Source: Zhihengliuella flava (lineage in GTDB: Bacteria; Actinomycetota; Actinomycetes; Actinomycetales; Micrococcaceae). Taken from it: 64,000 nt of DNA. Positions 1 to 64,000 of this stretch are shown piece after piece. Positions within the stretch are counted from its first letter, which is position 1. The number at the start of each line of letters is the position of its first letter. The notes beneath the pieces are model-generated. The model searched no databases. It was given only the letters and a program-made list of their open reading frames with translations, and was not told the origin of the DNA. A program made the translations under genes and the position numbers. Location of the stretch: NCBI RefSeq assembly GCF_015751895.1, contig NZ_JADOTZ010000001.1, positions 1,426,001 through 1,490,000 on the forward strand. Reading direction: 5' to 3'.

Positions 1-2
1 AA

Positions 3-938
3 TTCCCGGTGCCGGTGAAGCGCCTCTGGGACGCCTACATGGACCCGCGCCAGTTGGAAAAGTTCTGGGGTCCACCCACGTACCCCGCCACGTTTACGCG
101 CCACGACGCCTTTCCGGGCGGGCTAAGCACGTACGTGATGACCGGGCCGGAGGGGGACACGCACGGCGGGTACTGGGAATGGCTGACGCTCGACGCGCCC
201 CACTCCTTCTCCTACCTGGACGGATTCCTCACCCCGGACGGCCAGCGCAACACGGATTTGCCGACCACGCGGAACACATTCACCTTTGAGGCCACTGCCA
301 GCGGCTCCCGGCTGAGGGAGGTCTCCCACTTCAACTCGGCAGAGGAGCTGGAACAACTCGTCGCCATGGGCATGGAGGAAGGTACGCGCGAGGCCATGGG
401 CCAGATCGACGACGTCGTGGCCGACCTGAAGTCCTTCGCCGCCGAGCGCGGCACGCAGCCGCAGCTGATCGGCGACACGCAGCTGCGCGTCTCCCGCATC
501 ATCCGGGGCAGCGCCGAGCAGGTGTGGCGCGCACACGTGGAGGCGGACCTGATGACCCGCTGGATGCTGGGGCCGGACGGCTGGACCATGCCGGTGTGCG
601 AGCCGGCCGCAGAGGTCGGCGACACGTACCGCTACGAGTGGGAGAACGACGACGCCACGCAGCGGTTCGGCTTCACCGGGGAGGTGCTGGAGGCGGAGGC
701 TCCGTACCGCCTAGTCACCACGGAGCGCATGCTCTCCCTCGCGGGGATGCCGGAGGGGTCGGATTCGTCCGCGACCACGCAGAATGAGATGACGCTGACG
801 CCGGTCGAGTCGGGCACGCTGCTCACCACGCTTATCACCTACCCGGACGCCAAGACCCGCGAGGAAGTCCTGGCCACGGGCATGGTGGACGGGATGGAGC
901 TCAGCTACGCCCGGCTCGAGTCGGCGGTGCTCCCCTAA
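3..938 (+). CDS. Two-domain SRPBCC (AHSA1-type) protein, 5' end outside window
   Basis: The reading frame is open to the window edge and the first visible residues (FPVPVKRLWDAYMDP) are already inside the first strand and helix of an AHSA1 fold, so the true start lies upstream. A GTG at position 9 is probably not the start. Two tandem AHSA1/SRPBCC domains are visible: one over about residues 1-140 (FWGPP, GGYWEW) and one over about 155-305 (RIIRGSAEQVW, TRWML, LVTTERM). Members bind small hydrophobic ligands in a deep pocket and some act as Hsp90 co-chaperone-like or stress proteins. The ligand cannot be told from sequence. It ends convergent with two small minus-strand genes, separated by an inverted-repeat element. 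Fold assignment is secure and function unknown. Confidence 0.85.
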   Translation, partial: FPVPVKRLWDAYMDPRQLEKFWGPPTYPATFTRHDAFPGGLSTYVMTGPEGDTHGGYWEWLTLDAPHSFSYLDGFLTPDGQRNTDLPTTRNTFTFEATASGSRLREVSHFNSAEELEQLVAMGMEEGTREAMGQIDDVVADLKSFAAERGTQPQLIGDTQLRVSRIIRGSAEQVWRAHVEADLMTRWMLGPDGWTMPVCEPAAEVGDTYRYEWENDDATQRFGFTGEVLEAEAPYRLVTTERMLSLAGMPEGSDSSATTQNEMTLTPVESGTLLTTLITYPDAKTREEVLATGMVDGMELSYARLESAVLP

Positions 939-970
939 CCGGCAGCACCCGCGCAGGCACCCAACCCCTG

Positions 971-1074
971 CGAGTTTCCCCGTATTTGCGCGACTTACGG
1001 CACGAGCCGGCTGCATCACCCCTTGTCAGCCGGCACCAGCCGATCGGCCGCAGCCCCAAATACGGGGAAACTCG
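971..1074. repeat. Long inverted-repeat element between convergent genes
   Basis: Two 18-base arms, CGAGTTTCCCCGTATTTG (971-988) and its exact reverse complement (1057-1074), enclose 68 bases. Inside lies a second, nested perfect inverted repeat: GCCGGCTG at 1006-1013 and CAGCCGGC at 1027-1034. The element lies between the convergent SRPBCC gene and the small paralog pair. It may act as a bidirectional terminator, but the nested architecture and the unusual AT content of the outer arms also resemble REP or MITE elements. No second copy of these arms was seen in this window. Confidence 0.7.
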
Positions 1075-1079
1075 TGCGC

Positions 1080-1400
1080 TCAGGCCCGCGGCAGGAGTGA
1101 CAGCCCCAACTGTTGCACCCCGACCACGTGCTCAACGGCGCCGCCTGCGTCACCCTCGAACCTCAACGGCCCCGCAAAGCAGACCGGCAGCGCCGGGTAC
1201 TGCTCGCGGGCCCGCAAGAAATCTGCGGCCAGCGCTCCGCTGATGTCCAGCACGTACGCCCGCTGGCTGTCGACGTCATCGGTCGCCTCCGCGATCACGC
1301 GCACGGCGAGGAGGTCGGCCCGCGGCACTCCCGGGGCTGAGACCACAGCGCCTCCTGTCCGCACCTCTTGCACCATGCCGCGGTCAGAAACGTAGGCCAT
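1080..1400 (-). CDS. Small protein of unknown function, paralog of its upstream neighbour
   Basis: A 106-residue protein starting at ATG 1400, six bases after GGGGAG. A GTG codon directly precedes it. I recognise no family. It resembles the product of the upstream gene: both begin M-x-Y-V and both carry an FAGP(L/V)R segment followed about 20 residues later by a QxLG/xEFG stretch. The start overlaps the end of the upstream gene by 17 bases, so the two are co-translated. There is no signal peptide or membrane segment. The tandem arrangement suggests duplication and divergence or a heteromeric pair; this is inference. Confidence 0.65.
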   Translation of the reverse strand: MAYVSDRGMVQEVRTGGAVVSAPGVPRADLLAVRVIAEATDDVDSQRAYVLDISGALAADFLRAREQYPALPVCFAGPLRFEGDAGGAVEHVVGVQQLGLSLLPRA

Positions 1401-1677
1401 CACGCACTCCCCTCGGCCCCGCGAGCACCGTCACTGGGATCCCAAACTCCTGGGCATGTACGTACGCGCGACCAGCCGCATCCTGACGTACCGGGCCGGC
1501 GAACATCACGGCGACGCCAGCTAGCGAACCCACCATCGGTTCCACCGCGTCCACAGATTCAGGCGGAACGAGGAGCGTGTAGCGGCAACCCTGCACCTCA
1601 ACATCCACGTGCGCCAGCGCAGCGCCGTCACGCAGATCGGCTCTGAGAATCTCGCCGCAAGCATGCACATAATCCAC
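1384..1677 (-). CDS. Small protein of unknown function, first of a tandem pair
   Basis: The frame is open back to a GTG at 1803, but that start would leave only about 28 bases to the divergent peptidase start. GTG at 1677 is preferred: an AGGAGG lies 11 bases upstream and the resulting N-terminus (MDYVHACG) aligns with MAYV of the downstream paralog. This gives 97 residues. It contains LVPPESVDAVEP and an FAGPVRQD segment matching FAGPLRFE in its neighbour. No known family was recognised and no membrane segment is visible. The choice of start is moderately certain; that the frame is coding is supported by codon use and by the paralogy. Confidence 0.6.
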   Translation of the reverse strand: MDYVHACGEILRADLRDGAALAHVDVEVQGCRYTLLVPPESVDAVEPMVGSLAGVAVMFAGPVRQDAAGRAYVHAQEFGIPVTVLAGPRGVRDGLRF

Positions 1678-1831
1678 GGCCGAACCACCCTCCTGCATGC
1701 CATCTGCGCCCGGTCTACGCCCCATCTGCGCCCCGATGCACCACATCTCAGCCCGCGTCAGCAGCGCATCACATGAGACGTTTTCGGTAAACCCTAGCTC
1801 CACCCGCCCGCACCGTGGCAGGATGTGTCCC

Positions 1832-3922
1832 GTGGCACATACTCAACAATCGTTTCAGAAGTCCAGCGGCCCCGACGTCTTCGCCGACCTCGACGCGTTC
1901 ATCGAACTCCCCCGCCTCGGCGGGCTGACACTCAACGACGCCGGCACGCGCCTGGTCACCACCGTCAGCACCCTCAACGAGGAGCGCACCCAGTACGTCA
2001 GCGCGCTCTGGGAACTCGATCCGGCCGGCGAGGCCCCCGCCCGCCAGCTCACGCCGGGCTCGGACCGCGGCGGCCACGGCGAATCCGCCCCCACCTTCGC
2101 GCCCAACGGGGACCTCTTCTTCACCGCCAAGCGGGACGGGACGGAGTACGACGACGTCGCCGCCCTGTGGCGCCTGCCCGCCGGTGGCGGCGAAGCCCAG
2201 CTGGTGGCCGAGCACCCCGGCGGGGTGGCCGCCGCACGCCCGGTGAGCACCGGCGTCGTCCTCAAGGCCGAGGCGACGCCGCGCGCGGCGGACCCGGCCG
2301 GCGATGCGGCCGCCCGGAAGGAGCGCAAGGACAAGAAGGTTTCCGCGATCCTGCATGACGGCTACCCGGTCCGGTTCTGGGATCACGACCTCGGCCCGGC
2401 CGCACCGCGCCTCTACGCGCTAGATGCAGAGAGCACCGGCTCCGACGACGGCGGCGCCACGCTCCGCGAGCTCGGCACCGGCACGCACGGCCACTTGATC
2501 GAGACGGGCTTCCGCGTGGCGCGGGACGGCTCCTTCCTGATCACCGAGTGGAACACCCCGGAGGGTCGCGGCAGCCAGCGCACGGACCTGGTGCGGATCG
2601 ACGTCGCCACCGGCGAGCAGCAGGTGCTCTGCGCCGCCGATGACTCTTACGAATACTCCATCCACGCCATCAGCGATGACGGCGCGGCGGCCGTCATCAC
2701 GCGCTGGATCCGCTCCACCCCGGAGACGCCGTCCCGCCAGGAGCTGCGCCTGCTGGATCTGGCCAGCGGCGAGCATCGGCTGATCGCGGCCGGCTGGGAC
2801 CGCTACCCGAGCTCGGTGACGTGGCTGCCGGACGGCAGCGGCCTCCTCGTGACCGCGGACGAGGACGGCCGTGCGCCCCTCTTCCACCTCGACCTCGCGA
2901 GCGATGCGACGACCCGCCTGACCGGCGACGGCGCGTTCACGGACGTCGTCGTCACCCGGGACGGCACCACCGCCTACGCCCTGCGCTCCAGCTACGAGTT
3001 CCCCGCCGAGCCCGTGCGGATCGACCTCACCGGCGCGGCGGGCTCGGACGACGACGGCGCCACCGTCACCCGATTGGCCTCACCGGCCGCTCGGCCCGAG
3101 TTGCCGGGACGGCTGACCGAGGTGGAGACCACCGCCGAGGACGGCACGCGCGTGCGCGGGTGGCTGGCGCTGCCGGAGGGCGCCTCCGCGGACGCCCCGG
3201 CGCCGCTGCTGCTGTGGATCCACGGCGGCCCGGTGGCCTCGTGGAACGCGTGGAGCTGGCGCTGGACCCCGTGGCTCCTGGTGGCCCGGGGCTACGCGGT
3301 GCTGCTGCCGGACCCGGCGCTGTCCACCGGATACGGCCAGAGCTTCATTGACCGCGGGTGGAGCCGCTGGGGCGCCGAGCCCTACACGGACCTGATGTCC
3401 ATCACGGACGCCGTCGTGGAGCGGGAGGATATCGATCAGACGCGCACGGCCGCGATGGGCGGCTCCTTCGGCGGCTACATGTCCAACTGGGTGGCCGGGC
3501 ACACGGACCGCTTCAAGGCGATCGTGACGCACGCTAGCCTCTGGGCGCTGGACGGGTTCGGCCCCACGACCGACGCCTCGTTCTTCTGGGCCCGGGAGAT
3601 GAGCGAGGAGATGGAGACCACGTACTCGCCCCACCGGTACGTGGAGCAGATCACGACGCCGATGCTCGTCATCCACGGGGACAAGGACTACCGGGTGCCC
3701 ATCGGCGAAGGGCTGCGCCTGTGGTGGGAGCTGCTCTCCAAGTCAGGGTTGCCGCAGGAGGCGGACGGGAGCACGGCGCACCGGTTCCTGTACTTCCCGG
3801 ATGAGAACCACTGGATCCTGACGCCGCAGCACGCCAAGCTCTGGTATCAGGTGATCTTCGGGTTCCTCGCGGAGAACGTGCTGGAGGAGCCGGCGCCGGA
3901 GCTTCCCGAGCTGCTCGGGTAG
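1832..3922 (+). CDS. S9 family prolyl oligopeptidase-type peptidase
   Basis: A cytosolic serine peptidase of the dipeptidyl aminopeptidase / acylaminoacyl peptidase group. From a GTG at 1832 (GGCAGG nine bases upstream) it has 696 residues, normal for the family; an in-frame ATG at 1823 is an alternative with poor spacing. The N-terminal two thirds is a beta-propeller-like region that gates access to the active site. The C-terminal alpha/beta hydrolase domain carries the triad: Ser545 in GGSFGGY, Asp619 in HGDKDYRVP and His660 in DENHWIL. No signal peptide is visible. The gene ends four bases before the stop of the convergent LacI-type regulator. The precise peptide substrate is unknown. Confidence 0.93.
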   Translation: MAHTQQSFQKSSGPDVFADLDAFIELPRLGGLTLNDAGTRLVTTVSTLNEERTQYVSALWELDPAGEAPARQLTPGSDRGGHGESAPTFAPNGDLFFTAKRDGTEYDDVAALWRLPAGGGEAQLVAEHPGGVAAARPVSTGVVLKAEATPRAADPAGDAAARKERKDKKVSAILHDGYPVRFWDHDLGPAAPRLYALDAESTGSDDGGATLRELGTGTHGHLIETGFRVARDGSFLITEWNTPEGRGSQRTDLVRIDVATGEQQVLCAADDSYEYSIHAISDDGAAAVITRWIRSTPETPSRQELRLLDLASGEHRLIAAGWDRYPSSVTWLPDGSGLLVTADEDGRAPLFHLDLASDATTRLTGDGAFTDVVVTRDGTTAYALRSSYEFPAEPVRIDLTGAAGSDDDGATVTRLASPAARPELPGRLTEVETTAEDGTRVRGWLALPEGASADAPAPLLLWIHGGPVASWNAWSWRWTPWLLVARGYAVLLPDPALSTGYGQSFIDRGWSRWGAEPYTDLMSITDAVVEREDIDQTRTAAMGGSFGGYMSNWVAGHTDRFKAIVTHASLWALDGFGPTTDASFFWAREMSEEMETTYSPHRYVEQITTPMLVIHGDKDYRVPIGEGLRLWWELLSKSGLPQEADGSTAHRFLYFPDENHWILTPQHAKLWYQVIFGFLAENVLEEPAPELPELLG

Positions 3923-3926
3923 CCGG

Positions 3927-4937
3927 CTAGGCGGGCGCGAGGCCGGAAGACTCCCGCAGGATGAGCTCCGTGGGCAGCATGATGCGGCCCTCCGGCAGGT
4001 CCGCCACGGCACCGCGGCGGTCCGGCTGCTCCGCGATGGAGCGCAGCAGCAGGTCCACGCCGCGGGCGCCAACCTCGGCCAGCGGGCCGTCGAGGGTGGT
4101 CAGGGGGACGGAGACGAGCTCGGCCGCGAAGTTGTTGTCGAAGCCGATCACACTCACCTCGTCCGGGACGGACACCTCACGGGAGGCCAGCCGCTTCATG
4201 ATGCCGAAGGCCAGCATGTCGTTATGAGCCACCAGCGCCGTCGGCCGGGAGCGGAGCGCCGCGTCAGCCGCGACTCCCCCGGCCGCGACCGTCGGCGCGT
4301 AGGGGCCGATCCGGTGCGCCGTCAGCCCATGACTCTTGGCCCCATCGCGCAGAGTGGCCCAGCGCAGGGAGCCCACCCAAGACCCGGGCGGACCCGCGCA
4401 AAACGTGAACTCGCGATGCCCCAGCGAGGCCAGATGCTCCAGAATCTGGCGGCAGCCGTGGGCCATATCCAAGCGGACGCTGGTGAGGCCCTGCACGTCG
4501 CGATTGAGCAGCACCACCTTGTGTTGGCGCCCGATGGCCTGCAACTCCTGATCAGGCAAGCGGCTTGAGGCCAGGACAAAGCCGTCCACCTTGGAGGCCA
4601 GCCCGCGAATCTCCGCGAGTTCGATTTGGGGAGACTCCTCCGCGTTGACCACCACGAGCGTGAATCCCGAGGACTTGGCCCGCAGCTCCGCGCCGCGAAT
4701 GATCTTGATGAAGTGCGGATTGGTGATGTCCGCCAGCACCATGGCGATGGTTTTACGCGGTTCCGCCCGGAGGGCCCGCGGCTCTGCCCGGCGCTCGTAG
4801 CCGACGGCGTCCGCCGCCTCGTTGACGCGGCGCCGCATCGTCTCACTGACGCGCTGCGGGTTGTTCAGCGCGCGCGAGACCGTCGACGGCGCGACGCCGG
4901 CGCTCTGGGCGACGTGGTAAATAGTCACTTTGGCCAT
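3927..4937 (-). CDS. LacI-family transcriptional regulator, probable repressor of the TRAP operon
   Basis: 336 residues, the usual length for LacI/GalR regulators. The N-terminal helix-turn-helix is clear (VTIYHVAQSAGVAPSTVSRAL, with the hinge helix AADAVGYERR). A periplasmic-binding-protein-like ligand domain follows (FVLASSRLPDQE, VIGFDNNFAAELVSVPLTT). The start at ATG 4937 is chosen because GTGGAG precedes it and the HTH then begins at residue 3; the frame is open a little further upstream. It is divergent from dctQ with a 128-bp shared promoter region holding operator-like repeats. By position it likely senses a substrate or intermediate of the quinate/shikimate route; the effector itself is inference. 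Confidence 0.9.
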   Translation of the reverse strand: MAKVTIYHVAQSAGVAPSTVSRALNNPQRVSETMRRRVNEAADAVGYERRAEPRALRAEPRKTIAMVLADITNPHFIKIIRGAELRAKSSGFTLVVVNAEESPQIELAEIRGLASKVDGFVLASSRLPDQELQAIGRQHKVVLLNRDVQGLTSVRLDMAHGCRQILEHLASLGHREFTFCAGPPGSWVGSLRWATLRDGAKSHGLTAHRIGPYAPTVAAGGVAADAALRSRPTALVAHNDMLAFGIMKRLASREVSVPDEVSVIGFDNNFAAELVSVPLTTLDGPLAEVGARGVDLLLRSIAEQPDRRGAVADLPEGRIMLPTELILRESSGLAPA

Positions 4938-4966
4938 GCTCCACTCCACCATATGTGGCAACTTTT

Positions 4967-4980
4967 GGCAACTAATTGCC
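4967..4980. promoter_or_regulatory. Operator-like inverted repeat in the lacI-dctQ promoter region
   Basis: GGCAA-CTAA-TTGCC is a perfect five-base inverted repeat with a four-base spacer. A further TGGCAAC lies just upstream (about 4956-4962). It sits 30 bases upstream of the lacI-type start and 86 bases upstream of dctQ, a typical place for autoregulation and repression of a divergent operon. It lacks the central CG of many LacI operators, so the assignment is tentative. Confidence 0.4.
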
Positions 4981-5065
4981 GCCCCATTTCCCGCTTGCTA
5001 GCTTCGTGGAGATCAACGTGAGGGGAGCCACACTGCGGCTTCACCCAACCCAGGAAGGATGCGTC

Positions 5066-5623
5066 ATGGCATCACGTACTCGAGCAGGTGACGGCCCACT
5101 GCGGCGGCTCGTTGCGGTGCTCACGCGGGTAGAGATCGGCATCGCCGCCGCACTCACCGCCGTCATTTTCCTCGCCGTTCTGGTTCAAGCCATCCAGCGT
5201 TACCTGCCCCTGCCCGGGTTTGCCTGGACCGGAGAGCTCTCCCAGTTCTCGCTGGTCTGGCTGACCTTTTTGGCGGCCGGAGTGCTGGTCACCCGGGACG
5301 GGCACATCGCCCTCCAGGTCATCGATAACCTCAAGTCAGAGCGCGCCGTGCGCACCATACACATCGCCGCGCACATCATTGTTGCCATTGTTGCCATCTT
5401 GTTCGCGTGGCAGTGCACCTCGCTCATTTCGACGTCGTCCATCCTGACCTCGCCGTCGATGGGGATGAGCATGTCCCTGCACTACGTCCTGCCGCTCGTC
5501 GGCTTCATCAGCACCGCCCTGCGCTCCATCGCCGCCGCCATCGTCGTCGGCCGCGAGGGAGTGGCGGCCGCCCACCAGAGCAACGAGCTCACCGTCAAGG
5601 TCAACCGGGAGGCACAATCGTGA
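5066..5623 (+). CDS. dctQ: TRAP transporter small membrane subunit (DctQ)
   Basis: 185 residues with four predicted membrane helices (about residues 20-45, 55-80, 95-120 and 135-160). The family hallmark ELSQFSLVWLTFLAAG is present. ATG at 5066 is chosen because AGGAAGGA lies seven bases upstream. In tripartite ATP-independent periplasmic transporters this subunit bridges the binding protein and the large permease. It is first in an operon with dctM (4-base GTGA overlap) and dctP. From the genes that follow, the likely cargo is an aromatic precursor acid such as shikimate or quinate. Confidence 0.93.
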   Translation: MASRTRAGDGPLRRLVAVLTRVEIGIAAALTAVIFLAVLVQAIQRYLPLPGFAWTGELSQFSLVWLTFLAAGVLVTRDGHIALQVIDNLKSERAVRTIHIAAHIIVAIVAILFAWQCTSLISTSSILTSPSMGMSMSLHYVLPLVGFISTALRSIAAAIVVGREGVAAAHQSNELTVKVNREAQS

Positions 5624-6894
5624 CCGTCGTCCTGATGCTGCTGGCCATCGCAGCACTGCTCTTATTGCGGGTCCCCGTCGCCTTCGCGTTCCTCGGCCCC
5701 GGACTCGTCTATCTCCTCGCCACCGGCCACTCCGCCGGCCTCGCCATGCGGCTCGTGGCAGAGTCCACCGCGAGCTTTCCCCTCTTGGCCATTCCCCTGT
5801 TCATCCTGCTGGGCAGCCTCGCCGCGTACGCCGGCATCGCGGACCGGCTCTTCGACTTCGCCCTGGCCCTCATGGGCAAGGTGCGTGGCGGCCTCGGCTA
5901 TGTCAGCATCGGCGTGAGCCTCGGCTTCTCGTGGATGAGCGGCTCCGCCGTCGCCGACGCGGCCGCATTGGGCAAGATCCAGGTGCCGCAAATGGTCAAG
6001 AACGGCTACTCGCAGCGCTTCAGCCTCGGCGTCGTCGGATCCTCCGCCCTGATCGCCCCGGTCATGCCCCCGAGCATCCCGGCCGTGATCTTCGCCGGAC
6101 TGGGCGCCATCTCCACCGGCGCGCTCTTCGCGGCCTCCGTCCTGCCCGCCGTGCTCATGGCCGCCGGGCTGGCCCTCGTCGTCTTCATCTGGGTCCGCCG
6201 GCAGCCGGACATCCAGGACATCGGCTTCTCCTGGGCGCGGGTTGCCGAGACCGGCAAGGCCGTCCTCGCCCCGCTCTTCGCCCCCATCCTCATCCTCGGC
6301 GGCATCCTCGGCGGGTTCTTCACGCCCACCGAGGCCGCGGCCGTGGGCTCGCTCTACATGCTGGTCCTCGGGATGGCCTACGGCAAGATCAAGCTGCGGG
6401 ACCTGCCGAAGATCTTCACCGACACGGTGATGACGACGGCGGCCATCATGCTCATCGTGGCCTCCGCCGCGCTCGTCGGCTACGCGTTCGCGTCCGAGCG
6501 GGTCCCGCAGGCCCTCGCCTCCGGGATGCTCGAGCTGACGACCGACCCGACGTTGTTCCTCATCCTCGTGGCCCTGCTGATGCTGATCCTCGGCACGGTC
6601 GTCGACGCCGTCGCCGTGCTCGTGCTGACCGTCCCGATGCTGATGCCGATCGCGGTGGAGCTGGGCATCGATCCGATCGTTCTCGGCGTCCTGATGATCC
6701 TGTCCCTCATGATCGGCCTGCTGACCCCGCCCGTGGGCACCGTCCTGTACGTCATGAGCTCCACCCTCAAGGTCCCGGTCGGCGAAGTCTTCCGCGGCTC
6801 GGCCCCCTTCATCATCCCGATGCTGGCCATTTGCGCCCTGATCATCGCCTTCCCCGACCTCATCCTGTGGCTGCCGGGCCAGCTCGGCCTGTAG
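5620..6894 (+). CDS. dctM: TRAP transporter large permease (DctM)
   Basis: 424 residues, typical DctM length, with about 12 membrane helices. Characteristic segments include a glycine-rich FSWMSGSAVADAAALG motif, APVMPPSIPAVI and FFTPTEAAAVG. Translation starts at a GTG (5620) that overlaps the dctQ stop, with GGGAGG six bases before it. It forms the ion-coupled translocation channel with DctQ. A 53-bp gap with a small hairpin separates it from dctP. Confidence 0.95.
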   Translation: MTVVLMLLAIAALLLLRVPVAFAFLGPGLVYLLATGHSAGLAMRLVAESTASFPLLAIPLFILLGSLAAYAGIADRLFDFALALMGKVRGGLGYVSIGVSLGFSWMSGSAVADAAALGKIQVPQMVKNGYSQRFSLGVVGSSALIAPVMPPSIPAVIFAGLGAISTGALFAASVLPAVLMAAGLALVVFIWVRRQPDIQDIGFSWARVAETGKAVLAPLFAPILILGGILGGFFTPTEAAAVGSLYMLVLGMAYGKIKLRDLPKIFTDTVMTTAAIMLIVASAALVGYAFASERVPQALASGMLELTTDPTLFLILVALLMLILGTVVDAVAVLVLTVPMLMPIAVELGIDPIVLGVLMILSLMIGLLTPPVGTVLYVMSSTLKVPVGEVFRGSAPFIIPMLAICALIIAFPDLILWLPGQLGL

Positions 6895-6913
6895 GCAACC
6901 ACCCCTCACCTCA

Positions 6914-6930
6914 GACCCGCTGAGCGGGTC
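6914..6930 (+). terminator. Short intercistronic hairpin between dctM and dctP
   Basis: GACCCGC-TGA-GCGGGTC forms a perfect seven-base-pair stem with a three-base loop, followed by no T tract. It sits 18 bases before the dctP start. Such a hairpin between permease and binding-protein genes usually stabilises or sets the level of the downstream message rather than ending transcription. Confidence 0.45.
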
Positions 6931-6947
6931 CCACCCAAGGACACCAG

Positions 6948-7943
6948 ATGAAAACTCCACGCATAGCCCTCGCCACCGCGGCGCTGCTCCCGATCGGGTT
7001 GTTGACCGCGTGTGGGAGTGGGAACGACGACGGCACGCACGAGCTGACCTTGGCTCATTCCTACACCCAGGACCAACCGGCACACACCTGCGGCGCCATG
7101 ACCATCAAGGAGGAGGTGGAACGGGCCGACGTCGGGCTAACCGTGGAGATCTACGACTCCAGCCAGCTCGGCGGCGACGCGGACCGCATCGCCTCCGTCC
7201 TCTCCGGTGACATCGACATCGACCTGCAGGGCGCCTCCGCGCTGGCGACGGTCTACGAGCCCATCGGCGTCGTCGATGCCGCGTACGCGTTTGAGGACGG
7301 GGCCCACGTCTCCGAGTTCTTCCGCTCCACGTCCTCGGACGCCCTCAAGGCGGGCTTCAAGGAGCGCTCCGGCATCAACGTCCTCGGCGCCTGGTCCGTG
7401 GGGCCCCGGCACTTCACCGCCAATACGCCCATCCGCACGCCGGAGGACCTGGAGGGGTTGCGCATCCGCTTCCCCGGCTCGCTGCAGTTCCTCATGAACG
7501 CCAAGGCACTCGGTGCGAATGCCACCGAGGTGGCGTATGAGGAGGTGTACCTGAGCATGCAGCAGGGGCTCGTGGACGGCGGGGAGAACACGCTCTCCAA
7601 CATCGCGGCCACCAACATGGATGAGGTGCAGGACTACGTGAGCCTGTCCGAGCACCAGGAAAACTCCAACCTGCTGGTCATGGGCGACGTCTTCGACGAG
7701 CTCAGCTCCGAGCAGCGGGATACCCTCCTCGAGGCCGTGCGCACCGCGGAGGACGCCATGATCGAGTGTGTGGCCACCACGGACGCCGAATTGGTGGAGG
7801 AGTTCGACGCGCAGGAAGGGTTCGAGGTGGTCGACGACGTCGACATCGACGCCTTCCGCGAACGCTCGGACGAGTGGTTCCGGCAGAACCTGACGGGTGA
7901 CTCCCTCACGGCGTACGAATCGATTAAGGACTCCCGCCCATGA
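6948..7943 (+). CDS. dctP: TRAP transporter substrate-binding lipoprotein (DctP)
   Basis: 331 residues. The N-terminus is a lipoprotein signal (basic start, hydrophobic core, lipobox LTAC), so the mature protein is tethered outside the membrane, as expected in a Gram-positive. The DctP fold follows: LTLAHSYTQDQPAHTCG, GPRHFTANTPIRTPEDLEGLR with the RIRFP segment that contributes the carboxylate-binding arginine, and EEVYLSMQQGLVDGGENT. It captures an organic acid for DctQM. It overlaps the dehydrogenase gene that follows by four bases (ATGA), which ties transport to catabolism. Confidence 0.93.
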   Translation: MKTPRIALATAALLPIGLLTACGSGNDDGTHELTLAHSYTQDQPAHTCGAMTIKEEVERADVGLTVEIYDSSQLGGDADRIASVLSGDIDIDLQGASALATVYEPIGVVDAAYAFEDGAHVSEFFRSTSSDALKAGFKERSGINVLGAWSVGPRHFTANTPIRTPEDLEGLRIRFPGSLQFLMNAKALGANATEVAYEEVYLSMQQGLVDGGENTLSNIAATNMDEVQDYVSLSEHQENSNLLVMGDVFDELSSEQRDTLLEAVRTAEDAMIECVATTDAELVEEFDAQEGFEVVDDVDIDAFRERSDEWFRQNLTGDSLTAYESIKDSRP

Positions 7944-8809
7944 CCGCAGCACCCACCGCCGCGCGAGGGAGCCTCAAGGTCGCCCTCATCGGGGACGGGA
8001 TTGGCCCGTCATTGACGCCACCGATGCACGAGGCCGAGGGCCGCGCGCTCGGCCTCGACTACACCTACGAGCGGGTCGACCTCGCCGGGCAGGACGACGT
8101 CGACCTGGCCCAAGTGCTCGCCCATCTGGAGGCGCGCGGGTTCGCCGCCGCCAACGTCACCCACCCCTACAAGCAAGCCGTCCTGGCGCACGTCGACGAG
8201 CTCAGCGACGAGGTTCAGCGGATTGGCTCCGCGAATCTGGTCCTGCTGGGCCCCACCCGGCGGGCGCACAACACCGACTGCACCGGATTCGGCTCCGGCC
8301 TCGCCACCTTCCTGCAGGGCCGGGCCGCGGGCCGGGTCCTGCAGGTCGGGGCCGGCGGGGCCGGCCTCGCCACCGCCTACGCCATGCTCGGCATGGGGTT
8401 CGACGAGATCGTGGTGCACGATCGCGACGCCGCCTCGGCGCGCCGGCTCGTCGAGCGCTTCGCCGACGTCGGCGGGCCCACGCGCCTGAGCGCCGCGGAC
8501 GGTGAGTTGGCGGACCTCGTGGCCCGGGCCGACGGCGTCGTCCACGTCACGCCGATGGGTATGGCCGAGCACCCCGGGACCGCCTTCGCTCCCGAGGGCA
8601 TGGCCCCCGGGGCGTGGCTGGCCGAGGTGGTGTATCGGCCCCTCGAAACGGAACTGGTGCGGCGGGCGCGCGGCGCCGGGCTGCGCGTGCTCGACGGCGG
8701 GTTGATGGCCGTCGGCCAGGCCGCGGACAGCATGGCCCACATCACCCACCTCGCGCCGGATCGGGACCGCATGCTCGCCCACTTCCAGCAGCTCATCACC
8801 ACCGACTAA
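7940..8809 (+). CDS. Quinate/shikimate dehydrogenase (AroE/QsuD family)
   Basis: 289 residues of the shikimate dehydrogenase fold. The substrate domain has SLTPPMHEAEGRALG, NVTHPYKQAV with the catalytic lysine, and HNTDCTGFGSGL. The nucleotide domain has VGAGGAGLATAYAM. The SxT-P-MHEAEG form resembles catabolic QsuD-type enzymes rather than biosynthetic AroE. An acidic HDRD follows the second strand of the Rossmann fold, which favours NAD over NADP. Predicted reaction: shikimate to 3-dehydroshikimate and quinate to 3-dehydroquinate. It is translationally coupled to dctP. The catabolic direction is inferred from context. Confidence 0.85.
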   Translation: MTAAPTAARGSLKVALIGDGIGPSLTPPMHEAEGRALGLDYTYERVDLAGQDDVDLAQVLAHLEARGFAAANVTHPYKQAVLAHVDELSDEVQRIGSANLVLLGPTRRAHNTDCTGFGSGLATFLQGRAAGRVLQVGAGGAGLATAYAMLGMGFDEIVVHDRDAASARRLVERFADVGGPTRLSAADGELADLVARADGVVHVTPMGMAEHPGTAFAPEGMAPGAWLAEVVYRPLETELVRRARGAGLRVLDGGLMAVGQAADSMAHITHLAPDRDRMLAHFQQLITTD

Positions 8810-8857
8810 CCGCCTGACGTGCCCCACCCCGGCACCACCACCCACGGGAGAACCACC

Positions 8858-10669
8858 ATGCGCACCTCCATCGCCACCGTCTGCCTCAGCGGCAGCCTCG
8901 AAGAGAAAATGAGCGCCTGCGCGCGCGCCGGATTCCAAGGCATCGAGGTGTTCGAGCCGGATCTGGTCTCCTCAGACCTCACCCCGGAGGAGATCCGGGC
9001 CCGCGCCGAGCGCCTCGGGATCAGCCTGGACCTGTACCAGCCGTTCCGGGACTTCGAGGGCGTGACCGACGAGCTGCTGCAGGCCAACCTGCGCCGGGCC
9101 AAGGCCCGCTTCGAGGTCATGGCGCGGCTGGGGATCGACACGATTCTGGTGTGCTCCAACGTCGCCACCGCCACGATCGACTCGGACGAGGTCTCCGCGG
9201 ACCAGCTGCGGCAACTCGGCGACCTCGCGGCGCAGTACAACATCCGGGTGGCCTTCGAGGCCCTCGCCTGGGGCCGGTACATCAGCGATTACCGGCGGGC
9301 CTGGCGGATCGTCCAGCTGGCCGATCACCCGCAGGTCGGCACGTGTCTGGATAGCTTTCACATCCTCTCCCGCGGTCACGACCCGGCCGGGATCGAGGAG
9401 ATCGACGGGGAGAAGATCTTCTTCCTCCAGCTGGCCGACGCGCCGGAGATGTCCATGGACGTCCTGTCCTGGTCCCGGCACCACCGCCTGTTCCCGGGCG
9501 AGGGCGAGTTCGACCTGCCGAAGTTCTTCGCCCACGTGCTGCGCACCGGCTACACGGGACCCGTGTCCCTCGAGGTCTTCAATGACACCTTTCGGCAGAC
9601 GGCGTCCGGGACGACGGCGGTGCAAGCGCACCGCTCGCTGTTCACGTTGGCCGATGAGACGGTCCGCCGGTTCCCGGACACGGCGCGGACCTCCACGATC
9701 GCCCGGCAGCAGACGCCGACGGGGCTGGACTTCATCGAGATTCAGGCGGAAGACACCCGGGACGTGGAGATCGCGCTCGAGCAGTTGGGCTTCGATTTCC
9801 GGGGTCAGCACCGGACCAAGCGCGTGCGGCTCTTCAGTGCCGGGTCCGCCCGGATCGTTCTGAACGAGCAGTACGCCCGCGGCGTCGAACCGGCGATCTC
9901 CGGGCTCGGCCTGCTCTATGAGGACGTGGAGACCGCCGAACAGCGGATCGAGGACCTGAGCGTCCCCCGGGTGCCGCGCCCCATGCTGGCCGGCGAGCAG
10001 CGGCTCCCGGCCTTCGCGACCCCGCACGGGCCCCAGCTCTTCCTCGCGGCCGCACCGGAGGCGGGCACCGAACCCGGCTGGGTCGAAGAATTCGAGCACG
10101 GTTTCGAGCCGGCGACCGCGCCGCACATTCACACGTTTGACCACGTGAATCTGGTGAGCTCGTGGGAAACGCACGACGAAACGGTTCACTTCTACGGCGG
10201 GGTCCTGGGGCTGGACAAGGGCGCCGCCACGGAAGTCGCGAGCCCCCATGGCCTGGTGCGCAGCCGCGTGGTGCGCAATCACTCCGGCACGGTCCGCCTG
10301 CCCTTCAACGTGTTGCCCCCGGTGCACCAGCGGAAAACCGAACACATCGCCCTGACTTCGGACAACGTGCTCGTGGTGGCCCATCAGGCGCGCCAGCGCG
10401 GCATGGAGTTTCTGCCGGTTCCCGCGAACTACTACGACGATCTGCGGGCGCGGTTCGATCTGGATGAGGAGTACGTGGACCTGCTCCAGAGCCACCAGGT
10501 CCTCTACGACCGGGACAGCCACGGCGAGTTCATGCACTTCTACACGCGGCGGATTGGCGGGGTGTTCTTCGAGGTCGTTCAGCGCTTCAGCGAGTACGAC
10601 GGGTATGGGGCGGACAACGCGCCCGTGCGCCTCGCCGCCCAGTCGCGGCTCGACGACGCCGGCCGGTAG
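8858..10669 (+). CDS. 3-dehydroshikimate dehydratase, two-domain (QuiC/QsuB type)
   Basis: 603 residues, the length of the fused QsuB/QuiC1 enzymes. Residues about 1-270 form a xylose-isomerase-like TIM barrel with metal ligands in FEALAWGR, LDSFHILSRG and SLEVFNDTF; this half converts 3-dehydroshikimate to protocatechuate. Residues about 290-600 are a 4-hydroxyphenylpyruvate-dioxygenase-like (VOC) domain with HIHTFDHVNLVSS and FFEVVQRFSEYDGYG, whose role in this family is poorly understood. ATG 8858 is chosen over an upstream in-frame ATG because GGGAGA precedes it. It is last in the TRAP operon. Protocatechuate ring-cleavage genes are not in this window. Confidence 0.88.
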   Translation: MRTSIATVCLSGSLEEKMSACARAGFQGIEVFEPDLVSSDLTPEEIRARAERLGISLDLYQPFRDFEGVTDELLQANLRRAKARFEVMARLGIDTILVCSNVATATIDSDEVSADQLRQLGDLAAQYNIRVAFEALAWGRYISDYRRAWRIVQLADHPQVGTCLDSFHILSRGHDPAGIEEIDGEKIFFLQLADAPEMSMDVLSWSRHHRLFPGEGEFDLPKFFAHVLRTGYTGPVSLEVFNDTFRQTASGTTAVQAHRSLFTLADETVRRFPDTARTSTIARQQTPTGLDFIEIQAEDTRDVEIALEQLGFDFRGQHRTKRVRLFSAGSARIVLNEQYARGVEPAISGLGLLYEDVETAEQRIEDLSVPRVPRPMLAGEQRLPAFATPHGPQLFLAAAPEAGTEPGWVEEFEHGFEPATAPHIHTFDHVNLVSSWETHDETVHFYGGVLGLDKGAATEVASPHGLVRSRVVRNHSGTVRLPFNVLPPVHQRKTEHIALTSDNVLVVAHQARQRGMEFLPVPANYYDDLRARFDLDEEYVDLLQSHQVLYDRDSHGEFMHFYTRRIGGVFFEVVQRFSEYDGYGADNAPVRLAAQSRLDDAGR

Positions 10670-10710
10670 CGCTCAAGGGGGTGCCGACCGGTCGCCCCGG
10701 AGGCGCCGTA

Positions 10711-10752
10711 CCCGACGGCGACCGCAGCCTCACCGCCGCGGCCGCCGTCGGG
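10711..10752. terminator. Bidirectional terminator between convergent operons
   Basis: CCCGACGGCG (10711-10720) pairs with CGCCGTCGGG (10743-10752), a perfect ten-base-pair stem over a GC-rich 22-base loop. It lies between the ends of the dehydratase gene (plus) and the E2 gene (minus), and reaches to within three bases of the E2 stop. There is no clear T tract. Confidence 0.55.
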
Positions 10753-10754
10753 CA

Positions 10755-12281
10755 CTACTCGAGCAGCAGCGCGGGCTCCTCCATGATGGCCGCGACGTCC
10801 GCCATGAACCGGGCCGAGAGGTCCCCGTCCACCACGCGGTGATCGAACGAGCCGCCCAGCGTGGTGATCCACCGCGGAATCACCTCGCCGGAGACCACCC
10901 ACGGCTTCTGCTTGATCGTGCCGAACGCCACGATCGCGACCTCGCCCGGGTTGATGATCGGCGTGCCCGTATCGATCCCGAGCGCACCGATGTTGGTCAC
11001 CGTGAGCGTGCCGTCCTTCATGTCAGCGGGGGACGTCTTGCCGGCCCGCGCGGTGGTGGCCAGCCCGTTGAGCGCCACCGCGAGCTCCTTCAGGCTGAGG
11101 TCCTGCGCGTCCTTGATGTTCGGCACCAACAGCCCGCGCGGGGTGGCCGCCGCGATCCCGAGGTTCATGTAGTGCTTGACCTGAATCTCCGCGCCGGTGG
11201 CCGTTTGTACCCAGGAGGCGTTGACGTTCGGGTTGCGCGCGGCCGCCCAGATCACTGCCTTCGCCAGGATCAACAGCGGGGAGACCTTCACGCCGGCAAA
11301 CTCCTCCGACGCCTTGAGCCGCTGCACGAACTCCATGGTGCGGGTGGCGTCCACGTCCACAAAGATGGACACGTGCGGGGCGCTGAAGGCCGAGTCCACC
11401 ATGGCCTTGGCGGTCGCCTTGCGCACTCCCTTCACCGGCTGACGCTCGATCCGCTCCGGCCGGCCCGTCTCCTGCCAGAAGGTGGGCGCCGCCGCCTGCT
11501 CGGCCTCGCGCTGCGCCTGGTAGGACAGCAGGTCCTCGCGCGTGATCTCGCCGTGCCCGCCCGTCGGCGTCACCTTGGCCAGATCAATGCCCAGCTCCTT
11601 GGCAAACTTGCGCACCGGGGGCTTGGCGAGGACCCGCTCCAGCAAGCCGCTGACGGCCGCTCCGGAGGCGGCCATGCGGGACTGCACGACGGCGGATGCC
11701 GGCCCCGAGGCCGTCGCCAGGCGGGCGCGAGCGCCCTTGAGCCCCTCACGCACCGAGGCCGACGGCGTCGGGCGGTTCACCCGGCGACGCCGGCGCGCCG
11801 GGTCGGCCTTCGGGCCGGAGCCCACCAGCGGCCCGGGGGCCTCGCCGTGCGTCTCAGCCTCAGCCGAGGACCCCGCGGGTGAGGCCGCGCGCGCCGGCGC
11901 CGCGGCGTCGTCGTCCTCGGTCTCCGCGGGAGACTCGACCACCTCGCCCAGCACCGACTCGGCGGCCGGATCCCGCGGCAGGGGGCGGGCGGGCTGTTCC
12001 TCGGCCTCGGCCGGGGCCTCCGCCGGGGCGCCACCGGACGAGCTGCCGGACTCGTCGATGGTGATGAGCGGCTTGCCCACCTCCAGCGTCTCGCCCTCGG
12101 CGGCGTGGAGCTCGGTGACCGTTCCCGCGAACGGGCAGGGCAGCTCGACGAGGCTCTTGGCGGTCTCGATCTCCACGAAGACCTGATTCACGGTCACGGT
12201 GTCGCCGGCGGCGACCTTCCAGGAGACGATCTCCGCCTCCGTCAGGCCCTCGCCCACGTCCGGAAGATTGAAGGTACTCAT
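10755..12281 (-). CDS. bkdC: Branched-chain 2-oxoacid dehydrogenase E2 (dihydrolipoyl acyltransferase)
   Basis: 508 residues. One lipoyl domain at the N-terminus carries the lipoylation lysine Lys42 in ETAKSLVE. A long Ala/Pro/Glu-rich linker follows, then a peripheral E3-binding domain (about 215-260: [17 protein letters not shown]). The C-terminal acyltransferase domain ends with the catalytic HRVVDG motif (His481, Asp485). It forms the core of the complex and transfers the acyl group to CoA. It is third in an E1 alpha-E1 beta-E2 operon, 12 bases after E1 beta. No E3 gene is nearby, so lipoamide dehydrogenase must be encoded elsewhere. Substrate preference (branched-chain versus pyruvate) is inferred from overall similarity. 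Confidence 0.9.
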
Positions 12282-12293
12282 CTGCAGTCGTCC

Positions 12294-13268
12294 TTAGTAG
12301 GTGAAGAGGCGGTCGAGGGCCTCGAGCAGCTTGTCGATATCCGGCAGGTAGTCTTCCTCCACCTTGGCCACCGGGTACGGCATGTGGAACCCGCCGACGC
12401 GGAGGACGGGCGCCTCGAGGGAGAGGAACGCGCGCTCGGAGACCCGGGAAGCGATCTCCCCGCCGATGCCGCCGAACGTCGGCGCCTCGTGGGTGACGAT
12501 CAGGCGGCCCGTCTTCTCGACGGACGCCACCACGGTGTCAAAGTCGATGGGGCTGATGGAGCGCAGGTCCACCACCTCAATGCTGTACCCGTCCTCCTCC
12601 GCGGCGTCGGCCGCGGCGAGCGCCACCGGAACCATGGGTCCGAAGGCCACGATGGTGGCTTGGTGGCCCTCGCGGACCACCTGCGCCTGGAACGGGTCCC
12701 CCGCCGGGCGCTCCGTGTCCACCTCGCCCTTGAGCCAGTAGCGGCGCTTGGGCTCGAAGACGATCACCGGGTCGTCGCACTCAATGGCCTGCTGGGTCAT
12801 CCAGTAGGCGTCCTGGGCATTGGACGGGGTGATGATGCGCAGGCCGGCCGTGTGCGCAAAGAGCGCCTCCGGGGACTCGGAGTGGTGCTCCACGGACCCG
12901 ATGCCGCCGCCGTAGGGAATGCGGATGACCACGGGGACCGTCAGGCGGCCCTCGGACCGGGCGCGCATCTTGGCCAGCTGCGTGGTGATCTGGTTATAGC
13001 CGGGGAAGACGAAGCCGTCGAACTGGATCTCGGCCACGGGCCGGTAGCCGCGCAGCGCCATCCCGATGCAGGTGCCGATGATGCCGGATTCCGCGAGCGG
13101 GGAGTCGATCACGCGGTCGGCGCCGAAGTCGGCCTGCAGGCCGTCGGTGATGCGGTAGACGCCGCCCAGCCGGCCGATGTCCTCGCCGATGAGCAGGGAC
13201 TTCGGGTTCTCCTCGAGGCTGCGGCGCAGCCCGGCGTTGATGGCCTTGGCGATGGTCATCGTGGTCAT
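12294..13268 (-). CDS. bkdB: 2-oxoacid dehydrogenase E1 component, beta subunit
   Basis: 324 residues, the normal length for E1 beta. A transketolase pyrimidine-binding domain (IGEDIGRLGGVYRIT, DSPLAESGIIG, QFDGFVFPGYNQI) is followed by the transketolase C-terminal domain (EVVDLRSISPIDFDTV, THEAPTFGGIGGEI). With E1 alpha it forms the thiamine-diphosphate decarboxylase. Its ATG overlaps the E1 alpha stop by four bases, giving coupled translation of the two subunits. Confidence 0.93.
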   Translation of the reverse strand: MTTMTIAKAINAGLRRSLEENPKSLLIGEDIGRLGGVYRITDGLQADFGADRVIDSPLAESGIIGTCIGMALRGYRPVAEIQFDGFVFPGYNQITTQLAKMRARSEGRLTVPVVIRIPYGGGIGSVEHHSESPEALFAHTAGLRIITPSNAQDAYWMTQQAIECDDPVIVFEPKRRYWLKGEVDTERPAGDPFQAQVVREGHQATIVAFGPMVPVALAAADAAEEDGYSIEVVDLRSISPIDFDTVVASVEKTGRLIVTHEAPTFGGIGGEIASRVSERAFLSLEAPVLRVGGFHMPYPVAKVEEDYLPDIDKLLEALDRLFTY

Positions 13269-14416
13269 CGGGCGCCTCCGGTCTGGTTATCGGCGAAGCC
13301 GGCTTCGTACTGGCGGAACCACTCGGATTCCTCGCGGATCAGCGGGTGCGCCTCGGCGTAGACGTTGTTGAAGGAATCGGCCAAGACGGGGTCCGGGAAG
13401 GTGAACGCCTTCGCGCGAACGCCGGCGGCCATCTCATCCGCGTCGGCAGCCACCTGCTCGAAGAAGGCGTCGTCCGCCTGCCCGCTCTGGCGCAGGTAGG
13501 TCTCGAGCCGCGTCAGCGGGTCCTTGGGCGCCCAGGACTCCTCCTCCGTGCTCAGCCGGTACTTGGTGGGGTCATCGGCCGTCGTGTGGGCGCTCATGCG
13601 GTAGGTCACGGCTTCGATCAGCACGGGGCCGCGGCCGCTGCGGGCCTTGTCGAGGGCGTAACGCGTGGCGGCCAAACAGGCCAGGACGTCGTTGCCGTCC
13701 ACCCGCAGCCCCTCGAATCCGTAGCCGGCGGCACGGGAGGCCAGCGGGACCTTGGACTGCACCTCGAACGGCACGGAGATGGCCCACTGGTTGTTCTGGC
13801 AGAAGAAGACGATCGGCGCGTCGAAGCTCGCGGCGAAGACCATGGACTCGTGGACGTCGCCCTCCGAGGACGCTCCGTCACCGAAGTAGGCCACGACGGC
13901 GTCGCCGTCGGCTGCGCGGCGTTCGGCGTCCCAGCCGCGCTGGTCCTGGTTGATCCCCATGGCGTAGCCGGTGGCGTGCAGCGTCTGTGCCGCGAGGACC
14001 ATCGTGTACATGTGGAAGTTGTTTTCCCGCGGGTCCCACCCGCCGTTGGAGACGCCGCGGAAGATGCGCAGCATCTCAGCAAAGTCCACCTGGCGGGTCC
14101 ACGCGACGCCGTGCTCTCGGTAGGTCGGGAAGATGTAGTCGCCCGCGCGCGTGGCGAGGCCGGAGCCGATTTGCGCGGCTTCTTGGCCGCGGCACGGAAC
14201 CCAGAGCGCCAGCTGTCCCTGCCGCTGCAAGGCGGTGGCCTCGACGTCGAACCGGCGCGTCAACGCCATGTCCCGGTACATCCCGCGGAGCGCCTCGGCG
14301 TCCACGTCCTCCACATACGCAGCCAAGCGCGCGTGCTCGGTTCGCTGGCCGTTCTCATCGAGCAGCTGCAGGAGCTGCTCCTCGCCGGCCACTGCGGCCT
14401 CGGCGCTCGTCGCCAT
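13265..14416 (-). CDS. bkdA: 2-oxoacid dehydrogenase E1 component, alpha subunit
   Basis: 383 residues from ATG 14416, chosen because GAAGGGA lies seven bases upstream; the frame is open 90 bases further. The thiamine-diphosphate signature is intact, beginning GDGASSEGD and ending CQNN about 27 residues later. PCRGQEAAQIG and HTTADDPTKYR are typical of branched-chain E1 alpha. It decarboxylates 2-oxoacids from Val, Leu and Ile. It is first in the operon, 68 bases downstream of a 38-bp palindrome that is a likely operator. Confidence 0.92.
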   Translation of the reverse strand: MATSAEAAVAGEEQLLQLLDENGQRTEHARLAAYVEDVDAEALRGMYRDMALTRRFDVEATALQRQGQLALWVPCRGQEAAQIGSGLATRAGDYIFPTYREHGVAWTRQVDFAEMLRIFRGVSNGGWDPRENNFHMYTMVLAAQTLHATGYAMGINQDQRGWDAERRAADGDAVVAYFGDGASSEGDVHESMVFAASFDAPIVFFCQNNQWAISVPFEVQSKVPLASRAAGYGFEGLRVDGNDVLACLAATRYALDKARSGRGPVLIEAVTYRMSAHTTADDPTKYRLSTEEESWAPKDPLTRLETYLRQSGQADDAFFEQVAADADEMAAGVRAKAFTFPDPVLADSFNNVYAEAHPLIREESEWFRQYEAGFADNQTGGAR

Positions 14417-14484
14417 ACGGTGTCCCTTCGCCTGGGGGTAACTACTGGTTGCAACGCGTGAAGTTGACGTGGTGTTCCCACGAA

Positions 14485-14522
14485 ATATGCCGCACACGGA
14501 ATGCATTCCGCGTGCGGCATAT
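14485..14522. promoter_or_regulatory. 38-bp near-perfect palindrome upstream of the E1 alpha-E1 beta-E2 operon
   Basis: The sequence is an inverted repeat centred between 14503 and 14504 (core GGAATGCATTCC). Eighteen of nineteen base pairs match; the exception is A14496 against C14511. It lies 68 bases upstream of the E1 alpha start and 56 bases after the HisC-like stop. The size and symmetry suit a dimeric or higher-order regulator. Lrp/AsnC-type regulators control bkd genes in several bacteria, so such a regulator is a reasonable candidate, but no regulator gene is adjacent. It could also end hisC transcription, although it has no T tract. Confidence 0.6.
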
Positions 14523-14578
14523 GTGCGGAAGTCCGGTACTAGCCTACTGGCCCCGGGCGGACTTGCGCTGAATTGGTC

Positions 14579-15766
14579 CTACTTTGAAAGAACCGGCTTG
14601 TTTGGATAGTTCCTACAAATCTCCAACAGGCGGTCGTTGGCCTCGACCTCGCCGATGCTGACGCGCACACCCTCGCCGGCAAAGGCGCGCACGGACAGCG
14701 CGTGGCGGCCAGCATAGGTGGCGAAGTCCACCGCGTGCTCACCGAGTGCCAGCCAGACGAAGTTCGATTGCGTTTCCGGCAGCTCCCACCCGAGCTCGCG
14801 GAGCCCGGCGGCGACCCGCTCGCGCTCTTGGACCAACGATTCGACGCGGGCCGCCACGTCCGCCTCGTGAGTGAGCGAGGCGATGGCCGCCTGCTCCGCC
14901 AGCGTGGACACGGCAAAGGGCGTGGCGATCACGCGCAGGTGCTCGGTGATCTGCGGGCGGCTGATGGAGTAGCCCACGCGCAGGTTCGCCAGGCCGTGGG
15001 CCTTGGAGAAGGTGCGGAGTACGGCGACATTCGGGTACTTGCGATACATCTCGATGCCGTTGACGGCCGCGTCATCGCGGATGAATTCGGTGTAGGCCTC
15101 ATCGATGACCACCAGCACGTTCTGCGGGATGGATTCGATGAAGCGCTCCACCTCCTCGGTCCGAAGGATGGGGCCGGTCGGGTTGTTGGGGGTGCACAGC
15201 AGCACGACGGTGGTGCGCTCGTTCACCGCGGCCGCCATCGCGTCCAAGTCGTGCCGGCCATCGGCCAAAACGGGCACCTCAACGGCGCGGGCCCCCGCGG
15301 TTCCCACGACGATGGGGTAGGCCTCGAAGGAGCGCCACGCATAGACGACCTCGTCCATGGTGCCGTCCTCGTTCTGCCCCGCGTAGGTGTTGAGGATCTG
15401 CGTCAGGGCGCCGAGCGAGCCGGCCCCGGTCACGATGTCCTCCGCCGGGACCTCAAGCTTGTCGGCGAGCGCGTTGCGCAGGTTGGTGGAGAGCGGGTCC
15501 GGATAGCGGAAGATCCCAACCTGTTCGCGGATCGCGTCCAGCACGGCGGGGACCGGTGGCAGCGGGTTCTCGTTAGAGGAGAGCTTGTAGGAGGTCAGGC
15601 CCTCGATCGGCGCCGGCGGCTTGCCAGCGGCGTACTTCGGAAGCCGGTCCAGCACGGGGCGGGGCTGGACTGCGTTGGCCTGCAACGGGGTGTGCTGCAG
15701 GTGCGTGGCGACCTCGGGATGATGCTCGCCCGCGTCGGTGGAGGCGGGGCTCGTGAAATCAGTCAT
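14579..15766 (-). CDS. HisC-like aminotransferase (histidinol-phosphate / aromatic amino acid)
   Basis: 395 residues from ATG 15766 (AGGGG upstream), a fold-type I PLP enzyme. Family features are YKLSSNENPLPP near the N-terminus, CTPNNPTGP, the aspartate in VIDEAYTEF and the PLP lysine in TFSKAHGLANLRVGY, plus a C-terminal GEGVRVSIG. It stands alone, away from any his operon and next to a 2-oxoacid dehydrogenase. That makes an aromatic or branched-chain aminotransferase role as likely as histidine synthesis. A perfect CRP/GlxR-type site lies 29 bases before the start. Confidence 0.85.
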   Translation of the reverse strand: MTDFTSPASTDAGEHHPEVATHLQHTPLQANAVQPRPVLDRLPKYAAGKPPAPIEGLTSYKLSSNENPLPPVPAVLDAIREQVGIFRYPDPLSTNLRNALADKLEVPAEDIVTGAGSLGALTQILNTYAGQNEDGTMDEVVYAWRSFEAYPIVVGTAGARAVEVPVLADGRHDLDAMAAAVNERTTVVLLCTPNNPTGPILRTEEVERFIESIPQNVLVVIDEAYTEFIRDDAAVNGIEMYRKYPNVAVLRTFSKAHGLANLRVGYSISRPQITEHLRVIATPFAVSTLAEQAAIASLTHEADVAARVESLVQERERVAAGLRELGWELPETQSNFVWLALGEHAVDFATYAGRHALSVRAFAGEGVRVSIGEVEANDRLLEICRNYPNKPVLSK

Positions 15767-15794
15767 GCCCCTAGCGTATCGCCGCATGACGCCT

Positions 15795-15810
15795 TGTGAC
15801 ACATTTCACA
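15795..15810. promoter_or_regulatory. CRP/GlxR-type site, perfect consensus, in the hisC-narK gap
   Basis: TGTGA-CACATT-TCACA matches the CRP/GlxR consensus TGTGA-N6-TCACA at all ten conserved positions. It sits 29 bases upstream of the HisC-like start, where binding would hinder transcription of that gene, and 192 bases upstream of narK. Actinobacterial GlxR/CRP proteins bind this sequence. Confidence 0.65.
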
Positions 15811-15841
15811 AGCTTGCGGCCGCGCATGACGGTCCGGCCCG

Positions 15842-15853
15842 TGACGCGCGTCA
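15842..15853. promoter_or_regulatory. Perfect 12-bp palindrome in the narK upstream region
   Basis: TGACGCGCGTCA is a perfect palindrome about 150 bases before narK. It could bind a nitrogen or redox regulator. It does not match GlnR or FNR consensus, so the binding factor is unknown. Confidence 0.3.
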
Positions 15854-16002
15854 TGACAAGCCACACGGCGACTTCTCACGACGAGGCAGCGGGGACGTGA
15901 GGCTAGTTTGAAACAAGCGCAACACGACGAAACGCCTCATGAAATCTGCGCTCGGCATGGTGGAGGCCATCGACCACGCACCGCCAACTCGCGGAGGACA
16001 CC

Positions 16003-17397
16003 ATGAGCACCACTGATCGCACGGCAGCACCGCCCACCACCGCCGAACGCGCCCCGGCCGCGCTGGAGACGCGCCCGGGCCGCTGGGTGGATCACTGGGA
16101 CGCCGAGAACCTGCACTTTTGGGAGTCAGTGGGCCGGCGCACCGCCAACACCAACCTCAAGTGGTCCATCTTCTGCGAGTTCCTCGGGTTCGTCGTGTGG
16201 CAGCTGTGGTCCATCACCGCCGTCTTTCTCCCCCAAGCCGGATTTGACCTGACCACGGGCCAGCTCTTCTGGCTGATCTCCATGCCGTCCCTCGTCGGCG
16301 CCACCCTGCGCATCCCCTACACGTTCATGGTCGCCAAGTTCGGCGGTCGCAACTGGACCATCGTCTCGGCGCTCCTGTTGCTCATCCCCGCCGTCGGCCT
16401 CGCCCTCGCGGTGAGCGATCCGACGACGCCCTTCGGCGTCCTCCTGCTGCTGGCCGCCACCGCCGGATTCGGCGGCGGCAACTTCGCCTCCTCGATGGCC
16501 AACATCACCTACTTTTACCCGGCCCGCGAGAAGGGCTGGGCGCTGGGGCTGAACGCGGCCGGTGGGAACATTGGTGCCGCCGTCGCCCAGCTGGTGGTGC
16601 CGATCGCCGTGACGGCGTTCGCCGGTACCGCCCTGAACCTGCCGATGGCCGGCTGGATCTGGGTTCCCTTCATCCTCTTGGCCGCCTACGGCGCCAAGAA
16701 GCACATGCACAACCTCTCCCACGCCAAGGGCGACCTCTCCGGCGCCGTCGCCGCGCTCAAGGAGAAGCACCTCTGGGTCATTGCCTTCCTCTACATCGGC
16801 ACGTTCGGCTCCTTCATTGGGTTCTCGGCGGTGTTCCCCAAGCTCATCGCGGATACCTTCCCCGCTTTCTCCTCCTTCACCGTGTTCGGCGCCGCCCTCT
16901 CCCTCTCCTTCCTGGGGCCGCTCGTGGGATCGCTGACCCGCCCGTTGGGCGGCAAGCTCGCGGACCGCCGCGGCGGTGCCCCCATCACCGTGGCCGCCTT
17001 CGCCGCCATGGCGCTGATTACCGTCGCCGTGATCTCGACGCTCAGCCTGCAAAACTTCTGGCTCTTCTTGGGCCTGTTCCTGTTGCTCTTCACCGCCAGC
17101 GGGATCGCCAACGGCTCCACCTACAAGATGATCCCCACCGTCTTCGCGCTGCGGTCCGTGGAACGGAACGACGGCGTCTCGGCCGAGCGCAAGGCCTCCG
17201 CCGCCTTGGGACTCGTCTCCGCGATCGGCGCCTACGGAGGCTTCTTGATCCCGCAGGCCCTGGGCCTCTCCGCCACCACCACGGGCGCCTACACGGCCGC
17301 CTTCATCGGGTTCGTCTCCGCCTACGTGCTCATGATGGCCGTGACGTGGTTCTGCTACCTCCGGCCGGGCACCGTCTTCGCCCGCCACGGCGTCTAG
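16003..17397 (+). CDS. narK: Nitrate/nitrite transporter (NarK/NNP family MFS)
   Basis: 464 residues with about 12 membrane helices. Both nitrate signatures of the NNP family are present: a first one around FGGGNFASSMANITYFYP and ALGLNAAGGNIGAAVAQ, and a second around TASGIANGSTYKMIP. The extended N-terminus (WVDHWDAENLHFWESVG) is typical of actinobacterial NarK proteins. GGAGGA lies just before the ATG. It is followed after 11 bases by the nitrate reductase gene, so the likely job is nitrate import for assimilation. The 236-bp upstream region holds a CRP-type site and a palindrome. Confidence 0.93.
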   Translation: MSTTDRTAAPPTTAERAPAALETRPGRWVDHWDAENLHFWESVGRRTANTNLKWSIFCEFLGFVVWQLWSITAVFLPQAGFDLTTGQLFWLISMPSLVGATLRIPYTFMVAKFGGRNWTIVSALLLLIPAVGLALAVSDPTTPFGVLLLLAATAGFGGGNFASSMANITYFYPAREKGWALGLNAAGGNIGAAVAQLVVPIAVTAFAGTALNLPMAGWIWVPFILLAAYGAKKHMHNLSHAKGDLSGAVAALKEKHLWVIAFLYIGTFGSFIGFSAVFPKLIADTFPAFSSFTVFGAALSLSFLGPLVGSLTRPLGGKLADRRGGAPITVAAFAAMALITVAVISTLSLQNFWLFLGLFLLLFTASGIANGSTYKMIPTVFALRSVERNDGVSAERKASAALGLVSAIGAYGGFLIPQALGLSATTTGAYTAAFIGFVSAYVLMMAVTWFCYLRPGTVFARHGV

Positions 17398-17408
17398 GAG
17401 GCCGTCCC

Positions 17409-19703
17409 GTGACCGAGACCGCGACCCACTGCCCCTACTGCGCCCTGCAGTGCGCCATGACGGTGACCGCGCGCCCCGCCGGGGCGTCGGTGGACGGCCG
17501 CGCCTTCCCCACCAACGCGGGCCGGCTCTGCCGCAAGGGTTTTTCCTCGGCTGAGCTGCTGTCCTCGCGCCAGCGGATCACCGTGCCCCTGGTGCGCGGG
17601 GCGGACGGGGATTTCGTCGAGGCCGGCTGGGACGAGGTGCTGGACAGGATTGCGGACACGGTGCGGGCCACCCGCGCGGAGCACGGCCCGGACGCTCTGG
17701 CGGTCTTCGGCGCGGGCGGGCTCACCAATGAAAAGGCCTACCAACTGGGCAAGTTTGCCCGCCTGGCGCTGGGCACGCGGCTGATCGACTACAACGGACG
17801 CTTCTGCATGTCCTCCGCCGCAGCCGCCGGGAACCGCAGCTTCGGCCTAGACCGCGGCCTGCCGTTCCCGCTGACGGACCTGCAGGAGGCCTCGGCCATC
17901 CTATTGTTGGGTTCCAACGTGGCGGACACCATGCCGCCGTTCGTCCAGCATCTCGAGGCGGCGCGCTCGGCCGGCGGGCTGATGGTGGTGGATCCGCGGC
18001 TCTCGGCCACCGCGGCGCTCACCGGGGAGGGAGCCGGAGTCCACCTGCAACCGGCCCCGGGCACGGACCTCGAACTGCTGCTGGGGCTCGCCCACGTGGT
18101 CCTCGCCGACGGCCTGGCTGATGAGGAATACCTCGACTCGCGGACTACCGGGCTGGCGGCGCTGCGCCGCACCCTCGCCCCGTGGTGGCCGGAGCGCACC
18201 GAACAGGTCACCGCCGTGCCCGCCGCGCAGATTCGCCGCGTGGCCCACCACCTCGGGCGGGCCGCCGCGGCCGCTCGCGCCGCCGTCGAGCGCGGGGAGC
18301 AGCCCGCCAAAGTCTTCGTGCTCACCGGGCGCGGGGTGGAGCAGCACGTCAGCGGGACGGATACGACGACGGCGGCCATCAACCTAGCGCTCCTGTTGGG
18401 ATTGCCCGGGACGCTCGCGGGCGGCTTCGGCACGCTGACCGGGCAGGGCAACGGCCAGGGCGGACGCGAGCACGGCCAGAAGTCAGATCAGCTGCCCGGG
18501 TACCGCAAGATCGACGACCCGGCCGCCCGCGCGCACGTTGCCGAGGTGTGGGGCGTGGCGGAGTCGGCGATTCCGGGCCCCGGCGTCCCGGCGGCCCAGC
18601 TCCTCTACAGTTTGGGTGGATCTCAGGGCGGGGCGCTGCCGGACGGCCGCCCGGGCCCGCGCGTGCTGTTCGTGCACGGCTCCAACGTGGCCGTCTCCGC
18701 CCCGGACGCCGGCCGGGTGATCGCCGGGCTGCGCCGGCTAGACCTCCTCGTGGTGGCGGACTTTTTCCTGTCCGAGACCGCGGCGGAAGCAGACATCGTC
18801 CTGCCGGTCCTGCAGTGGGCAGAGGAAGAAGGCACCCTCACCAGCCTCGAGGGGCGCCTGTTGCGCCGCCGTCGGGCGCTGACCCCGCCGGCCGGGGCGC
18901 GCGACGAACTCTGGATCATGGCCGAACTGGCCCGCCGCTTGGGGGCGAGTGGCACCTACTCCACCGACGCCCGCGAGGTGTTCGACGAACTCCGCGCCGC
19001 CTCCACCGGCGGCCTCGCCGACTACTCAGGGATCGACTACGCCGACCTGGACTCCGGCCGCGCGGTCTACTGGCCGTGCCCGCAGACCGGCATCGGGACC
19101 AGTGCCGGGCCCGATGCCGGTGATCAGCCGGCCGCCGGCGAGGGGCCGCTGGGCACACCGAGGCTCTTCCTGACCCGGTTCGCTCACCCGGACGGCAAAG
19201 CCAAGCTGGTCCCCGTACGCCCGGGCCCGCCGCCCGCGGCGGACGCGGCCGGACTGCGCCGCCGGGGCACGGAAGGCTCACGCACAGCCGGGGACCCCGC
19301 CGCACTGGACGTCACCGTCATCACGGGCCGGCTCCTCGAGCACTACCAGTCCGGCGCCCAGACCCGCCGCACCGACTCCCTCGCCTCAGCGGCGCCAGAA
19401 GCGCGGGCCGAGCTGCACCCCGCCACCGCCGCCCAGCTCGGCGTGGAGGACGGCGGGTGGGTGGAGCTGTCCAACCGGCAGGGCCGCGTCGTCGTCCGCG
19501 CCCAGTGCAGCACCGGAATGCGCCTCGACACCGTCTTCCTGCCGTTCCACTTCCCCGAGGCAGGCAGCGTCAACCGGCTCACCACGGGGGCCACCGATCC
19601 CGTCAGTTCCATGCCGGCCTTCAAGAACGTGCGGGCCACCATCCGGGCGGCGGCCGGTCCGCGGGAGCGCCGGAACCAACACGCGAGCGGAGTGAGCAGA
19701 TGA
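17409..19703 (+). CDS. nasC: Assimilatory nitrate reductase, molybdopterin catalytic subunit
   Basis: 764 residues from GTG 17409; an AGGAGG overlapping the narK stop gives good spacing. The N-terminal [4Fe-4S] ligands are CPYCALQC and GRLCRKG. GRFCMSSA supplies the cysteine expected to ligate molybdenum, as in Nap/Nas enzymes. Further molybdopterin segments are LLLGSNVADTMPP, VVDPRLSATA, LTGQGNGQGGREHG and the C-terminal GWVELSNRQGRVVVRA domain. It reduces nitrate to nitrite in the cytoplasm; no Tat signal is present. The C-terminus overlaps the NasB-type gene (ATGA). No nitrite reductase lies in this window. Confidence 0.9.
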   Translation: MTETATHCPYCALQCAMTVTARPAGASVDGRAFPTNAGRLCRKGFSSAELLSSRQRITVPLVRGADGDFVEAGWDEVLDRIADTVRATRAEHGPDALAVFGAGGLTNEKAYQLGKFARLALGTRLIDYNGRFCMSSAAAAGNRSFGLDRGLPFPLTDLQEASAILLLGSNVADTMPPFVQHLEAARSAGGLMVVDPRLSATAALTGEGAGVHLQPAPGTDLELLLGLAHVVLADGLADEEYLDSRTTGLAALRRTLAPWWPERTEQVTAVPAAQIRRVAHHLGRAAAAARAAVERGEQPAKVFVLTGRGVEQHVSGTDTTTAAINLALLLGLPGTLAGGFGTLTGQGNGQGGREHGQKSDQLPGYRKIDDPAARAHVAEVWGVAESAIPGPGVPAAQLLYSLGGSQGGALPDGRPGPRVLFVHGSNVAVSAPDAGRVIAGLRRLDLLVVADFFLSETAAEADIVLPVLQWAEEEGTLTSLEGRLLRRRRALTPPAGARDELWIMAELARRLGASGTYSTDAREVFDELRAASTGGLADYSGIDYADLDSGRAVYWPCPQTGIGTSAGPDAGDQPAAGEGPLGTPRLFLTRFAHPDGKAKLVPVRPGPPPAADAAGLRRRGTEGSRTAGDPAALDVTVITGRLLEHYQSGAQTRRTDSLASAAPEARAELHPATAAQLGVEDGGWVELSNRQGRVVVRAQCSTGMRLDTVFLPFHFPEAGSVNRLTTGATDPVSSMPAFKNVRATIRAAAGPRERRNQHASGVSR

Positions 19704-21238
19704 GCGCAGAGCAGATCGTGGTGATCGGATTCGGGCCGGTCGCGGCACGGCTGGTGGAGGACCTGCTGCCGGCCGTGCGCGCCCACGAGATCGAGCTGAC
19801 CGTGCTCGGCGCCGAAACGCACGCGGCCTACAACCGCGTCATGGTGGGCGAGCTGGGCGGAGGGCGCACCACGCTCGAGGCCATCACGCTGGCCGATCCG
19901 GAGGAGCTCACCGCGGCTGGGGTGCACCTGCGCCTCGGCACCACCGTGCAGCGGGTGAACCGCTCTCGCCGGACCGTGCTGCTCGATTCCGGCGAGGAGC
20001 TGGCGTACGACCGGCTGGTGTTCGCCACCGGTGCCCGCCCCGTGTTGCCCACCCTGCGTGGGCTGAACTTTGCCCCGCACGTGGAGCCGGAGCTGATGGC
20101 CGGGGTGGCGGCCCTGCGGGACGTGGACGACGCCGCCGCGCTGCGCCGCGTTCTGGACGCGCGCGGCCGGGTGGTCATCCTGGGCGGCGGCGTCCTGGGC
20201 GTGGAAGCTGCCCTTCTGGCCCACGAGCAAGGCGGCGACGCCGTCTTGGTGCATCACGGCCCCTACCCGTTGGGGCGGTCCGTGGATGCGGACGCCGGCC
20301 GCCTGTTGGCCGCCCGGCTGCGTGCCGCCGGGATTGAGCTGATCTCCTCGGCCACCGCTGTGGGTCTTCGCGAGGAAGCCGGAGCGTTCGCGGGGCTGGA
20401 GCTCGATGACGGGACGATCGTTGCCGGGGATCTCTTGGTGCTCTCCGTCGGGGTGCGCCCCCGCGACGAGCTCGCGGCCGGCTGCGGCCTAACCACGAAC
20501 GGCGGGATCCACGTGAACCGCCGGCTCTGCGCGGATACCGAGGACCGCGTGTTCGCCATCGGCGACTGCGCCGCCGTCGACGGTGAGCGCCCGTCCGGGC
20601 TCATCGGTCCGGGATGGAATCAAGCCAGCTGGCTGGCCGAGTACCTCGCCGCGCACCCGGTGCGCAATCCGTTCATCGAGGGCCCGGCCGACGCGTCGGC
20701 GAGCGCGGAGGTGGCCGCGGTGACGGAACTGCCGAGCGAGCCGCCCGGGGCCATTCTGCTCAAGGCCCGCGGCCTAAACCTCGCCGCGGGCGGCCGGGTC
20801 GACGCAGGGCTGTGGGACGAACCGGGGCTGCGCGTGAGCATCTGGGCTGATCCGGACGCGGGGGCCTACGTCAAGCTCGTCACCGAGGGCGGCGTCTTGA
20901 CCGGATTCGTCGCGATCGGGATGCCCAAGACGGCGGCGGAGCTGGTGATGCTCTACGAGCGCGGCCGCGAGTTGCCCGCTGACCGCACGACGCTGTTTCG
21001 CTTGGATGATCCGGGGATGGCGGTGGCCGCGGAGCCGGCACCGGATGACGTGCTGTGCCGCTGTTCGGGGGCCACGCACGGCGACGTCGCCGCGGCTCGC
21101 GACGCGGGCTGCTCCAGCGTGGAGGCGGTGGGCGCGTCGTGCCGCGCCGGCACCGGGTGCGGCGGATGTCGGGAAAAAATCGAGGCCATCCTCGCCGCGG
21201 CGCCGGAGCCCTCCCCCGAGCGCCTCGTGCCTGCATAG
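19700..21238 (+). CDS. nasB: NAD(P)H-dependent FAD oxidoreductase, electron donor to nitrate reductase (NasB-type)
   Basis: 512 residues, starting at the ATG that overlaps the nitrate reductase stop. The N-terminal part is a pyridine-nucleotide-disulphide-type oxidoreductase related to the first half of NirB: FAD-binding VIGFGPVAARLVEDL, HAAYNRVMVGEL, NAD-binding VILGGGVLGVEAAL, and FAIGDCAAVDG. The C-terminus is a BFD-like [2Fe-2S] domain (CRC, then CRAGTGCGGC). It lacks the sirohaem domain of NirB, so it should pass electrons to the adjacent reductase rather than reduce nitrite itself. Confidence 0.87.
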   Translation: MSAEQIVVIGFGPVAARLVEDLLPAVRAHEIELTVLGAETHAAYNRVMVGELGGGRTTLEAITLADPEELTAAGVHLRLGTTVQRVNRSRRTVLLDSGEELAYDRLVFATGARPVLPTLRGLNFAPHVEPELMAGVAALRDVDDAAALRRVLDARGRVVILGGGVLGVEAALLAHEQGGDAVLVHHGPYPLGRSVDADAGRLLAARLRAAGIELISSATAVGLREEAGAFAGLELDDGTIVAGDLLVLSVGVRPRDELAAGCGLTTNGGIHVNRRLCADTEDRVFAIGDCAAVDGERPSGLIGPGWNQASWLAEYLAAHPVRNPFIEGPADASASAEVAAVTELPSEPPGAILLKARGLNLAAGGRVDAGLWDEPGLRVSIWADPDAGAYVKLVTEGGVLTGFVAIGMPKTAAELVMLYERGRELPADRTTLFRLDDPGMAVAAEPAPDDVLCRCSGATHGDVAAARDAGCSSVEAVGASCRAGTGCGGCREKIEAILAAAPEPSPERLVPA

Positions 21239-21265
21239 GCGTCTCATAGCGGGACGTGCCAAACT

Positions 21266-21682
21266 ATGCCCATGATGGGATTCATTGTTCGCGTGATCGT
21301 CAACGCGCTCGCCTTGGCCGCCGCTGCTTGGTTGCTGCCCGGCATCACCGTTTCCGCTGCGTCCACCGAGGCCGCCACGGGCAACGGCACCGTCGGTGTG
21401 ATGCTCGGCTACCTGCTGATCGGATTGGTGTTTGGCCTCGTCAACGCCGTGGTGAAGCCTATTATCGGCTTCCTCTCCCTGCCGATCACGTGCCTGACCC
21501 TGGGCTTGTTTGCCATCATCATCAACGCCGCCATGCTGGCCCTGACGGCGTGGTTGACCACCTACATGCCGGTGCAGTTCACGATCGATACGTTCTTCTG
21601 GGACGCGGTGCTGGGCGCGATCATCGTTGCGATCGTCTCCGCGTTGCTGGGCTGGTTGGTCCCGGACCGCCGCCGCGTCTAG
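21266..21682 (+). CDS. Phage-holin-family (YvlD-type) membrane protein
   Basis: 138 residues with four hydrophobic helices and the family pattern ALAAAAWLLPGI, then GLVNAVVKPI and LGLFAIIINAAMLALTAWL. Despite the family name (phage holin 4.2, PF04020) these are chromosomal membrane proteins of unclear role; there are no phage genes here. Its stop codon overlaps the stop of the convergent lipase gene (shared CTAG, 21679-21682). Confidence 0.85.
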   Translation: MPMMGFIVRVIVNALALAAAAWLLPGITVSAASTEAATGNGTVGVMLGYLLIGLVFGLVNAVVKPIIGFLSLPITCLTLGLFAIIINAAMLALTAWLTTYMPVQFTIDTFFWDAVLGAIIVAIVSALLGWLVPDRRRV

Positions 21683-23352
21683 CGCCTCCGCTGGTCTGCG
21701 GGACCCGGGGCACCTCCCGTGGGCCGGCGCGACTCGTCGCTGGGCCATTGCTCAGGGCGGGCTCCCGTCACGCTGGCGCGTGCTCGTTCCGCCGCCCGCC
21801 CGAAGGTGGGTGACTGATAGATCTCCGGAATTCTCCGCTGGAGGCTGACCTGCTTCGCCGACGAGGCGCCCACGGGTGTCAGCAACGCCGTGAGTTCGGC
21901 GTCCACCGCGGCCAACGCCGGGTTGTTCTGCTCGAGTGCCTCCTGCACCACGTGCCGATAGTTCTCCGAACCGTGCGCTGGGCCCATGATCCCGTCGAAG
22001 GCCCACCGGTTGACCTCCGGGGCGTAGGCGTCGCTGAGGACCACCATATGCTCCTCGGAGGCTTGGACATCGGCGCCGTCGAGTCCCGTGATGGGATCAT
22101 CGACGTGCTCGAAGTGCACGGACTTCACCTGCTCGGTGAGGCCCAGCTCAGCCACCGGCGCCCCCTGCGTGATGACGTACTCCACCGGGTAGAGGTCCCG
22201 CACCCCGGAATTGTTCGCCACGTTGACCGCATGCATCCCCCCTTGGCTGTGACCGCTGAGGACCAGCCGGTCCCCGGGGTGCGCGCCGACGCGCTCCAGC
22301 GCCTCGAGCGTGGCTTCGACCTGCGTGCGGCTCTGCTCCGTGGTGGCCTCCACCGCGCCCGTTAAGTCGGAGAAGTTCTTGCTGTGCCAGGCCTCGCCGG
22401 CCCCCTGGGTCCCCGGGAACGTCACCACGTGCACGGTGCCGGTGGCCGTCTCCGTTGACCGAATGGTGATGGCCGAATCCTGCTGCAGGTGCGCCCCCTC
22501 CTGCACCACGCCCCACAGCCCGGGGGCGAAGCCGGCAGTGTCCTGACTCCGCACCCCCACCACGTCGATGGGCTGGCCGAGGGCCTTGCTCAGTTGGGCC
22601 CAGACAGCGTGAAGGACCGGAACGAGCCTCTGGTAGACGGAGTCCTCGGCAAGGCCCCCATGTTCCTCATCCCGCAGCCAGTTCGCCAGTTGCCCCACCG
22701 AATTGGGGATGCGCTCGGCCCACGGAGTGTCTGGATCGGCCTCCTCGAGACTTTCTTCCGCGGTGATCCGCCCGGCGTCGACTGGCGCCTCATCAAGCTT
22801 CTTCTGGAGCTTGGCGGTCATCTTCTGGCGAAAGGTGTCCCCTGCCCCGGCCGCTCCAGCGCGCCCCTTGAAGAAGAACCCTGCGACCATATCCACCAAC
22901 GCCGCCAGCGCTTGGGGCGCTTGATTGATGAAGTCCTGCGTCAACTGCGCGGACGGGTAGAAGCCCGGGCCGTCCAAGAGGTAGTTGGAGAGCACCACGA
23001 GCGGCTGCCCACTGAACAGCGGATCCGCCCGTTTGGCCTCCAGCTCGGCCTCCTCATACACCCACGCGGCGGTTCGCGTAGCGCCGGCGAGGGTCTGCAC
23101 CTCGGCGGTAAGATTCCACGCCGTCACGTTGGCGAAGCTGAGGGCTACCGGCCCCTCGGAAAAGTAGTGCTGCTCCAACGGCGGCACGCTCAGCAGCGCA
23201 ATCTCCGCGCTGCGCACGTGATGCCGGGCCCGTTCTAGGTGATCGGCGGCGGAGTCCAGCCGGACGATCGCCTCGTCGATGTCAGCGGCCGGGTAGTGCA
23301 CCGTGAAGGCCGCATCCACCGGCTCTCCGTGCCCTCGAATCACGGTGGTCAT
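21679..23352 (-). CDS. Lipase-like alpha/beta hydrolase with helical N-terminal domain, possible type VII secretion partner
   Basis: 557 residues. Residues about 1-115 are rich in heptad-like helices (IDEAIVRLDSAADHLERAR, then VYEEAELEAKRAD) with no signal peptide. Residues about 260-470 form a lipase-type hydrolase with the nucleophile in GHSQGGMHAV and later Asp/His candidates in HVDDPITG and AHGSENYRH. The ATG overlaps the stop of a 99-residue WXG100-like gene. This layout (small WXG protein plus a larger enzyme with a helical leader) matches substrates of type VII secretion. The substrate and its export are inference; the hydrolase assignment is fairly firm. Confidence 0.75.
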   Translation of the reverse strand: MTTVIRGHGEPVDAAFTVHYPAADIDEAIVRLDSAADHLERARHHVRSAEIALLSVPPLEQHYFSEGPVALSFANVTAWNLTAEVQTLAGATRTAAWVYEEAELEAKRADPLFSGQPLVVLSNYLLDGPGFYPSAQLTQDFINQAPQALAALVDMVAGFFFKGRAGAAGAGDTFRQKMTAKLQKKLDEAPVDAGRITAEESLEEADPDTPWAERIPNSVGQLANWLRDEEHGGLAEDSVYQRLVPVLHAVWAQLSKALGQPIDVVGVRSQDTAGFAPGLWGVVQEGAHLQQDSAITIRSTETATGTVHVVTFPGTQGAGEAWHSKNFSDLTGAVEATTEQSRTQVEATLEALERVGAHPGDRLVLSGHSQGGMHAVNVANNSGVRDLYPVEYVITQGAPVAELGLTEQVKSVHFEHVDDPITGLDGADVQASEEHMVVLSDAYAPEVNRWAFDGIMGPAHGSENYRHVVQEALEQNNPALAAVDAELTALLTPVGASSAKQVSLQRRIPEIYQSPTFGRAAERARASVTGARPEQWPSDESRRPTGGAPGPADQRRR

Positions 23353-23648
23353 AGCATCCCCATCCGGGCGCCGATGTGCTCGACCCCGTGGGGGCTCGGC
23401 TGTTCATAGAACGGATTCTCAGCCGCCCGTTGGCGTCCGGCGAGCGCTGCCGCGTGCGCCCGTTCGGCGTCATCGAGCAAGGCGTAGGTGCGCATCAACG
23501 CGTGCTGGAGGGCCCCTTGGAACGCAGCCCCGGCCGTGGATCTCCAGTCCACGCGGAGGCGTGCCAGGTGCAGCTGATCGCGCGCCTGGCGCACGCCCTC
23601 CACTGCCTGCCCGGTCTGCGTCACCAACTCATCCCAGCCGTTCCCCAC
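23349..23648 (-). CDS. WXG100-like small helical protein
   Basis: 99 residues from GTG 23648, chosen because GGAGAGG lies eight bases upstream; the frame is open to a GTG at 23690 with no such site. It reads as two helices around a central tryptophan turn: GQAVEGVRQARDQL, then DWRSTAGAAFQGAL (Trp at about residue 34), then LLDDAERAHAAALAGRQRA. Length and layout fit the ESAT-6/WXG100 superfamily, though the exact W-x-G is replaced by W-R-S. It is translationally coupled to the lipase gene downstream. Confidence 0.65.
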   Translation of the reverse strand: MGNGWDELVTQTGQAVEGVRQARDQLHLARLRVDWRSTAGAAFQGALQHALMRTYALLDDAERAHAAALAGRQRAAENPFYEQPSPHGVEHIGARMGML

Positions 23649-23830
23649 GCCGCTGCCCTCTCCTGCCCACTCAGAGCCCTGCCTGTCCACCGCCGGGCGA
23701 GCCCGGCACGTAGCCAGCGTAGAAAGTCAGGAGCGCCGGCGAGCCCTGTGAGCCGATGACTGTGGGTAACTTCCGCGCGGCAACGGCTGTGGATAGCAAG
23801 TGGGCGCGCCGCGCGTGAAAGAATGGGCCC

Positions 23831-25237
23831 ATGGCTGAATCTGCGCGCTTTTCACTGGCATCCGAACCCCTGGCACTCGGTGCGCTCGACGGTCGCTACC
23901 GTGCCGCCGTCGCACCCCTTGTCGACTACCTCTCCGAAGCGGCCCTGAACCGGGACCGCGTGCACGTAGAGGTGGAGTGGCTCATCCACCTGACCCAGCA
24001 CTCGGTGCTGCCGGGCACGAGCCCGCTCACGGCCGAGCAGACGGCGGGCCTGCGCAAGATCGTCACGGACTTCAATGGCGACGCCGTGGCCGAGTTGGCC
24101 GAGATCGAGGCCGTGACCGTGCATGACGTCAAGGCCGTCGAGTACTTCATCGGCCGCCGGTTGGAGGGCCTCTCCCTGGCCCACCTGACCTCGATGGTGC
24201 ACTTCGGCTGCACCAGCGAGGACATCAACAACCTCTCCTACGCCGTGGGCATCAAGGGCGCCGTCGAGGACGTGTGGCTGCCCGCCGCCAGCCAGCTGGT
24301 GGAGCAGATCGGCCGGATGGCGGAGGAGACCCGCGAGGTCCCGATGCTCTCCCGTACCCACGGCCAGCCGGCCACGCCGACGACGCTCGGCAAGGAGCTC
24401 GCCGTCTCCGCGTGGCGCCTGCAGCGCCAGCTGGACCGCATCGCGAAGACCGACTTCCTGGGCAAGATCAACGGTGCCACCGGCACCTACGCCGCCCACT
24501 ACGCCTCCGTGCCCACCGCCGACTGGCAGGAGGTCTCCCGCACGTTCGTCGAGGGCCTCGGCCTGACGTGGAACCCGCTGACCACGCAGATTGAATCCCA
24601 CGACTGGCAGGCCGAGCTCTACGCGGACATGGCCCGCTTCAATCGGATCCTGCACAACATCTGCACGGACATCTGGAGCTACATCTCCATCGGCTACTTC
24701 GCGCAGATCCCGGTGGCCGGCGCCACCGGCTCCTCCACCATGCCGCACAAGGTGAACCCGATCCGCTTCGAGAACGCCGAAGCCAACCTGGAGATCTCCA
24801 ACGGCCTGCTGGATACGCTCGCCGCCACGCTGGTCACCTCCCGCTGGCAGCGCGACCTCACCGACTCGTCCAGCCAGCGCAACATCGGCACCGCGTTCGG
24901 CCACTCCCTGCTGGCCATCTCCAACGTGGCCAAGGGTCTGGAGCGCCTCGACGTCGCCGAGGAGGTGCTCGCCGCCGACCTCGACACCAACTGGGAGGTG
25001 CTCGGCGAGGCCATCCAGATGGTGATGCGTGCCGAGGCTGTCGCCGGCGTTGAGGGTATGGAGAACCCGTACGAGCGCCTCAAGGACCTCACGCGCGGCC
25101 ACCGCGTGGATGCGGCCCGCATGAAGGAGTTCGTGCAGTCGCTCGGCCTCTCCGCCGACGCGGAGGCGCGGCTGCTGGAGCTCACGCCGGGTACCTACCA
25201 CGGCATCGCTCCGGCCCTGGTGGACCACCTGAAGTAA
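23831..25237 (+). CDS. purB: Adenylosuccinate lyase
   Basis: 468 residues. The fumarase-superfamily signature is intact (GSSTMPHKVNPI), as are HDVKAVEYFIG, HFGCTSEDINNLSYA and SRTHGQPATPTTLGKE. The length and sequence fit the longer E. coli-type PurB. It catalyses two steps: cleavage of SAICAR in IMP synthesis and of adenylosuccinate to AMP. The start site has only a weak upstream GAAAG. It is followed by a strong hairpin terminator and stands alone. Confidence 0.96.
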   Translation: MAESARFSLASEPLALGALDGRYRAAVAPLVDYLSEAALNRDRVHVEVEWLIHLTQHSVLPGTSPLTAEQTAGLRKIVTDFNGDAVAELAEIEAVTVHDVKAVEYFIGRRLEGLSLAHLTSMVHFGCTSEDINNLSYAVGIKGAVEDVWLPAASQLVEQIGRMAEETREVPMLSRTHGQPATPTTLGKELAVSAWRLQRQLDRIAKTDFLGKINGATGTYAAHYASVPTADWQEVSRTFVEGLGLTWNPLTTQIESHDWQAELYADMARFNRILHNICTDIWSYISIGYFAQIPVAGATGSSTMPHKVNPIRFENAEANLEISNGLLDTLAATLVTSRWQRDLTDSSSQRNIGTAFGHSLLAISNVAKGLERLDVAEEVLAADLDTNWEVLGEAIQMVMRAEAVAGVEGMENPYERLKDLTRGHRVDAARMKEFVQSLGLSADAEARLLELTPGTYHGIAPALVDHLK

Positions 25238-25257
25238 GGGGCCACAGTCCCGGCCTT

Positions 25258-25299
25258 GCGGCCGTCGTCGTACTCATTGTGGAGTACGACGGCGGCCGC
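25258..25299 (+). terminator. Terminator hairpin after purB
   Basis: A 17-base stem (25258-25274 with 25283-25299) begins 20 bases after the purB stop. Sixteen pairs are Watson-Crick and the remaining T/G would wobble-pair in RNA; the loop is eight bases. There is no T tract, which is common in high-GC actinobacteria. Confidence 0.7.
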
Positions 25300-25336
25300 T
25301 GGCCTATCCAGGGCGCTTGGCGGCACTGGCCGTTGT

Positions 25337-25455
25337 GTACATTCCAGCCCAACCTCGCCGCGGAGGCGTGAAGCGGTTTCGCATAACCCCCAGTCAGTCA
25401 GGGGTGGCGTGAAATTGGCTCCGCTTGCAGCAGGTGAAGTTGGGCTGGAATGTAC
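25337..25455. repeat. Long inverted-repeat (MITE-like) element between purB and a membrane protein gene
   Basis: GTACATTCCAGCCCAAC (25337-25353) is repeated as an exact reverse complement at 25439-25455, and pairing extends inward imperfectly to about 25359/25433. The roughly 85-base interior contains a small central hairpin, ACCCC (25386-25390) with GGGGT. The whole 119-base element can fold into one long stem-loop. This is more than a terminator needs, and purB already has its own. It looks like a non-autonomous mobile or REP-type unit; no second copy was seen in this window. Confidence 0.6.
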
Positions 25456-25527
25456 GCGGAAGCGGCCTGAACGATCAGCGTCGTGGAGCTTCCGCACGCG
25501 GCGCTCATGCTGGTGAGCGGACGGCCT

Positions 25528-25911
25528 TTAGCTCGCCGCAGCCGAGGCCGGCGGCTCCGTGGTGGCCGCGGGTTTGGACGGCGCGCGCGGCGGCATGGCC
25601 GACCACACGCCTCCGGCGACCAGAAGCCCCATGAGGCTGGCGTGAACGAGGCCTCGGGCTCCATCGAATCCGCTGAATAATGGCAGCAAGAGAATCATCA
25701 GGAGCGTCGTGATGATCATGCGGCGCGGGACGCGACCTCCCGGCCACTTGTGTGACCACGGCCGGGCCTGCACGCCGATCAGGACGAGCAATGCGACTGA
25801 CGCTCCGCCAATGACCCACGACCACGTGCCGAGCACCTGCTGACCCAACACCGCGAAGACCATTCCGCCATAAGTCAGCGCGGCCAGAGCTCGCCACATC
25901 TGGTGCAACAT
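25528..25911 (-). CDS. Small four-helix membrane protein of unknown function
   Basis: 127 residues with about four membrane segments: ALAALTYGGMVFAVLG, WVIGGASVALLVLIGV, IITTLLMILLLPLF and LVHASLMGLLVAGGVW. It ends in a soluble Pro/Ala-rich tail. ATG 25911 is the likely start. An in-frame ATG at 25941 would read through a run of eleven G (25916-25926 on the plus strand as C11) and encode four or so glycines. The G run sits in the ribosome-binding position before ATG 25911. No family was recognised. Confidence 0.65.
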   Translation of the reverse strand: MLHQMWRALAALTYGGMVFAVLGQQVLGTWSWVIGGASVALLVLIGVQARPWSHKWPGGRVPRRMIITTLLMILLLPLFSGFDGARGLVHASLMGLLVAGGVWSAMPPRAPSKPAATTEPPASAAAS

Positions 25912-25915
25912 GCTT

Positions 25916-25926
25916 CCCCCCCCCCC
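25916..25926. repeat. C11/G11 homopolymer at the start of a membrane protein gene
   Basis: Eleven consecutive C on the plus strand, read as G11 in the mRNA, end four bases before the ATG at 25911 (G11-AAGC-ATG). The tract lies where a ribosome-binding site belongs, and inside the coding frame if the ATG at 25941 is used. Runs of this length are prone to slippage. Confidence 0.8.
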
Positions 25927-26032
25927 GGTTGCCACAGTCATTCGGACTCATGGTTGCGCATTCATTCGGAGCATTCAAGGGGTTCCTGACGATCCACCCG
26001 CGCACTCGGCACCCGCCGCGCCCACACGCGGC

Positions 26033-26067
26033 GACGCCGTCGTCCTGGAATCCAGTACGACGGCGTC
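26033..26067 (-). terminator. Terminator after the aldo/keto reductase gene
   Basis: GACGCCGTCGT (26033-26043) pairs perfectly with ACGACGGCGTC (26057-26067). After one mismatch the stem continues as CTGG-AAT-CCAG, leaving a three-base loop. It lies 23 bases past the stop of the minus-strand reductase gene. Confidence 0.7.
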
Positions 26068-26089
26068 AGGTGGGCTCCCAGCGTGAGGC

Positions 26090-27076
26090 TTACCAGCGCG
26101 GGTGGATGGCCTCGCGCAGGCGCGCGTCGTAGAGCTCGCGCACGACGGCGTCGAAGCCGTCCGGCAGAGTGAGCGAACCGGCGGCCGCGTTGGCGCGGGC
26201 CTGTTCGGCGTTGCGGGCGCCCGGGATGATCGAGGAGATCTCGGGGCGGGAGGCGAGCCACGCGAGGGCGACCTGCGCTGGCGTCGCGTCCGGTGCGGCC
26301 TGGCGGGCCAGCTCCGTGAACTCGCCGGCCGCCTGCACACCCGTGGCGTAATCGACGCCGGAGAAGGTCTCGCCGACGTCGAACGCCTCGCCGTGGCGAT
26401 TGAAGTTGCGGTGGTCGTTCTCCGCGAACTGTGTGTCCAGCGTGTAGCGGCCGGAGAGTAGGCCGGAGGCGAGTGGGACGCGGGCGATGATGCCGACGCC
26501 GGCCTCCGCGGCGACGGGGAGGACTTCCTCGACCGGCTTGAGACGGAACGCGTTGACGATGATCTGCACGGTGGCCACGTTCGGCCGCTTGATCGCGGTG
26601 AGCGCTTCCTCGACCGTCTCCACGGAGACCCCGTAGTTGGCGATGCGCCCCTCCTGGACCATCGTGTCCAAGACCTCGTAGACGGCGTCGTCCGCGTAGA
26701 CCGAGGTGGGCGGGCAGTGCAGCTGGACAAGGTCCAGGGTGTCCACGCCGAGGTTCTCACGGGAGCGGTCATTCCACGCGCGGAAGGCGTCCAGATGGTA
26801 GTTCTCGTGCAGCTGCTCCACGCGGCGGCCCATCTTGGTAGCCACCGTGACGCCGGAGTTCGGGTTGGCCGCCAGCCAGCGGCCGATCGTGGCCTCGCTC
26901 CGGCCGTCGCCGTACACGTCGGCGGTGTCGAAGAACCGCACGCCGGACTCGTACGCGGCGTCCAGCACGGACAGGGCGGCCGAGTCCTCAACGTCGCCCC
27001 AGTCTCCACCGAGCTGCCAGGTGCCGAGGCCGATCACCGAGACGTCGCGGCCAGTGCGTCCAAGAGTTCGTTTCAT
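26090..27076 (-). CDS. Aldo/keto reductase
   Basis: 328 residues from ATG 27076; an adjacent ATG at 27079 is too close to the GGAAC ribosome-binding site. The AKR tetrad is visible: Asp and Tyr in FDTADVYGDGRSE, Lys in VATKMGRR and His in LVQLHCPP. The C-terminal SIIPGARNAEQA is the NADP-binding segment. It resembles the general YajO/PdxI-like oxidoreductases that reduce aldehydes or ketones with NADPH. It is monocistronic with its own terminator. The physiological substrate is unknown. Confidence 0.9.
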   Translation of the reverse strand: MKRTLGRTGRDVSVIGLGTWQLGGDWGDVEDSAALSVLDAAYESGVRFFDTADVYGDGRSEATIGRWLAANPNSGVTVATKMGRRVEQLHENYHLDAFRAWNDRSRENLGVDTLDLVQLHCPPTSVYADDAVYEVLDTMVQEGRIANYGVSVETVEEALTAIKRPNVATVQIIVNAFRLKPVEEVLPVAAEAGVGIIARVPLASGLLSGRYTLDTQFAENDHRNFNRHGEAFDVGETFSGVDYATGVQAAGEFTELARQAAPDATPAQVALAWLASRPEISSIIPGARNAEQARANAAAGSLTLPDGFDAVVRELYDARLREAIHPRW

Positions 27077-27139
27077 CATGTTCCAAACCTACAGGCGCTG
27101 AGGCCACCGTGCAGCCCGTCTCACACCGCGGCCGCCTCC

Positions 27140-27952
27140 TCAGTACAGGAAGATCGGCAGCCACTCCCGATTGTGCGCGTGCACCAGCGCCAAAAACAGC
27201 ACGAAGTCAAAGATCAGGTGCACGGACACCACGTACGTCAGGGATTTGGTGAGCTTGAACGTGTACCCCTGCAGCAGGGCGAACGGAAACGTCAGCAGCG
27301 GCCCCCAAGACTGGTAGCCGATCTCCCACAAAAAGGACGTGAAGATGACGGCCTGCAGCAGGTTGGCCTGCCACGTCGGGAAGTGCCGGCGCAGCAGCGT
27401 GAACGTGGTGCAGATGAAGAACAGCTCATCCCAGATGCCCACCGCGTTCACGCCGAGGAACAGCCGCCAGAAAATCGTGGGATCGGACGCATCCGGCCAG
27501 TTCGCATAGACGCCCGTGTTGACCAAGTAGGTGGGCAGAATCAGGTAACCGAGCGCCACCACCAGCAGCAGGTAGAGCTTGCCGGCCAGCGGCCACGGCC
27601 TGCCGGTGCGGACAGGAAAACGAATCACCCGCTCCCGGAACACGTACCGGTGCATCAGCCAGGGGACGGCCACCGCGAGCGTTAGCGCGGTACCCATCGC
27701 GACCATGTGCCCCAGGCTGAGGTCCGCGTGCAGCGGCACGGAGCTGACGATCACCAGGCCCGCGGCGATCAGCAGCAGGTCCCGCGCCAACGCCCGGTCC
27801 ACCACGAGCGCCACGATCAGCGCCACCACCAGCGTGCCGTACCCGCCGACGTCGTGCCCCACCCCAAACAACAACACCGCCGAGGCGCACAACAGTGCGG
27901 CGGGCAGCAGCTTCACGCTCACCACGGGTGGGGCGGTTGCGGGCGGGTTCAT
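27140..27952 (-). CDS. CPBP-type intramembrane protease-like membrane protein
   Basis: 270 residues from ATG 27952, with about eight membrane segments. The C-terminal half carries a CPBP/Abi-like pattern: GIWDELFFICTTFTLL (here D-E in place of the usual E-E), then FTSFLWEIGYQSWGP and VSVHLIFDFVLFL with the conserved histidine. The family includes CAAX-processing glutamic proteases and bacteriocin self-immunity proteins. The altered first motif makes catalytic activity uncertain. It is divergent from the SRPBCC gene over an 85-bp gap. Confidence 0.7.
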   Translation of the reverse strand: MNPPATAPPVVSVKLLPAALLCASAVLLFGVGHDVGGYGTLVVALIVALVVDRALARDLLLIAAGLVIVSSVPLHADLSLGHMVAMGTALTLAVAVPWLMHRYVFRERVIRFPVRTGRPWPLAGKLYLLLVVALGYLILPTYLVNTGVYANWPDASDPTIFWRLFLGVNAVGIWDELFFICTTFTLLRRHFPTWQANLLQAVIFTSFLWEIGYQSWGPLLTFPFALLQGYTFKLTKSLTYVVSVHLIFDFVLFLALVHAHNREWLPIFLY

Positions 27953-28037
27953 GCCACCAGCATGCCACCCCTCCACGTGCCGCGCAGGTAGCTTCCGCCC
28001 GGGGAACGACGACGGCGCGTGCTGGCATACTGGCCGC

Positions 28038-28484
28038 ATGGCCGTTGAGTTTCGCTGCACCACGCGCACCAGCCTGCCGGCCGCCGCGCTCTTTGACCGC
28101 TCGCGCAGCGTCGAGGCGCACACGGCCTCCATGGAGGGTTCGCGGGAGCGAGCCGTCGCCGGCACGACGTCGGGCTTGTTGGGTCCCGGGGATCAGGTGA
28201 CGTGGCGGGCCTGGCACTTTGGCGTGCCGCTGCGGATGACCAGCCGCATCACCGCCTTCGACGCACCCCACGCGTTCGTGGACGAGCAGGTCCGCGGCCC
28301 GTTCCGCTCCTTCCGGCACGAGCACTGGTTCCATGAAGACGCGCACGGGACCACGATGGTGGACCGGGTCCGCTTCGAGGCGCCGTTGGGGGTGCTCGGC
28401 CGGTTGGCGGAGAAGGTCGTGCTGGCCCGCTACCTTCGGACGCTGATCGAGCAGCGCAACGAGCACCTCATCTCCGGGCCCTAA
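28038..28484 (+). CDS. SRPBCC family protein (cyclase/ligand-binding type)
   Basis: 148 residues. The fold is recognisable from FRCTTRTSLPAAALFD at the N-terminus, MTSRITAFDAPHAFVDEQ, and GPFRSFRHEHWFHE followed by TTMVDRVRFEAP. This form, close to COG4276, lacks membrane or signal segments and its ligand is unknown. ATG 28038 is preferred because it gives the standard beginning of the fold. The end lies 12 bases from the stop of the convergent cyclodeaminase gene. Confidence 0.82.
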   Translation: MAVEFRCTTRTSLPAAALFDRSRSVEAHTASMEGSRERAVAGTTSGLLGPGDQVTWRAWHFGVPLRMTSRITAFDAPHAFVDEQVRGPFRSFRHEHWFHEDAHGTTMVDRVRFEAPLGVLGRLAEKVVLARYLRTLIEQRNEHLISGP

Positions 28485-28496
28485 CCGCCCGCGGCG

Positions 28497-29522
28497 TCAC
28501 CCGATGGGTTTGAGCGCGTTGATCATCCCGAACAGGTCCTTGGGGTCCTCCGGGTCCGCCACGAGGTGAAGCTCTTGGGCGAACTCGGTGCCCTCCACCG
28601 CCTCATACACGTACCGCAGCGCGGCGAAGTCGGCGATGGCGAACCCCACCGAGTCGAACACCGTCACCTGCTCGGGCGTGGTGCGCCCCGGCGCCTCGCC
28701 GGCGAGCACTCGCCACAACTCGGTGACGGGCGTTTCCGGGGCGTTCTGAATCTCCCCCTCATGCCGGGTCTGTGGCTCGAACTCCACGAAGACCTCGCCG
28801 ACGCTCAAGATCGCCGGGTCCAGTTCCGTCTTGCCCGGGCAGTCCCCGCCGATGGCGTTCACGTGCATGCCGGGTACGACGTCGCCGCGCTGCAGGACGG
28901 TGGCGTTGCGTTTGTCCGCGGTACAGGTCGTGACGACGTCGGCGCCGGCGGCGGCCTCCGCGGCAGTGGCCGCGGCGACCACCGTGAAACCCAACGGTTC
29001 CAGATTCCGGGCGAGCTTCGCCGTCGCCCGCGCGTCCACGTCGAAGACGCGCAACGAGTCGATGCCCACCGCCGCGCGGAGGGCGAGCGCCTGAAACTCT
29101 GCTTGGCTGCCGGCGCCGATCAGCGCCATGACCCGCGAGTCCGGGCGGGCCAGCAGGCGGGCGGCGAGCGCGCTGGTCGCGGCCGTGCGCAAGGCGGTCA
29201 GCAAGGTCATTTCCGAGATGAAGATGGGATAGCCGTTGTGCACCTCCGCGAGCACGCCAAACGCGGTCACGGTTTGAAAGCCCCGGGCCGGATTGGACGG
29301 GTGGCCGTTGACGTACTTGAAGCCATACCGCTGGAAGTCCGTGGTGGGCATCAGCTCGATTACGCCGAACGGGGTGTGGCTGGCCACCCGCGGCGTCTTC
29401 TCAAACTCCTGCCACCGGGAAAAATCCTCACGCACCGCCTCCGTGAGGCCGGTGAGCGTGTTTTCGACGCCAGCCGCGGCCAGCCATCGAACCATGCTGG
29501 GGACATCCACAAATCGCGTCAT
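28497..29522 (-). CDS. Ornithine cyclodeaminase / mu-crystallin family protein
   Basis: 341 residues. The NAD-binding motif is ALIGAGSQAEFQALAL, with TTCTADKRNATVL and HVNAIGGDCPGKTELD typical of the family. The N-terminal segment ending KYVNGHPSNPARGFQTV supports the longer ornithine-cyclodeaminase type rather than alanine dehydrogenase. The usual reaction is ornithine to proline plus ammonia with internal NAD recycling, but family members vary. It is monocistronic and convergent with the SRPBCC gene. Confidence 0.87.
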   Translation of the reverse strand: MTRFVDVPSMVRWLAAAGVENTLTGLTEAVREDFSRWQEFEKTPRVASHTPFGVIELMPTTDFQRYGFKYVNGHPSNPARGFQTVTAFGVLAEVHNGYPIFISEMTLLTALRTAATSALAARLLARPDSRVMALIGAGSQAEFQALALRAAVGIDSLRVFDVDARATAKLARNLEPLGFTVVAAATAAEAAAGADVVTTCTADKRNATVLQRGDVVPGMHVNAIGGDCPGKTELDPAILSVGEVFVEFEPQTRHEGEIQNAPETPVTELWRVLAGEAPGRTTPEQVTVFDSVGFAIADFAALRYVYEAVEGTEFAQELHLVADPEDPKDLFGMINALKPIG

Positions 29523-29712
29523 GCTCGCCTCCTGTGCCGATGGACTCAGGGTAGGCCCGCCGCCTCAGCCAGCGCTAGGCCCATTCACGTGTATCGACAC
29601 AACCCCACGTCAGGCGCACGTTCACCGCGATGTGGGTTACTCAAACGTCAGGTGTCCCTCGAGTGCCGTCACGGCCACCGGGCCGTCACGTGCGGCACCT
29701 ACGGTCTGTGAC

Positions 29713-30924
29713 ATGACCCAACACCACACCCCTGAAACACAGCCTCAACCCTCCGCCGGCGTGGGACGCCGCGGCGTCCTCGCAGGCGCCGGCGTCGCGA
29801 CGGTCGCGGGATTGTTCTCCGCCGCCGCGTCCGCCGCCCCGGCCCATGCCTCTGGCCAGCCGAAGCCGAACAAGTCCATGCCCGTGCGCTTCGGCGCCGA
29901 TGGCAAGCTCCGGATCGTCCAGTTCAACGACACTCAGGACACGCACCTGACGGACCGCCGCACGATCGAACTGATCGAAAAGACTCTCGACTCGGAGAAG
30001 CCCGGCTTGGTGGTCCTCAACGGCGACGTCATCAACGGCACCCCCTCCACGGACACCGAGGTCAAGCAGGCCTACAACAACGTGCTGGCACCGATCGAGG
30101 AGCGCGGCATCAAGTTCGCGCTCACCTTCGGCAATCACGACGAAGACTCGCTGAGCCACAACACGTCCATGACGGAGCCCGCCATTGTGGACTGGCTCCA
30201 CAGCTCCTACGAGCACAACATCAACCCGGAGATCGACGCGGACCTCATGGGCCACTCCAACGGCCAGGTCCTCCTGCAGTCCTCCGCCTCCAAGCAGCCG
30301 GCCTTCGGCGTGTGGCTCTTCGACTCCAACCGCTACGCGCCCAGCACCATCGGCGGCCAGAGCCGGAAGAGCTTGATGAACTACGACTGGATCCACGGCA
30401 ATCAGGTGCAGTGGTACCGGGAAACCTCCGCGGCCACCGAAAAGCACTATGGCCGCAAGATCCCCTCCCTGGCCTTCTTCCACATCCCGCTCTGGGAGCA
30501 CCACCACATGTGGTTCGGCTCCCAGTTCGGATCCGACGAATCCACCCACGCTGCAGCCGCCGAACTCCACAGCATTGTGGGCGAGAAGAACGAGGGCGTG
30601 TACGTGGGCGCGTTCAACTCGGGGCTGTACGCCGCCATGCAGGAGCGCGGCGACGTCCGCGGCGTCTACGTGGGTCACGACCACGTCAACACGTACAGCG
30701 GCAACTACTTCGGCATTGAGCTCGGCTACGGCCCGGGCACCGGCTTCGGCACTTACGGGTTCTCGGGCGCGGAGCAGCACCGCCTGCGCGGTGCGCGCGT
30801 GTTCGAGCTCGATGAGAACGCCGAGGGCGTCTACACGGGCACCCGCACGGTCTTTGCCGCGGACCTCGGGATCGACACGTCGCCGGGCCACCAGCGCATC
30901 AGCGAACCGGCACCACTGCCGTAA
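29713..30924 (+). CDS. Tat-exported metallophosphoesterase
   Basis: 403 residues from ATG 29713. The N-terminus is a twin-arginine signal (GRRGVLAGAG, hydrophobic core, AHASG cleavage region), so the folded enzyme is secreted. The calcineurin-like motifs follow in order: RIVQFNDTQDTHL, LNGDVING, FGNHDEDSL, FFHIPLWEHHH and GHDHVN. These bind a two-metal centre for phosphoester hydrolysis outside the cell. It resembles Bacillus and Streptomyces secreted phosphoesterases (DUF4993-like or Dcr2-like); the substrate is unknown. No strong ribosome-binding site is visible. A hairpin follows the gene. Confidence 0.87.
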   Translation: MTQHHTPETQPQPSAGVGRRGVLAGAGVATVAGLFSAAASAAPAHASGQPKPNKSMPVRFGADGKLRIVQFNDTQDTHLTDRRTIELIEKTLDSEKPGLVVLNGDVINGTPSTDTEVKQAYNNVLAPIEERGIKFALTFGNHDEDSLSHNTSMTEPAIVDWLHSSYEHNINPEIDADLMGHSNGQVLLQSSASKQPAFGVWLFDSNRYAPSTIGGQSRKSLMNYDWIHGNQVQWYRETSAATEKHYGRKIPSLAFFHIPLWEHHHMWFGSQFGSDESTHAAAAELHSIVGEKNEGVYVGAFNSGLYAAMQERGDVRGVYVGHDHVNTYSGNYFGIELGYGPGTGFGTYGFSGAEQHRLRGARVFELDENAEGVYTGTRTVFAADLGIDTSPGHQRISEPAPLP

Positions 30925-30939
30925 CCCTCACGAGCGCGC

Positions 30940-30969
30940 GGCGCCCGGTGGCATCCGCCGCCGGGCGCC
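30940..30969 (+). terminator. Terminator after the metallophosphoesterase gene
   Basis: GGCGCCCGG (30940-30948) pairs perfectly with CCGGGCGCC (30961-30969) over a 12-base loop, 16 bases after the stop. It lies between convergent genes and may serve both. Confidence 0.65.
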
Positions 30970-30985
30970 GTCGTCGTCACCGCCC

Positions 30986-31495
30986 TCAGGCCTGCGGCGC
31001 AGACCGCGGGGCGGTGAGGCGCCGGGCCACGCCCGCAAGGATGACGACGCCGGCCGCCACCGCGATCACGAGGGGCAACACCCGCAGCTGCGTGGGGACC
31101 GCGAGGACGAAGGCCGCGACGGCCACCGCGGCCGAGGCGCCGAGAGCCATCCAGAGGTCCTTGAGCGTGAACGCCCAGATCAACAGGCCCACCGCGAAGT
31201 ACCACGTGTGGGTCGCGTCCACGCTGATTTCCACGAAGGAAACCACCAGCGCGATGATCAGCTGCAAGACGGCCACGCCGGAAAGATCCTTGCGCGCCCT
31301 GGTGATGAGGAAGGCGGCCCCCGCGGTCACCAGGTTCACGGCGAGCTGGACGACCGTCAGGGAAACGCCGAGCGCGGCCAGCGGCAGCAGGTTGGAGAAC
31401 GCGGCGGCGGTTAGCGCCCACGTCAGGGCCATGCCCGCGCCAAAGACCCAGAGCAGGCGGGCGGCGTAGCGTGCATCCGTCATCATGACCTTCAA
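30986..31495 (-). CDS. Small integral membrane protein of unknown function
   Basis: 169 residues with about six membrane segments, for example LLWVFGAGMALTWALTAAAF, VVQLAVNLVTAGAAFLI and VLPLVIAVAAGVVILAGVA. Hydrophilic loops are short. No catalytic motif or family was recognised. Two closely spaced methionines follow the first (MKVMMTD); the start could be either. It is convergent with the phosphoesterase gene. Confidence 0.7.
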   Translation of the reverse strand: MKVMMTDARYAARLLWVFGAGMALTWALTAAAFSNLLPLAALGVSLTVVQLAVNLVTAGAAFLITRARKDLSGVAVLQLIIALVVSFVEISVDATHTWYFAVGLLIWAFTLKDLWMALGASAAVAVAAFVLAVPTQLRVLPLVIAVAAGVVILAGVARRLTAPRSAPQA

Positions 31496-31603
31496 TGTAC
31501 CGGCCAGCCCATTCTCGCCGCCGAGGCACCCCGGGAATCAACCGAATGTCGTTGAATTCACGAGCCCGGGCGGGTCAGAAAGGGGCTGGTCGGTACGCGC
31601 GCG

Positions 31604-32806
31604 TCAGCCGCGGTGAGCCGCCTGAAAACGCAGGATGCGGTCCACCGCCTCCCGCACCGCGTCCTCCCCGGCCGCAAAGCTGAGCCGCACCGCCGTGGTG
31701 CCGTCCTCATCAAAGTCCACCCCGGGCGTCAGCGCCACGCCCTCGGCCTCCAGCAGCGCCGCGCAATAGGCGCCGGAATCGGGCCACGCGCCCAACTGTT
31801 CGCCCAAGTCAGCGTACAAATAGAAGGCACCATCGGCCGGTGCCGCGGCACCCCACCCGAGCTCCGGCAACCGCTCGAGCAGCGCGGCGCGCGTCGCGGA
31901 GAACTGGGCCACGGACTGCTCGCCCGCAGCGTAGGACTCCTCCGAGAACGCGGCCACGGCTGCCCTCTGCGCCGGCGCCGGCGGGCACAGCGCCACGTTG
32001 GAGGCCAGCGCATCTACCGCGCCCAGCAGGCTGTCCGGCACCAGGGACCAACCGAGCCGCCAGCCGGTCATGCCCCAGTACTTGGAGAAGCTGGAGATCA
32101 CGATGCTCTCCTGATCCAGCTCCCATGCGCACACCCCGCGTGGGTCCGCGGCGTCAGGACCCGGGTAGGTGATGCCGTGATAAATCTCGTCGCTGACCAG
32201 GCGCGCGTCGTGCTCGCGGCACCAGTCGGCGAGCGCCCCCAGCTCGGCTCGGTTGACCATGGTGCCGGTGGGGTTCGCCGGAGACGCCAACACGACGCCG
32301 GCCAGCGGCCCATGCGTCGCGGCCGCGGCGTCCAGCAGCTCGGGCGTGGGCTGGTAGCGGGTCTGCGGCCCACACGGAATTTCGATGACCTCGATCCCCA
32401 AGGCCTTGAGGATGTTGCGGTAGGCCGGGTAGCCGGGACGCGCTAGGACCACGCGGTCCCCCGGGTTGAAGGCCGTCAGGAAGAGGAGCGTGAACGCGCC
32501 CGAGGATCCGGTGGTCACCGCCACGTTGCGCGGCGCGACGTCGAGCCCGTACCAGCGCCGATAGTGCCCGGCGATGGCCTGACGCAGCTCAGCAATGCCG
32601 AGAGCGGGCGTGTAGGTCAGCGGCGTACCGGAGGCGTGCAGCGCGGCCGCGGCCTCGGAGACCGGGGCGGGCGCGCCACCGGAGGGTTCGCCCGCGCACA
32701 GGGAGATGACGTCCCGTCCCGCCGCGCGGAGCTCGGCCACCCGGGCGAGGACTTCCATGACTTTGAATCCGGGGACCTGAGAACGGCTGGACGGGGGCTG
32801 CGGCAC
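31604..32806 (-). CDS. Class I/II pyridoxal-phosphate aminotransferase (AspC-like)
   Basis: 400 residues, fold-type I. The PLP lysine is in SSFSKYWGMTGWRLGW, the aspartate pair in LVSDEIYHGITY and the substrate-carboxylate arginine near TTAVRLSFA. SPANPTGTMVNRAEL is also characteristic. It resembles aspartate or aromatic aminotransferases of subgroup I-gamma; the exact substrate cannot be set. It is preceded by two hairpins and a possible small broken gene, and is not in an operon with the photolyase. Confidence 0.88.
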   Translation of the reverse strand: MPQPPSSRSQVPGFKVMEVLARVAELRAAGRDVISLCAGEPSGGAPAPVSEAAAALHASGTPLTYTPALGIAELRQAIAGHYRRWYGLDVAPRNVAVTTGSSGAFTLLFLTAFNPGDRVVLARPGYPAYRNILKALGIEVIEIPCGPQTRYQPTPELLDAAAATHGPLAGVVLASPANPTGTMVNRAELGALADWCREHDARLVSDEIYHGITYPGPDAADPRGVCAWELDQESIVISSFSKYWGMTGWRLGWSLVPDSLLGAVDALASNVALCPPAPAQRAAVAAFSEESYAAGEQSVAQFSATRAALLERLPELGWGAAAPADGAFYLYADLGEQLGAWPDSGAYCAALLEAEGVALTPGVDFDEDGTTAVRLSFAAGEDAVREAVDRILRFQAAHRG

Positions 32807-32842
32807 GGGTGCTCCAAGGGTGGGCGCTGTTCGGGGCGGCGT

Positions 32843-32870
32843 ACGACGCCGGCGCGGGAGCCGCCGTCGT
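32843..32870. terminator. Hairpin upstream of the aminotransferase gene
   Basis: ACGACGCCGGC (32843-32853) pairs with GCCGCCGTCGT (32860-32870) at ten of eleven positions over a six-base loop. It lies 36 bases before the aminotransferase start. It may form part of a double terminator with the hairpin at 32898 for transcription coming from the photolyase side, or part of the aminotransferase leader. Confidence 0.45.
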
Positions 32871-32897
32871 GCCTCACCTCAGAATTTCACACCCCGC

Positions 32898-32918
32898 CGC
32901 TCCCGCCCAGCGGGAGCG
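32898..32918 (-). terminator. Strong short hairpin after the small Cys/His reading frame
   Basis: CGCTCCCGC (32898-32906) and GCGGGAGCG (32910-32918) form a perfect nine-base-pair stem with a CCA loop. Read on the minus strand it begins 12 bases after the stop codon at 32931, as a terminator should. This supports a transcribed minus-strand gene ending there. Confidence 0.6.
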
Positions 32919-32930
32919 CGGAGCGGCCTC

Positions 32931-33171
32931 TTATGCCGCGGATTCCAGCGCGAAGAAGATGAAGGAGATGCAACGGCGCCGGCCGGCAACGTCGCCCGCG
33001 AGCTCGACCATGGCGGGCCGCTCATAGTAGGCGTTGAGAATGCTCGCTTCGTTCTCGGCGGCACGCCTCGGCGCAGACCCGGCAGTGCTCGTGGTGCTCG
33101 GCGTCGATTCGTGTGAACCCCGTGGGGCGCCGTCCCTCCCACCGCACGGGTCCGCCACAGACCGTCAGCGG
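32931..33171 (-). pseudogene. Possible frameshifted small Cys/His-rich gene downstream of photolyase
   Basis: Between photolyase and the aminotransferase, two minus-strand frames look coding in succession. The first contains LTVCGGPVRWEGRRP and then HHEHCRVCAEAC (about 33065-33155), with metal-ligand spacing; it stops at 33022. The second continues from about 33066 as AENEASILNAYYERP and ends CISFIFFALESAA at 32931. Dropping one base near 33067 joins them into a single protein of about 80 residues. Third-position GC is high in each frame over its own part. It could be a broken gene, a programmed shift, a sequencing error, or two overlapping short genes. No intact start codon is obvious. Confidence 0.4.
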
Positions 33172-33176
33172 CGGGC

Positions 33177-34541
33177 TCAGCCCCGCTCGTTGCTCGCGCC
33201 CTTGACCTCCTCGTACGCGTCGAGGGCCTGCTGGCGGGACGCGCGCAGGTCCACGAGAGGCTCCGGCAGCAGCTCATCGCCGCTGACGTACTCCGGCGCC
33301 CAGCGGCCCACGTACTGGTGCTGGGGGTCAAACTTCTTGGCTTGGGTCTCGGGATTGAAGATCCGGAAGTACGGGGCGGCGTCCGCACCGGAGCCGGCCA
33401 CCCACTGCCAATTGAACGGGTTGCTGGCCTCGTCCGCGTCCACCAGCGTGTCCCAGAACCACTCCTCGCCGTGCCGCCAGTCGATCATCAGGTTTTTCAC
33501 GAGGTAGGACGCCACGACCATCCGCACCCGGTTGTGCATGGTCCCGGTCTCCCAGAGCTCGCGCATGCCGGCATCCACGAGGGCCACGCCCGTCCGTCCC
33601 TGCTGCCAGAACCGTAGGTGGTCCTCGTTCAACTCCGGCCAAGGGAACGCGTCGAACCGTGCGTTGAGGTTCTCCCGCGCCAGCGCCGGGAAGTGGTAAA
33701 GCGTGTGCCAAGCGAATTCACGCCACCCGATCTCGGAGAGGAACCCGCCCACGTCGCGGCCGGAGGAGACGGCCTCGTGCCACACGGTGTACGGGCTGAT
33801 TTCGCCGAAGCGCAGGTGCGGGGACAGTAGGGAGGTGGTGCCGGCGGCGGGCTCGTCCCGCGCGCGGTCGTACTCGTCCACGTCCTGCTCGAGGAAGTCC
33901 CGGAGCCGCCGCCGCGCGGCCAGTTCGCCGGGCTCCCAGGCCTCGCGCAGCCCACCGGCCCAGTCCGGGGCGGTGGGCGTCAGGCCCCACGCGTCGAGGT
34001 CGTCAGAGGCGGGCGGCGACGCCGGGCCGGGCACCTCGCGCGGTTCCGGCAGTGGGGCACGGGGCGGCGGCTCCGCGAGGCACGCCTTCCAGAAGGGAGT
34101 GAACACCTTGTAGTGGCCGCCCTGCCCCGTGGTGATGGTCCATGGCTCAAAGAGGAGACTGCCCGCGAAGGAATGGGCCTCGATCCCGGCCTGGCGCAGC
34201 GTGTCCTTGACGCTGGAGTCGACCTCGCGTTCGGCCCCGCCGTAGCGCCGGTTCCAGAAGACGGCGTCCGCACCGGCCGCGTCGGCGACCTCGGGTACGA
34301 CGTCGGCGGCCGGCCCGCGTCGCAGCACCAGCGTCCCGCCGCGGTCCTGCACGCGGTCGGCCAGGGCCTCAAGCGAGTGGTGCAGCCACCAGCGTGCCGC
34401 GCCGCCGAGCGAGCGCACGCCCGCGGACTCCTCATCGAGGACGTACAGGCAGATCACCGGCCCCTCCTTCTCGAGGGCCGCCCGCAGGGCGGGGTGGTCC
34501 GCCAATCGCAGATCGTCACGGAACCAAACGAGTGTGGTCAT
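33177..34541 (-). CDS. phr: Deoxyribodipyrimidine photolyase (class I cryptochrome/photolyase family)
   Basis: 454 residues. The N-terminal antenna domain (about 1-130) starts TTLVWFRDDLRLADHPAL. The FAD-binding domain is well kept: FLSEIGWREFAWH, WQQGRTGVALVDAGMREL, TGTMHNRVRMVVASYLVKNL and NPFNWQWVAG. It uses blue light to split cyclobutane pyrimidine dimers in DNA. It is divergent from the TIGR01777-family gene over 74 bases, so the two may share light or stress regulation. Confidence 0.92.
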   Translation of the reverse strand: MTTLVWFRDDLRLADHPALRAALEKEGPVICLYVLDEESAGVRSLGGAARWWLHHSLEALADRVQDRGGTLVLRRGPAADVVPEVADAAGADAVFWNRRYGGAEREVDSSVKDTLRQAGIEAHSFAGSLLFEPWTITTGQGGHYKVFTPFWKACLAEPPPRAPLPEPREVPGPASPPASDDLDAWGLTPTAPDWAGGLREAWEPGELAARRRLRDFLEQDVDEYDRARDEPAAGTTSLLSPHLRFGEISPYTVWHEAVSSGRDVGGFLSEIGWREFAWHTLYHFPALARENLNARFDAFPWPELNEDHLRFWQQGRTGVALVDAGMRELWETGTMHNRVRMVVASYLVKNLMIDWRHGEEWFWDTLVDADEASNPFNWQWVAGSGADAAPYFRIFNPETQAKKFDPQHQYVGRWAPEYVSGDELLPEPLVDLRASRQQALDAYEEVKGASNERG

Positions 34542-34615
34542 GGGCTCATCCTACGGGCCATGACTCTGGCGGCAGGGGTGCTTGCGTTCGGTCAGGCAAC
34601 GGGAGAACCTAAGTC

Positions 34616-35986
34616 ATGACTATCACTCACTCCAGCGTGGTCGATGCCCCCGTCGAGGACGTGTTTGCCTGGTTCTCCCGCCCCGGAGCGTTCACCCGGT
34701 TGGCCCCGCCGTGGCAGCCGGCCACCGTCATGGCGGAGGCCGAATCCCTGCGCGACGGCGTCGCACACATCGCCCTTCCGGCGGGCCAGCGCTGGGTGGG
34801 CCAGCATCAGCCATCCGGGTACGTGGAGGGGCGCCGGTTCGTTGACGAGTCCGCCGCGCTGAGCCTGCGCTCCGCGGTCACCGGGCGGGTGCCGTGGCGT
34901 CATACGCACGAGTTCGAGCCCGTCGGTGACGCCCAAACGCGCGTGACGGACCGGATTGAAACGCCCGTTCCGGCCCGGGCGCTGGCCAGCATGCTGTCGT
35001 ATCGCCACCGCCAGCTGGCGGATGACCTCGCTGCACATCGCCGTGCGGCCGAGGCCGGGCTGGAGCCCCTGACGGTGGCGGTGAGCGGCTCCTCCGGGCT
35101 GGTGGGCTCGGCCCTGACCGCGTTCCTGACGACGGGCGGCCACCGCGTCATTCGGCTGGTCCGCGGCGAGCCGTCCGGGCCCGACGAGCGCCGCTGGGAC
35201 CCCACCGACCCGGCGCCGGGGATGGTGGAGGGGTGCGACGCCGTCGTGCACCTCGCTGGGGCGTCGATTGCCGGGCGCTTTACGCCCGAGCACAAGCGCG
35301 CGATCCGGGAAAGCCGCATCGAACCGACCCGCCGGCTCGCGGAGGCGGCCGCGGCCAGCGGCGTGCGGGCGTTCGTGAGCGCCTCGGCGATCGGCTACTA
35401 CGGCGCGGACCGGGGTGAAGAGCTACTCACGGAGCACTCCGGGCCGCCGGCGACGGCGGACGTCCTCTCCAGCGTGGTCAGCGACTGGGAGGCCGCCGCC
35501 CACGACTGGGCGGGCGAGTCGGGGATGCGCGTGGTGACCGTCCGGACCGGGATTGTGCAGTCCGCCGCAGGGGGCACGCTGGCCCTGTTGCGCCCGCTCT
35601 TCTCCGCCGGGCTCGGCGGTCGGTTGGGCAGCGGCCAGCAGTGGATGGCGTGGATTGCGCTGGATGATCTGGTGGACGTCTACCACCGGGCGCTGTGGGA
35701 CGAGGAGCTCTCCGGCCCGGTCAATGCGGTGGCCCCGGAGGCGGTGCGGAACGCCGAGTACACGCGCGTCCTCGCACGCGTGCTCAAGCGCCCCGCCGTG
35801 GTGCCGGTGCCGCGCGTGGGCCCGGCCGTCCTGCTCGGCGGGGAGGGCGCGGACAACCTAGCGTTGGCGAATCAGCACGTGAGTCCGCGCGCGCTGCGCG
35901 GCGCCGACCACCCGTTCCGCTACCCCACCCTCGAGCCGGCCCTGCGGCACGTACTCGGGAAGGTGCGCGCGGGCGCCGGCGGATAG
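34616..35986 (+). CDS. TIGR01777-family epimerase with N-terminal SRPBCC domain
   Basis: 456 residues in three parts. Residues 1-150 are an SRPBCC domain (THSSVVDAPVEDVFAWFSRPG). Residues about 155-400 are an extended short-chain dehydrogenase/epimerase fold with the nucleotide motif VSGSSGLVGSAL and SASAIGYYG. The C-terminus is DUF1731 (NQHVSPRALRGADHPFRYP). Such proteins are YfcH/SulA-like and their substrate is unknown. GGGAGAACC precedes the ATG. It ends nine bases before the PLDc_N gene, so they are probably co-transcribed. Confidence 0.9.
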   Translation: MTITHSSVVDAPVEDVFAWFSRPGAFTRLAPPWQPATVMAEAESLRDGVAHIALPAGQRWVGQHQPSGYVEGRRFVDESAALSLRSAVTGRVPWRHTHEFEPVGDAQTRVTDRIETPVPARALASMLSYRHRQLADDLAAHRRAAEAGLEPLTVAVSGSSGLVGSALTAFLTTGGHRVIRLVRGEPSGPDERRWDPTDPAPGMVEGCDAVVHLAGASIAGRFTPEHKRAIRESRIEPTRRLAEAAAASGVRAFVSASAIGYYGADRGEELLTEHSGPPATADVLSSVVSDWEAAAHDWAGESGMRVVTVRTGIVQSAAGGTLALLRPLFSAGLGGRLGSGQQWMAWIALDDLVDVYHRALWDEELSGPVNAVAPEAVRNAEYTRVLARVLKRPAVVPVPRVGPAVLLGGEGADNLALANQHVSPRALRGADHPFRYPTLEPALRHVLGKVRAGAGG

Positions 35987-35995
35987 ACTGAGCCC

Positions 35996-36238
35996 ATGCT
36001 GTCCGCCGCCGCGCCCGCCCTGCCCACCACGTTCGAATGGGTCATTTCCGCGGCGCTACTCGCGTGGCTGGTGGCGGTGGTGATCGCCTTGGTGCGCCTC
36101 GAGAAGACCAAGGGCCGTCGCGAGCCCATGGGACAGCTCGGCTGGGCCGTGGCGATCCTGTGCCTGCCCGTCATCGGGGCCGTCTGCTGGTTCATTTCCG
36201 ACGCCGCCGCGTCCAAGGTAGACGACGACGCCGCGTAA
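35996..36238 (+). CDS. PLDc_N-domain membrane protein
   Basis: 80 residues with two membrane helices (VISAALLAWLVAVVIALV and LGWAVAILCLPVIGAVCWFI) joined by a basic loop. The LPVIGAxxWF ending of the second helix is the PLDc_N pattern found alone or ahead of cardiolipin-synthase-like enzymes. No phospholipase domain is attached. The role is unknown. Confidence 0.8.
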   Translation: MLSAAAPALPTTFEWVISAALLAWLVAVVIALVRLEKTKGRREPMGQLGWAVAILCLPVIGAVCWFISDAAASKVDDDAA

Positions 36239-36304
36239 GAGCCCGTCACGAACGGCAGGGCCGTAGCCCAATAACCCTTACCGCCTTTAGAATCACCACA
36301 AGGA

Positions 36305-36327
36305 CGGTCCGCAGGGGGTGCGGACCG
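36305..36327 (+). promoter_or_regulatory. Leader hairpin before a lipoprotein gene
   Basis: CGGTCCGCA (36305-36313) and TGCGGACCG (36319-36327) form a perfect nine-base-pair stem with a G5 loop, ending 23 bases before the lipoprotein ATG. A TAGAAT at 36288-36293 could be a -10 box, which would place the hairpin at the very 5' end of the message. A role in mRNA stability is possible. Confidence 0.35.
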
Positions 36328-36350
36328 CCAGGGCGCAAGGTGGGACACAC

Positions 36351-36854
36351 ATGAAATATGGGGCGACGGGCGGCACGGCCGCGGCGATCCTCGTGCTGGC
36401 CGCGGTGTCCGGATGTAGCGATCCTGCGGTGGAGCGCGGGGACGATGGCCAGGTGATCGGCCGCACCAGCGCGCACGTTTTCGAGGTCCGGAAGGGCGAC
36501 TGCGTCGACGACCCGCAGGTCATCAGCGCCCAGCAGACAGAGCTCACGGACATCACGCTGGTGCACTGCTCCGAGCCGCACACGGCGGAGGTCTACGTCG
36601 ACCTTGAGCTCGACGGCAGCGGCGCCCCCGACGAGGACGCTTTCTCCGAATTGTTTGACGAGCACTGTGTCGAGGAATTTTCCGAGTACGTGGGGGCGGA
36701 GCCGACGCACCGCGCCGTGGCGGACCTCGGCATCACCGCGTTCTATCCGACGGACGAGTCCTGGCAGCGCGGGGACCGCCTCTTCCAGTGCCTCATCGTG
36801 GGCTCCGAGGGCTTTCCTCTGGTGGGCAGCGCGCGGGATCTGATCGACGGGTAA
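36351..36854 (+). CDS. Septum-formation-domain lipoprotein
   Basis: 167 residues. The N-terminus is a lipoprotein signal ending in the lipobox VSGC (Cys at about residue 21). The rest resembles the septum formation domain (PF13845): VRKGDCVDD, VHCSEPHTAEVY, HCVEEF and FQCLIV give four cysteines likely to form two disulphides outside the membrane. These proteins are common in actinobacteria and their function is not settled. It is convergent with rlmN (19-base gap). Confidence 0.75.
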   Translation: MKYGATGGTAAAILVLAAVSGCSDPAVERGDDGQVIGRTSAHVFEVRKGDCVDDPQVISAQQTELTDITLVHCSEPHTAEVYVDLELDGSGAPDEDAFSELFDEHCVEEFSEYVGAEPTHRAVADLGITAFYPTDESWQRGDRLFQCLIVGSEGFPLVGSARDLIDG

Positions 36855-36873
36855 CGAGCAGCCCGCGCTGCGC

Positions 36874-38091
36874 TTATTCGGCCGCGGCGAGCTGGCCGCA
36901 GGCGCCGTCGATCTCCTTGCCGCGAGTATCCCGCAGGGTGGTGGGAACACCGGCGTCGTTCAGGATGTCGAGGAACTCCTGCATGACCTCCGGCTCCGAC
37001 GACGTCCAGATGGACCCGGGCGTCGGGTTGAGCGGAATGGGATTGACGTGCACCCAACCGCGGCCGCGGGCATTGAGCTTCTTCGCCAGCAGGGCCGCGC
37101 GCCACGGGTGGTCGTTCATGTCCTTGATGAGCGCGTATTCGATGGACACGCGGCGGCCCGTCTTTTGGTAGTAGTTGTAGGCCGCATCGATGGCCGCGTC
37201 CGCCTTCCAGCGGGAGTTCACCGGGATCAGGTCATCACGCAGCTCGTCATCCGGCGCGTGCAGGGACAGGGCGAAGGTGATCGGAATGTCCTCCTCGGCG
37301 AGCTTGTTGATCGCCGGGACCAGACCCACCGTGGAGACGGTGATGCCGCGGGCGCTCATGCCCAGCCCTTCCGGCGCCTCGTCGATCATCCGGTGGACCG
37401 CGTTCATGACGCGCTTGTAGTTCGCCAGGGGCTCGCCCATCCCCATGAAGACAATGTTGGTGACCCGCTCGGCGTCGTGCACGCCCTTGCGGCCGGTGCC
37501 CTTCAGCCCACCCTCCGCGATGACGCGGTTGGCTTGGACAATCTGGTCCAGAATTTCCGCGGTGGACATGTTGCGGGTGAGGCCGTTTTGGCCGGTGGCG
37601 CAGAACGGGCAGTTCATGCCGCAGCCACACTGGCTGGACACGCACAGGGTCACGCGCCCCGGGTAGCGCATCAGCACCGACTCCACGAGCGATCCGTCGA
37701 AGAGTCGCCACAGGAACTTGATGGTGTCCCCGTTGTCCGTGACGAGGCGCTTAACCTCGGTGAGCAGCGTGGGGAACATGGCCTCGGCCAGCTCCTGCCG
37801 CTGGGCTGCGGGCAAGTCCGTCATCTGCTCCGGGTCCGTGGTGTAGTGCTGGAAGTAGTGCACGGAGAGCTGCTTGGCGCGGAAGGCCTGCAGTCCCATC
37901 TCCTTCAGCTTCGCCGAGCGCTCGGCCAGCGTCATGTCCGCCAGGTGCTGGGGCGGCTGGCTAACGCGCGGCTTCTGCGCAAACTGCAGCTGCGGGCGGC
38001 CGTCCGGGCCCATCGGCTGCTTCCACCCTTCGGCGGTGGGGCGCACCTGAGGGCGGTTCAGTCCGGCTGAGGAAGGGGTCTGCTTAGTCAT
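36874..38091 (-). CDS. rlmN: 23S rRNA (adenine-2503-C2) methyltransferase RlmN
   Basis: 405 residues from ATG 38091. The radical-SAM cluster motif is CGMNCPFC and the second catalytic cysteine is in the C-terminal GKEIDGACGQL. GEPLANY and SALHAPDD-like segments (LSLHAPDDELR) are also typical. It methylates A2503 of 23S rRNA and A37 of some tRNAs in the cytoplasm. The N-terminus is about 45 residues longer than in E. coli RlmN, as in other actinobacteria. It is divergent from the RibD-C reductase gene. Confidence 0.96.
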   Translation of the reverse strand: MTKQTPSSAGLNRPQVRPTAEGWKQPMGPDGRPQLQFAQKPRVSQPPQHLADMTLAERSAKLKEMGLQAFRAKQLSVHYFQHYTTDPEQMTDLPAAQRQELAEAMFPTLLTEVKRLVTDNGDTIKFLWRLFDGSLVESVLMRYPGRVTLCVSSQCGCGMNCPFCATGQNGLTRNMSTAEILDQIVQANRVIAEGGLKGTGRKGVHDAERVTNIVFMGMGEPLANYKRVMNAVHRMIDEAPEGLGMSARGITVSTVGLVPAINKLAEEDIPITFALSLHAPDDELRDDLIPVNSRWKADAAIDAAYNYYQKTGRRVSIEYALIKDMNDHPWRAALLAKKLNARGRGWVHVNPIPLNPTPGSIWTSSEPEVMQEFLDILNDAGVPTTLRDTRGKEIDGACGQLAAAE

Positions 38092-38200
38092 CACCGTCCA
38101 GTCTCCCATGCACGCGCGGCAGTGGCCACGTGTTTTCAGTGACAACGGCCAAGGCCGGGAGTAGATTCCGAATCACCGAACCCCACGGAAGGAGCCAGCA

Positions 38201-38845
38201 ATGTCACCGCTAGTGCGCGTTCAAAACTTCATGCTCTCGCAGGACGGCTTCGGCGCCGGCGAGGGCCAAAGCCTCGAGCGACCGTTCGGTCACGCGAATC
38301 CAGCCGACCTGGCCTTCTGGGCCGGCGCCACGGCGCACTGGCCCAACCGCACCGATCCCGGAGGCACCTACGGCTTAGACGACTACTTCACGCGCGACTT
38401 CCACAACAACATCGGTGCCGAGATCATGGGCCGCAACAAGTTCAGTCCACACCGCGGGCCGTGGGAGAACGAGGACTGGAAGGGCTGGTGGGGCGACAAC
38501 CCGCCGTTCCACACACCCGTGTTCGTCCTGACGCACTATCCGCGCCCGTCATTCACGCTCTCCGACACTACGTTCCATTTCCGGGACGCCGCCCCGCAGG
38601 AGGTACTGGAGGAGGCGTTCGAGGCCGCCAACGGGAAGGACGTGCGCGTCGGCGGCGGGGTCGCGACCGTTCGTGCATTCTTGGCGGCAGACTTGATCGA
38701 CACGATGCACGTGGCGGTCGCCCCGTTGTACCTCGAACGCGGCGAGCAGCTCTGGCACAGCTCCGAGGACCTCACGGACCGCTTCCACCTCGAGGTCGTC
38801 CCGAGCCCTAGCGGCGTGACGCACCACCTCTTCTGGCGCAAGTAG
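38201..38845 (+). CDS. Dihydrofolate-reductase-fold protein (RibD C-terminal family)
   Basis: 214 residues. The RibD_C/DHFR-like fold is visible from VRVQNFMLSQDGFGAGEGQ, GAEIMGRNKF and RVGGGVATVRAFLAADLIDTMHVAVAP. GGAAGGAGCCAGC precedes the ATG. Standalone members are predicted NAD(P)H-dependent reductases, not true dihydrofolate reductases; the substrate is unknown. It is monocistronic. Confidence 0.88.
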   Translation: MSPLVRVQNFMLSQDGFGAGEGQSLERPFGHANPADLAFWAGATAHWPNRTDPGGTYGLDDYFTRDFHNNIGAEIMGRNKFSPHRGPWENEDWKGWWGDNPPFHTPVFVLTHYPRPSFTLSDTTFHFRDAAPQEVLEEAFEAANGKDVRVGGGVATVRAFLAADLIDTMHVAVAPLYLERGEQLWHSSEDLTDRFHLEVVPSPSGVTHHLFWRK

Positions 38846-38927
38846 CCTTCACCACTGCCCTTGTCCACGATTACTGCTGCCATCGGGTGGGCTTCAGGAG
38901 TGATCGCCGGATAGAGCAGGAGGTTCG

Positions 38928-39320
38928 TCAGCCGAGCGCTGCGACGTCAACACCCGGCTGCGGATCACCATCCCAGTCGGAGTCTTGGAGAGGCTCCGCC
39001 CAGACAGCGTCCGGAAATTCTTCGCGGATCAGCCGGGTCTCTTCAGACAGGAACTCCGGATAGACACGGCAAGGCTCCAAAACGTCAACCACGATCGCGC
39101 GGCTGAGATTGTCCTCAAAGCTCGCCGGAGGCTCCCCCGGATCTTCAAGAAGCGGATCGAAAAAGCGGAGCAGCAAATGTCCGTGGAGATTTCGGTGCAC
39201 CAGAACGGAACGGCCCGTAGGGGTCCAACGCAGCGCCACAAACTCTGCTGCAAGCAGCACGTTGGGGTGGAGGGCCGCGAAGGCCTCCGCAACGGTGGAT
39301 TCCGTCAGCATCCTGTTCAT
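38928..39320 (-). CDS. Small acidic protein of unknown function
   Basis: 130 residues from ATG 39320, with GGGAGAGG seven bases upstream. The sequence is acidic and soluble (LLEDPGEPPASFEDNLSRA, EETRLIREEFPDAVWAEP) with no signal or membrane segment. No family was recognised. Base composition is slightly less GC-rich than the neighbours. Size and acidity resemble stand-alone immunity-type proteins, but this is speculation. A long plus-strand frame over the same bases is basic and lacks a ribosome-binding site. Confidence 0.6.
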   Translation of the reverse strand: MNRMLTESTVAEAFAALHPNVLLAAEFVALRWTPTGRSVLVHRNLHGHLLLRFFDPLLEDPGEPPASFEDNLSRAIVVDVLEPCRVYPEFLSEETRLIREEFPDAVWAEPLQDSDWDGDPQPGVDVAALG

Positions 39321-39413
39321 CCGGGCCTCTCCCTGGCACTCGTGGGTCATCGCCGCTGCCGGATTCAGGTGGCGTTTCAGCCTTAATCCCTTATTGAGGC
39401 AGTTCTCGGGGCC

Positions 39414-39920
39414 CTAGGACTCGGCGATGCGCTGCAGTGCCGCCAGCGTGGCCGGGATCCCCGCGAGCGCCTGCTGGGTGCGGGCCTCGATGGCCGCCGG
39501 GGCCTTCTCGCCAAAGCGTTCGGCAAAGTAGGCCAGTCCGGCGTCAGTGAACTCCCACGATTCGGTCAGGAGCGTGATCCCGGGCTGCCCGGCTGGCTCC
39601 ATGCGGTAGCCCCAGCGTACGTAGCCGTCGCCGACTTCCCAGGCGAACTCGCGTCCCGGCTCGGCTGCCACCACGCGCGAGCGCGTTTCCCACGTCCGTT
39701 CCGGCAGCACGTTGCGCCCCGTGAACCGGGCCCCCACGCGGGGTCCGTCCGGGCCGGGCTCATCGCCGTCGTCCCACCAGCAGGTCTGGCAGACGGGCGA
39801 CCATTCGCCCGTGCGCGTTACGTCGGACACCAAGACGTAGAGCTGCTCGGGGGTGGCCGCGACGCGGACGGATTCCTCGTGTGCGCGCGGCTCGGCGGGC
39901 AGGTCACCGGTGTGTTCCAT
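39414..39920 (-). CDS. SRPBCC family protein (polyketide-cyclase-like)
   Basis: 168 residues. The fold begins HEESVRVAATPEQLYVLVSDVTRTGEWSPVC, typical of SRPBCC proteins with an initial helix-strand unit, and continues ARFTGRNVLPERTWETRSRV and ITLLTESWEFTD. It probably binds a small hydrophobic molecule. The CQTCWWDDGDE loop with two cysteines is a notable but unexplained feature. It is 51 bases downstream of the TIM-barrel gene on the same strand and may be co-transcribed with it. Confidence 0.83.
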   Translation of the reverse strand: MEHTGDLPAEPRAHEESVRVAATPEQLYVLVSDVTRTGEWSPVCQTCWWDDGDEPGPDGPRVGARFTGRNVLPERTWETRSRVVAAEPGREFAWEVGDGYVRWGYRMEPAGQPGITLLTESWEFTDAGLAYFAERFGEKAPAAIEARTQQALAGIPATLAALQRIAES

Positions 39921-39971
39921 GCCGCCGAGCCTAGCCAGCGCGTCAATCCCCCGGCAAGGCGCGCCCGCCGC

Positions 39972-40973
39972 TCAGTTTTGCTTGAAGGCGGCGTCGAAGG
40001 ACGTTTGAGAGGCCGGGAAATCCAGCCTCTTCAACGCGGCGAGTGACTCCGGCGCGCCATGGAGGCGATCCATGCCGGCGTCCTCCCACTCGACGGAAAT
40101 CGGGCCGTCGTAGCCAATGGCGGCCAGCGCCCGGAACGCGTCCTCCCACGGCACGTCGCCGCGGCCGGCGGAGACGAAGTCCCATCCGCGCCGCGGATCC
40201 CCCCACGGCAGGTGCGAGCCGAGCTGGCCGTTGCGTCCGTTGCCCATCCGCATCCGGGTGTCCTTGCAGTCGACGTGGTAGATGCGGTCCGCGAAGTCGG
40301 AGATGAACGCCACCGGGTCAATGCCCTGCCACATCATGTGGCTGGGGTCCCAGTTCAGGCCGAACGCCGGGCGGTGGCCGATCGCCTCCAACGTTTTGAC
40401 CGTGGACCAGTAGTCGTAGGCAATCTCCGACGGATGGACCTCGTGCGCAAACCGCACCCCACACTCGTCGAACACATCCAGGATGGGGTTCCAGCGGTCC
40501 GCGAAGTCTTGGTAGCCGGCGTCGATGACCTCGCCCGGCACGGGCGGGAACATGGCCACGTACTGCCAGATGGAGGACCCGGTGAATCCGACGACGGTGT
40601 CCACCCCCAGCCGCTGCGCCAGCCGGGCCGTGTTCTTCACGTCCTCGGCGGCACGCTGCCGGACGCCCTCCGGATCCCCGTCGCCCCAGATCTGGTCCCC
40701 AACGATCGCCTGGTGGCGGAAGTCGATCGGGTCATCGCACACGGCCTGACCCTTCAGGTGATTGGAGATGGTCCAGACCTTCAGACCGTAGCGTTCCAGA
40801 ATGCCGAGGCGCTCGGCGATGTACTCGTCGTCGTCCCAGCGGGAGGCGTCCAGGTGCTCCCCGGACACCGCGATCTCCAGCCCGTCGTACCCCCAGCCGG
40901 AGGCCAGTCGCGCCACCTCCTCGAGCGGCAGGTCGCCCCACTGGCCAGTGAACAAGGTGAAATTACGTGCCAT
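39972..40973 (-). CDS. Sugar phosphate isomerase/epimerase (xylose-isomerase-like TIM barrel)
   Basis: 333 residues. The barrel starts NFTLFTGQWGDLPLEE and shows the usual metal ligands: Glu in FAHEVHPSE, Asp and His in LNWDPSHM, His in IYHVDCKDT and Glu in SVEWEDAGMD. Members interconvert keto-sugars, inosose or 3-keto-glycosides. It lies 52 bases downstream of a Gfo/Idh/MocA dehydrogenase and in the same strand block as a sugar-binding protein. That pairing is typical of inositol breakdown or of 3-keto-glycoside cleavage. The specific substrate is not known. Confidence 0.87.
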   Translation of the reverse strand: MARNFTLFTGQWGDLPLEEVARLASGWGYDGLEIAVSGEHLDASRWDDDEYIAERLGILERYGLKVWTISNHLKGQAVCDDPIDFRHQAIVGDQIWGDGDPEGVRQRAAEDVKNTARLAQRLGVDTVVGFTGSSIWQYVAMFPPVPGEVIDAGYQDFADRWNPILDVFDECGVRFAHEVHPSEIAYDYWSTVKTLEAIGHRPAFGLNWDPSHMMWQGIDPVAFISDFADRIYHVDCKDTRMRMGNGRNGQLGSHLPWGDPRRGWDFVSAGRGDVPWEDAFRALAAIGYDGPISVEWEDAGMDRLHGAPESLAALKRLDFPASQTSFDAAFKQN

Positions 40974-41025
40974 GCGTCTACTCCTGATCGTGTCTGTCTC
41001 TGCTGCCGTGCTGGGTGGGTAGGCC

Positions 41026-42174
41026 TTAGTCCGTGGCGACCCAGGCGTTGTTGTTCTGATCGCTGCGGACCACGCCGTCGAGGACCCGCTGCACGTGGTG
41101 GCCGTCCGCGAAGGACGGCAGCGGCTGGCGCCCCGCGGCGACGGCCTCGACGAAGTCCTTAGCCTGGTGAACGAATCCGTGCTCGTAGCCGAGGGCGTGC
41201 CCCGTGGGCCACCACGCGGAGAGGTACGGGTGTTCCGGCTCCGTCACCATGATGTTGGCAAAGCCCTGCCGATCCCCCGGCGCCGTCGCGTCATAGAAGC
41301 CCAGCGAGTTGTAGTTCTCGAGGTCAAAGGAGATGGCCCCCGTTGACCCGGAGACCTCGATGCGCAGCGAGTTCTTGCGCCCCGTGGCCATGCGGGTCGC
41401 CTCGAATGAGCCGACGGCGCCGCCGTCGAACCGCGCCGTGAACAGCGCGGCGTCGTCGACCGAGACCTCGCCCCGCTCGCTGCCGCCGGCCGCCAGCGGC
41501 CGCTGATCGACGAAGGTGTTGAGCATCCCGCTGACGCCGGTAACCTTCTGGCCCGTGATGAATTGGGACAGGTCGACGGCGTGCGCGCCCAGGTCGCCGA
41601 GCGCGCCGGTCCCGGCGTGCTCCTTCTGGAGCCGCCACGTGAGCGGCGCGTCGGCGTCCCGCAACCAATCCTGCAGGTAGGCGGCCCGGACTTGACGGAC
41701 CTGACCGATGGCGCCGGACAGCACGAGTTCACGCGCAAAGGCCGCCGCGGGCACCCGGCGGTACGTGAAGCCGATCATGGCCTGCGCCTTCCCGCTCGCG
41801 CGCTCCGCCGCGGCGGCCATAGCGGCCGCCTCCTCGAGCGTGTTGGCCAGCGGCTTCTCGCACAAGACATGCTTGCCCGCTTCGAGGGCGGCAATCGCGA
41901 TCTCCGCATGCGAGTTGCCGGGGGTCACGATGTCGACGACGTCGATATCGTCCCGCTGGATCGCCTCCCGCCAGTCGGTGGCGGTTTCAGCCCACCCCCA
42001 CGTCTCCGCGGCCGCCTCGACGCCGGCAGCGTTGCGGCCGACGAGCAGGCTCATCTGCGGATTGGCAGGGAGGTCGAAGAACCTCGGCGCAACGCGCCAT
42101 CCCTGCGAGTGGGCGGCACCCATGAAACCATGCCCGATCAGGGCGATCCTCAGGGACGGTACTTGGTTGGGCAT
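41026..42174 (-). CDS. Gfo/Idh/MocA-family NAD(P)-dependent dehydrogenase
   Basis: 382 residues from ATG 42174, six bases after AGGAGG. The nucleotide motif is ALIGHGFMGAAHSQGW and the signature CEKPLANTLEEA carries the catalytic lysine; the C-terminal domain includes GDLGAHAVDLSQFITG. The enzyme oxidises a sugar or inositol hydroxyl with NAD(P). It is second in a likely operon: sugar-binding protein, terminator-like hairpin, this gene, TIM-barrel isomerase, SRPBCC protein. Confidence 0.9.
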   Translation of the reverse strand: MPNQVPSLRIALIGHGFMGAAHSQGWRVAPRFFDLPANPQMSLLVGRNAAGVEAAAETWGWAETATDWREAIQRDDIDVVDIVTPGNSHAEIAIAALEAGKHVLCEKPLANTLEEAAAMAAAAERASGKAQAMIGFTYRRVPAAAFARELVLSGAIGQVRQVRAAYLQDWLRDADAPLTWRLQKEHAGTGALGDLGAHAVDLSQFITGQKVTGVSGMLNTFVDQRPLAAGGSERGEVSVDDAALFTARFDGGAVGSFEATRMATGRKNSLRIEVSGSTGAISFDLENYNSLGFYDATAPGDRQGFANIMVTEPEHPYLSAWWPTGHALGYEHGFVHQAKDFVEAVAAGRQPLPSFADGHHVQRVLDGVVRSDQNNNAWVATD

Positions 42175-42221
42175 ATTTCCTCCTGCGTCGGGAAGCATTG
42201 GGTTGGCGTGAGAGCCTCACG

Positions 42222-42249
42222 GCGGGGCGGCCTGGTGGGGCCGCCCCGC
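42222..42249 (-). terminator. Strong hairpin between the sugar-binding protein and dehydrogenase genes
   Basis: GCGGGGCGGCC (42222-42232) pairs perfectly with GGCCGCCCCGC (42239-42249) over a six-base loop, ten bases after the binding-protein stop. A second small hairpin, CGTGAG-AGC-CTCACG, follows directly (42207-42221). Together they should end or attenuate transcription so that the binding protein is made in excess over the enzymes downstream. Confidence 0.7.
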
Positions 42250-42259
42250 GCGGGGATGG

Positions 42260-43303
42260 TTAGGAGCTGAACGCCGTCGGCAGGTACTCGTCGACGTTCT
42301 CCTCGGTGACCACCGGGGCGTTAAGGACAATCCGCTTCGGGACCTCAACCTCCACCAGGTCGCTCATCGCCTTGTTCTGGGCGATGAGCCGGGCCAGGCG
42401 GACACCATCGGCGGCCTGCGTGGACGGGTAGAGGACCGTCGCTTCCAGGACGGACTCGCCGGACTTGATCAGTTCCATGGCGTTGGCCGAACCGGCGCCG
42501 CCCACCATGAAGAACTCGTCGCGGTCCGCGCTGTCGATCGCCGCCAGGACTCCGTGGCCCTGATCGTCGTCGTGGTTCCAGATCGCGTCGATCTCCGGCG
42601 CGGCGGAGAGCAGCTGGGAGGCCGCCTCCTCACCACCGGCCACGGTGAAGTCCGCGGCAACGCGGTTGTCCACGTCCAGGCCGCACGTCTCGAGCGCATC
42701 GGCGAAGCCCTCGCTGCGGTCCGTGGTCAGGGGCAGCGAATCGATGCCGGCGATTTCCGCGACGACGGCGTCCGGCTGATCGCCCAGGCGCTCGCAAATG
42801 TATTGGCCGGCGCTCTGACCCATGCCGTAGTTGTCGCCGAGGATCGTGGTCCGGGCCGCGGCGGGGCTGGAGAATTCGCGGTCCACGTTGACGACGGGGA
42901 TCCCCGCCTCCATGGCCTTAGTGGCGACGGACGTCAGGGCCGTTCCGTCGGTGGGCAGCAGAACAATGGCGTCGACGCCGTCGTTAATGAACTGCTCCAC
43001 TTGGCTGATCTGCAGGTTGGCGTCGTTGGTGCCCTCCGCAACGCGGAGTTCGACGTCGTCGTACGCGTCCCCCTCGGAAATGGCTGCCGAGTTGATGGCT
43101 CCGAGCCATCCGTGGTCCGCCGCGGGGCCGGAGAAGCCGATGACGACGTTCTCACCCGTCTCCGCGTTGCCGTCCACGGTGGCGTTGGTGGGCTGCGCGC
43201 TGCCCTCTCCACCGTCTGACGAGCAGCCGGTGACCAGCGCGCCGACGGCCAGAATGGCGCCGGTGGTGACGAGCATCTTCCGTCCAGAACGAACTGCAAG
43301 CAT
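42260..43303 (-). CDS. Sugar ABC transporter substrate-binding lipoprotein (RbsB-type)
   Basis: 347 residues from ATG 43303 (AGAGGAGA upstream). A lipoprotein signal ends in the lipobox VTGC. The mature part is a type I periplasmic-binding fold: NVVIGFSGPAADHGWLGAIN, VDAIVLLPTDGTAL, IPVVNVDREFSSPAA and IDAIWNHDDDQGHGV. Relatives bind ribose, inositol or other monosaccharides. It is divergent from the ATPase and permease genes; the shared 153-bp region contains a CRP-type site. Its cargo is likely the substrate of the dehydrogenase-isomerase pair downstream. Confidence 0.92.
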   Translation of the reverse strand: MLAVRSGRKMLVTTGAILAVGALVTGCSSDGGEGSAQPTNATVDGNAETGENVVIGFSGPAADHGWLGAINSAAISEGDAYDDVELRVAEGTNDANLQISQVEQFINDGVDAIVLLPTDGTALTSVATKAMEAGIPVVNVDREFSSPAAARTTILGDNYGMGQSAGQYICERLGDQPDAVVAEIAGIDSLPLTTDRSEGFADALETCGLDVDNRVAADFTVAGGEEAASQLLSAAPEIDAIWNHDDDQGHGVLAAIDSADRDEFFMVGGAGSANAMELIKSGESVLEATVLYPSTQAADGVRLARLIAQNKAMSDLVEVEVPKRIVLNAPVVTEENVDEYLPTAFSS

Positions 43304-43373
43304 GTCTTTCTCCTCTGCGTGAGTAGGTGCGCCGCTGAGGATGCAGACCGAATTGTTCCGGACACCCATCAAC

Positions 43374-43387
43374 GTGACTCCAGTCAC
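43374..43387. promoter_or_regulatory. CRP/GlxR-type site between divergent sugar transporter genes
   Basis: GTGA-CTCCAG-TCAC matches the core of the CRP/GlxR consensus exactly. A CATAAT at 43435-43440 could be the -10 box of the ATPase gene; the site would then be centred about 66 bases before transcription starts, a standard activating position. It lies 71 bases upstream of the binding-protein start on the other strand. Confidence 0.6.
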
Positions 43388-43456
43388 AATAACAGAAGAT
43401 TGGGGAAAATCGACGACCTTCTACCGATGGCCGACATAATGTGTTAGGTTCCTCAC

Positions 43457-44977
43457 ATGTCGAATGCTGATCACACACGTCCCTTACTCGAGGTGCGGGG
43501 CATTTCCAAGCGGTTCGCGGCCGTCCAGGCCCTCAAGGGCGTAGACCTAGAAGTCCTCCCCGGCGAGGTCCACTGCGTCATGGGCCAGAACGGCGCCGGC
43601 AAGTCAACGCTCATCAAGACGCTCGCCGGCGTTCACCGCCCCGACGAGGGGGAAATCCTCTGGGAGGGAACACCCGTCGAGCTCCAGCACCCCATGGCGG
43701 CCCTGGACCTCGGCATCGCCACCATGTACCAGGAGCTCGACGTCGTCGACGGCCTGAGCATCGCCGAGAACATTTTCTTGGGGCACGAACAGGCCACGCG
43801 CGGGATCCTGCACGTGAAGAAGGCTCACGCGATCACCCGCTCCTTGCTGGAGCGGCTCGGCCACGGCAACCTCTCCCCCGCGCGGGAGGTCGGCACGCTC
43901 TCGGCCGCCAATAAGCAGATCGTCAGCATGGCCCGGGCCCTGTCCCGAGACACGAAGCTGATCATCATGGATGAGCCGAGCGCCATCTTGGACTCGGGAG
44001 AGGTGGAGAACCTCTTCCGCGTGGTGCGGGACCTCACCAGCCAGGGCATCGCGGTGGTCTACATCTCCCACCGCCTGGAGGAAATTCGGCAGATCGGCGA
44101 CCGCATCTCCGTGATCAAGGACGGCCGCAGTACTGCCAGCGGGCTCGACGTCGAGGAGACCTCCAAACAGGAACTCATCCGGCTGATGACGGGCCGCGAC
44201 GTCGCCAACGTGTTCCCGGAGCGCACGCCGATCCCCGAGGACGCCCCCGTGGTGCTTGACGTCGATGGACTCGAGCTCGAGGGCCACTTTGAGAAGCTGA
44301 GCTTCACCGTCCGCGCGGGCGAGATCCTGGGCCTCGCCGGGCTCGTGGGCTCCCAGCGTTCGGAGATCGTCGAAACCATCTATGGCGCCCGCAAGGCGAG
44401 CGCCGGCCACGTGCGGGTCAACGGCAAGAAGCTCACCCCCGGCGCGGTCAACTCGGCGGTCGCCGCCGGGATCGGCCTCTCTCCCGAGGAACGCAAAAGC
44501 CAGGGGCTCATCCTCGAGGAGCCGATCTACAAGAACGTCACGCTTTCCACCTTTGCCCGCTTCGCCCGCACCGGAGTGCTCAACGAGAACGCCGAACGTC
44601 AGGCGGCGCGAGAGCAGATCGACGCACTGGAACTGCGTCCGGCGGACCCGGAGCGCCCGGCCCGCACCCTGTCCGGCGGCAATCAGCAGAAGATTCTCTT
44701 GGCCCGTTGGCTGGTCCACGGCACGTCCGTGCTGCTGCTGGACGAGCCAACCCGCGGCGTGGACGTGGGTGCCCGCGCGGAAATTTACGCACTGATCCGC
44801 CAGCTGGCCGATTCCGGTACCGCCATCATCGTGATCTCCAGCGAGATCGAAGAGGTCCTCGGCCTCGCGGACAACGTCCTGGTGGTCGACGACGGAACCA
44901 TTCTCACTCAAACCGAAGCAACCGCAATCAGCGAGCACGGCGTGCTCGACCTCATCATGAAGGGAAGTGCCGCGTGA
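43457..44977 (+). CDS. Sugar ABC transporter ATP-binding protein (RbsA/MglA-type, two ATPase domains)
   Basis: 506 residues with two fused ATPase domains. The first has Walker A GQNGAGKST and Walker B LIIMDEPSA. The second has a degenerate Walker A (GLVGSQRSE), the signature LSGGNQQK and Walker B LLLDEPTRGVDVGA. This asymmetry is normal for monosaccharide importers. It powers uptake with the permease encoded next, whose GTG overlaps this stop (GTGA). Confidence 0.94.
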   Translation: MSNADHTRPLLEVRGISKRFAAVQALKGVDLEVLPGEVHCVMGQNGAGKSTLIKTLAGVHRPDEGEILWEGTPVELQHPMAALDLGIATMYQELDVVDGLSIAENIFLGHEQATRGILHVKKAHAITRSLLERLGHGNLSPAREVGTLSAANKQIVSMARALSRDTKLIIMDEPSAILDSGEVENLFRVVRDLTSQGIAVVYISHRLEEIRQIGDRISVIKDGRSTASGLDVEETSKQELIRLMTGRDVANVFPERTPIPEDAPVVLDVDGLELEGHFEKLSFTVRAGEILGLAGLVGSQRSEIVETIYGARKASAGHVRVNGKKLTPGAVNSAVAAGIGLSPEERKSQGLILEEPIYKNVTLSTFARFARTGVLNENAERQAAREQIDALELRPADPERPARTLSGGNQQKILLARWLVHGTSVLLLDEPTRGVDVGARAEIYALIRQLADSGTAIIVISSEIEEVLGLADNVLVVDDGTILTQTEATAISEHGVLDLIMKGSAA

Positions 44978-46026
44978 GCGAGCAAAACACCCCGGCGGCC
45001 ACGCAGCCGGCCGCCCAGAACTCCGGCGGCGGATTCCTCCAGAACCTCCTCCACGGCCCCGCCGCCCGCAGCCTCGGACTCGTGGTGGCCCTCGCCCTCC
45101 TCTTTGTCATCGGCATCATCACCAGCGGCGACCGCTTCCTCTCGGCGGACAACCTCATGGTGATCCTCCGGTACGCGTCCATCATCGGCGTGGTCAGCAT
45201 TGGCGTCACGTTCGTCATTACCGCCGGAGGCATCGACCTCTCTGTCGGCTCGCTGATGGGCCTAACCTCGGTGGTCGCGAGCCTCGCCGTCGTTCAATCC
45301 GCGGCCACCAACTCCACGTGGCTGCTCATGGTCGCCGTCGGCGTCTTAGTGGGCATGCTCGCCGGATTCGTCAACGGCCTCATCATCGCCTACGGCAACG
45401 TGGTGGCCTTCATCGCCACCGTCGCCATGCTGGTGGCGGCGCGCGGCCTTGCCGAGATCATCTCGGAACGCCGGACCCTGCTGGTGACCAACACCGATTT
45501 CACGGGCTTTATGCGGGACGACTTCCTCGGCGTCCCCGTGCTGGTGTGGATCTTCGCGGTGGTCGCCGCGGCGGGGTGGTTCCTGCTGAACCGCACCACG
45601 TTCGGCCGCCGCACCGTGGCGATCGGCGGCAACCTCGAAGCGTCGCGGCTGGCCGGCATCAAGGTCAAGCGCCACCTCGTCTCCCTCTACGTGCTGGCCG
45701 GGCTGACCGCGGGCATTGCCGGCGTGATGATGATGGGCCGCACCACCTCCGGCACGTCCACTCACGGCCTGCTCTACGAGTTGGACGCCATCGCGGCCGT
45801 CGTCGTCGGCGGCACCCTCTTGGCCGGCGGGCGGGGCACCATCATGGGCACCGTGCTGGGTGTGTTGATCTTCAGCACGCTGACCAACGTGTTCACGCAG
45901 AACAACCTGGACACCTCCGTCCAGTCGCTGATCAAGGGCGCCATCATCGTGGTGGCCGTGATGCTGCAGCAACGCCTGGCCGCCCGCAAGGAGCGCAAGG
46001 CGAAGAAGCAACCGATCAAGGTGTAG
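44974..46026 (+). CDS. Sugar ABC transporter permease (RbsC-type)
   Basis: 350 residues from GTG 44974. After a hydrophilic N-terminus of about 40 residues there are eight to ten membrane helices. The RbsC-family segments ITAGGIDLSVGSLMGL and AIGGNLEASRLAGIKVKRH (the coupling loop), and GGTLLAGGRGTIMGT, are present. It is co-translated with the ATPase. The next gene, a polyprenyl diphosphate synthase, begins only seven bases later. Confidence 0.94.
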   Translation: MSEQNTPAATQPAAQNSGGGFLQNLLHGPAARSLGLVVALALLFVIGIITSGDRFLSADNLMVILRYASIIGVVSIGVTFVITAGGIDLSVGSLMGLTSVVASLAVVQSAATNSTWLLMVAVGVLVGMLAGFVNGLIIAYGNVVAFIATVAMLVAARGLAEIISERRTLLVTNTDFTGFMRDDFLGVPVLVWIFAVVAAAGWFLLNRTTFGRRTVAIGGNLEASRLAGIKVKRHLVSLYVLAGLTAGIAGVMMMGRTTSGTSTHGLLYELDAIAAVVVGGTLLAGGRGTIMGTVLGVLIFSTLTNVFTQNNLDTSVQSLIKGAIIVVAVMLQQRLAARKERKAKKQPIKV

Positions 46027-46032
46027 CGCCTC

Positions 46033-47151
46033 ATGGAACCGTGGACGACGGCGCCCGCCGGGCCCTCCTCGGCACCGGAGATGCCCTCGCCAGGAGGAAA
46101 CCCGGTGGGCCGCGTCGAGGAGGTGCTGGCGCAGTTCTTCATGGACGGCAAGCTCCGCGCCGCCGCCACGGATCCGGCCTACCTGACGCTCTGGGAGGCC
46201 CTCGAGCAGGCGGTGGCCGGCGGAAAACGCTCGCGCCCGCAGCTGGTGTTGGCCGCCTATCAGCACTTGGCCCGCCCGGCGGAGCGCGCTGCGGAGAACG
46301 CGGTCCTCCTCGCCGCCTCCTTCGAACTGCTCCATAGCGCCTTCGTGGTGCACGACGACGTGATCGACCGGGACACCGTCCGCCGCGGAGTCCCCAACGT
46401 CTCCGGCCGCTACCGCCAGCGCGCCCTCAGGGATGGTGCGGATGCGGATACGGCGGCCCATGCCGGCGACTCGGCCGGGCTCCTCGCCGGAGACCTCGCC
46501 CTGTCCGGGGCCTACCGCCTCCTGCGGCGCGTCCGCACGGCGCCGGAGCGGCGGGAGCGCCTGCACGACATCCTGGATGAGGCGATCTTCGCCTCCATCG
46601 GCGGCGAACTGCTCGACGTCGAACTCAGCCGTTCGCCCGTCATGCCGACGCCGGAGCGCATGTGCCGCACCGCGCGGTGCAAAACGTCCGTTTACTCGTT
46701 CGAGGCGCCGTTGGAGGCCGGCGCCGTCTTGGCCGGTGCAGACTCATCGGTGGTGGCCGCGCTGACCTCCAGTGGCCGCCACGCCGGCATCGCGTATCAG
46801 GTGGTGGACGACGTCCTCGGCGTTTTCGGCCACCACAGCCGAACCGGCAAGGCCGACTGGGGCGACCTGCGGGAGGGAAAACGAACGGTCCTGCTGGCCT
46901 ACGCCGCCACGCGGCCCGAATGGCAGCACATCGCCCACCTCATCGGCTCACCTCACCTGACGGCTGCCGAGGCGGAGCACATCCGCCGAGTCCTCACGGA
47001 CTGCGGCGCCCGCGATCACGCCATCAGTGTGGCCGAGGACAACGCGCGCCGCGCCCTGGACTTTTTGGAGCACGACGGCGTCCCGTCGCCCCTGCGCGCC
47101 GAGCTCACCGCGCTACTCCAAGGCGTCATGGACCGCGTCCGCCCCGAGTGA
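46033..47151 (+). CDS. Polyprenyl diphosphate synthase (GGPP/FPP synthase family)
   Basis: 372 residues. The first aspartate-rich motif is DDVID within FVVHDDVIDRDTVRRG; the second is DDVLG within AYQVVDDVLGVFG. GKRSRPQLV near the N-terminus binds pyrophosphate. It condenses isopentenyl diphosphate with an allylic diphosphate, most likely to a C15-C20 product; chain length cannot be set. Its place in a sugar transport operon is unusual. The UbiA-type gene at 55960 and IPP isomerase at 63059 make a link to prenyl transfer plausible. Confidence 0.9.
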   Translation: MEPWTTAPAGPSSAPEMPSPGGNPVGRVEEVLAQFFMDGKLRAAATDPAYLTLWEALEQAVAGGKRSRPQLVLAAYQHLARPAERAAENAVLLAASFELLHSAFVVHDDVIDRDTVRRGVPNVSGRYRQRALRDGADADTAAHAGDSAGLLAGDLALSGAYRLLRRVRTAPERRERLHDILDEAIFASIGGELLDVELSRSPVMPTPERMCRTARCKTSVYSFEAPLEAGAVLAGADSSVVAALTSSGRHAGIAYQVVDDVLGVFGHHSRTGKADWGDLREGKRTVLLAYAATRPEWQHIAHLIGSPHLTAAEAEHIRRVLTDCGARDHAISVAEDNARRALDFLEHDGVPSPLRAELTALLQGVMDRVRPE

Positions 47152-47217
47152 TCTGCCACCCCGTTACGATGGGGTGGACACGAGTGCGGCAGTCCGCACG
47201 GGCACAGGGGATCCGGG

Positions 47218-48453
47218 ATGGTAGTAATGGCATCAAACAGCCGTGGAACGCGTCCGGACGGCCCGGCGCTCGGGAGCAATCGGGACTCCACGCGGCAACA
47301 CAACCTCTCTACGGTGCTGCGTTTGGTCCACCTCCACGGCGGGATCTCCCGCGCCCAACTGACCCGGGCGACGGGGCTGAATCGCTCCACGATCGCCGCA
47401 CTGGTCACCGAGCTCGTGGCCTTGGGGCTGGCCGTCGAGAAAGAGCCCGAGCACACGCAGCAGCATGGACGGCCCAGCATCATGCTGCGCCCGGGCCCCG
47501 GAGCGCTCGCGCTGGCCGTCAACCCGGATGTTGACGCCGTCGGCGTCGCCCTCGTCAGCCTCGGCGGCCGGATCGTGAATCCGGTGCGTTTTCACACCGT
47601 GCGCGCGCCGTCCACGGCGGAAGTCGTCAACATCGTCTCTGCGGTCTATTCCGGGATGGCCGCCTCGCTCCCGGCGGAGCAGCGAGTCCTCGGCGTGGGA
47701 GTGGCCGTCCCCGGGCTCGTGGACCCGGCGGACGGGCGAGTGATTGAGGCACCGCAGCTGGACTGGCGAGAGCAACCACTCGCGGAGCAGCTGCGCGAGG
47801 CCCTCGGGCTGCCGGTCTTCGCAGCGAACGACGCCGTCGTCGCCGCCCGCGCGCAGGCCGCCTTTGGTGCGGGACGGGACGTGGAGGACTTCGTGTACCT
47901 GTTTGGCGGAGCCAGCGGCATCGGCGGTGGCCTGGTCAGCGGCGGGCGCCTGCTGCACGGCTCCACAGGCTTCGCCGGTCAGCTCGGCCACACCCTCGTT
48001 CGGACCGACGGCGCCGCCTGTTCCTGCGGGGCCAATGGCTGCCTCGAGGCAGAAGTGGCCCGGGAACAACTGCTCGACGCGGCCGGGCTCCCCGCCGATC
48101 AAGCGGAGGATCTCGAGGAGCGCGTGCTGGAGCTGATCGACGCGGGCGGCGACGCGGCACAGCGCCTCCGCGCCGTCGTCGATCATCAGGCCAGCCTGCT
48201 GGCGGTGGCCCTGCGCACCCTGGTGCATCACCTCAATCCCTCGCTGATCATCCTCGGCGGGTTCCTGCGCGTGCTGGCCCGAGTCAACCCCAGCGCCCTC
48301 GAGGATGCGGTGCGCGTCGGCGGGGCCCGCGGCGCCCGCGAGGAGGTGCGCATCGAGCTCGCGCCCCTGGGCGCGGATCCGGTGCTGACCGGCGCCGCCG
48401 AGCTGGCCTTTGAGCCGCTGCTGTCCGACCCGGCGGGCTTCGCCCACGCCTAG
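47218..48453 (+). CDS. ROK-family transcriptional regulator
   Basis: 411 residues. An N-terminal winged helix (LVHLHGGISRAQLTRATGLNRST) is followed by a ROK sugar-kinase-like domain with GVGVAVPGLVDP, the zinc motif CSCGANGCLE and IILGGFLRVLARV. The length is typical of NagC/XylR-type repressors. ATG 47227 is an alternative start. It follows the transporter and polyprenyl synthase genes by 66 bases and is convergent with the sugar dehydrogenase, so it likely controls this sugar block. The effector is unknown. Confidence 0.9.
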   Translation: MVVMASNSRGTRPDGPALGSNRDSTRQHNLSTVLRLVHLHGGISRAQLTRATGLNRSTIAALVTELVALGLAVEKEPEHTQQHGRPSIMLRPGPGALALAVNPDVDAVGVALVSLGGRIVNPVRFHTVRAPSTAEVVNIVSAVYSGMAASLPAEQRVLGVGVAVPGLVDPADGRVIEAPQLDWREQPLAEQLREALGLPVFAANDAVVAARAQAAFGAGRDVEDFVYLFGGASGIGGGLVSGGRLLHGSTGFAGQLGHTLVRTDGAACSCGANGCLEAEVAREQLLDAAGLPADQAEDLEERVLELIDAGGDAAQRLRAVVDHQASLLAVALRTLVHHLNPSLIILGGFLRVLARVNPSALEDAVRVGGARGAREEVRIELAPLGADPVLTGAAELAFEPLLSDPAGFAHA

Positions 48454-48482
48454 CGAACTCCGCACCTGCCCACACGCACGAA

Positions 48483-48521
48483 CGCGGGCCCCCACCCCAC
48501 GTGCTGGGGCGGGGACCCGCG
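48483..48521. terminator. Bidirectional terminator between ROK regulator and sugar dehydrogenase
   Basis: A 17-position stem (48483-48499 with 48505-48521) has fifteen pairs and two mismatches around a five-base loop. The gene ends lie 29 bases before it and 60 bases after it. It fits termination from both sides of a convergent pair. Confidence 0.7.
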
Positions 48522-48581
48522 TCCTCCGATGTACTGCTCACCGAGGGTGAATCCGCTGGGGCGGACCCACCCCGCGAGGTG

Positions 48582-50747
48582 TTAGCTGGTGGCTTCCAGC
48601 ACGACCTCGGCGGTCCCGGTCAGCGGGTCCGAGTTGGCGTCACCGGCATCGGTGTACTCGGCGTTGAAGACGGCCGAGAGATCGTCCACTGCCGGGTCAT
48701 GGCCTTCCGGAACCGTTGTGACGAAGGAACCGGTGCAGCCGTTGGTGGTGGTCTGCGGGTGACCGTGCGTGTGGTGACCGAGGATGTAGGTCACCTCGAC
48801 GCGGGAGCAGTCCACGGGCTGGTCATCCGTCACCGTCACCTCGTAGGAGACGACGTCGCCGAACTGGAAGTCCTGGCCCGGAACGGGCGAGACGAACTCG
48901 ATGACCGGCTGCTGGTTGCCCACCTCGACCTCGACTTCAGCCGAGGAATGGCGTCCGCGGTGCTTGCCGCCGAAGTCGGTGACCGTCAGGGTGGCGACGT
49001 AGTTGCCGTTTTCCTCGTAGGTGTAGGTGGGATTCGGGTCAGTCGAGTCGACCGTCCCATCCGAGTCGAAGTCCCAGGCGTAGCGGAGCTTGTCCCCGTC
49101 GGGATCCACGGTGTCGGCGCTCGAGAACTCAACCGTCAGCGGCGAGGGCCCTGCGGCGGGCGCGCCACTGGCCGCGGCGATCGGCGTGTGGTTGCCGCCT
49201 TCGCCGATGTAGTCGATGCGGGCCACCTGGGCTTCCTCGTTCTCACCGAAGTAGCCGTTGCCGTATTCCAGCACGTACAGCGCGCCGTTGGGTCCGAACT
49301 CCATATCGATCGGGTTCTCGGTGACGAGCGAATCGACGACGTTCTCGATGGACGTCAGCTCGCCGTCCTCTAGGGTCATCGCCTTGATGTAGTCACGGGT
49401 CCACTCGTAGAAGAGTGCCTTGCCGTCGTAGTATTCCGGCCACGCAACCGGGGCCCGGCCGCGGGTGTTCTTCACGTCGAACTCGTAGGCGGGTCCGGCC
49501 ATGGGGCCAATGCCACCCACGCCGAGCTCGGGGAACTCTTCGGAGAGCTCGTAGTTGTACCAAACATCAGACTCGGCCACTGGGGGCAGCTCGGTCAGGC
49601 CGGTGTTGTTCGGGGACTCATTGACCGGAGCCGCACAGTCGAATGGGTCGCCGGACTCGCCCGTGGCGAAGTCGTAATCGATGTACGGCTTGTCCTCGGT
49701 GGCGCAATACGGCCAGCCGTAGTTCGCCGGTTCTTCAACGACGAGCCACCGGCCCGTGCCGCCCGGACCCCGCTCCGGGTCCGCCTCGCGGGCGTCCGGC
49801 GAGTAGTCGCCGACGTAGAGCGCCCCCGTGTCCTGGTCCACGTCAATGCGGAAGGGGTTCCGCAGGCCCATCGCATAAATCTCCGGGCGGGCGCCGTCCG
49901 TGCCCGGCTCAAAGAGGTTGCCCTCCGGGATGGTGTATCCGCCGCCGTCCTGCGGCGTGATGCGCAAGACCTTGCCCCGCAAATCGTTGGTGTTGGCCGA
50001 GGTGCGCTGGGCGTCATAGCCCGGGTTGGACTCAGGCCGCTCGTCAATGGGGGAATACCCTCCCGAGACGAACGGGTTGGTGTCATCACCCGTGGAGAGG
50101 TAGAGGTTGCCTGCCGCGTCGAAGACGATGTCTCCGCCGACGTGGCAGCACAGTCCGCGGGTGGCCTCGACGTCAATGATGTGCTGCTCGCTGGCGAGGT
50201 CAATGTTCTCGCCGTCGAACTGGAACCGGGAGAGGCGGCTCACGCCGTCGAAGGGGGCGAAATCCTCTGCCGTGCCGGAGACCGGAGCGTCGCCCTCGTT
50301 GACGTCCGGCGTCGCCGGGTCATCGACTGGGGTGTCCATAGGCGGCGCGTAGTACAGGTAGACCCAGTTGTTTCCGGCCGTGCCGAAGTCGGGATCCAAG
50401 GCGATGCTCTGCAGCCCCTCCTCGTCATGCCGATACACGTCCACCTGGGCCGCGAGCGAGTTGACGCCCGTCTCAGCGTTGTTGAGCCAAATATCGCCAC
50501 CACGGGTGGTGTGCAGGACGTCTCCGTTGGGCAGGACGGCGAGGTCCATCGGCTCGCCCGGGGTGTCGTTGAGGGTCACCTTCTGGAAGGCGGAATCGGC
50601 GGGCGCGGAGGGCGCCGGCACCTCCGGCCGGGCTTGCGCCGGAGCGGCCGCTAGCGCCGAAACCAAGACGGCCGCTGTCGCCAGCGAGGCGCCCACAGCG
50701 CGTCCACGGCGGGCGCGAGAGGCGCGCACTTCTCGTGTGGAATTCAT
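48582..50747 (-). CDS. Secreted PQQ-type sugar dehydrogenase with PKD domain
   Basis: 721 residues from ATG 50747 (AGGAAG eight bases upstream). An export signal spans about residues 1-40. The soluble glucose/sorbosone dehydrogenase beta-propeller follows (about 50-540): MDLAVLPNGDVLHTTRGG, ARGLCCHVGGD-like (RGLCCHVGGDIVFD), NPFRIDVDQDTG and DMEFGPNGALYVLEYG-like segments. A PKD domain (about 545-640: VEFSSADTVDPDGDKLRYAW) and a further beta-rich tail complete it. It should oxidise sugars outside the membrane using PQQ or a similar quinone. A CRP-type site lies 59 bases upstream. Confidence 0.85.
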   Translation of the reverse strand: MNSTREVRASRARRGRAVGASLATAAVLVSALAAAPAQARPEVPAPSAPADSAFQKVTLNDTPGEPMDLAVLPNGDVLHTTRGGDIWLNNAETGVNSLAAQVDVYRHDEEGLQSIALDPDFGTAGNNWVYLYYAPPMDTPVDDPATPDVNEGDAPVSGTAEDFAPFDGVSRLSRFQFDGENIDLASEQHIIDVEATRGLCCHVGGDIVFDAAGNLYLSTGDDTNPFVSGGYSPIDERPESNPGYDAQRTSANTNDLRGKVLRITPQDGGGYTIPEGNLFEPGTDGARPEIYAMGLRNPFRIDVDQDTGALYVGDYSPDAREADPERGPGGTGRWLVVEEPANYGWPYCATEDKPYIDYDFATGESGDPFDCAAPVNESPNNTGLTELPPVAESDVWYNYELSEEFPELGVGGIGPMAGPAYEFDVKNTRGRAPVAWPEYYDGKALFYEWTRDYIKAMTLEDGELTSIENVVDSLVTENPIDMEFGPNGALYVLEYGNGYFGENEEAQVARIDYIGEGGNHTPIAAASGAPAAGPSPLTVEFSSADTVDPDGDKLRYAWDFDSDGTVDSTDPNPTYTYEENGNYVATLTVTDFGGKHRGRHSSAEVEVEVGNQQPVIEFVSPVPGQDFQFGDVVSYEVTVTDDQPVDCSRVEVTYILGHHTHGHPQTTTNGCTGSFVTTVPEGHDPAVDDLSAVFNAEYTDAGDANSDPLTGTAEVVLEATS

Positions 50748-50805
50748 TGTCAACTTCCTGATCGCGGGGATTCGGATTGACCGGATGGGGTCATTGACGA
50801 CGTTA

Positions 50806-50819
50806 GTGATTCGGGTCAC
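50806..50819. promoter_or_regulatory. CRP/GlxR-type site before the secreted sugar dehydrogenase gene
   Basis: GTGA-TTCGGG-TCAC matches the CRP/GlxR core exactly, with TT-A before it and AA after it. It is 59 bases upstream of the dehydrogenase start (minus strand), within likely promoter distance. Confidence 0.6.
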
Positions 50820-50840
50820 AAATTACTAGTGGTTTCACAG

Positions 50841-50943
50841 AACAAAATAAGAAAAATCGCCGTCATGGCAAACGCCGCGACCGATCCGAAGGCGCAATAA
50901 TCCGAGGCTACAAGCCATGCTTGAGCCGTCAACTTATTTTGTT
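50841..50943. promoter_or_regulatory. AT-rich inverted repeat upstream of the sugar dehydrogenase gene
   Basis: AACAAAATAAG at 50841-50851 and its exact reverse complement at 50933-50943 flank 81 bases. These are the least GC-rich stretches nearby. Spaced paired sites of this kind suit DNA looping by a tetrameric or paired repressor. The ACAAAA core also occurs in the inverted repeat at 59667-59690, in front of another exported sugar gene. Confidence 0.45.
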
Positions 50944-50967
50944 GTTTGAAACGCTAATATGGCTCCG

Positions 50968-52395
50968 CTAAGCGGTCGCGTTCGCCTGAAGCTCCGCCGA
51001 CTCCAGCCCTTGGGCTTGCAGCACGAGGCCTTTGACGGCCGCCGCCGGGACGTGGCGCCCGGAGGTCACCAGCTCCTCAACCCCGCGGGGAATCCGTGGC
51101 TCGGAGGACAGGAGGAGCGGCGTGCCCTCGGCCGACTCGGGAAGCCGCCCGTGGGTCCCCCGGACACACCGGGGGTCCAGCGGCACCGTGCTCATCGCGT
51201 AGCGCAGGCCGGCCTTCTTCTTGACCAGATTCAGGCCCGCCTTCGCCTTGGCCAGCCGATCCGCCGGATCGAAGAACAGCTCCGCCGGGTCGTAACCGGG
51301 CTTGCGGTGGATATCGACGCCGCGGGCGTACTCGGGCGCGCGGTCGTCGTCCAGCCAGAAGTAGTAGGTAAACCACGCGCCGGGCTCGGCCACGACCACC
51401 AGTTCGCCGGAGCGTTCGTGGTCTAGGCCGTAGCGCGCTTGAGCGGCCCGATCCAACACCTCGTCGACTCCGTCGAGGCCACGCAACAGGTCCGCGACGC
51501 GGCCACAATCCGCCTCATCCGCCACGTAGACGTGCGCCACTTGGTGGTCCGCGACCGCGAAGGCGCGGGAGGTCCAGGGGTCCAGTTGCTCACGCCCGGC
51601 CTGGACGTAGACCTCCAGGAGGCCCTCCCGGCGCAGCGCCCGGTTAATGTCCACGGGCCGGTTGGCCTCCTCGATGCCGTACTCGGACACCACCATGACC
51701 GTATATCCGCGATCCTCGGCCTCGTCGAGTAGTGGTGCGAGGACGCCGTCGAGTTCCGCGGCCGCCCGGTCCGCCTCGGCCGACCGCGGACCGAACCGTT
51801 GCAGGTCGTAATCCAAGTGGGGAACGTACGCCGTGAGCAATTGCGGCGCGCGCGTGCGCAGCACGTGACGGGTGGAATTGACGATCCATTGGCTCGACCC
51901 CAGCGCCGCCGTCGGACCCCAGTACTGAAACAACGGGAACTCCCCATAGGCCCCCACGAGCTCATCGTGGAGCGCCGGCGGGCGCATGTAGGCATCCGGG
52001 GATTTGCGCCCGTCGGCATGGTAAATGGGCCGCGGAGTCACGGTGAGGTCCGTGTTCATGCCCATCGCATACCACCAGCAGATGTTGGCCGAGGTGTACC
52101 CCGAATCTTGTTTTCGGGCGGCCTCGACGATGGTCTCGCCGCCGACCAGCCGGTTGTGCTGACGCCACAAGAACACCTCGCCCAGATCCCGGAAGTACCA
52201 CCCGTTGCCCACCACGCCGTGCTGGGCCGGAGACAGCCCGGTCAGCATCGTGGATTGCACCGAGCAGGTCACCGCCGGCAGCACGGTTTTCAGGGGCGCG
52301 GACCAGCCCTGCCCGGCCAGCCGGGCCAGCCGAGGCATGGACCGCAGGGCACGGGAAGTCAGGCCGACGACGTTGAGCAAGAGGATGGGTTTCAC
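50968..52395 (-). CDS. eboF: EboF-type nucleotide pyrophosphatase/phosphodiesterase-like protein
   Basis: 475 residues from GTG 52395 (AGGAG upstream). It belongs to the alkaline phosphatase superfamily, NPP group. PAVTCSVQSTMLTGL contains the usual threonine nucleophile, and HLDYDLQRFGP and VSEYGIEEANRP carry metal ligands. The first metal-binding aspartate, normally in a D-G pair near residue 10, is replaced: the segment reads LLLNVVGLTSRAL. No signal peptide is seen. It is last in the ebo-type operon, 34 bases after eboE. In other clusters EboF is thought to act in transfer of a metabolite across the membrane; activity here is unproven. Confidence 0.8.
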   Translation of the reverse strand: MKPILLLNVVGLTSRALRSMPRLARLAGQGWSAPLKTVLPAVTCSVQSTMLTGLSPAQHGVVGNGWYFRDLGEVFLWRQHNRLVGGETIVEAARKQDSGYTSANICWWYAMGMNTDLTVTPRPIYHADGRKSPDAYMRPPALHDELVGAYGEFPLFQYWGPTAALGSSQWIVNSTRHVLRTRAPQLLTAYVPHLDYDLQRFGPRSAEADRAAAELDGVLAPLLDEAEDRGYTVMVVSEYGIEEANRPVDINRALRREGLLEVYVQAGREQLDPWTSRAFAVADHQVAHVYVADEADCGRVADLLRGLDGVDEVLDRAAQARYGLDHERSGELVVVAEPGAWFTYYFWLDDDRAPEYARGVDIHRKPGYDPAELFFDPADRLAKAKAGLNLVKKKAGLRYAMSTVPLDPRCVRGTHGRLPESAEGTPLLLSSEPRIPRGVEELVTSGRHVPAAAVKGLVLQAQGLESAELQANATA

Positions 52396-52429
52396 GATTC
52401 TCCTGGGCAGCAGTGGGGTCAACGGGTAT

Positions 52430-53569
52430 TCACGAAAGGGGCGCCGAGGCCGCGGGCGCGGCACGCAGCAGGTGGCGGCGGGCCCAGTCCAGCTCGGCGG
52501 CAATGCCATCGATCAGCCCGACGCCGGCGTCGGGCAAGACGCTCCACGTGTAGGTCTCCACGTCGAGGTGGACCTCGGGTCCGTAGGGCAGGCGGGCCAC
52601 CTCGGCGACGGTTTGCCGGAGGTCCTCGACGGTGGTGTCCAGAGGCACGGCCGGCCGGTGGTGGAGCGGAATATGGAAGTGCACCCGCCACGGCCCCTGC
52701 CCGGGGAGCTCGGCAAGGGCGGCATCGAGATCATCGGCCGACCGCACGCCGTCGGCAGATAATTCACGCACTTGGTGCAGATAGCGCGGCTCCACGAAGC
52801 CGGCCAGCGCGCTGCGCGCTGCCGGCACGGACGGATCGTCCACGTGCAGCGCCGCGGACGCCTGAACCTTCACCACCCGCAGCCCGGCCGCATCAATCTC
52901 CGCGATCGCTGCGGCCGGATCGGCAAAGGACACCGCGAGGTGGCAGGCATCCACGCACACGCCCACGTAGTTCGGATCGATCCCCCGGCTCAGCCGGTCC
53001 CCGAGCCAGCCGGCCACGTCGGAGATCGTGTCCAACACGCAGCCCGGCTCGGGCTCGACGGCGACGCGGATCGTCCGTCCGGTGCTCTGCCGCAACTGCT
53101 CCAACCGTGTGCTGAGCTCCGCGAACGCCGCCGTGGCGACGTCGTCGTCCTGCTCGGTCCACGGGTGCCGCCACGCCAACGGCAGGGTCGAGATGGAGCC
53201 GTCCGCCCCGGCGGGTAACAAGTCCGCGAGGATCGCGGCACAATCGAGGGTGTAGTCGAGCCGTGCCCGGTCCGCCCACGTCGGCCGGTAGACGGCGTGC
53301 TTGACGACGTCGTCGTGAAATCCCCCGTATGGAAAGGCGTTGAGCGTGTGCAGCACGAGGCCCTCGGCCTCCAGCACCGCGCGCAGCGCCGCGCGGTCGT
53401 CCGCGCTGGCCGCCAAGTGGCGGGCCAAGCCGGCGGGAAGCCACAGCCCCACGCCCAGCGCCTCGAGCCCGGCGGCGCGCCGGATCGAGCCGGCGTAGTC
53501 GCGCATCTGGCGGATGACACCCTCGAGGTCCTCGGCGGGGTGAACGTTGGTGCAATAGGAGAGCAGCAT
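52430..53569 (-). CDS. eboE: EboE-type TIM-barrel protein (metabolite traffic protein)
   Basis: 379 residues from ATG 53569, which shares one base with the stop of the TatD-like gene (TGATG). The N-terminus LLSYCTNVHPAEDLEGV is the hallmark of EboE. Further features are LHTLNAFPYGGFHDDVVKHAVY, VAVEPEPGC, VCVDACHLAVSF and VHFHIPLHH. It is a xylose-isomerase-like barrel of unknown substrate, tied to the ebo cluster. The barrel has plausible metal ligands (Glu, Asp, His), so an enzymatic role is likely. Confidence 0.87.
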   Translation of the reverse strand: MLLSYCTNVHPAEDLEGVIRQMRDYAGSIRRAAGLEALGVGLWLPAGLARHLAASADDRAALRAVLEAEGLVLHTLNAFPYGGFHDDVVKHAVYRPTWADRARLDYTLDCAAILADLLPAGADGSISTLPLAWRHPWTEQDDDVATAAFAELSTRLEQLRQSTGRTIRVAVEPEPGCVLDTISDVAGWLGDRLSRGIDPNYVGVCVDACHLAVSFADPAAAIAEIDAAGLRVVKVQASAALHVDDPSVPAARSALAGFVEPRYLHQVRELSADGVRSADDLDAALAELPGQGPWRVHFHIPLHHRPAVPLDTTVEDLRQTVAEVARLPYGPEVHLDVETYTWSVLPDAGVGLIDGIAAELDWARRHLLRAAPAASAPLS

Positions 53570-54447
53570 CAGACGCGCGCCCCGCGCAGGACGGAATTGC
53601 CCTCGAACCCGGCGGACGGATCCGGGAACCCCGATTCGTCGAAGCCCGCCACGGGCTCGAGGATCAGCTGCCCGCTCTGGCCATAAAAGTTCACGGGATT
53701 CTGCCAGAGCACGTGGTCCACGTCCTCGGCGGAGAACCCGGCCTCCAGCATCGCTTCCGCGGTGCGGCGCGTCTTCAGGGGGTCGGAGCGCCCCCAGTCC
53801 GCCGCCGAGTTCACCAGGACGCGCTCCGTGCCGTATCGCTGGAGCAAGGCGACCATCCGGGACTCGTCCATTTTGGTGTCCGGGTAGATGGAGAACCCCA
53901 TCCACGCGCCGGCGTCCTTGACCAGCTCAATATTGGTCTCGTTGAGGTGATCAACCAAGACGGCCTCCGGAGCAATTCCGGATTCGCGCACCACGTCGAG
54001 GGTGCGGCGGGTGCCGGCCAACTTTTCCCGGTGCGGGGTGTGGACCAACGCCGGCAGGGCGTACTCGCGGGCCAACTGTAGCTGCCGCGCGAACGCGTCA
54101 TCCTCGGCCGGGGTCATCGAGTCATAGCCGATTTCCCCGACGGCTACGACGCCTTCCTTCACGAGGTACCGCGGCAGCTCCTCAAGGACCGGAACGCAGC
54201 GCGGATCGTTTGCTTCCTTCGGGTTTAAAGCGATCGTGGCGTGATGGCGGATGCCAAATTGGGCGGCCCGGAAACGCTCCCACCCGAGGAGGGAGTCAAA
54301 GTAGTCCAGGAACGACTCGACGCTGGTGCGGGGCTGACCCAGCCAGAACGCCGGCTCGACGAGGGCGCGCACGCCGGCGGCATACATCGCCTCGTAGTCA
54401 TTGGTGGTGCGGCTGGTCATGTGAATGTGGGGGTCGAAAATGCGCAT
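53569..54447 (-). CDS. eboB: TatD-family metal-dependent hydrolase (EboB-type)
   Basis: 292 residues. The amidohydrolase-type metal site is visible as PHIHM at residues 6-10, VGEIGYDSM, ALVHTPHRE, LVDHLNE and NSAADWGRSDP. It resembles the TatD-like hydrolases found in ebo clusters rather than the DNase TatD itself. It lies ten bases downstream of the isomerase-EboA fusion gene and overlaps eboE. The natural substrate is unknown; hydrolysis of a cyclitol or sugar derivative is inference. Confidence 0.87.
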   Translation of the reverse strand: MRIFDPHIHMTSRTTNDYEAMYAAGVRALVEPAFWLGQPRTSVESFLDYFDSLLGWERFRAAQFGIRHHATIALNPKEANDPRCVPVLEELPRYLVKEGVVAVGEIGYDSMTPAEDDAFARQLQLAREYALPALVHTPHREKLAGTRRTLDVVRESGIAPEAVLVDHLNETNIELVKDAGAWMGFSIYPDTKMDESRMVALLQRYGTERVLVNSAADWGRSDPLKTRRTAEAMLEAGFSAEDVDHVLWQNPVNFYGQSGQLILEPVAGFDESGFPDPSAGFEGNSVLRGARV

Positions 54448-54457
54448 GGAGTCCTTC

Positions 54458-55963
54458 TTAGATGTGGCTGGTGTGGCTAGATTCGAGCGTGAGGAGCGCC
54501 AGATCCGCGGGGACCGGACGGGAGGCGGCGCGCCGCTCGGCGGCGAAGTCGGCGGCCATCCGCGCCAATTCCGGATCGCGGCGGTGCTCCAGGTCCGTCA
54601 CGGCGTCAAGGCTCACGCCCATGAAGACGAGCTTCAGGACGGCGTGACGCCACGCGTGCTGGTCCAGATGAGCCGCCGCAAACGGGCCCACCGCGGCGGC
54701 CACCAGCGAGGTTTCGTTGGTGCGCAGCGCGTCGGCCGTGGCCTCAAGCCCCACGCGGACGACGGCGTCGTTCAGAACCGCGGCCTCCCGCGCCATGGCG
54801 CCCAGGCCGCGCAGCACGCCCCGCCGCTCGGCGGAATCGCCTCGGCGGTAGAGGTCGGCCACCGCCTCGGCGAGCGCGGGGGCAGGAAGCGCGGCTTCCG
54901 TGCCGGGGCCCGCGAGTTGTGCGATGAGCTGGCCGCGAGCGACGTCGGCCGCCGTCCCCCACACAATGCCCGTCGGATCGGCCGCAGGATTCACCGGCGC
55001 TCGGCCCACGTGGCGGCCCGCCATCGCGAAGACGACGGGCAGGCGGGACGGATCGGCGAGCACCGCCGTCGTGGACTCCTGCACCCAGTCCGCCTGCCGG
55101 CGCTGCGCCTGCGCCTGCGCCCAGGCCTCACGCAGCGCGGCCATGCTGCGCTGAACGAGGCCCGGGCCGTCGTGCGAGTGGCGGGGCAGTTCCACGGCCG
55201 CTACGCCCCGATAGTCCAACTCGGCGAGCGTGGACAGGGCCTCGACCAGATCCACCGCACCGTCGCCGAAGGGTAGGTGCTCGTGAGTGTGCGGTGGCAT
55301 GTCGTCGAGCTGGACGTTGGTCAGCAGGTCGCCCGCCTGTAGCAGCGCCCCGCGCACCCCCTCGGGCTCCACGACGACGCAATGCCCAATGTCCACGGTG
55401 ACGCCCAGCGCTGACGGTGCACCAAGCGCGCGGTGCAGGTCCAGCGCGTCGGCCACCGTCTCCACGAGCATCCCCGGCTCCGGCTCGATCGAGAGCTTGA
55501 CCCCCTGCGCCTCGGCATACTCCAGAAGCTCGCGGACCCGAGCGGTCAGCCGTTCCCAGCCAGTCTCCGGCGTGGCCTCCGGCGGAAGAACCCCGGAGAA
55601 GAAGGACACGCACTCGGCATCGAGGGCGGCGCTGACGTCCACCGCGCGGCGCAGGAAATCCAGCCGCGGCACTGCCTCCGGGTCCACGAGGGCCGGGGCG
55701 TGCTTGCGCCGCGGGTCCAGCAGGAATCGGGTGCCCGTCTCGATGACGACGCGCATGCCATGCCCCTGCAGGTGGGACCTTAGCTGGGCGATCTGGGTTA
55801 GCGCGTCGGGCGCCAACGGGTCGAGGTGCGGATGGCCAAGGGTCAGTGCCACCGCGTCGTACCCTTGCTCGGCCATCAGTTCTAAGGCCACCGGGAGCGG
55901 GTGATCGGTCAACCCATTGGTTCCGTACCCCAGCGCGAAGGGCAGCGGGGAGCTCGTGGTCAT
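54458..55963 (-). CDS. eboA: Fusion: sugar isomerase TIM barrel plus EboA domain
   Basis: 501 residues from ATG 55963, which overlaps the UbiA-type stop (ATGA). Residues about 1-275 are a xylose-isomerase-like barrel: FALGYGTNGLTDHPL, LSIEPEPGM, VTVDIGHCVVV, NVQLDDMPPHTHEHLPFGDG and AVELPRHSHDGP. After an Ala/Gln-rich linker the C-terminal 200 residues are helical and EboA-like (GVLRGLGAMAREAAVLNDAVV, HLDQHAWRHAVLKLVFMG). In cyanobacterial clusters EboA is a separate small protein, so the fusion suggests that the two parts work together. Domain assignment is good and function unknown. Confidence 0.83.
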   Translation of the reverse strand: MTTSSPLPFALGYGTNGLTDHPLPVALELMAEQGYDAVALTLGHPHLDPLAPDALTQIAQLRSHLQGHGMRVVIETGTRFLLDPRRKHAPALVDPEAVPRLDFLRRAVDVSAALDAECVSFFSGVLPPEATPETGWERLTARVRELLEYAEAQGVKLSIEPEPGMLVETVADALDLHRALGAPSALGVTVDIGHCVVVEPEGVRGALLQAGDLLTNVQLDDMPPHTHEHLPFGDGAVDLVEALSTLAELDYRGVAAVELPRHSHDGPGLVQRSMAALREAWAQAQAQRRQADWVQESTTAVLADPSRLPVVFAMAGRHVGRAPVNPAADPTGIVWGTAADVARGQLIAQLAGPGTEAALPAPALAEAVADLYRRGDSAERRGVLRGLGAMAREAAVLNDAVVRVGLEATADALRTNETSLVAAAVGPFAAAHLDQHAWRHAVLKLVFMGVSLDAVTDLEHRRDPELARMAADFAAERRAASRPVPADLALLTLESSHTSHI

Positions 55964-56856
55964 GATTCGCTCACCTTTCGTCCGGAGGTGCGGGTGCGCA
56001 GGAGCCGTCCGGCCACGTCGACGGCGCCGATCACCGCCGCCGCGTGCCAGCTGCCGTGGCGCAGGGCGAGCGCGGCTTGCAGCGGGAGCATCGATCGGAT
56101 GCCGTTTTTGGTGGCCTCGAGCGCGTTGGCCGCCGTGGGGCGCTCGGCGGCGCGCCACTGCGGTCTCCCGCACCGCGCGGCATAGACGGCTGCGGCTGCC
56201 ACAACGGGCAGGACCCTGCCGGGGTTGGCCGGCCCCGCCGCGTGCAGCGCGCCGGAGACCACCGCCGTCGTCACCGCCGCCGTGGTGGCGACGGCGGCCG
56301 ACGCCGTGCCGCGCTCCGTACCGTTCACCTCGCCGCGGGAGAGGGCCGTGACGGCCACCGTGTGGCTGCCCATGACGACGGCGGCCGGCAGGGCGGCCCG
56401 GGCCCGCTCCGCCCCCGCGCCCATCAAGACGTCGAGCCCGCGGCAGACACCCATGGCGGCAGCGCCCGTCACGGCGTTGCGCTTGGCCACTAGGTCATAG
56501 GTCCAGATGGACGCCGCGAGCGGTAGTGCGACCGCCCCCGAGCCGCGCCCTCCGCCAGCGAGGCTGAGCGCGAGTCCCAGCCCAGTCAGTCCCGCGGCGG
56601 TACCGAGGGCAGCACGCGAGGTGATGCGGCCGGAGGGGATCGGGCGCTCGGGCCGCTCCACGGCGTCGAGCTCGCGGTCCGCGTAGTCGTTGAGCGCCAT
56701 GCCCGCGGCGTAGAGGCACGCGCTGGCGACCGGTAGGGCGAGACGCCGGCCCCACAGTGGCTGACCGGCGGCGGCTCCCCCGGCGAGCGTGTCACCGAGC
56801 ACGGTGAGCACGGCAGGGGCCCGGACCAGCTCGAGGTAGTCGTGCGCGCGGATCAC
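55960..56856 (-). CDS. eboC: UbiA-type prenyltransferase of the SCO3242 family (EboC)
   Basis: 298 residues from the GTG overlapping the preceding stop (GTGA; a second GTG three bases earlier is equally possible). About eight membrane segments are present. The prenyl-diphosphate motif is NDYADRELDAVERPERPIPSG-like (NDxxDxxxD) and the second motif is in CRGLDVLMGAG. It should transfer a polyprenyl group to a small polar acceptor at the membrane. A polyprenyl synthase at 46033 could supply the donor. The acceptor might be the product of the adjacent inositol-phosphate synthase homologue; this is inference. Confidence 0.85.
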   Translation of the reverse strand: MIRAHDYLELVRAPAVLTVLGDTLAGGAAAGQPLWGRRLALPVASACLYAAGMALNDYADRELDAVERPERPIPSGRITSRAALGTAAGLTGLGLALSLAGGGRGSGAVALPLAASIWTYDLVAKRNAVTGAAAMGVCRGLDVLMGAGAERARAALPAAVVMGSHTVAVTALSRGEVNGTERGTASAAVATTAAVTTAVVSGALHAAGPANPGRVLPVVAAAAVYAARCGRPQWRAAERPTAANALEATKNGIRSMLPLQAALALRHGSWHAAAVIGAVDVAGRLLRTRTSGRKVSES

Positions 56857-58118
56857 CACGTGGCCACGCGATCCTGAGCGCCGGCGGCGGTCACCCGCTC
56901 CCCCGTGGCGTGCGCCCACGCGGCCAGTTGCTGGCTCTGCTCCGCAAAGGCGAACTCATCACTGCCCCACGGATCCTTGAAGAAGAATCCCAGCTCGCCA
57001 ATCGGCCCGGAGGCACCGGCAGCGTCGGCCAGCGCCATGAGGCGGGCGAGGTCCAAGATCATCGGGGCGGCCAGCATCGAATCGAAGGCACTCCACGTGG
57101 TTTGCAGCGTCAGGCGGGAACCGAGGAAGCCCTCCACGTTGATGTGGTCCCACGCGACTTTGGTTTCACCGAGGTCGGGCACGTTGTCGATGTGCAGTGG
57201 CGTTGCGGCGCCGCTGGCGAGGGATTCGAGGCCGCGGTTTTTGGAGAGCAGCTTGCCGGAGACCGCGTCCGGATCGGACAGGGTGGCCCCGTCCCCGCCG
57301 CCGAGCAGGTTGGCGCCGGCCCACGACAGCACGCGCAGCCCGCGCGCGGCGAGCCCGGGCGCGATCACCGAGCGCAGCCACGTCTGTCCCGTCTTGCCGT
57401 CTTGGCCTGCCGTGGGGATCCCCCGCTGCCGGGCGAGTTCGCGCAACGCCGGGATGGTGAGTGCGGGCGAGGGCGTGAAGCAGACATAGGGTGCCCCCGC
57501 GAGAATCGCGGCGTAGGCTCCCAGCGAGCTGGGCGGCAAAGTCGCCTGGGCGGGGTCCTCGAGCGCCGCGAGCAGCAGCTCAGGGTCATCGAATTCTGGC
57601 CGGGGGGCCACGGGAGCCTCGGTGGAGGAAACGTCCATGACCACTACGCGGTCCAGACGATGCTCCCGCGTGAAGTCCTCAATGTCGCGAGCCAAGCGGC
57701 GGGCCACGGCGGCCTGCGAGGAGCCGCCGGACTCCGGGTGGTAGCCGGGCCGTACCCGCGCGTCCGCCTCGTCGAGATCACCGCGCACCGCTTCCATCAG
57801 ATGCAACGGCAGCATGCCGGCTCCCACCAGATACTCCGCGCGCTTGGCGAGAGAGACGTCGCTAATGTCATGACCGCCGATGACCAGCTCGGAGAATTCC
57901 GGCAGCGGAACGGCGTCGAACACCCTCTGATCGGTCACGCAGCCCGTGGCCGGGGCGAATCCGCCGGAGATCGCGGCCAGCCCCGTGGCCGCGGTCGTGG
58001 CCACCGATCCGCGCGCGCCGATGAGCCATAGCCCGACGCGGCCCACGCGCGTCGGCTTCTCGGCGCTGGCGTCGGCCCCCGGCGCATTCTCGGTACTCCG
58101 GCCTGCTGATGTGACCAC
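56853..58118 (-). CDS. Myo-inositol-1-phosphate synthase family protein, first gene of the ebo-type operon
   Basis: 421 residues from GTG 58118 (AAAGGA seven bases upstream). The family features are an NAD-binding GLWLIGARGSVATTAATG near residue 28, VMDVSSTEAP, GQDGKTGQTWLRSVIAP with the catalytic lysine region, and SKNRGLESLASGAATPLHIDNVPDLGETK-type segments. The canonical reaction cyclises glucose 6-phosphate to inositol phosphate. It is more divergent than housekeeping Ino1, so the substrate may differ. It sits where many ebo operons encode EboD, a sugar-phosphate cyclase of the dehydroquinate-synthase fold. Confidence 0.85.
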   Translation of the reverse strand: MVTSAGRSTENAPGADASAEKPTRVGRVGLWLIGARGSVATTAATGLAAISGGFAPATGCVTDQRVFDAVPLPEFSELVIGGHDISDVSLAKRAEYLVGAGMLPLHLMEAVRGDLDEADARVRPGYHPESGGSSQAAVARRLARDIEDFTREHRLDRVVVMDVSSTEAPVAPRPEFDDPELLLAALEDPAQATLPPSSLGAYAAILAGAPYVCFTPSPALTIPALRELARQRGIPTAGQDGKTGQTWLRSVIAPGLAARGLRVLSWAGANLLGGGDGATLSDPDAVSGKLLSKNRGLESLASGAATPLHIDNVPDLGETKVAWDHINVEGFLGSRLTLQTTWSAFDSMLAAPMILDLARLMALADAAGASGPIGELGFFFKDPWGSDEFAFAEQSQQLAAWAHATGERVTAAGAQDRVATW

Positions 58119-58426
58119 GTCATTGTCCTTTCACCTGCGGTAGTCCGTACGCCTCGGCTGTGAGGCGGTGCGCTCGCGGCGCTGGCCTGCGCACCGCGCA
58201 CCAGCGTCAATGAGACGTTGATCACAGAACGTAGCACGGCTAATGACGACTAACAACGAATGTTGGACACCTTTCGATGTATCAGTGCCGTCTCCGATCA
58301 GCCTTCGGTCGAATGGTGAATGGTGAAAATTCCTTGCCTTCATCCGGGCGTCTGCCAGCTGGCCCTAGGGGAAAGACGGCGGCACATCACGGAGCATTTC
58401 GTCGATACATATGCTGTAATGAGTCG
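58119..58426. other. Divergent promoter region between the ebo-type operon and a ROK regulator
   Basis: 308 bases without a convincing gene. A frame from 58277 continues into the ROK gene, but the segment before 58427 does not match the family and I treat it as non-coding. ATGTATC (58277-58283) and GATACAT (58404-58410) form a spaced inverted repeat inside similar TTTCG contexts and are candidate regulator sites. No hairpin terminator or clear CRP site was seen. Confidence 0.5.
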
Positions 58427-59635
58427 ATGAATGACATAAGCACCTTCGGCGGGCTGGGCAGCTCCGGCGCCAGCGAACTCTTTCAGATCCTCCGCGACGG
58501 CCGCCCCCGCACTCGCACCGAGCTCGCGGAGCAGATGGGCTTGGCCCGCTCCACGGTGACGCTCCGGATTGAGGCCCTGATGGAACTCGGCCTCGTGGGC
58601 TTCGTGGAGGAAACGGCCGCCACCGGCGGGCGCCCCTCCTCGCGCATCGCCCTGCGGGCTGGCAGCAAGGTGGTCCTCGGGGTGGACATCGGCGCCTCCC
58701 ACCTACGCGTGGCCGTGACCGATCTCGCGGGGCACCGGCTGCAGGAGAGCACGCGCTCCATCGAGGTCTCCCAGGGCCCCGAGGCCGTGCTTGAGGCCGT
58801 CGTCGAGCTCTCCACCGCCCTCCTCGATGAATCCGGCCGCCACCGTGAGGACCTGCTAGCCATCGGCATCGGCGTCCCCGGGCCGGTGGAGCACCGCACC
58901 GGCCGGCCCATCAACCCGCCGATCATGCCGGGGTGGAACGGATTCGACGTTCCTGGCTACCTGCAGGATCACTTCCACGCCCCAGTCCTCGTCGATAACG
59001 ACGTCAACATCATGGCCCTCGGCGAGCGGAATGCCGCATGGTCCGACGTCGATGACCTCCTGTTCGTCAAGGTGGCCACCGGCATTGGCTCCGGCATCGT
59101 CTCCAGCGGAATGTTGCAGCGGGGCGCCGACGGCGTCGCGGGGGACATCGGCCATATTCGCGTCCTCAGCGGCGATGGCGTTCCCTGCCACTGCGGCAAT
59201 CGCGACTGCCTCGAGGCCGTCGCCTCCGGGCCGGCCGTCGCCACCAAGCTGCGGGAGCTGGGGCTTGAGGCGCGAACAAGCGAGGACGTCGTTCGGCTCG
59301 TTCAGGCCGGCAATACGGACGCGATTCACGCCGTGCGCCAGGCGGGCCGGGACGTCGGCGAGGTGCTCTCCGCCTGCATCAGCCTGATGAACCCGTCCGT
59401 CATTGTGGTGGGCGGGTCCATGACCATGACCGGCGAGCACTTCATTGCCGGCATCCGGGAGGTCGTGTACTCCCGAACCATCCCGCTGGCCACCCAGCAC
59501 CTCCGCATTGTGCAGTCCGGCTCGGGGCTGGACGCCGGCGTGCTGGGCGCGAGTATGCTCGCGATCCACCATGCCATGTCCCCGGAGCGCATCGACGCTA
59601 TGGTGAGCGCCCTGCCCTCCGGCTCCAAGGCATAG
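58427..59635 (+). CDS. ROK-family transcriptional regulator, divergent from the ebo-type operon
   Basis: 402 residues from ATG 58427; no strong ribosome-binding site is visible. The winged helix (LFQILRDGRPRTRTELAEQMGLARST) is followed by a ROK domain with VLGVDIGASHLRVAV, the zinc motif CHCGNRDCLE and SVIVVGGSMTMTGE. The glycine-rich VDIGASH nucleotide-like segment suggests that it may still bind a sugar, as ROK repressors do. Its position suggests control of the operon at 50968-58118 and of the exported TIM-barrel gene downstream. Confidence 0.9.
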   Translation: MNDISTFGGLGSSGASELFQILRDGRPRTRTELAEQMGLARSTVTLRIEALMELGLVGFVEETAATGGRPSSRIALRAGSKVVLGVDIGASHLRVAVTDLAGHRLQESTRSIEVSQGPEAVLEAVVELSTALLDESGRHREDLLAIGIGVPGPVEHRTGRPINPPIMPGWNGFDVPGYLQDHFHAPVLVDNDVNIMALGERNAAWSDVDDLLFVKVATGIGSGIVSSGMLQRGADGVAGDIGHIRVLSGDGVPCHCGNRDCLEAVASGPAVATKLRELGLEARTSEDVVRLVQAGNTDAIHAVRQAGRDVGEVLSACISLMNPSVIVVGGSMTMTGEHFIAGIREVVYSRTIPLATQHLRIVQSGSGLDAGVLGASMLAIHHAMSPERIDAMVSALPSGSKA

Positions 59636-59666
59636 AGTCGGCGGCCTTCTGGCGAAATGTGCCCGA

Positions 59667-59690
59667 GTTTTGCTTGACAGGCAACAAAAC
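59667..59690. promoter_or_regulatory. Operator-like inverted repeat overlapping a -35 box
   Basis: GTTTTG and CAAAAC bracket TTG...CAA, giving an interrupted inverted repeat. TTGACA (59674-59679) inside it is a perfect -35 hexamer. Binding here would block the promoter of the exported TIM-barrel gene; the upstream ROK protein is the nearest candidate. The CAACAAAA core is shared with the AT-rich repeat near 50933-50943. Confidence 0.4.
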
Positions 59691-59701
59691 CGAGGATTAG
59701 C

Positions 59702-59715
59702 GTGATTCACGTCAC
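59702..59715. promoter_or_regulatory. CRP/GlxR-type site before the Tat-exported TIM-barrel gene
   Basis: GTGA-TTCACG-TCAC matches the CRP/GlxR core exactly. It lies 67 bases before the ATG and just downstream of the TTGACA box, close to where the -10 box or the start of transcription would be. That placement suggests repression, or activation from another promoter. Confidence 0.55.
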
Positions 59716-59782
59716 ATGAACAGACGTTGCTCCGGCGATCGCGCCGGGCCGACGTGTCGCTCTTGCCAGGAAGGCAATCACT

Positions 59783-60715
59783 ATGTGTTTCGGATTCAAC
59801 GCCCCCGCCGCCCTCAATCGCTCGCTGGAAGAAAAGGGGGTTGGCCGCCGCAACTTCCTGCGCGGAGCTGCCGCCGTAGGTGCCGGCATCGGCCTCGCGG
59901 GCCTCGGCGGGACGGCCGCCCTGGCCTCGCCGGCCGGCCGCCGCCCCGTGCCCCCAGGGCTGATCAGCATCCAGCTGTACACCTTGCGTTCGATCATGCA
60001 GGGCGACGGCGTCGACGCCACGCTGGCCTCGCTGGCGGACTACGGCTACACCAAGGTGGAGCTGGCGGGTCTCTACGGCCGCACGGCGGAGCAGATGCGC
60101 GCCACCCTGGACTCGCTGGGCATCACGCCGTCGTCGAGCCACGACGGCATCAGCGGTTCCGCTGCCGCGCTGGAGACCAAGCTGGCCAACGCCGTAACCC
60201 TCGGCCAGACGCACATCAACGTCCCCTACCTGAACTCCAGCAACGGCGACGACTGGCGCCGCTGGGCTGACCAGATGAACGAAGAGGCCGCGGCCGCCAA
60301 CGCGGTGGGCCTCAAGTACGGTTACCACAACCATGCGCACGAGTTCACCACCGATCTCGGCGGCGGGCTGAGCCCATGGGACATCTTCGTGGAGCGCTTG
60401 GACCCGAAGCTCGTGCACTTTGAGATCGACCTCTACTGGGCCGTGACCGGCGGCGTCGGCGTCGGCGCCGCGGACCCCGTGCAGTTCGCCATCGAGACCA
60501 TTCAGCAGGCCCCGCAGAAGACCTTGCAGTATCACGTCAAGGATCGGGACGCCTCCGGCGATTTCGCCGATCTGGGCACCGGGCAGATCGACTTCGCGCG
60601 CATCTTCAACGCGCACCGGGTCAAGGAGTTCATCGTGGAGAACGACCGCCCGGATGTCACCCCGCTACAGACCGCCGAGGTGGGCTACAACTACCTGCGC
60701 TCCCTGCGCTTCTAG
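59783..60715 (+). CDS. Tat-exported sugar isomerase-like TIM-barrel protein
   Basis: 310 residues. AGGAAGG precedes the ATG. A twin-arginine signal (GRRNFLRGAAAVGAG, cleavage near ALASPAG) indicates export in a folded, probably metal-loaded state. The barrel follows: ISIQLYTLRSIM, YGYTKVELAGLYG, YGYHNHAHEF, FEIDLYWAVTGG and YHVKDRDASG, with Glu/Asp/His metal ligands. Extracellular members of this family have been linked to breakdown of oxidised sugars. The secreted sugar dehydrogenase at 48582 could supply such a substrate; that pairing is inference. Confidence 0.88.
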   Translation: MCFGFNAPAALNRSLEEKGVGRRNFLRGAAAVGAGIGLAGLGGTAALASPAGRRPVPPGLISIQLYTLRSIMQGDGVDATLASLADYGYTKVELAGLYGRTAEQMRATLDSLGITPSSSHDGISGSAAALETKLANAVTLGQTHINVPYLNSSNGDDWRRWADQMNEEAAAANAVGLKYGYHNHAHEFTTDLGGGLSPWDIFVERLDPKLVHFEIDLYWAVTGGVGVGAADPVQFAIETIQQAPQKTLQYHVKDRDASGDFADLGTGQIDFARIFNAHRVKEFIVENDRPDVTPLQTAEVGYNYLRSLRF

Positions 60716-60758
60716 GGTCGCGGACCACCGGCACTGCGCGCCGCCACGGCTCGCTGAG

Positions 60759-60785
60759 GGCGCCCCTCCCACGCGGAGGGGCGCC
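60759..60785. terminator. Strong terminator between convergent genes
   Basis: GGCGCCCCTCC (60759-60769) and GGAGGGGCGCC (60775-60785) form a perfect eleven-base-pair stem with a five-base loop, followed by TTGTG. It lies 43 bases after the TIM-barrel stop. Confidence 0.75.
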
Positions 60786-60885
60786 TTGTGCGTGCTGCCG
60801 GACCTCCCGCTCCGGCTCGATGCGCACACGCTCTCCATTTCGCCGCCCGAGACAACAAAAGGGGTCGTTCGGCCCTAAGGTGGGC

Positions 60886-62073
60886 TCAGCACGACGGCGG
60901 CGTGACCGCCCAACGCTGCTCAGCCGCCCGCACGCTCTGGCCGGTCTCCGCGGCCTCACGCACCAGCAACTGCAGGTACTGGTCCTGCGCGCCCTCGGCG
61001 AAGGAATACGGCGCTGGGCCACCGGAGAGCACATGCTCGGCCATCTGCGCGAGCTGCTCGGCGATGGAGAGTTCCTCGTCCGCCAGCCGCGCCGGCCGGA
61101 AGCGGCTCGCGGACGCCCACTCACCGTCCAACCGGTAGCCGCGCAGGAACAGGCCCTCGTGGCTGCCCGCGCCACCGGCGGCCATCCGTTCCAGCCGGGA
61201 GAGCACCGGTTGCCCGTCCGGCGCCACGGTCCGCACGGCGTCGTCCCGCACTTCGCCGGCCTCGCCCCGAAGCACCAGCGACGGCGAGCGCACCCACGAG
61301 CGGTACTGGACGTCGTCGAACTCATAGACACCGAGCCGGCTGCCGGCGTCGCCACCACCCGGAAACTCCAACCACGCCATGGCGTGGATTGTCTCCACCG
61401 GCGTCTGCTCCGCCGGATCGTCATACCGGCTGGGGCTGGGCGCCACGCGGCGCGCGTCCCGGCGCGCCGTGATCACCGGCGGCTCGAACCCGACGGCTAG
61501 GGCGCGGCGCAGGACGGAGATCCCGTGGTAGTCATGCGCGAGGTTCACGTGCGCGTCGGTCACCCGCCCCAGCCGGCCGCTGGCCGCGACCGCTAGCTGC
61601 GCCGCCACCAGCGGTTCCAGGTGATACTGCTCCGCCACGTGCACGCACGCGCCGATGGCCACGCGGTCGGCGAGCGCGCTCAGCACGGCGACGTTCGCCG
61701 CCGCCGGCGTCTCCGTCAGCACGGGAACGACGGCGTCGGCCGCTTGCCCGATGATGCTTACCGAGGCGCTCGGCGGCAGGGTGTCCACCACGAAGTCGCA
61801 GCCGGCAGCCAGCAGTTCACCGGCCGTCTCAACGGCCCGGAACCCGTGGCCGCTCAGTAGTTCGCGGTCCGCGGCGTTCCGCGCGGCGACGCCGACGCAC
61901 TCGAACCAGGCGGGCAGGGCATCCATGACCCGCAGGAAGGCGCGCGCCCGGAAGCCGGATCCCACGACGCCGACGCGGGCCGGGCGGTCTGGCACCCACG
62001 CCGCGGCCTCGTCGCCGGCCGCCGCACCAGCCCGGGGCCGCCGCGGCACGGGCGTGGTGAAGAGGCTGCTCAC
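60886..62073 (-). CDS. Gfo/Idh/MocA-family oxidoreductase
   Basis: 395 residues from GTG 62073. An unusual 30-residue Ala/Arg/Pro-rich N-terminus precedes the nucleotide motif VGVVGSGFRARAFLRV. The usual EKP signature is altered to LTETPAAANVAVL, so the catalytic lysine is missing. The C-terminal domain has HLEPLVAAQLAVAASGRLG and VETIHAMAWLEFPGGG. The loss of the EKP lysine suggests a changed or regulatory role. The start lies one base after the stop of the sulfurtransferase gene, on the same strand. Confidence 0.82.
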   Translation of the reverse strand: MSSLFTTPVPRRPRAGAAAGDEAAAWVPDRPARVGVVGSGFRARAFLRVMDALPAWFECVGVAARNAADRELLSGHGFRAVETAGELLAAGCDFVVDTLPPSASVSIIGQAADAVVPVLTETPAAANVAVLSALADRVAIGACVHVAEQYHLEPLVAAQLAVAASGRLGRVTDAHVNLAHDYHGISVLRRALAVGFEPPVITARRDARRVAPSPSRYDDPAEQTPVETIHAMAWLEFPGGGDAGSRLGVYEFDDVQYRSWVRSPSLVLRGEAGEVRDDAVRTVAPDGQPVLSRLERMAAGGAGSHEGLFLRGYRLDGEWASASRFRPARLADEELSIAEQLAQMAEHVLSGGPAPYSFAEGAQDQYLQLLVREAAETGQSVRAAEQRWAVTPPSC

Positions 62074-62074
62074 G

Positions 62075-62938
62075 TCAGGCGCCGGTTTCGATCGGCCGCA
62101 CGCCCTTCGGATCTGGCCGTCCCCAGTCGGCCCACGACCCGTCGTAGACGCGGACCCGTGGCTCGCCGGCTAGCTCAGCCGCCAGCGCCAGCACGCAGGC
62201 GGTCACGCCGGAGCCGCAACTGGTGATGAGTTCCCGTTGCCCCAGGATGACCCCCGGGGCGACGCGTTCAAAAGCCTGGCGCAGTTCCGGAACGGAGATC
62301 ATCTTGCCGTCCCGCAGGAGCGAGGCAAAGGGCAGGTTCGCGGACCCGGCCACGTGCCCGGCGCGTAGGCCAGGCCGCGGCTCGGCGGCCTCGCCAGCGA
62401 AGCGTTCGCTGCTGCGCGCGTCCACCACCGCGGCGCCGCCCTCACCTGCCAGCTGCGCTGCCACAACCTCCGCGTCGACGAACGCGTCGGCATCGAGCGA
62501 GACGACGACGTCGCCGGCCGCGCCGTCGTAGTCCGCGCGACCGGGTTCGACGGCCTGGCCGGCAGCCTCCCAGGCCGGCAGGCCGCCGTCGAGCACGGCG
62601 ACCCGTTCAAGCCCGGCGGCGCGCAGCATCCACCAGGCCCGCGGGGCGGAGTAGATGCCGGCCGCGTCATAAACCACCACGGTGCTGGAGCTGTTGATCC
62701 CGATCGCGCGGAGCCGCTCCTGCAGAAATGCCGCAGGCGGCATTGAGTGCGGTAGGTCGGAGTCCGGGTCCGAGAACTCGCCGTCGATGTCGAACCTGCG
62801 CGCGCCCGGGATGTGCCGGTCCTCGGCGAGGTGCGGGGCGATCGACGCGTCGAGCACCACCACGTGGGCGGCGTTGCACGCCAGCCAATCAACGCCGACG
62901 AGCGGACCGGGCGTCAGGGTTACCGGTTCAGTAGACAT
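62075..62938 (-). CDS. sseA: Two-domain sulfurtransferase (rhodanese / 3-mercaptopyruvate sulfurtransferase)
   Basis: 287 residues with tandem rhodanese domains. The inactive first domain ends YDAAGIYSAPRAWWMLRAAG. The second carries the active cysteine in SCGSGVTACV, the loop typical of 3-mercaptopyruvate and thiosulfate sulfurtransferases. HIPGARRFDIDGEFSD is also characteristic. It moves a sulfur atom to a thiol acceptor or cyanide in the cytoplasm. It is upstream of, and one base from, the Gfo/Idh gene. That gene order is probably incidental to function. Confidence 0.9.
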   Translation of the reverse strand: MSTEPVTLTPGPLVGVDWLACNAAHVVVLDASIAPHLAEDRHIPGARRFDIDGEFSDPDSDLPHSMPPAAFLQERLRAIGINSSSTVVVYDAAGIYSAPRAWWMLRAAGLERVAVLDGGLPAWEAAGQAVEPGRADYDGAAGDVVVSLDADAFVDAEVVAAQLAGEGGAAVVDARSSERFAGEAAEPRPGLRAGHVAGSANLPFASLLRDGKMISVPELRQAFERVAPGVILGQRELITSCGSGVTACVLALAAELAGEPRVRVYDGSWADWGRPDPKGVRPIETGA

Positions 62939-63058
62939 GCAGTGATGCTAACGCGGCGGTGTTTCGCTGAGCTTAACGATGCGCCTGTGGCGGGTCGGGC
63001 CGAGGGCGCCGCGGGTGCACAGGGCCGGTGGGTTCTCTCTCAGTCCCCGATACCCCGC

Positions 63059-63574
63059 TCAGCCCCAGACGCCCTGCTCTACCTGGAGCACCAGCCACGG
63101 GCTGAACGCGAACGGCGTCGCCAGCACGGCCCGCTTCGCCGAGGCTGGCTCCACCCAGGCCCACTCGCAGACCTCGTCCTCGCGCGGGACCGGGTCCGCC
63201 GCCGTCGTCGCCCGGAACACCGGGCAGACCTCGTTCTCCACGATCCCGCCGGCGTCCCGCGCCCAGTAGGTGAAGTCCGGCAAGACGGGTTCGACGCCGG
63301 CGACCAGCAGGCCCAGCTCATGCTGAGCGCGCCGCTCCAGCGCGGCCTCCGGTGCCTCGCCGGGCCCCGGATGGCCGCAGAACGCGTTGGTCCAGACCCC
63401 CGGCCACGCCACCTTGCTCAGGGCGCGCCGGGTGAGCAGCACCCGCCCGGCGGCGTCGTACACGTGACAGGAGAACGCCAGGTGCAGCGGCGTGTCCTCG
63501 GTGTGGACGTCCGCCTTGGGACACGTCCCGGCAGGCGCGCCGTCGTCGTCCAGCAGGACCACCAGTTCCGTCAC
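63059..63574 (-). CDS. idi: Isopentenyl-diphosphate delta-isomerase, type I
   Basis: 171 residues from GTG 63574, which overlaps the stop of the upstream gene (GTGA). The Nudix-like fold carries the catalytic cysteine in WTNAFCGHP, RRAQHELG, and the acidic metal and catalytic residues in ENEVCPVF and REDEVCEWAWV. It interconverts IPP and DMAPP, feeding isoprenoid synthesis. The polyprenyl synthase (46033) and the UbiA-type enzyme (55960) are in the same region. Confidence 0.93.
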   Translation of the reverse strand: MTELVVLLDDDGAPAGTCPKADVHTEDTPLHLAFSCHVYDAAGRVLLTRRALSKVAWPGVWTNAFCGHPGPGEAPEAALERRAQHELGLLVAGVEPVLPDFTYWARDAGGIVENEVCPVFRATTAADPVPREDEVCEWAWVEPASAKRAVLATPFAFSPWLVLQVEQGVWG

Positions 63575-64000
63575 CCTTGCGCCTCCTTCTCCGCACGCTC
63601 GGCCATGCGCCGGCTCATGCCCGGGAAGATCGTCCCATGGAACGGCACCATGGCCCACCAGTAGAGCCGGCCGGAGAGACCGCGCGGGAAGAACACCGCG
63701 CGTTGGCGGCAGACGCTGCCGTCGCCGTCGGCTTCCACCACAAATTCCAGCCACGCCTGGCCCGGAACGAGCATATCGGCGCGCAGGCGCAGAAGCCTGC
63801 CCTCCTCGATCTGCTCGACCCGCCAAAAGTCCACGACGTCGCCTGGCCGCAAGCCCGTCCGGCTGCGCCGGCCGCGGGAGAGACCAGCACCGCCGATCAA
63901 CTTGTCGAAGAGGCCGCGCAACCGCCACGCGACCGGCAGCGAATACCAGCCCGCGTCGCCACCCACCGCGACGACGACGTTCCAGAGCTGCTCGGGCGAG
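63571..64000 (-). CDS. DUF2867-type domain protein, 5' end outside window
   Basis: The frame stays open to the window edge and the visible start (SPEQLWNVVVAVGGDAGWY) is already inside a domain, so the gene begins beyond 64000. Characteristic segments are RLRGLFDKLIGGAGLSRGRR, DFWRVEQIEEGRLLRLRA, PGQAWLEFVVE and FFPRGLSGRLYWWAMVPFH. This is the DUF2867/SRPBCC-like C-terminal part usually fused to an NAD(P)-binding epimerase domain. An ATG at 63966 exists but would cut into the domain. It is translationally coupled to idi. Confidence 0.8.
   Translation of the reverse strand, partial: SPEQLWNVVVAVGGDAGWYSLPVAWRLRGLFDKLIGGAGLSRGRRSRTGLRPGDVVDFWRVEQIEEGRLLRLRADMLVPGQAWLEFVVEADGDGSVCRQRAVFFPRGLSGRLYWWAMVPFHGTIFPGMSRRMAERAEKEAQG

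Follow-up and report, generated by a model that had tools for sequence, protein, structure and literature searches.

The window, the whole 64,000-nucleotide stretch of the Zhihengliuella flava genome analyzed here, carries six minus-strand genes at 50968–58118 that an earlier note on this DNA had described as ebo-like. Their positions are confirmed with several starts refined, and the protein identities put forward in that note (inositol-phosphate synthase [MIPS], UbiA, TIM barrel-EboA fusion, TatD, EboE, and EboF) are borne out by Pfam and NCBIfam profile searches. The genes are as follows:

56853..58118, minus strand: MIPS homologue, archaeal-type; GTG start at 58118; PF07994 and PF01658
55960..56859, minus strand: UbiA-superfamily prenyltransferase, SCO3242 family; GTG start at 56859; PF01040
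54458..55963, minus strand: TIM barrel-EboA fusion; ATG start at 55963; PF01261 and EboA_domain
53569..54447, minus strand: TatD-like metallo-hydrolase in the EboB position; start at 54447; PF01026
52430..53569, minus strand: EboE, a TIM-barrel protein; ATG start at 53569, overlapping the TatD stop; NCBIfam EboE
50968..52395, minus strand: EboF, phosphodiesterase/phosphatase family; GTG start at 52395; PF01663

Around them lie:

48582..50819, minus strand: glucose/sorbosone-dehydrogenase-type propeller with a PKD domain; probably secreted, as judged by eye; recurrent neighbor
46033..47151, plus strand: polyprenyl diphosphate synthase; neighbor in a minority of clusters
58277..59635, plus strand: ROK-family regulator, divergent from the operon
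59783..60715, plus strand: sugar phosphate isomerase/epimerase (PF01261); N-terminal twin-arginine-like signal by eye; recurrent neighbor
39972..40973, minus strand: second sugar phosphate isomerase/epimerase; weak IolE match; recurrent neighbor of MIPS-type clusters
41026..42198, minus strand: Gfo/Idh/MocA oxidoreductase, levoglucosan-dehydrogenase-like but below cut-off; looser neighbor

Adjacent genes of the operon overlap or are separated by at most 34 bases, so a single transcript for all six is likely. A promoter/terminator scan returned 2 promoter-like and 4 terminator-like matches (0.7 and 3.8, respectively, in shuffled sequence). One match of each kind falls between EboF and the propeller gene, which may therefore be transcribed apart; the ROK-family gene possibly regulates the operon. 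The identical seven-piece order recurs in 76 of 105 tabulated loci (L024 through L128, EboD-type and contig-end loci counted in), and MIPS leads the run in each of these 76. By comparison, none of 40 control stretches of 19 kb (hand-placed, non-random, from seven sampled genomes) has a match to MIPS, UbiA, the TIM barrel, TatD, EboE, or EboF, the EboA piece being outside this tally; chance co-location of the cluster genes is thereby ruled out.

The propeller gene lies near roughly half of the clusters or more and is on the operon's strand in all 46 loci counted. A polyprenyl synthase gene accompanies 3 of 17 and 7 of 59 clusters, compared with 0 of 40 controls, relatives being non-independent in these counts, which the Fisher values leave out of account; in L024 and L056 it immediately precedes MIPS, in the same orientation. 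Part of the clusters also have isomerases, Gfo/Idh oxidoreductases, RbsB/RbsC-type importer genes, and ROK regulators as recurrent neighbors, and a 56% identical copy of the 39972..40973 isomerase adjoins the cluster of Gemmatirosa (below). Neither the Gfo/Idh gene at 60886 nor the one at 62075 is linked (0 of 59 clusters), and ThuA and IDI were rejected as linked genes (2 of 59 and 1 of 59).

The cluster MIPS matches the NAD-binding domain at 165 bits (cut-off 25) and Inos-1-P_synth at 89 bits (cut-off 27). Its closest solved relative is Archaeoglobus fulgidus Ino1 (PDB: 1u1i; 203 bits), which serves ordinary inositol synthesis in archaea and whose product is a phosphorylated ring. Residues N270, D240, K289, K293, K320, D346, and K381 occupy the Ino1 active-site positions, and all seven are retained in 38 of 38 cluster MIPS proteins, which excludes a dead enzyme. 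In a tree of 59 rows (without duplicates, and with one in three of the best-80 loci) the actinobacterial cluster proteins form a single clade that spans several families and is far from housekeeping Ino1. Judged by its sequence, the cluster MIPS is thus archaeal-type and distinct from the housekeeping enzyme, and its predicted activity is synthesis of inositol phosphate from glucose 6-phosphate. It is not the cell's sole inositol synthase, as Z. flava has a second MIPS at 1579160; another copy is present in 15 of 17 cluster-bearing genomes (12 in the housekeeping clade, three on the archaeal-type side), and G268 and G318 hold the cluster copy alone.

The prenyltransferase had been taken for EboC, an assignment that the NCBIfam scores do not favor: the protein passes the SCO3242 prenyltransferase model (NF045897; 327.7 bits, cut-off 260) and falls below that of EboC (168.3 bits, cut-off 250). 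TIM-barrel and UbiA proteins outside the ebo families had been named as counting against an ebo-type operon; this applies by half, in that NCBIfam puts the UbiA protein in the SCO3242 family and under the EboC cut-off, yet the EboC model looks narrow, since the UbiA proteins of EboD clusters in Azospirillum and Deinococcus (89 and 96 bits) also miss its cut-off. The NDxxDxxxD motif is intact, with N57, D58, D61, and D65 present in 82 of 83 actinobacterial copies. The nearest structure by both fold and sequence is digeranylgeranylglyceryl-phosphate (DGGGP) synthase (PDB: 6m31, 7bpu), albeit at 19% identity; the acceptor of that enzyme is a phosphorylated polyol, a glycerol-phosphate ether.

The fusion protein comprises an N-terminal sugar-isomerase-type TIM barrel (residues ∼1 through 300) and a C-terminal all-helical EboA domain (∼338 through 491; EboA_domain, 139 bits, cut-off 50); among the 50 fold matches listed none is EboA-specific, because the TIM barrel occupies all 50. 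The isomerase-EboA fusion highlighted in the earlier note is present, but it is neither the usual state nor new: barrel and EboA are fused in 15 and split in 75 of 90 loci (some "split" calls may reflect sequencing errors, and start positions in relatives are rough), and PMC5133447 already mentioned such a fusion in 2016. EboE scores 427 bits (cut-off 250). In the TatD-like protein H7, H9, E105, H136, H167, and D217, the TatD metal residues, are kept in 98 of 98 actinobacterial copies. EboF retains a Thr at the nucleophile position and has altered metal motifs in which customary metal ligands are missing, so that a hydrolytic role is unsure. Both the EboF pattern and the conserved TatD residues are common to EboD-type copies.

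To what extent MIPS stands in for EboD was surveyed in 396 actinobacterial genomes using curated cut-offs for the EboE, SCO3242, and EboD (NF004852-type) models. EboE and SCO3242-type UbiA exceed their cut-offs in the identical 17 genomes, and in each of these the cluster includes MIPS; EboD does so in one, which is the sole further EboE genome and has a cluster without MIPS. In Z. flava the single EboD match (183 bits, cut-off 333) is at 203037–203750 of the contig, outside the cluster, and is probably AroB-like. A second set consisted of the best 80 of 577 confirmed loci matching the window, all actinobacterial by their titles, among which relatives are non-independent samples. A flank filter dropped 2 of 19 and 18 of 80 loci, leaving 17 and 62. 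Both cyclases occur together in none of these 17 and 62 loci (the 62 from the best 80 of 577), nor in any of 9 EboD-type and 4 nonactinobacterial MIPS-type ebo loci. The mutual exclusion anticipated in the earlier note thus holds wherever it was examined, with the two forms in separate genomes among the 396, and supports its view that an unrelated sugar-phosphate cyclase occupies EboD's place. The cyclases are exchanged, but not in a simple one-for-one swap, as MIPS clusters also bring an extra TIM barrel.

Neither cyclase is present in seven loci whose flanks are long enough. A cluster-type MIPS is found elsewhere in the genome for 4 of 5 MIPS-less clusters; in the Lentzea locus L061 it is ∼26 kb away, and the place directly upstream of UbiA is taken by a sugar ABC importer. 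In G128 it sits in an additional cluster; the broken cluster of G279 has the core without a local cluster-type MIPS, and G400 (L105) has the ebo core and no cluster-type MIPS in its genome. The idea that MIPS-less clusters contain a third cyclase was rejected, since none was recognized by eye in the frames upstream of UbiA in L074, L061, L025, and L096.

Beyond actinobacteria, three haloarchaeal plasmids carry a reduced MIPS-type cluster, in which no EboA or EboE was detected (two Halobaculum barrels score 20 and 22 bits with the EboE profile; other haloarchaeal EboE scoring was by tblastn with the Z. flava window protein). A plasmid of Gemmatirosa (Gemmatimonadota), the replicon covered by its EboD search, carries a MIPS-type ebo cluster nested within the EboD branch of the EboF tree (seven-row node, 100/99), and this nesting indicates more than one cyclase exchange. 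The extra TIM barrel is matched in 4 of 4 nonactinobacterial MIPS-type loci (the three haloarchaeal matches weak, 93 to 96 bits) and in none of 9 EboD loci, the EboD-type (n = 9) and haloarchaeal (n = 3) samples being small and, except for G381, plasmid-borne. An isomerase-like barrel accompanies MIPS in both the actinobacterial and the Gemmatirosa lineages. Next to the Ketogulonicigenium cluster, one of the nine EboD loci, another kind of sugar isomerase is annotated. Not all plasmid MIPS belong to ebo-like clusters; the Runella, Roseomonas, and Hymenobacter copies examined lie outside them.

eboABCDEF is known from cyanobacteria, Bacteroidota, other bacteria, and eustigmatophyte plastids, and in Pseudomonas fluorescens ebo belongs to the EDB cluster; a role in metabolite export is reported from Nostoc deletion mutants (PMC6282210). 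The Z. flava cluster shares the EboA domain, TatD-like EboB, a UbiA enzyme, EboE, and EboF, but has MIPS plus an additional TIM barrel, no EboD, and a UbiA of the SCO3242 type. EboD-type cyclases release phosphate (PMC5133447), so that their products and the phosphorylated product of an Ino1-like enzyme would not be interchangeable without an extra step. Movement of a prenylated carbocycle across the membrane has already been proposed for the EboD form (PMC5133447, PMC6282210), and BE-40644 biosynthesis in Actinoplanes likewise proceeds from a sugar-phosphate-derived cyclitol to UbiA-superfamily farnesylation (PMC5133447). In Streptomyces coelicolor, SCO3242, which gives the prenyltransferase family its name, and SCO3243, listed as a myo-inositol phosphate synthase, appear among the calcium-dependent-antibiotic cluster genes (PMC3610822); the likeness is by the paper's listing, which treats them as antibiotic-cluster genes. 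We found no paper linking this pair to ebo and, in the open-licence literature, none joining ebo or EboA with inositol or inositol-3-phosphate synthase; the main texts of PMC5133447, PMC6282210, PMC6092422, and PMC9235831 do not contain the word "inositol."

Gene content and order, exclusion of EboD across the examined loci, preserved catalytic residues, and recurrent exchange, together with linkage of polyprenyl synthase (a minority of clusters) and the propeller (about half or more), all support an ebo variant. We put at about one half the probability that in this variant a dedicated archaeal-type MIPS supplies the carbocycle provided elsewhere by EboD and the UbiA enzyme prenylates an inositol-type cyclitol. 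From the same data we infer all substrates, cyclitol prenylation, step order, and export. MIPS would convert glucose 6-phosphate to inositol phosphate, and the extra TIM barrel would isomerize or epimerize this ring or the corresponding inosose. The UbiA enzyme would transfer a prenyl chain from polyprenyl diphosphate to the ring, most likely to a hydroxyl, by analogy with DGGGP synthase and its phosphorylated polyol acceptor. EboF and the TatD-like hydrolase could remove or rearrange ester groups, EboE could modify the head group, and EboA may form a membrane scaffold for the enzymes. The lipid-linked cyclitol would be a carrier or product at the outer face, with the dehydrogenase propeller possibly acting on it there.

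Other readings, whose probabilities overlap with this one and do not sum to one, bear on the acceptor and the ring. The likeness to DGGGP synthase, with its phosphorylated polyol acceptor, speaks against prenylation of an aromatic acceptor with the cyclitol as a separate head group, osmolyte, or cofactor of a traffic system, a scheme that we regard as unlikely. It would agree with the farnesylation in vitro of 6 of 14 aromatic acceptors by flavobacterial EboC homologues, quinoline acids best (PMC9235831), and with the aromatic rings of the scytonemin monomer exported by Nostoc (PMC6282210). The in vitro farnesylation counts against the main reading, as does the failure to find a lipid-conjugated monomer in Nostoc (PMC6282210); the acceptors in the part of PMC9235831 consulted are, however, described as exclusively aromatic. 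Use of a different sugar phosphate, or formation of a different carbocycle, overlaps the main reading and departs from it in the ring alone. A MIPS-fold five-membered-cyclitol-phosphate synthase has been solved (6k96), and among the 38 cluster MIPS the Ino1 D259 position is Gly in every one and the S273 position Ser in only 16; nevertheless, the enzyme scores 31 bits with 6k96 against 203 with Ino1, and the complete retention of the seven tested positions makes this alternative, too, improbable.

Still less is expected of a sugar or inositol utilization locus in which MIPS and isomerases balance free inositol beside an independent ebo core. The recurrent isomerases, Gfo/Idh, importers, and ROK regulators fit such a locus, as does the Lentzea arrangement of importer and distant MIPS; MIPS nonetheless heads the run in 76 exact-order loci from several families, 15 of 17 genomes own another MIPS, and MIPS and the TIM barrel accompany an EboD-lineage core in Gemmatirosa too. 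That the proteins form a metabolite-traffic complex without a prenylated product, a membrane assembly with MIPS in a structural or sensing role, is suggested by the all-helical EboA and its proposed help in forming an EboCAB complex (PMC6282210), but is very unlikely given the catalytic-site residues retained in MIPS, UbiA, and TatD and the Thr kept by EboF.

A wider view can be offered tentatively, at well below even odds: ebo would be a head-group-defined lipid pathway making cyclitol isoprenoid ethers in bacteria and haloarchaea, in which two unrelated cyclases, either able to provide the ring, displaced each other repeatedly, and whose MIPS form yields a prenyl ether of an inositol isomer that is exported and finished outside by the secreted propeller. 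Such an ether would be a so far unseen lipid class. Since both cyclases must feed related downstream enzymes, the replacement of EboD constrains the identity of the ring, and a replacement family with a known product, inositol phosphate, makes an inositol-type ring a testable ebo building block. The cluster also offers a reading for the S. coelicolor genes listed under calcium-dependent antibiotic production.

The six minus-strand genes at 50968-58118 of the window overlap their neighbors or lie no more than 34 bases from them:

56853-58118, minus strand, myo-inositol-phosphate synthase homolog (MIPS)
55960-56859, minus strand, UbiA prenyltransferase
54458-55963, minus strand, TIM barrel of sugar-isomerase type fused to an EboA domain
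53569-54447, minus strand, TatD-like hydrolase
52430-53569, minus strand, EboE
50968-52395, minus strand, EboF

Pfam and NCBIfam bear out the gene names proposed in the earlier note, with one correction: the UbiA protein scores as SCO3242 family (327.7 bits; NCBIfam cut-off 260) and falls below the cut-off of the EboC model (168.3 bits; cut-off 250). Because UbiA proteins of EboD clusters also score under that cut-off (Azospirillum, 89.1 bits; Deinococcus, 96.3 bits), the miss is a matter of subfamily. The cluster is like the ebo operon in its parts and their order; however, EboD is the defining gene of that operon and is missing here, so this is not a standard ebo operon but looks like a variant of one. 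A 2016 paper puts forward an isoprenoid-cyclitol product for EboD operons and already mentions, as data not shown, the TIM-EboA fusion in Actinobacteria (PMC5133447); a cyclitol lipid carrier is put forward in a 2018 paper (PMC6282210), and another paper places SCO3242 and SCO3243 among the calcium-dependent-antibiotic genes (PMC3610822). Our literature searches found no paper joining ebo with inositol-phosphate synthase.

Across a phylum sample of 396 actinobacterial genomes, EboE exceeds its cut-off in 18 (any match, 19), SCO3242-type UbiA in 17 (173 counting weaker matches), and the EboD-type model NF004852 in 1 (359 counting weaker matches). All 17 SCO3242-UbiA genomes fall within the 18 EboE genomes and have MIPS inside a cluster; the leftover EboE genome, G381, is the EboD genome. 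The suggestion that EboD and MIPS exclude each other holds in every neighborhood with enough flank: none carries both among 17 of the 19 in the phylum sample (MIPS only, 14; EboD only, 1; neither, 2) or among 62 of the named loci, the best 80 of 577 matches to the window (MIPS only, 57; neither, 5). Likewise, neither MIPS nor the extra TIM barrel was matched in any of nine EboD-type loci (G381, two Deinococcus, Azospirillum, Ketogulonicigenium, Roseivivax, two Salipiger, and Mycetohabitans); in Ketogulonicigenium another annotated sugar isomerase adjoins the cluster. The exact order MIPS-UbiA-TIM-EboA-TatD-EboE-EboF recurs in 76 of 105 tabulated loci, a table that takes in EboD-type, haloarchaeal, and contig-end loci, and the TIM barrel and EboA are fused in 15 of the 90 loci with both pieces on one strand, being split in the remainder.

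Five of the 62 named loci (best 80 of 577) have the core without MIPS (L061, L074, L083, L096, and L105). For four of these a cluster-type MIPS is found elsewhere in the genome at 475-531 bits, except in genome G398, where it is in two pieces (335 and 153 bits) on the same contig as a second EboE; in G400 (L105) the sole MIPS match is housekeeping-like (63 bits). A propeller gene of glucose/sorbosone-dehydrogenase type lies near the detached MIPS in three of these genomes (L216, L217, and L219), and a second MIPS copy in one such genome (L218) sits on a short contig next to pieces of UbiA and TIM. L025 also lacks MIPS, which is present in the second cluster of the same genome (L027). L042 in G279, with EboE and UbiA in pieces and no MIPS found locally, is a decayed ebo-type cluster; G279 has a MIPS on another contig (L148), positioned outside the housekeeping clade. 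At L061 (2306-7036) of Lentzea flava, an ABC importer for sugars stops 6 bases short of UbiA in the MIPS-less operon, and a cluster-type MIPS lies ∼26 kb from that operon; the arrangement looks as if import could stand in for ring synthesis.

The closest solved relative of the cluster MIPS is Ino1 from Archaeoglobus fulgidus, which scores 202.8 bits, as against a far weaker 30.8 bits for the five-membered-cyclitol-phosphate synthase 6k96. Ino1 residues N255, D225, K274, K278, K306, D332, and K367, which we take to be the catalytic positions, are unchanged in all 38 actinobacterial cluster MIPS and all 14 housekeeping MIPS compared; in alignments with solved structures, some entries have alanine at K278 and at K367. 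Two neighboring positions differ: D259 is glycine in all 38 cluster proteins, and S273 is serine in 16 of them. In the MIPS tree the cluster proteins make up one clade (38 rows; support 100/94), and very long branches set it apart from that of the housekeeping enzymes (14 rows; 100/100); Ino1 falls on the cluster side, its exact place on a long row being unsure. Of the 17 genomes, 15 have a further MIPS outside the cluster; the tree places 12 of these among the housekeeping enzymes and the other 3 on the archaeal-type side. L140, L142, and L144 are extra copies on the archaeal-type side, outside the cluster, in three genomes of one family in which no MIPS was found in the usual actinobacterial housekeeping clade. 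A different MIPS-linked cluster, unlike ebo, occurs on Roseomonas and Hymenobacter plasmids (L161, 7650-16816; L162, 7575-16276), with MIPS, Gfo/Idh, a YcaO-like protein, a sugar isomerase, and a PIG-L deacetylase, plus a glycosyltransferase in Roseomonas.

MIPS-type ebo loci extend beyond actinobacteria, and all four examined there give hits to both MIPS and the extra TIM barrel, the latter weakly in haloarchaea. On three haloarchaeal plasmids, MIPS, EboF, a TatD-like hydrolase, UbiA, and a pair of isomerase-type barrels sit together in one block, and tblastn detected neither EboA nor EboE there; the EboE profile (cut-off 250), applied to the two Halobaculum barrels, gives 20 and 22 bits, and the Natronococcus block is followed by a TIM barrel protein, a PQQ-dependent sugar dehydrogenase, and an importer. 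A Gemmatirosa plasmid carries EboE, TatD, EboF, UbiA, MIPS, and the TIM barrel, with no EboD found on searching the plasmid. In the EboF tree (46 rows) Gemmatirosa falls within the EboD-type branch (node with six EboD rows, 100/99; wider ten-row node, 81/100). If the tree holds, MIPS would thus have replaced EboD, or the reverse, at least one more time, apart from the actinobacterial lineage.

Neighboring genes were counted at 17 phylum-sample loci (including the EboD locus L028), at the 59 named loci that span 19 kb or more, and in 40 arbitrary control stretches of 19 kb taken from seven genomes of the sample; as related genomes are not independent, the counts show linkage and not its strength. 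The propeller gene is present at 10/17, 35/59, and 0/40, respectively, and on the operon strand in all 46 loci counted (>200 bits; 36 upstream, 10 downstream). The sugar isomerase SPI is found at 8/17, 31/59, and 0/40, and ROK regulators at 2/17 and 15/59 versus 0/40 (other ROK, 2/17 and 14/59 versus 1/40). The Gfo/Idh gene at 60886 is not linked (0/17, 0/59, and 0/40). A polyprenyl synthase occurs at 3/17, 7/59, and 0/40; it is on the operon strand before MIPS (L024 and L056), after EboF (L036 and L072), or far upstream (L061), and on the opposite strand in L041, L049-L052, and L069. The best NCBIfam match of the window copy (46033-47151) is family 2 encapsulin cargo polyprenyl transferase, at 174 bits (cut-off 450). 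A type 1 isopentenyl-diphosphate isomerase lies at 63059-63928, upstream of the operon and ∼5 kb from where it starts; this gene is near clusters at 2/16 phylum-sample and 1/59 named loci, with no enrichment in the latter.

Window positions 39972-46026 hold a sugar-use cassette of isomerase, levoglucosan-dehydrogenase-like Gfo/Idh, RbsB-type binding protein, ATPase, and permease. The cassette isomerase (39972) is found at 5/16 phylum-sample and 31/59 named loci, 0/40 controls, and 0/9 EboD-type loci, and a copy (56% identity) adjoins the Gemmatirosa MIPS cluster. Corresponding values are 2/16, 12/59, 0/40, and 1/9 for the Gfo/Idh (41026) and 1/16, 13/59, 0/40, and 1/9 for the permease; the binding protein occurs at 1/16, 12/59, and 0/40, and the ATPase is not specific (5/16, 19/59, and 6/40 controls).

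The UbiA motif NDxxDxxxD is kept in 82 of 83 actinobacterial copies. The UbiA model (pLDDT 92.8) is nearest to DGGGP synthase (7bpu and 6m31; E ∼1e-7), followed by an A. fulgidus UbiA homolog and a membrane phosphoribosyltransferase. The TIM-EboA model (pLDDT 95.3) pairs a 3-epimerase-like barrel, with UlaE as top structure match and IolI also among the matches, with an all-helical EboA domain. TatD-like residues that we presume to be the metal residues are conserved in the cluster copies. EboF has threonine at the nucleophile position in 98 of 99 copies, and GLT, PHLDYDLQR, and SEYGI at what are presumably the metal-ligand positions of related phosphonoacetate hydrolases. With the metal motifs replaced (GLT and SEYGI) and the threonine kept, EboF catalysis may be unusual; the altered pattern is common to MIPS-type copies and the four EboD-type copies compared.

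MIPS and EboD are each predicted to turn a sugar phosphate into a polyhydroxylated ring, and each lies next to a UbiA enzyme and a common set of hydrolases. On the simplest account, drawn from sequences and models, this ring would be the acceptor that UbiA prenylates; the polyprenyl synthase linked to the clusters supports a prenyl donor, and the resemblance of UbiA to DGGGP synthase supports a phosphorylated polyol as acceptor. Against it, flavobacterial EboC homologs are reported to prefer quinolines in vitro, although the acceptors described in that work were aromatic (PMC9235831), and a lipid-linked monomer was not seen in Nostoc (PMC6282210). If the ring made by the cluster cyclase is indeed the acceptor, the extra TIM barrel would adjust an inositol phosphate to suit the enzymes that both cluster types share.
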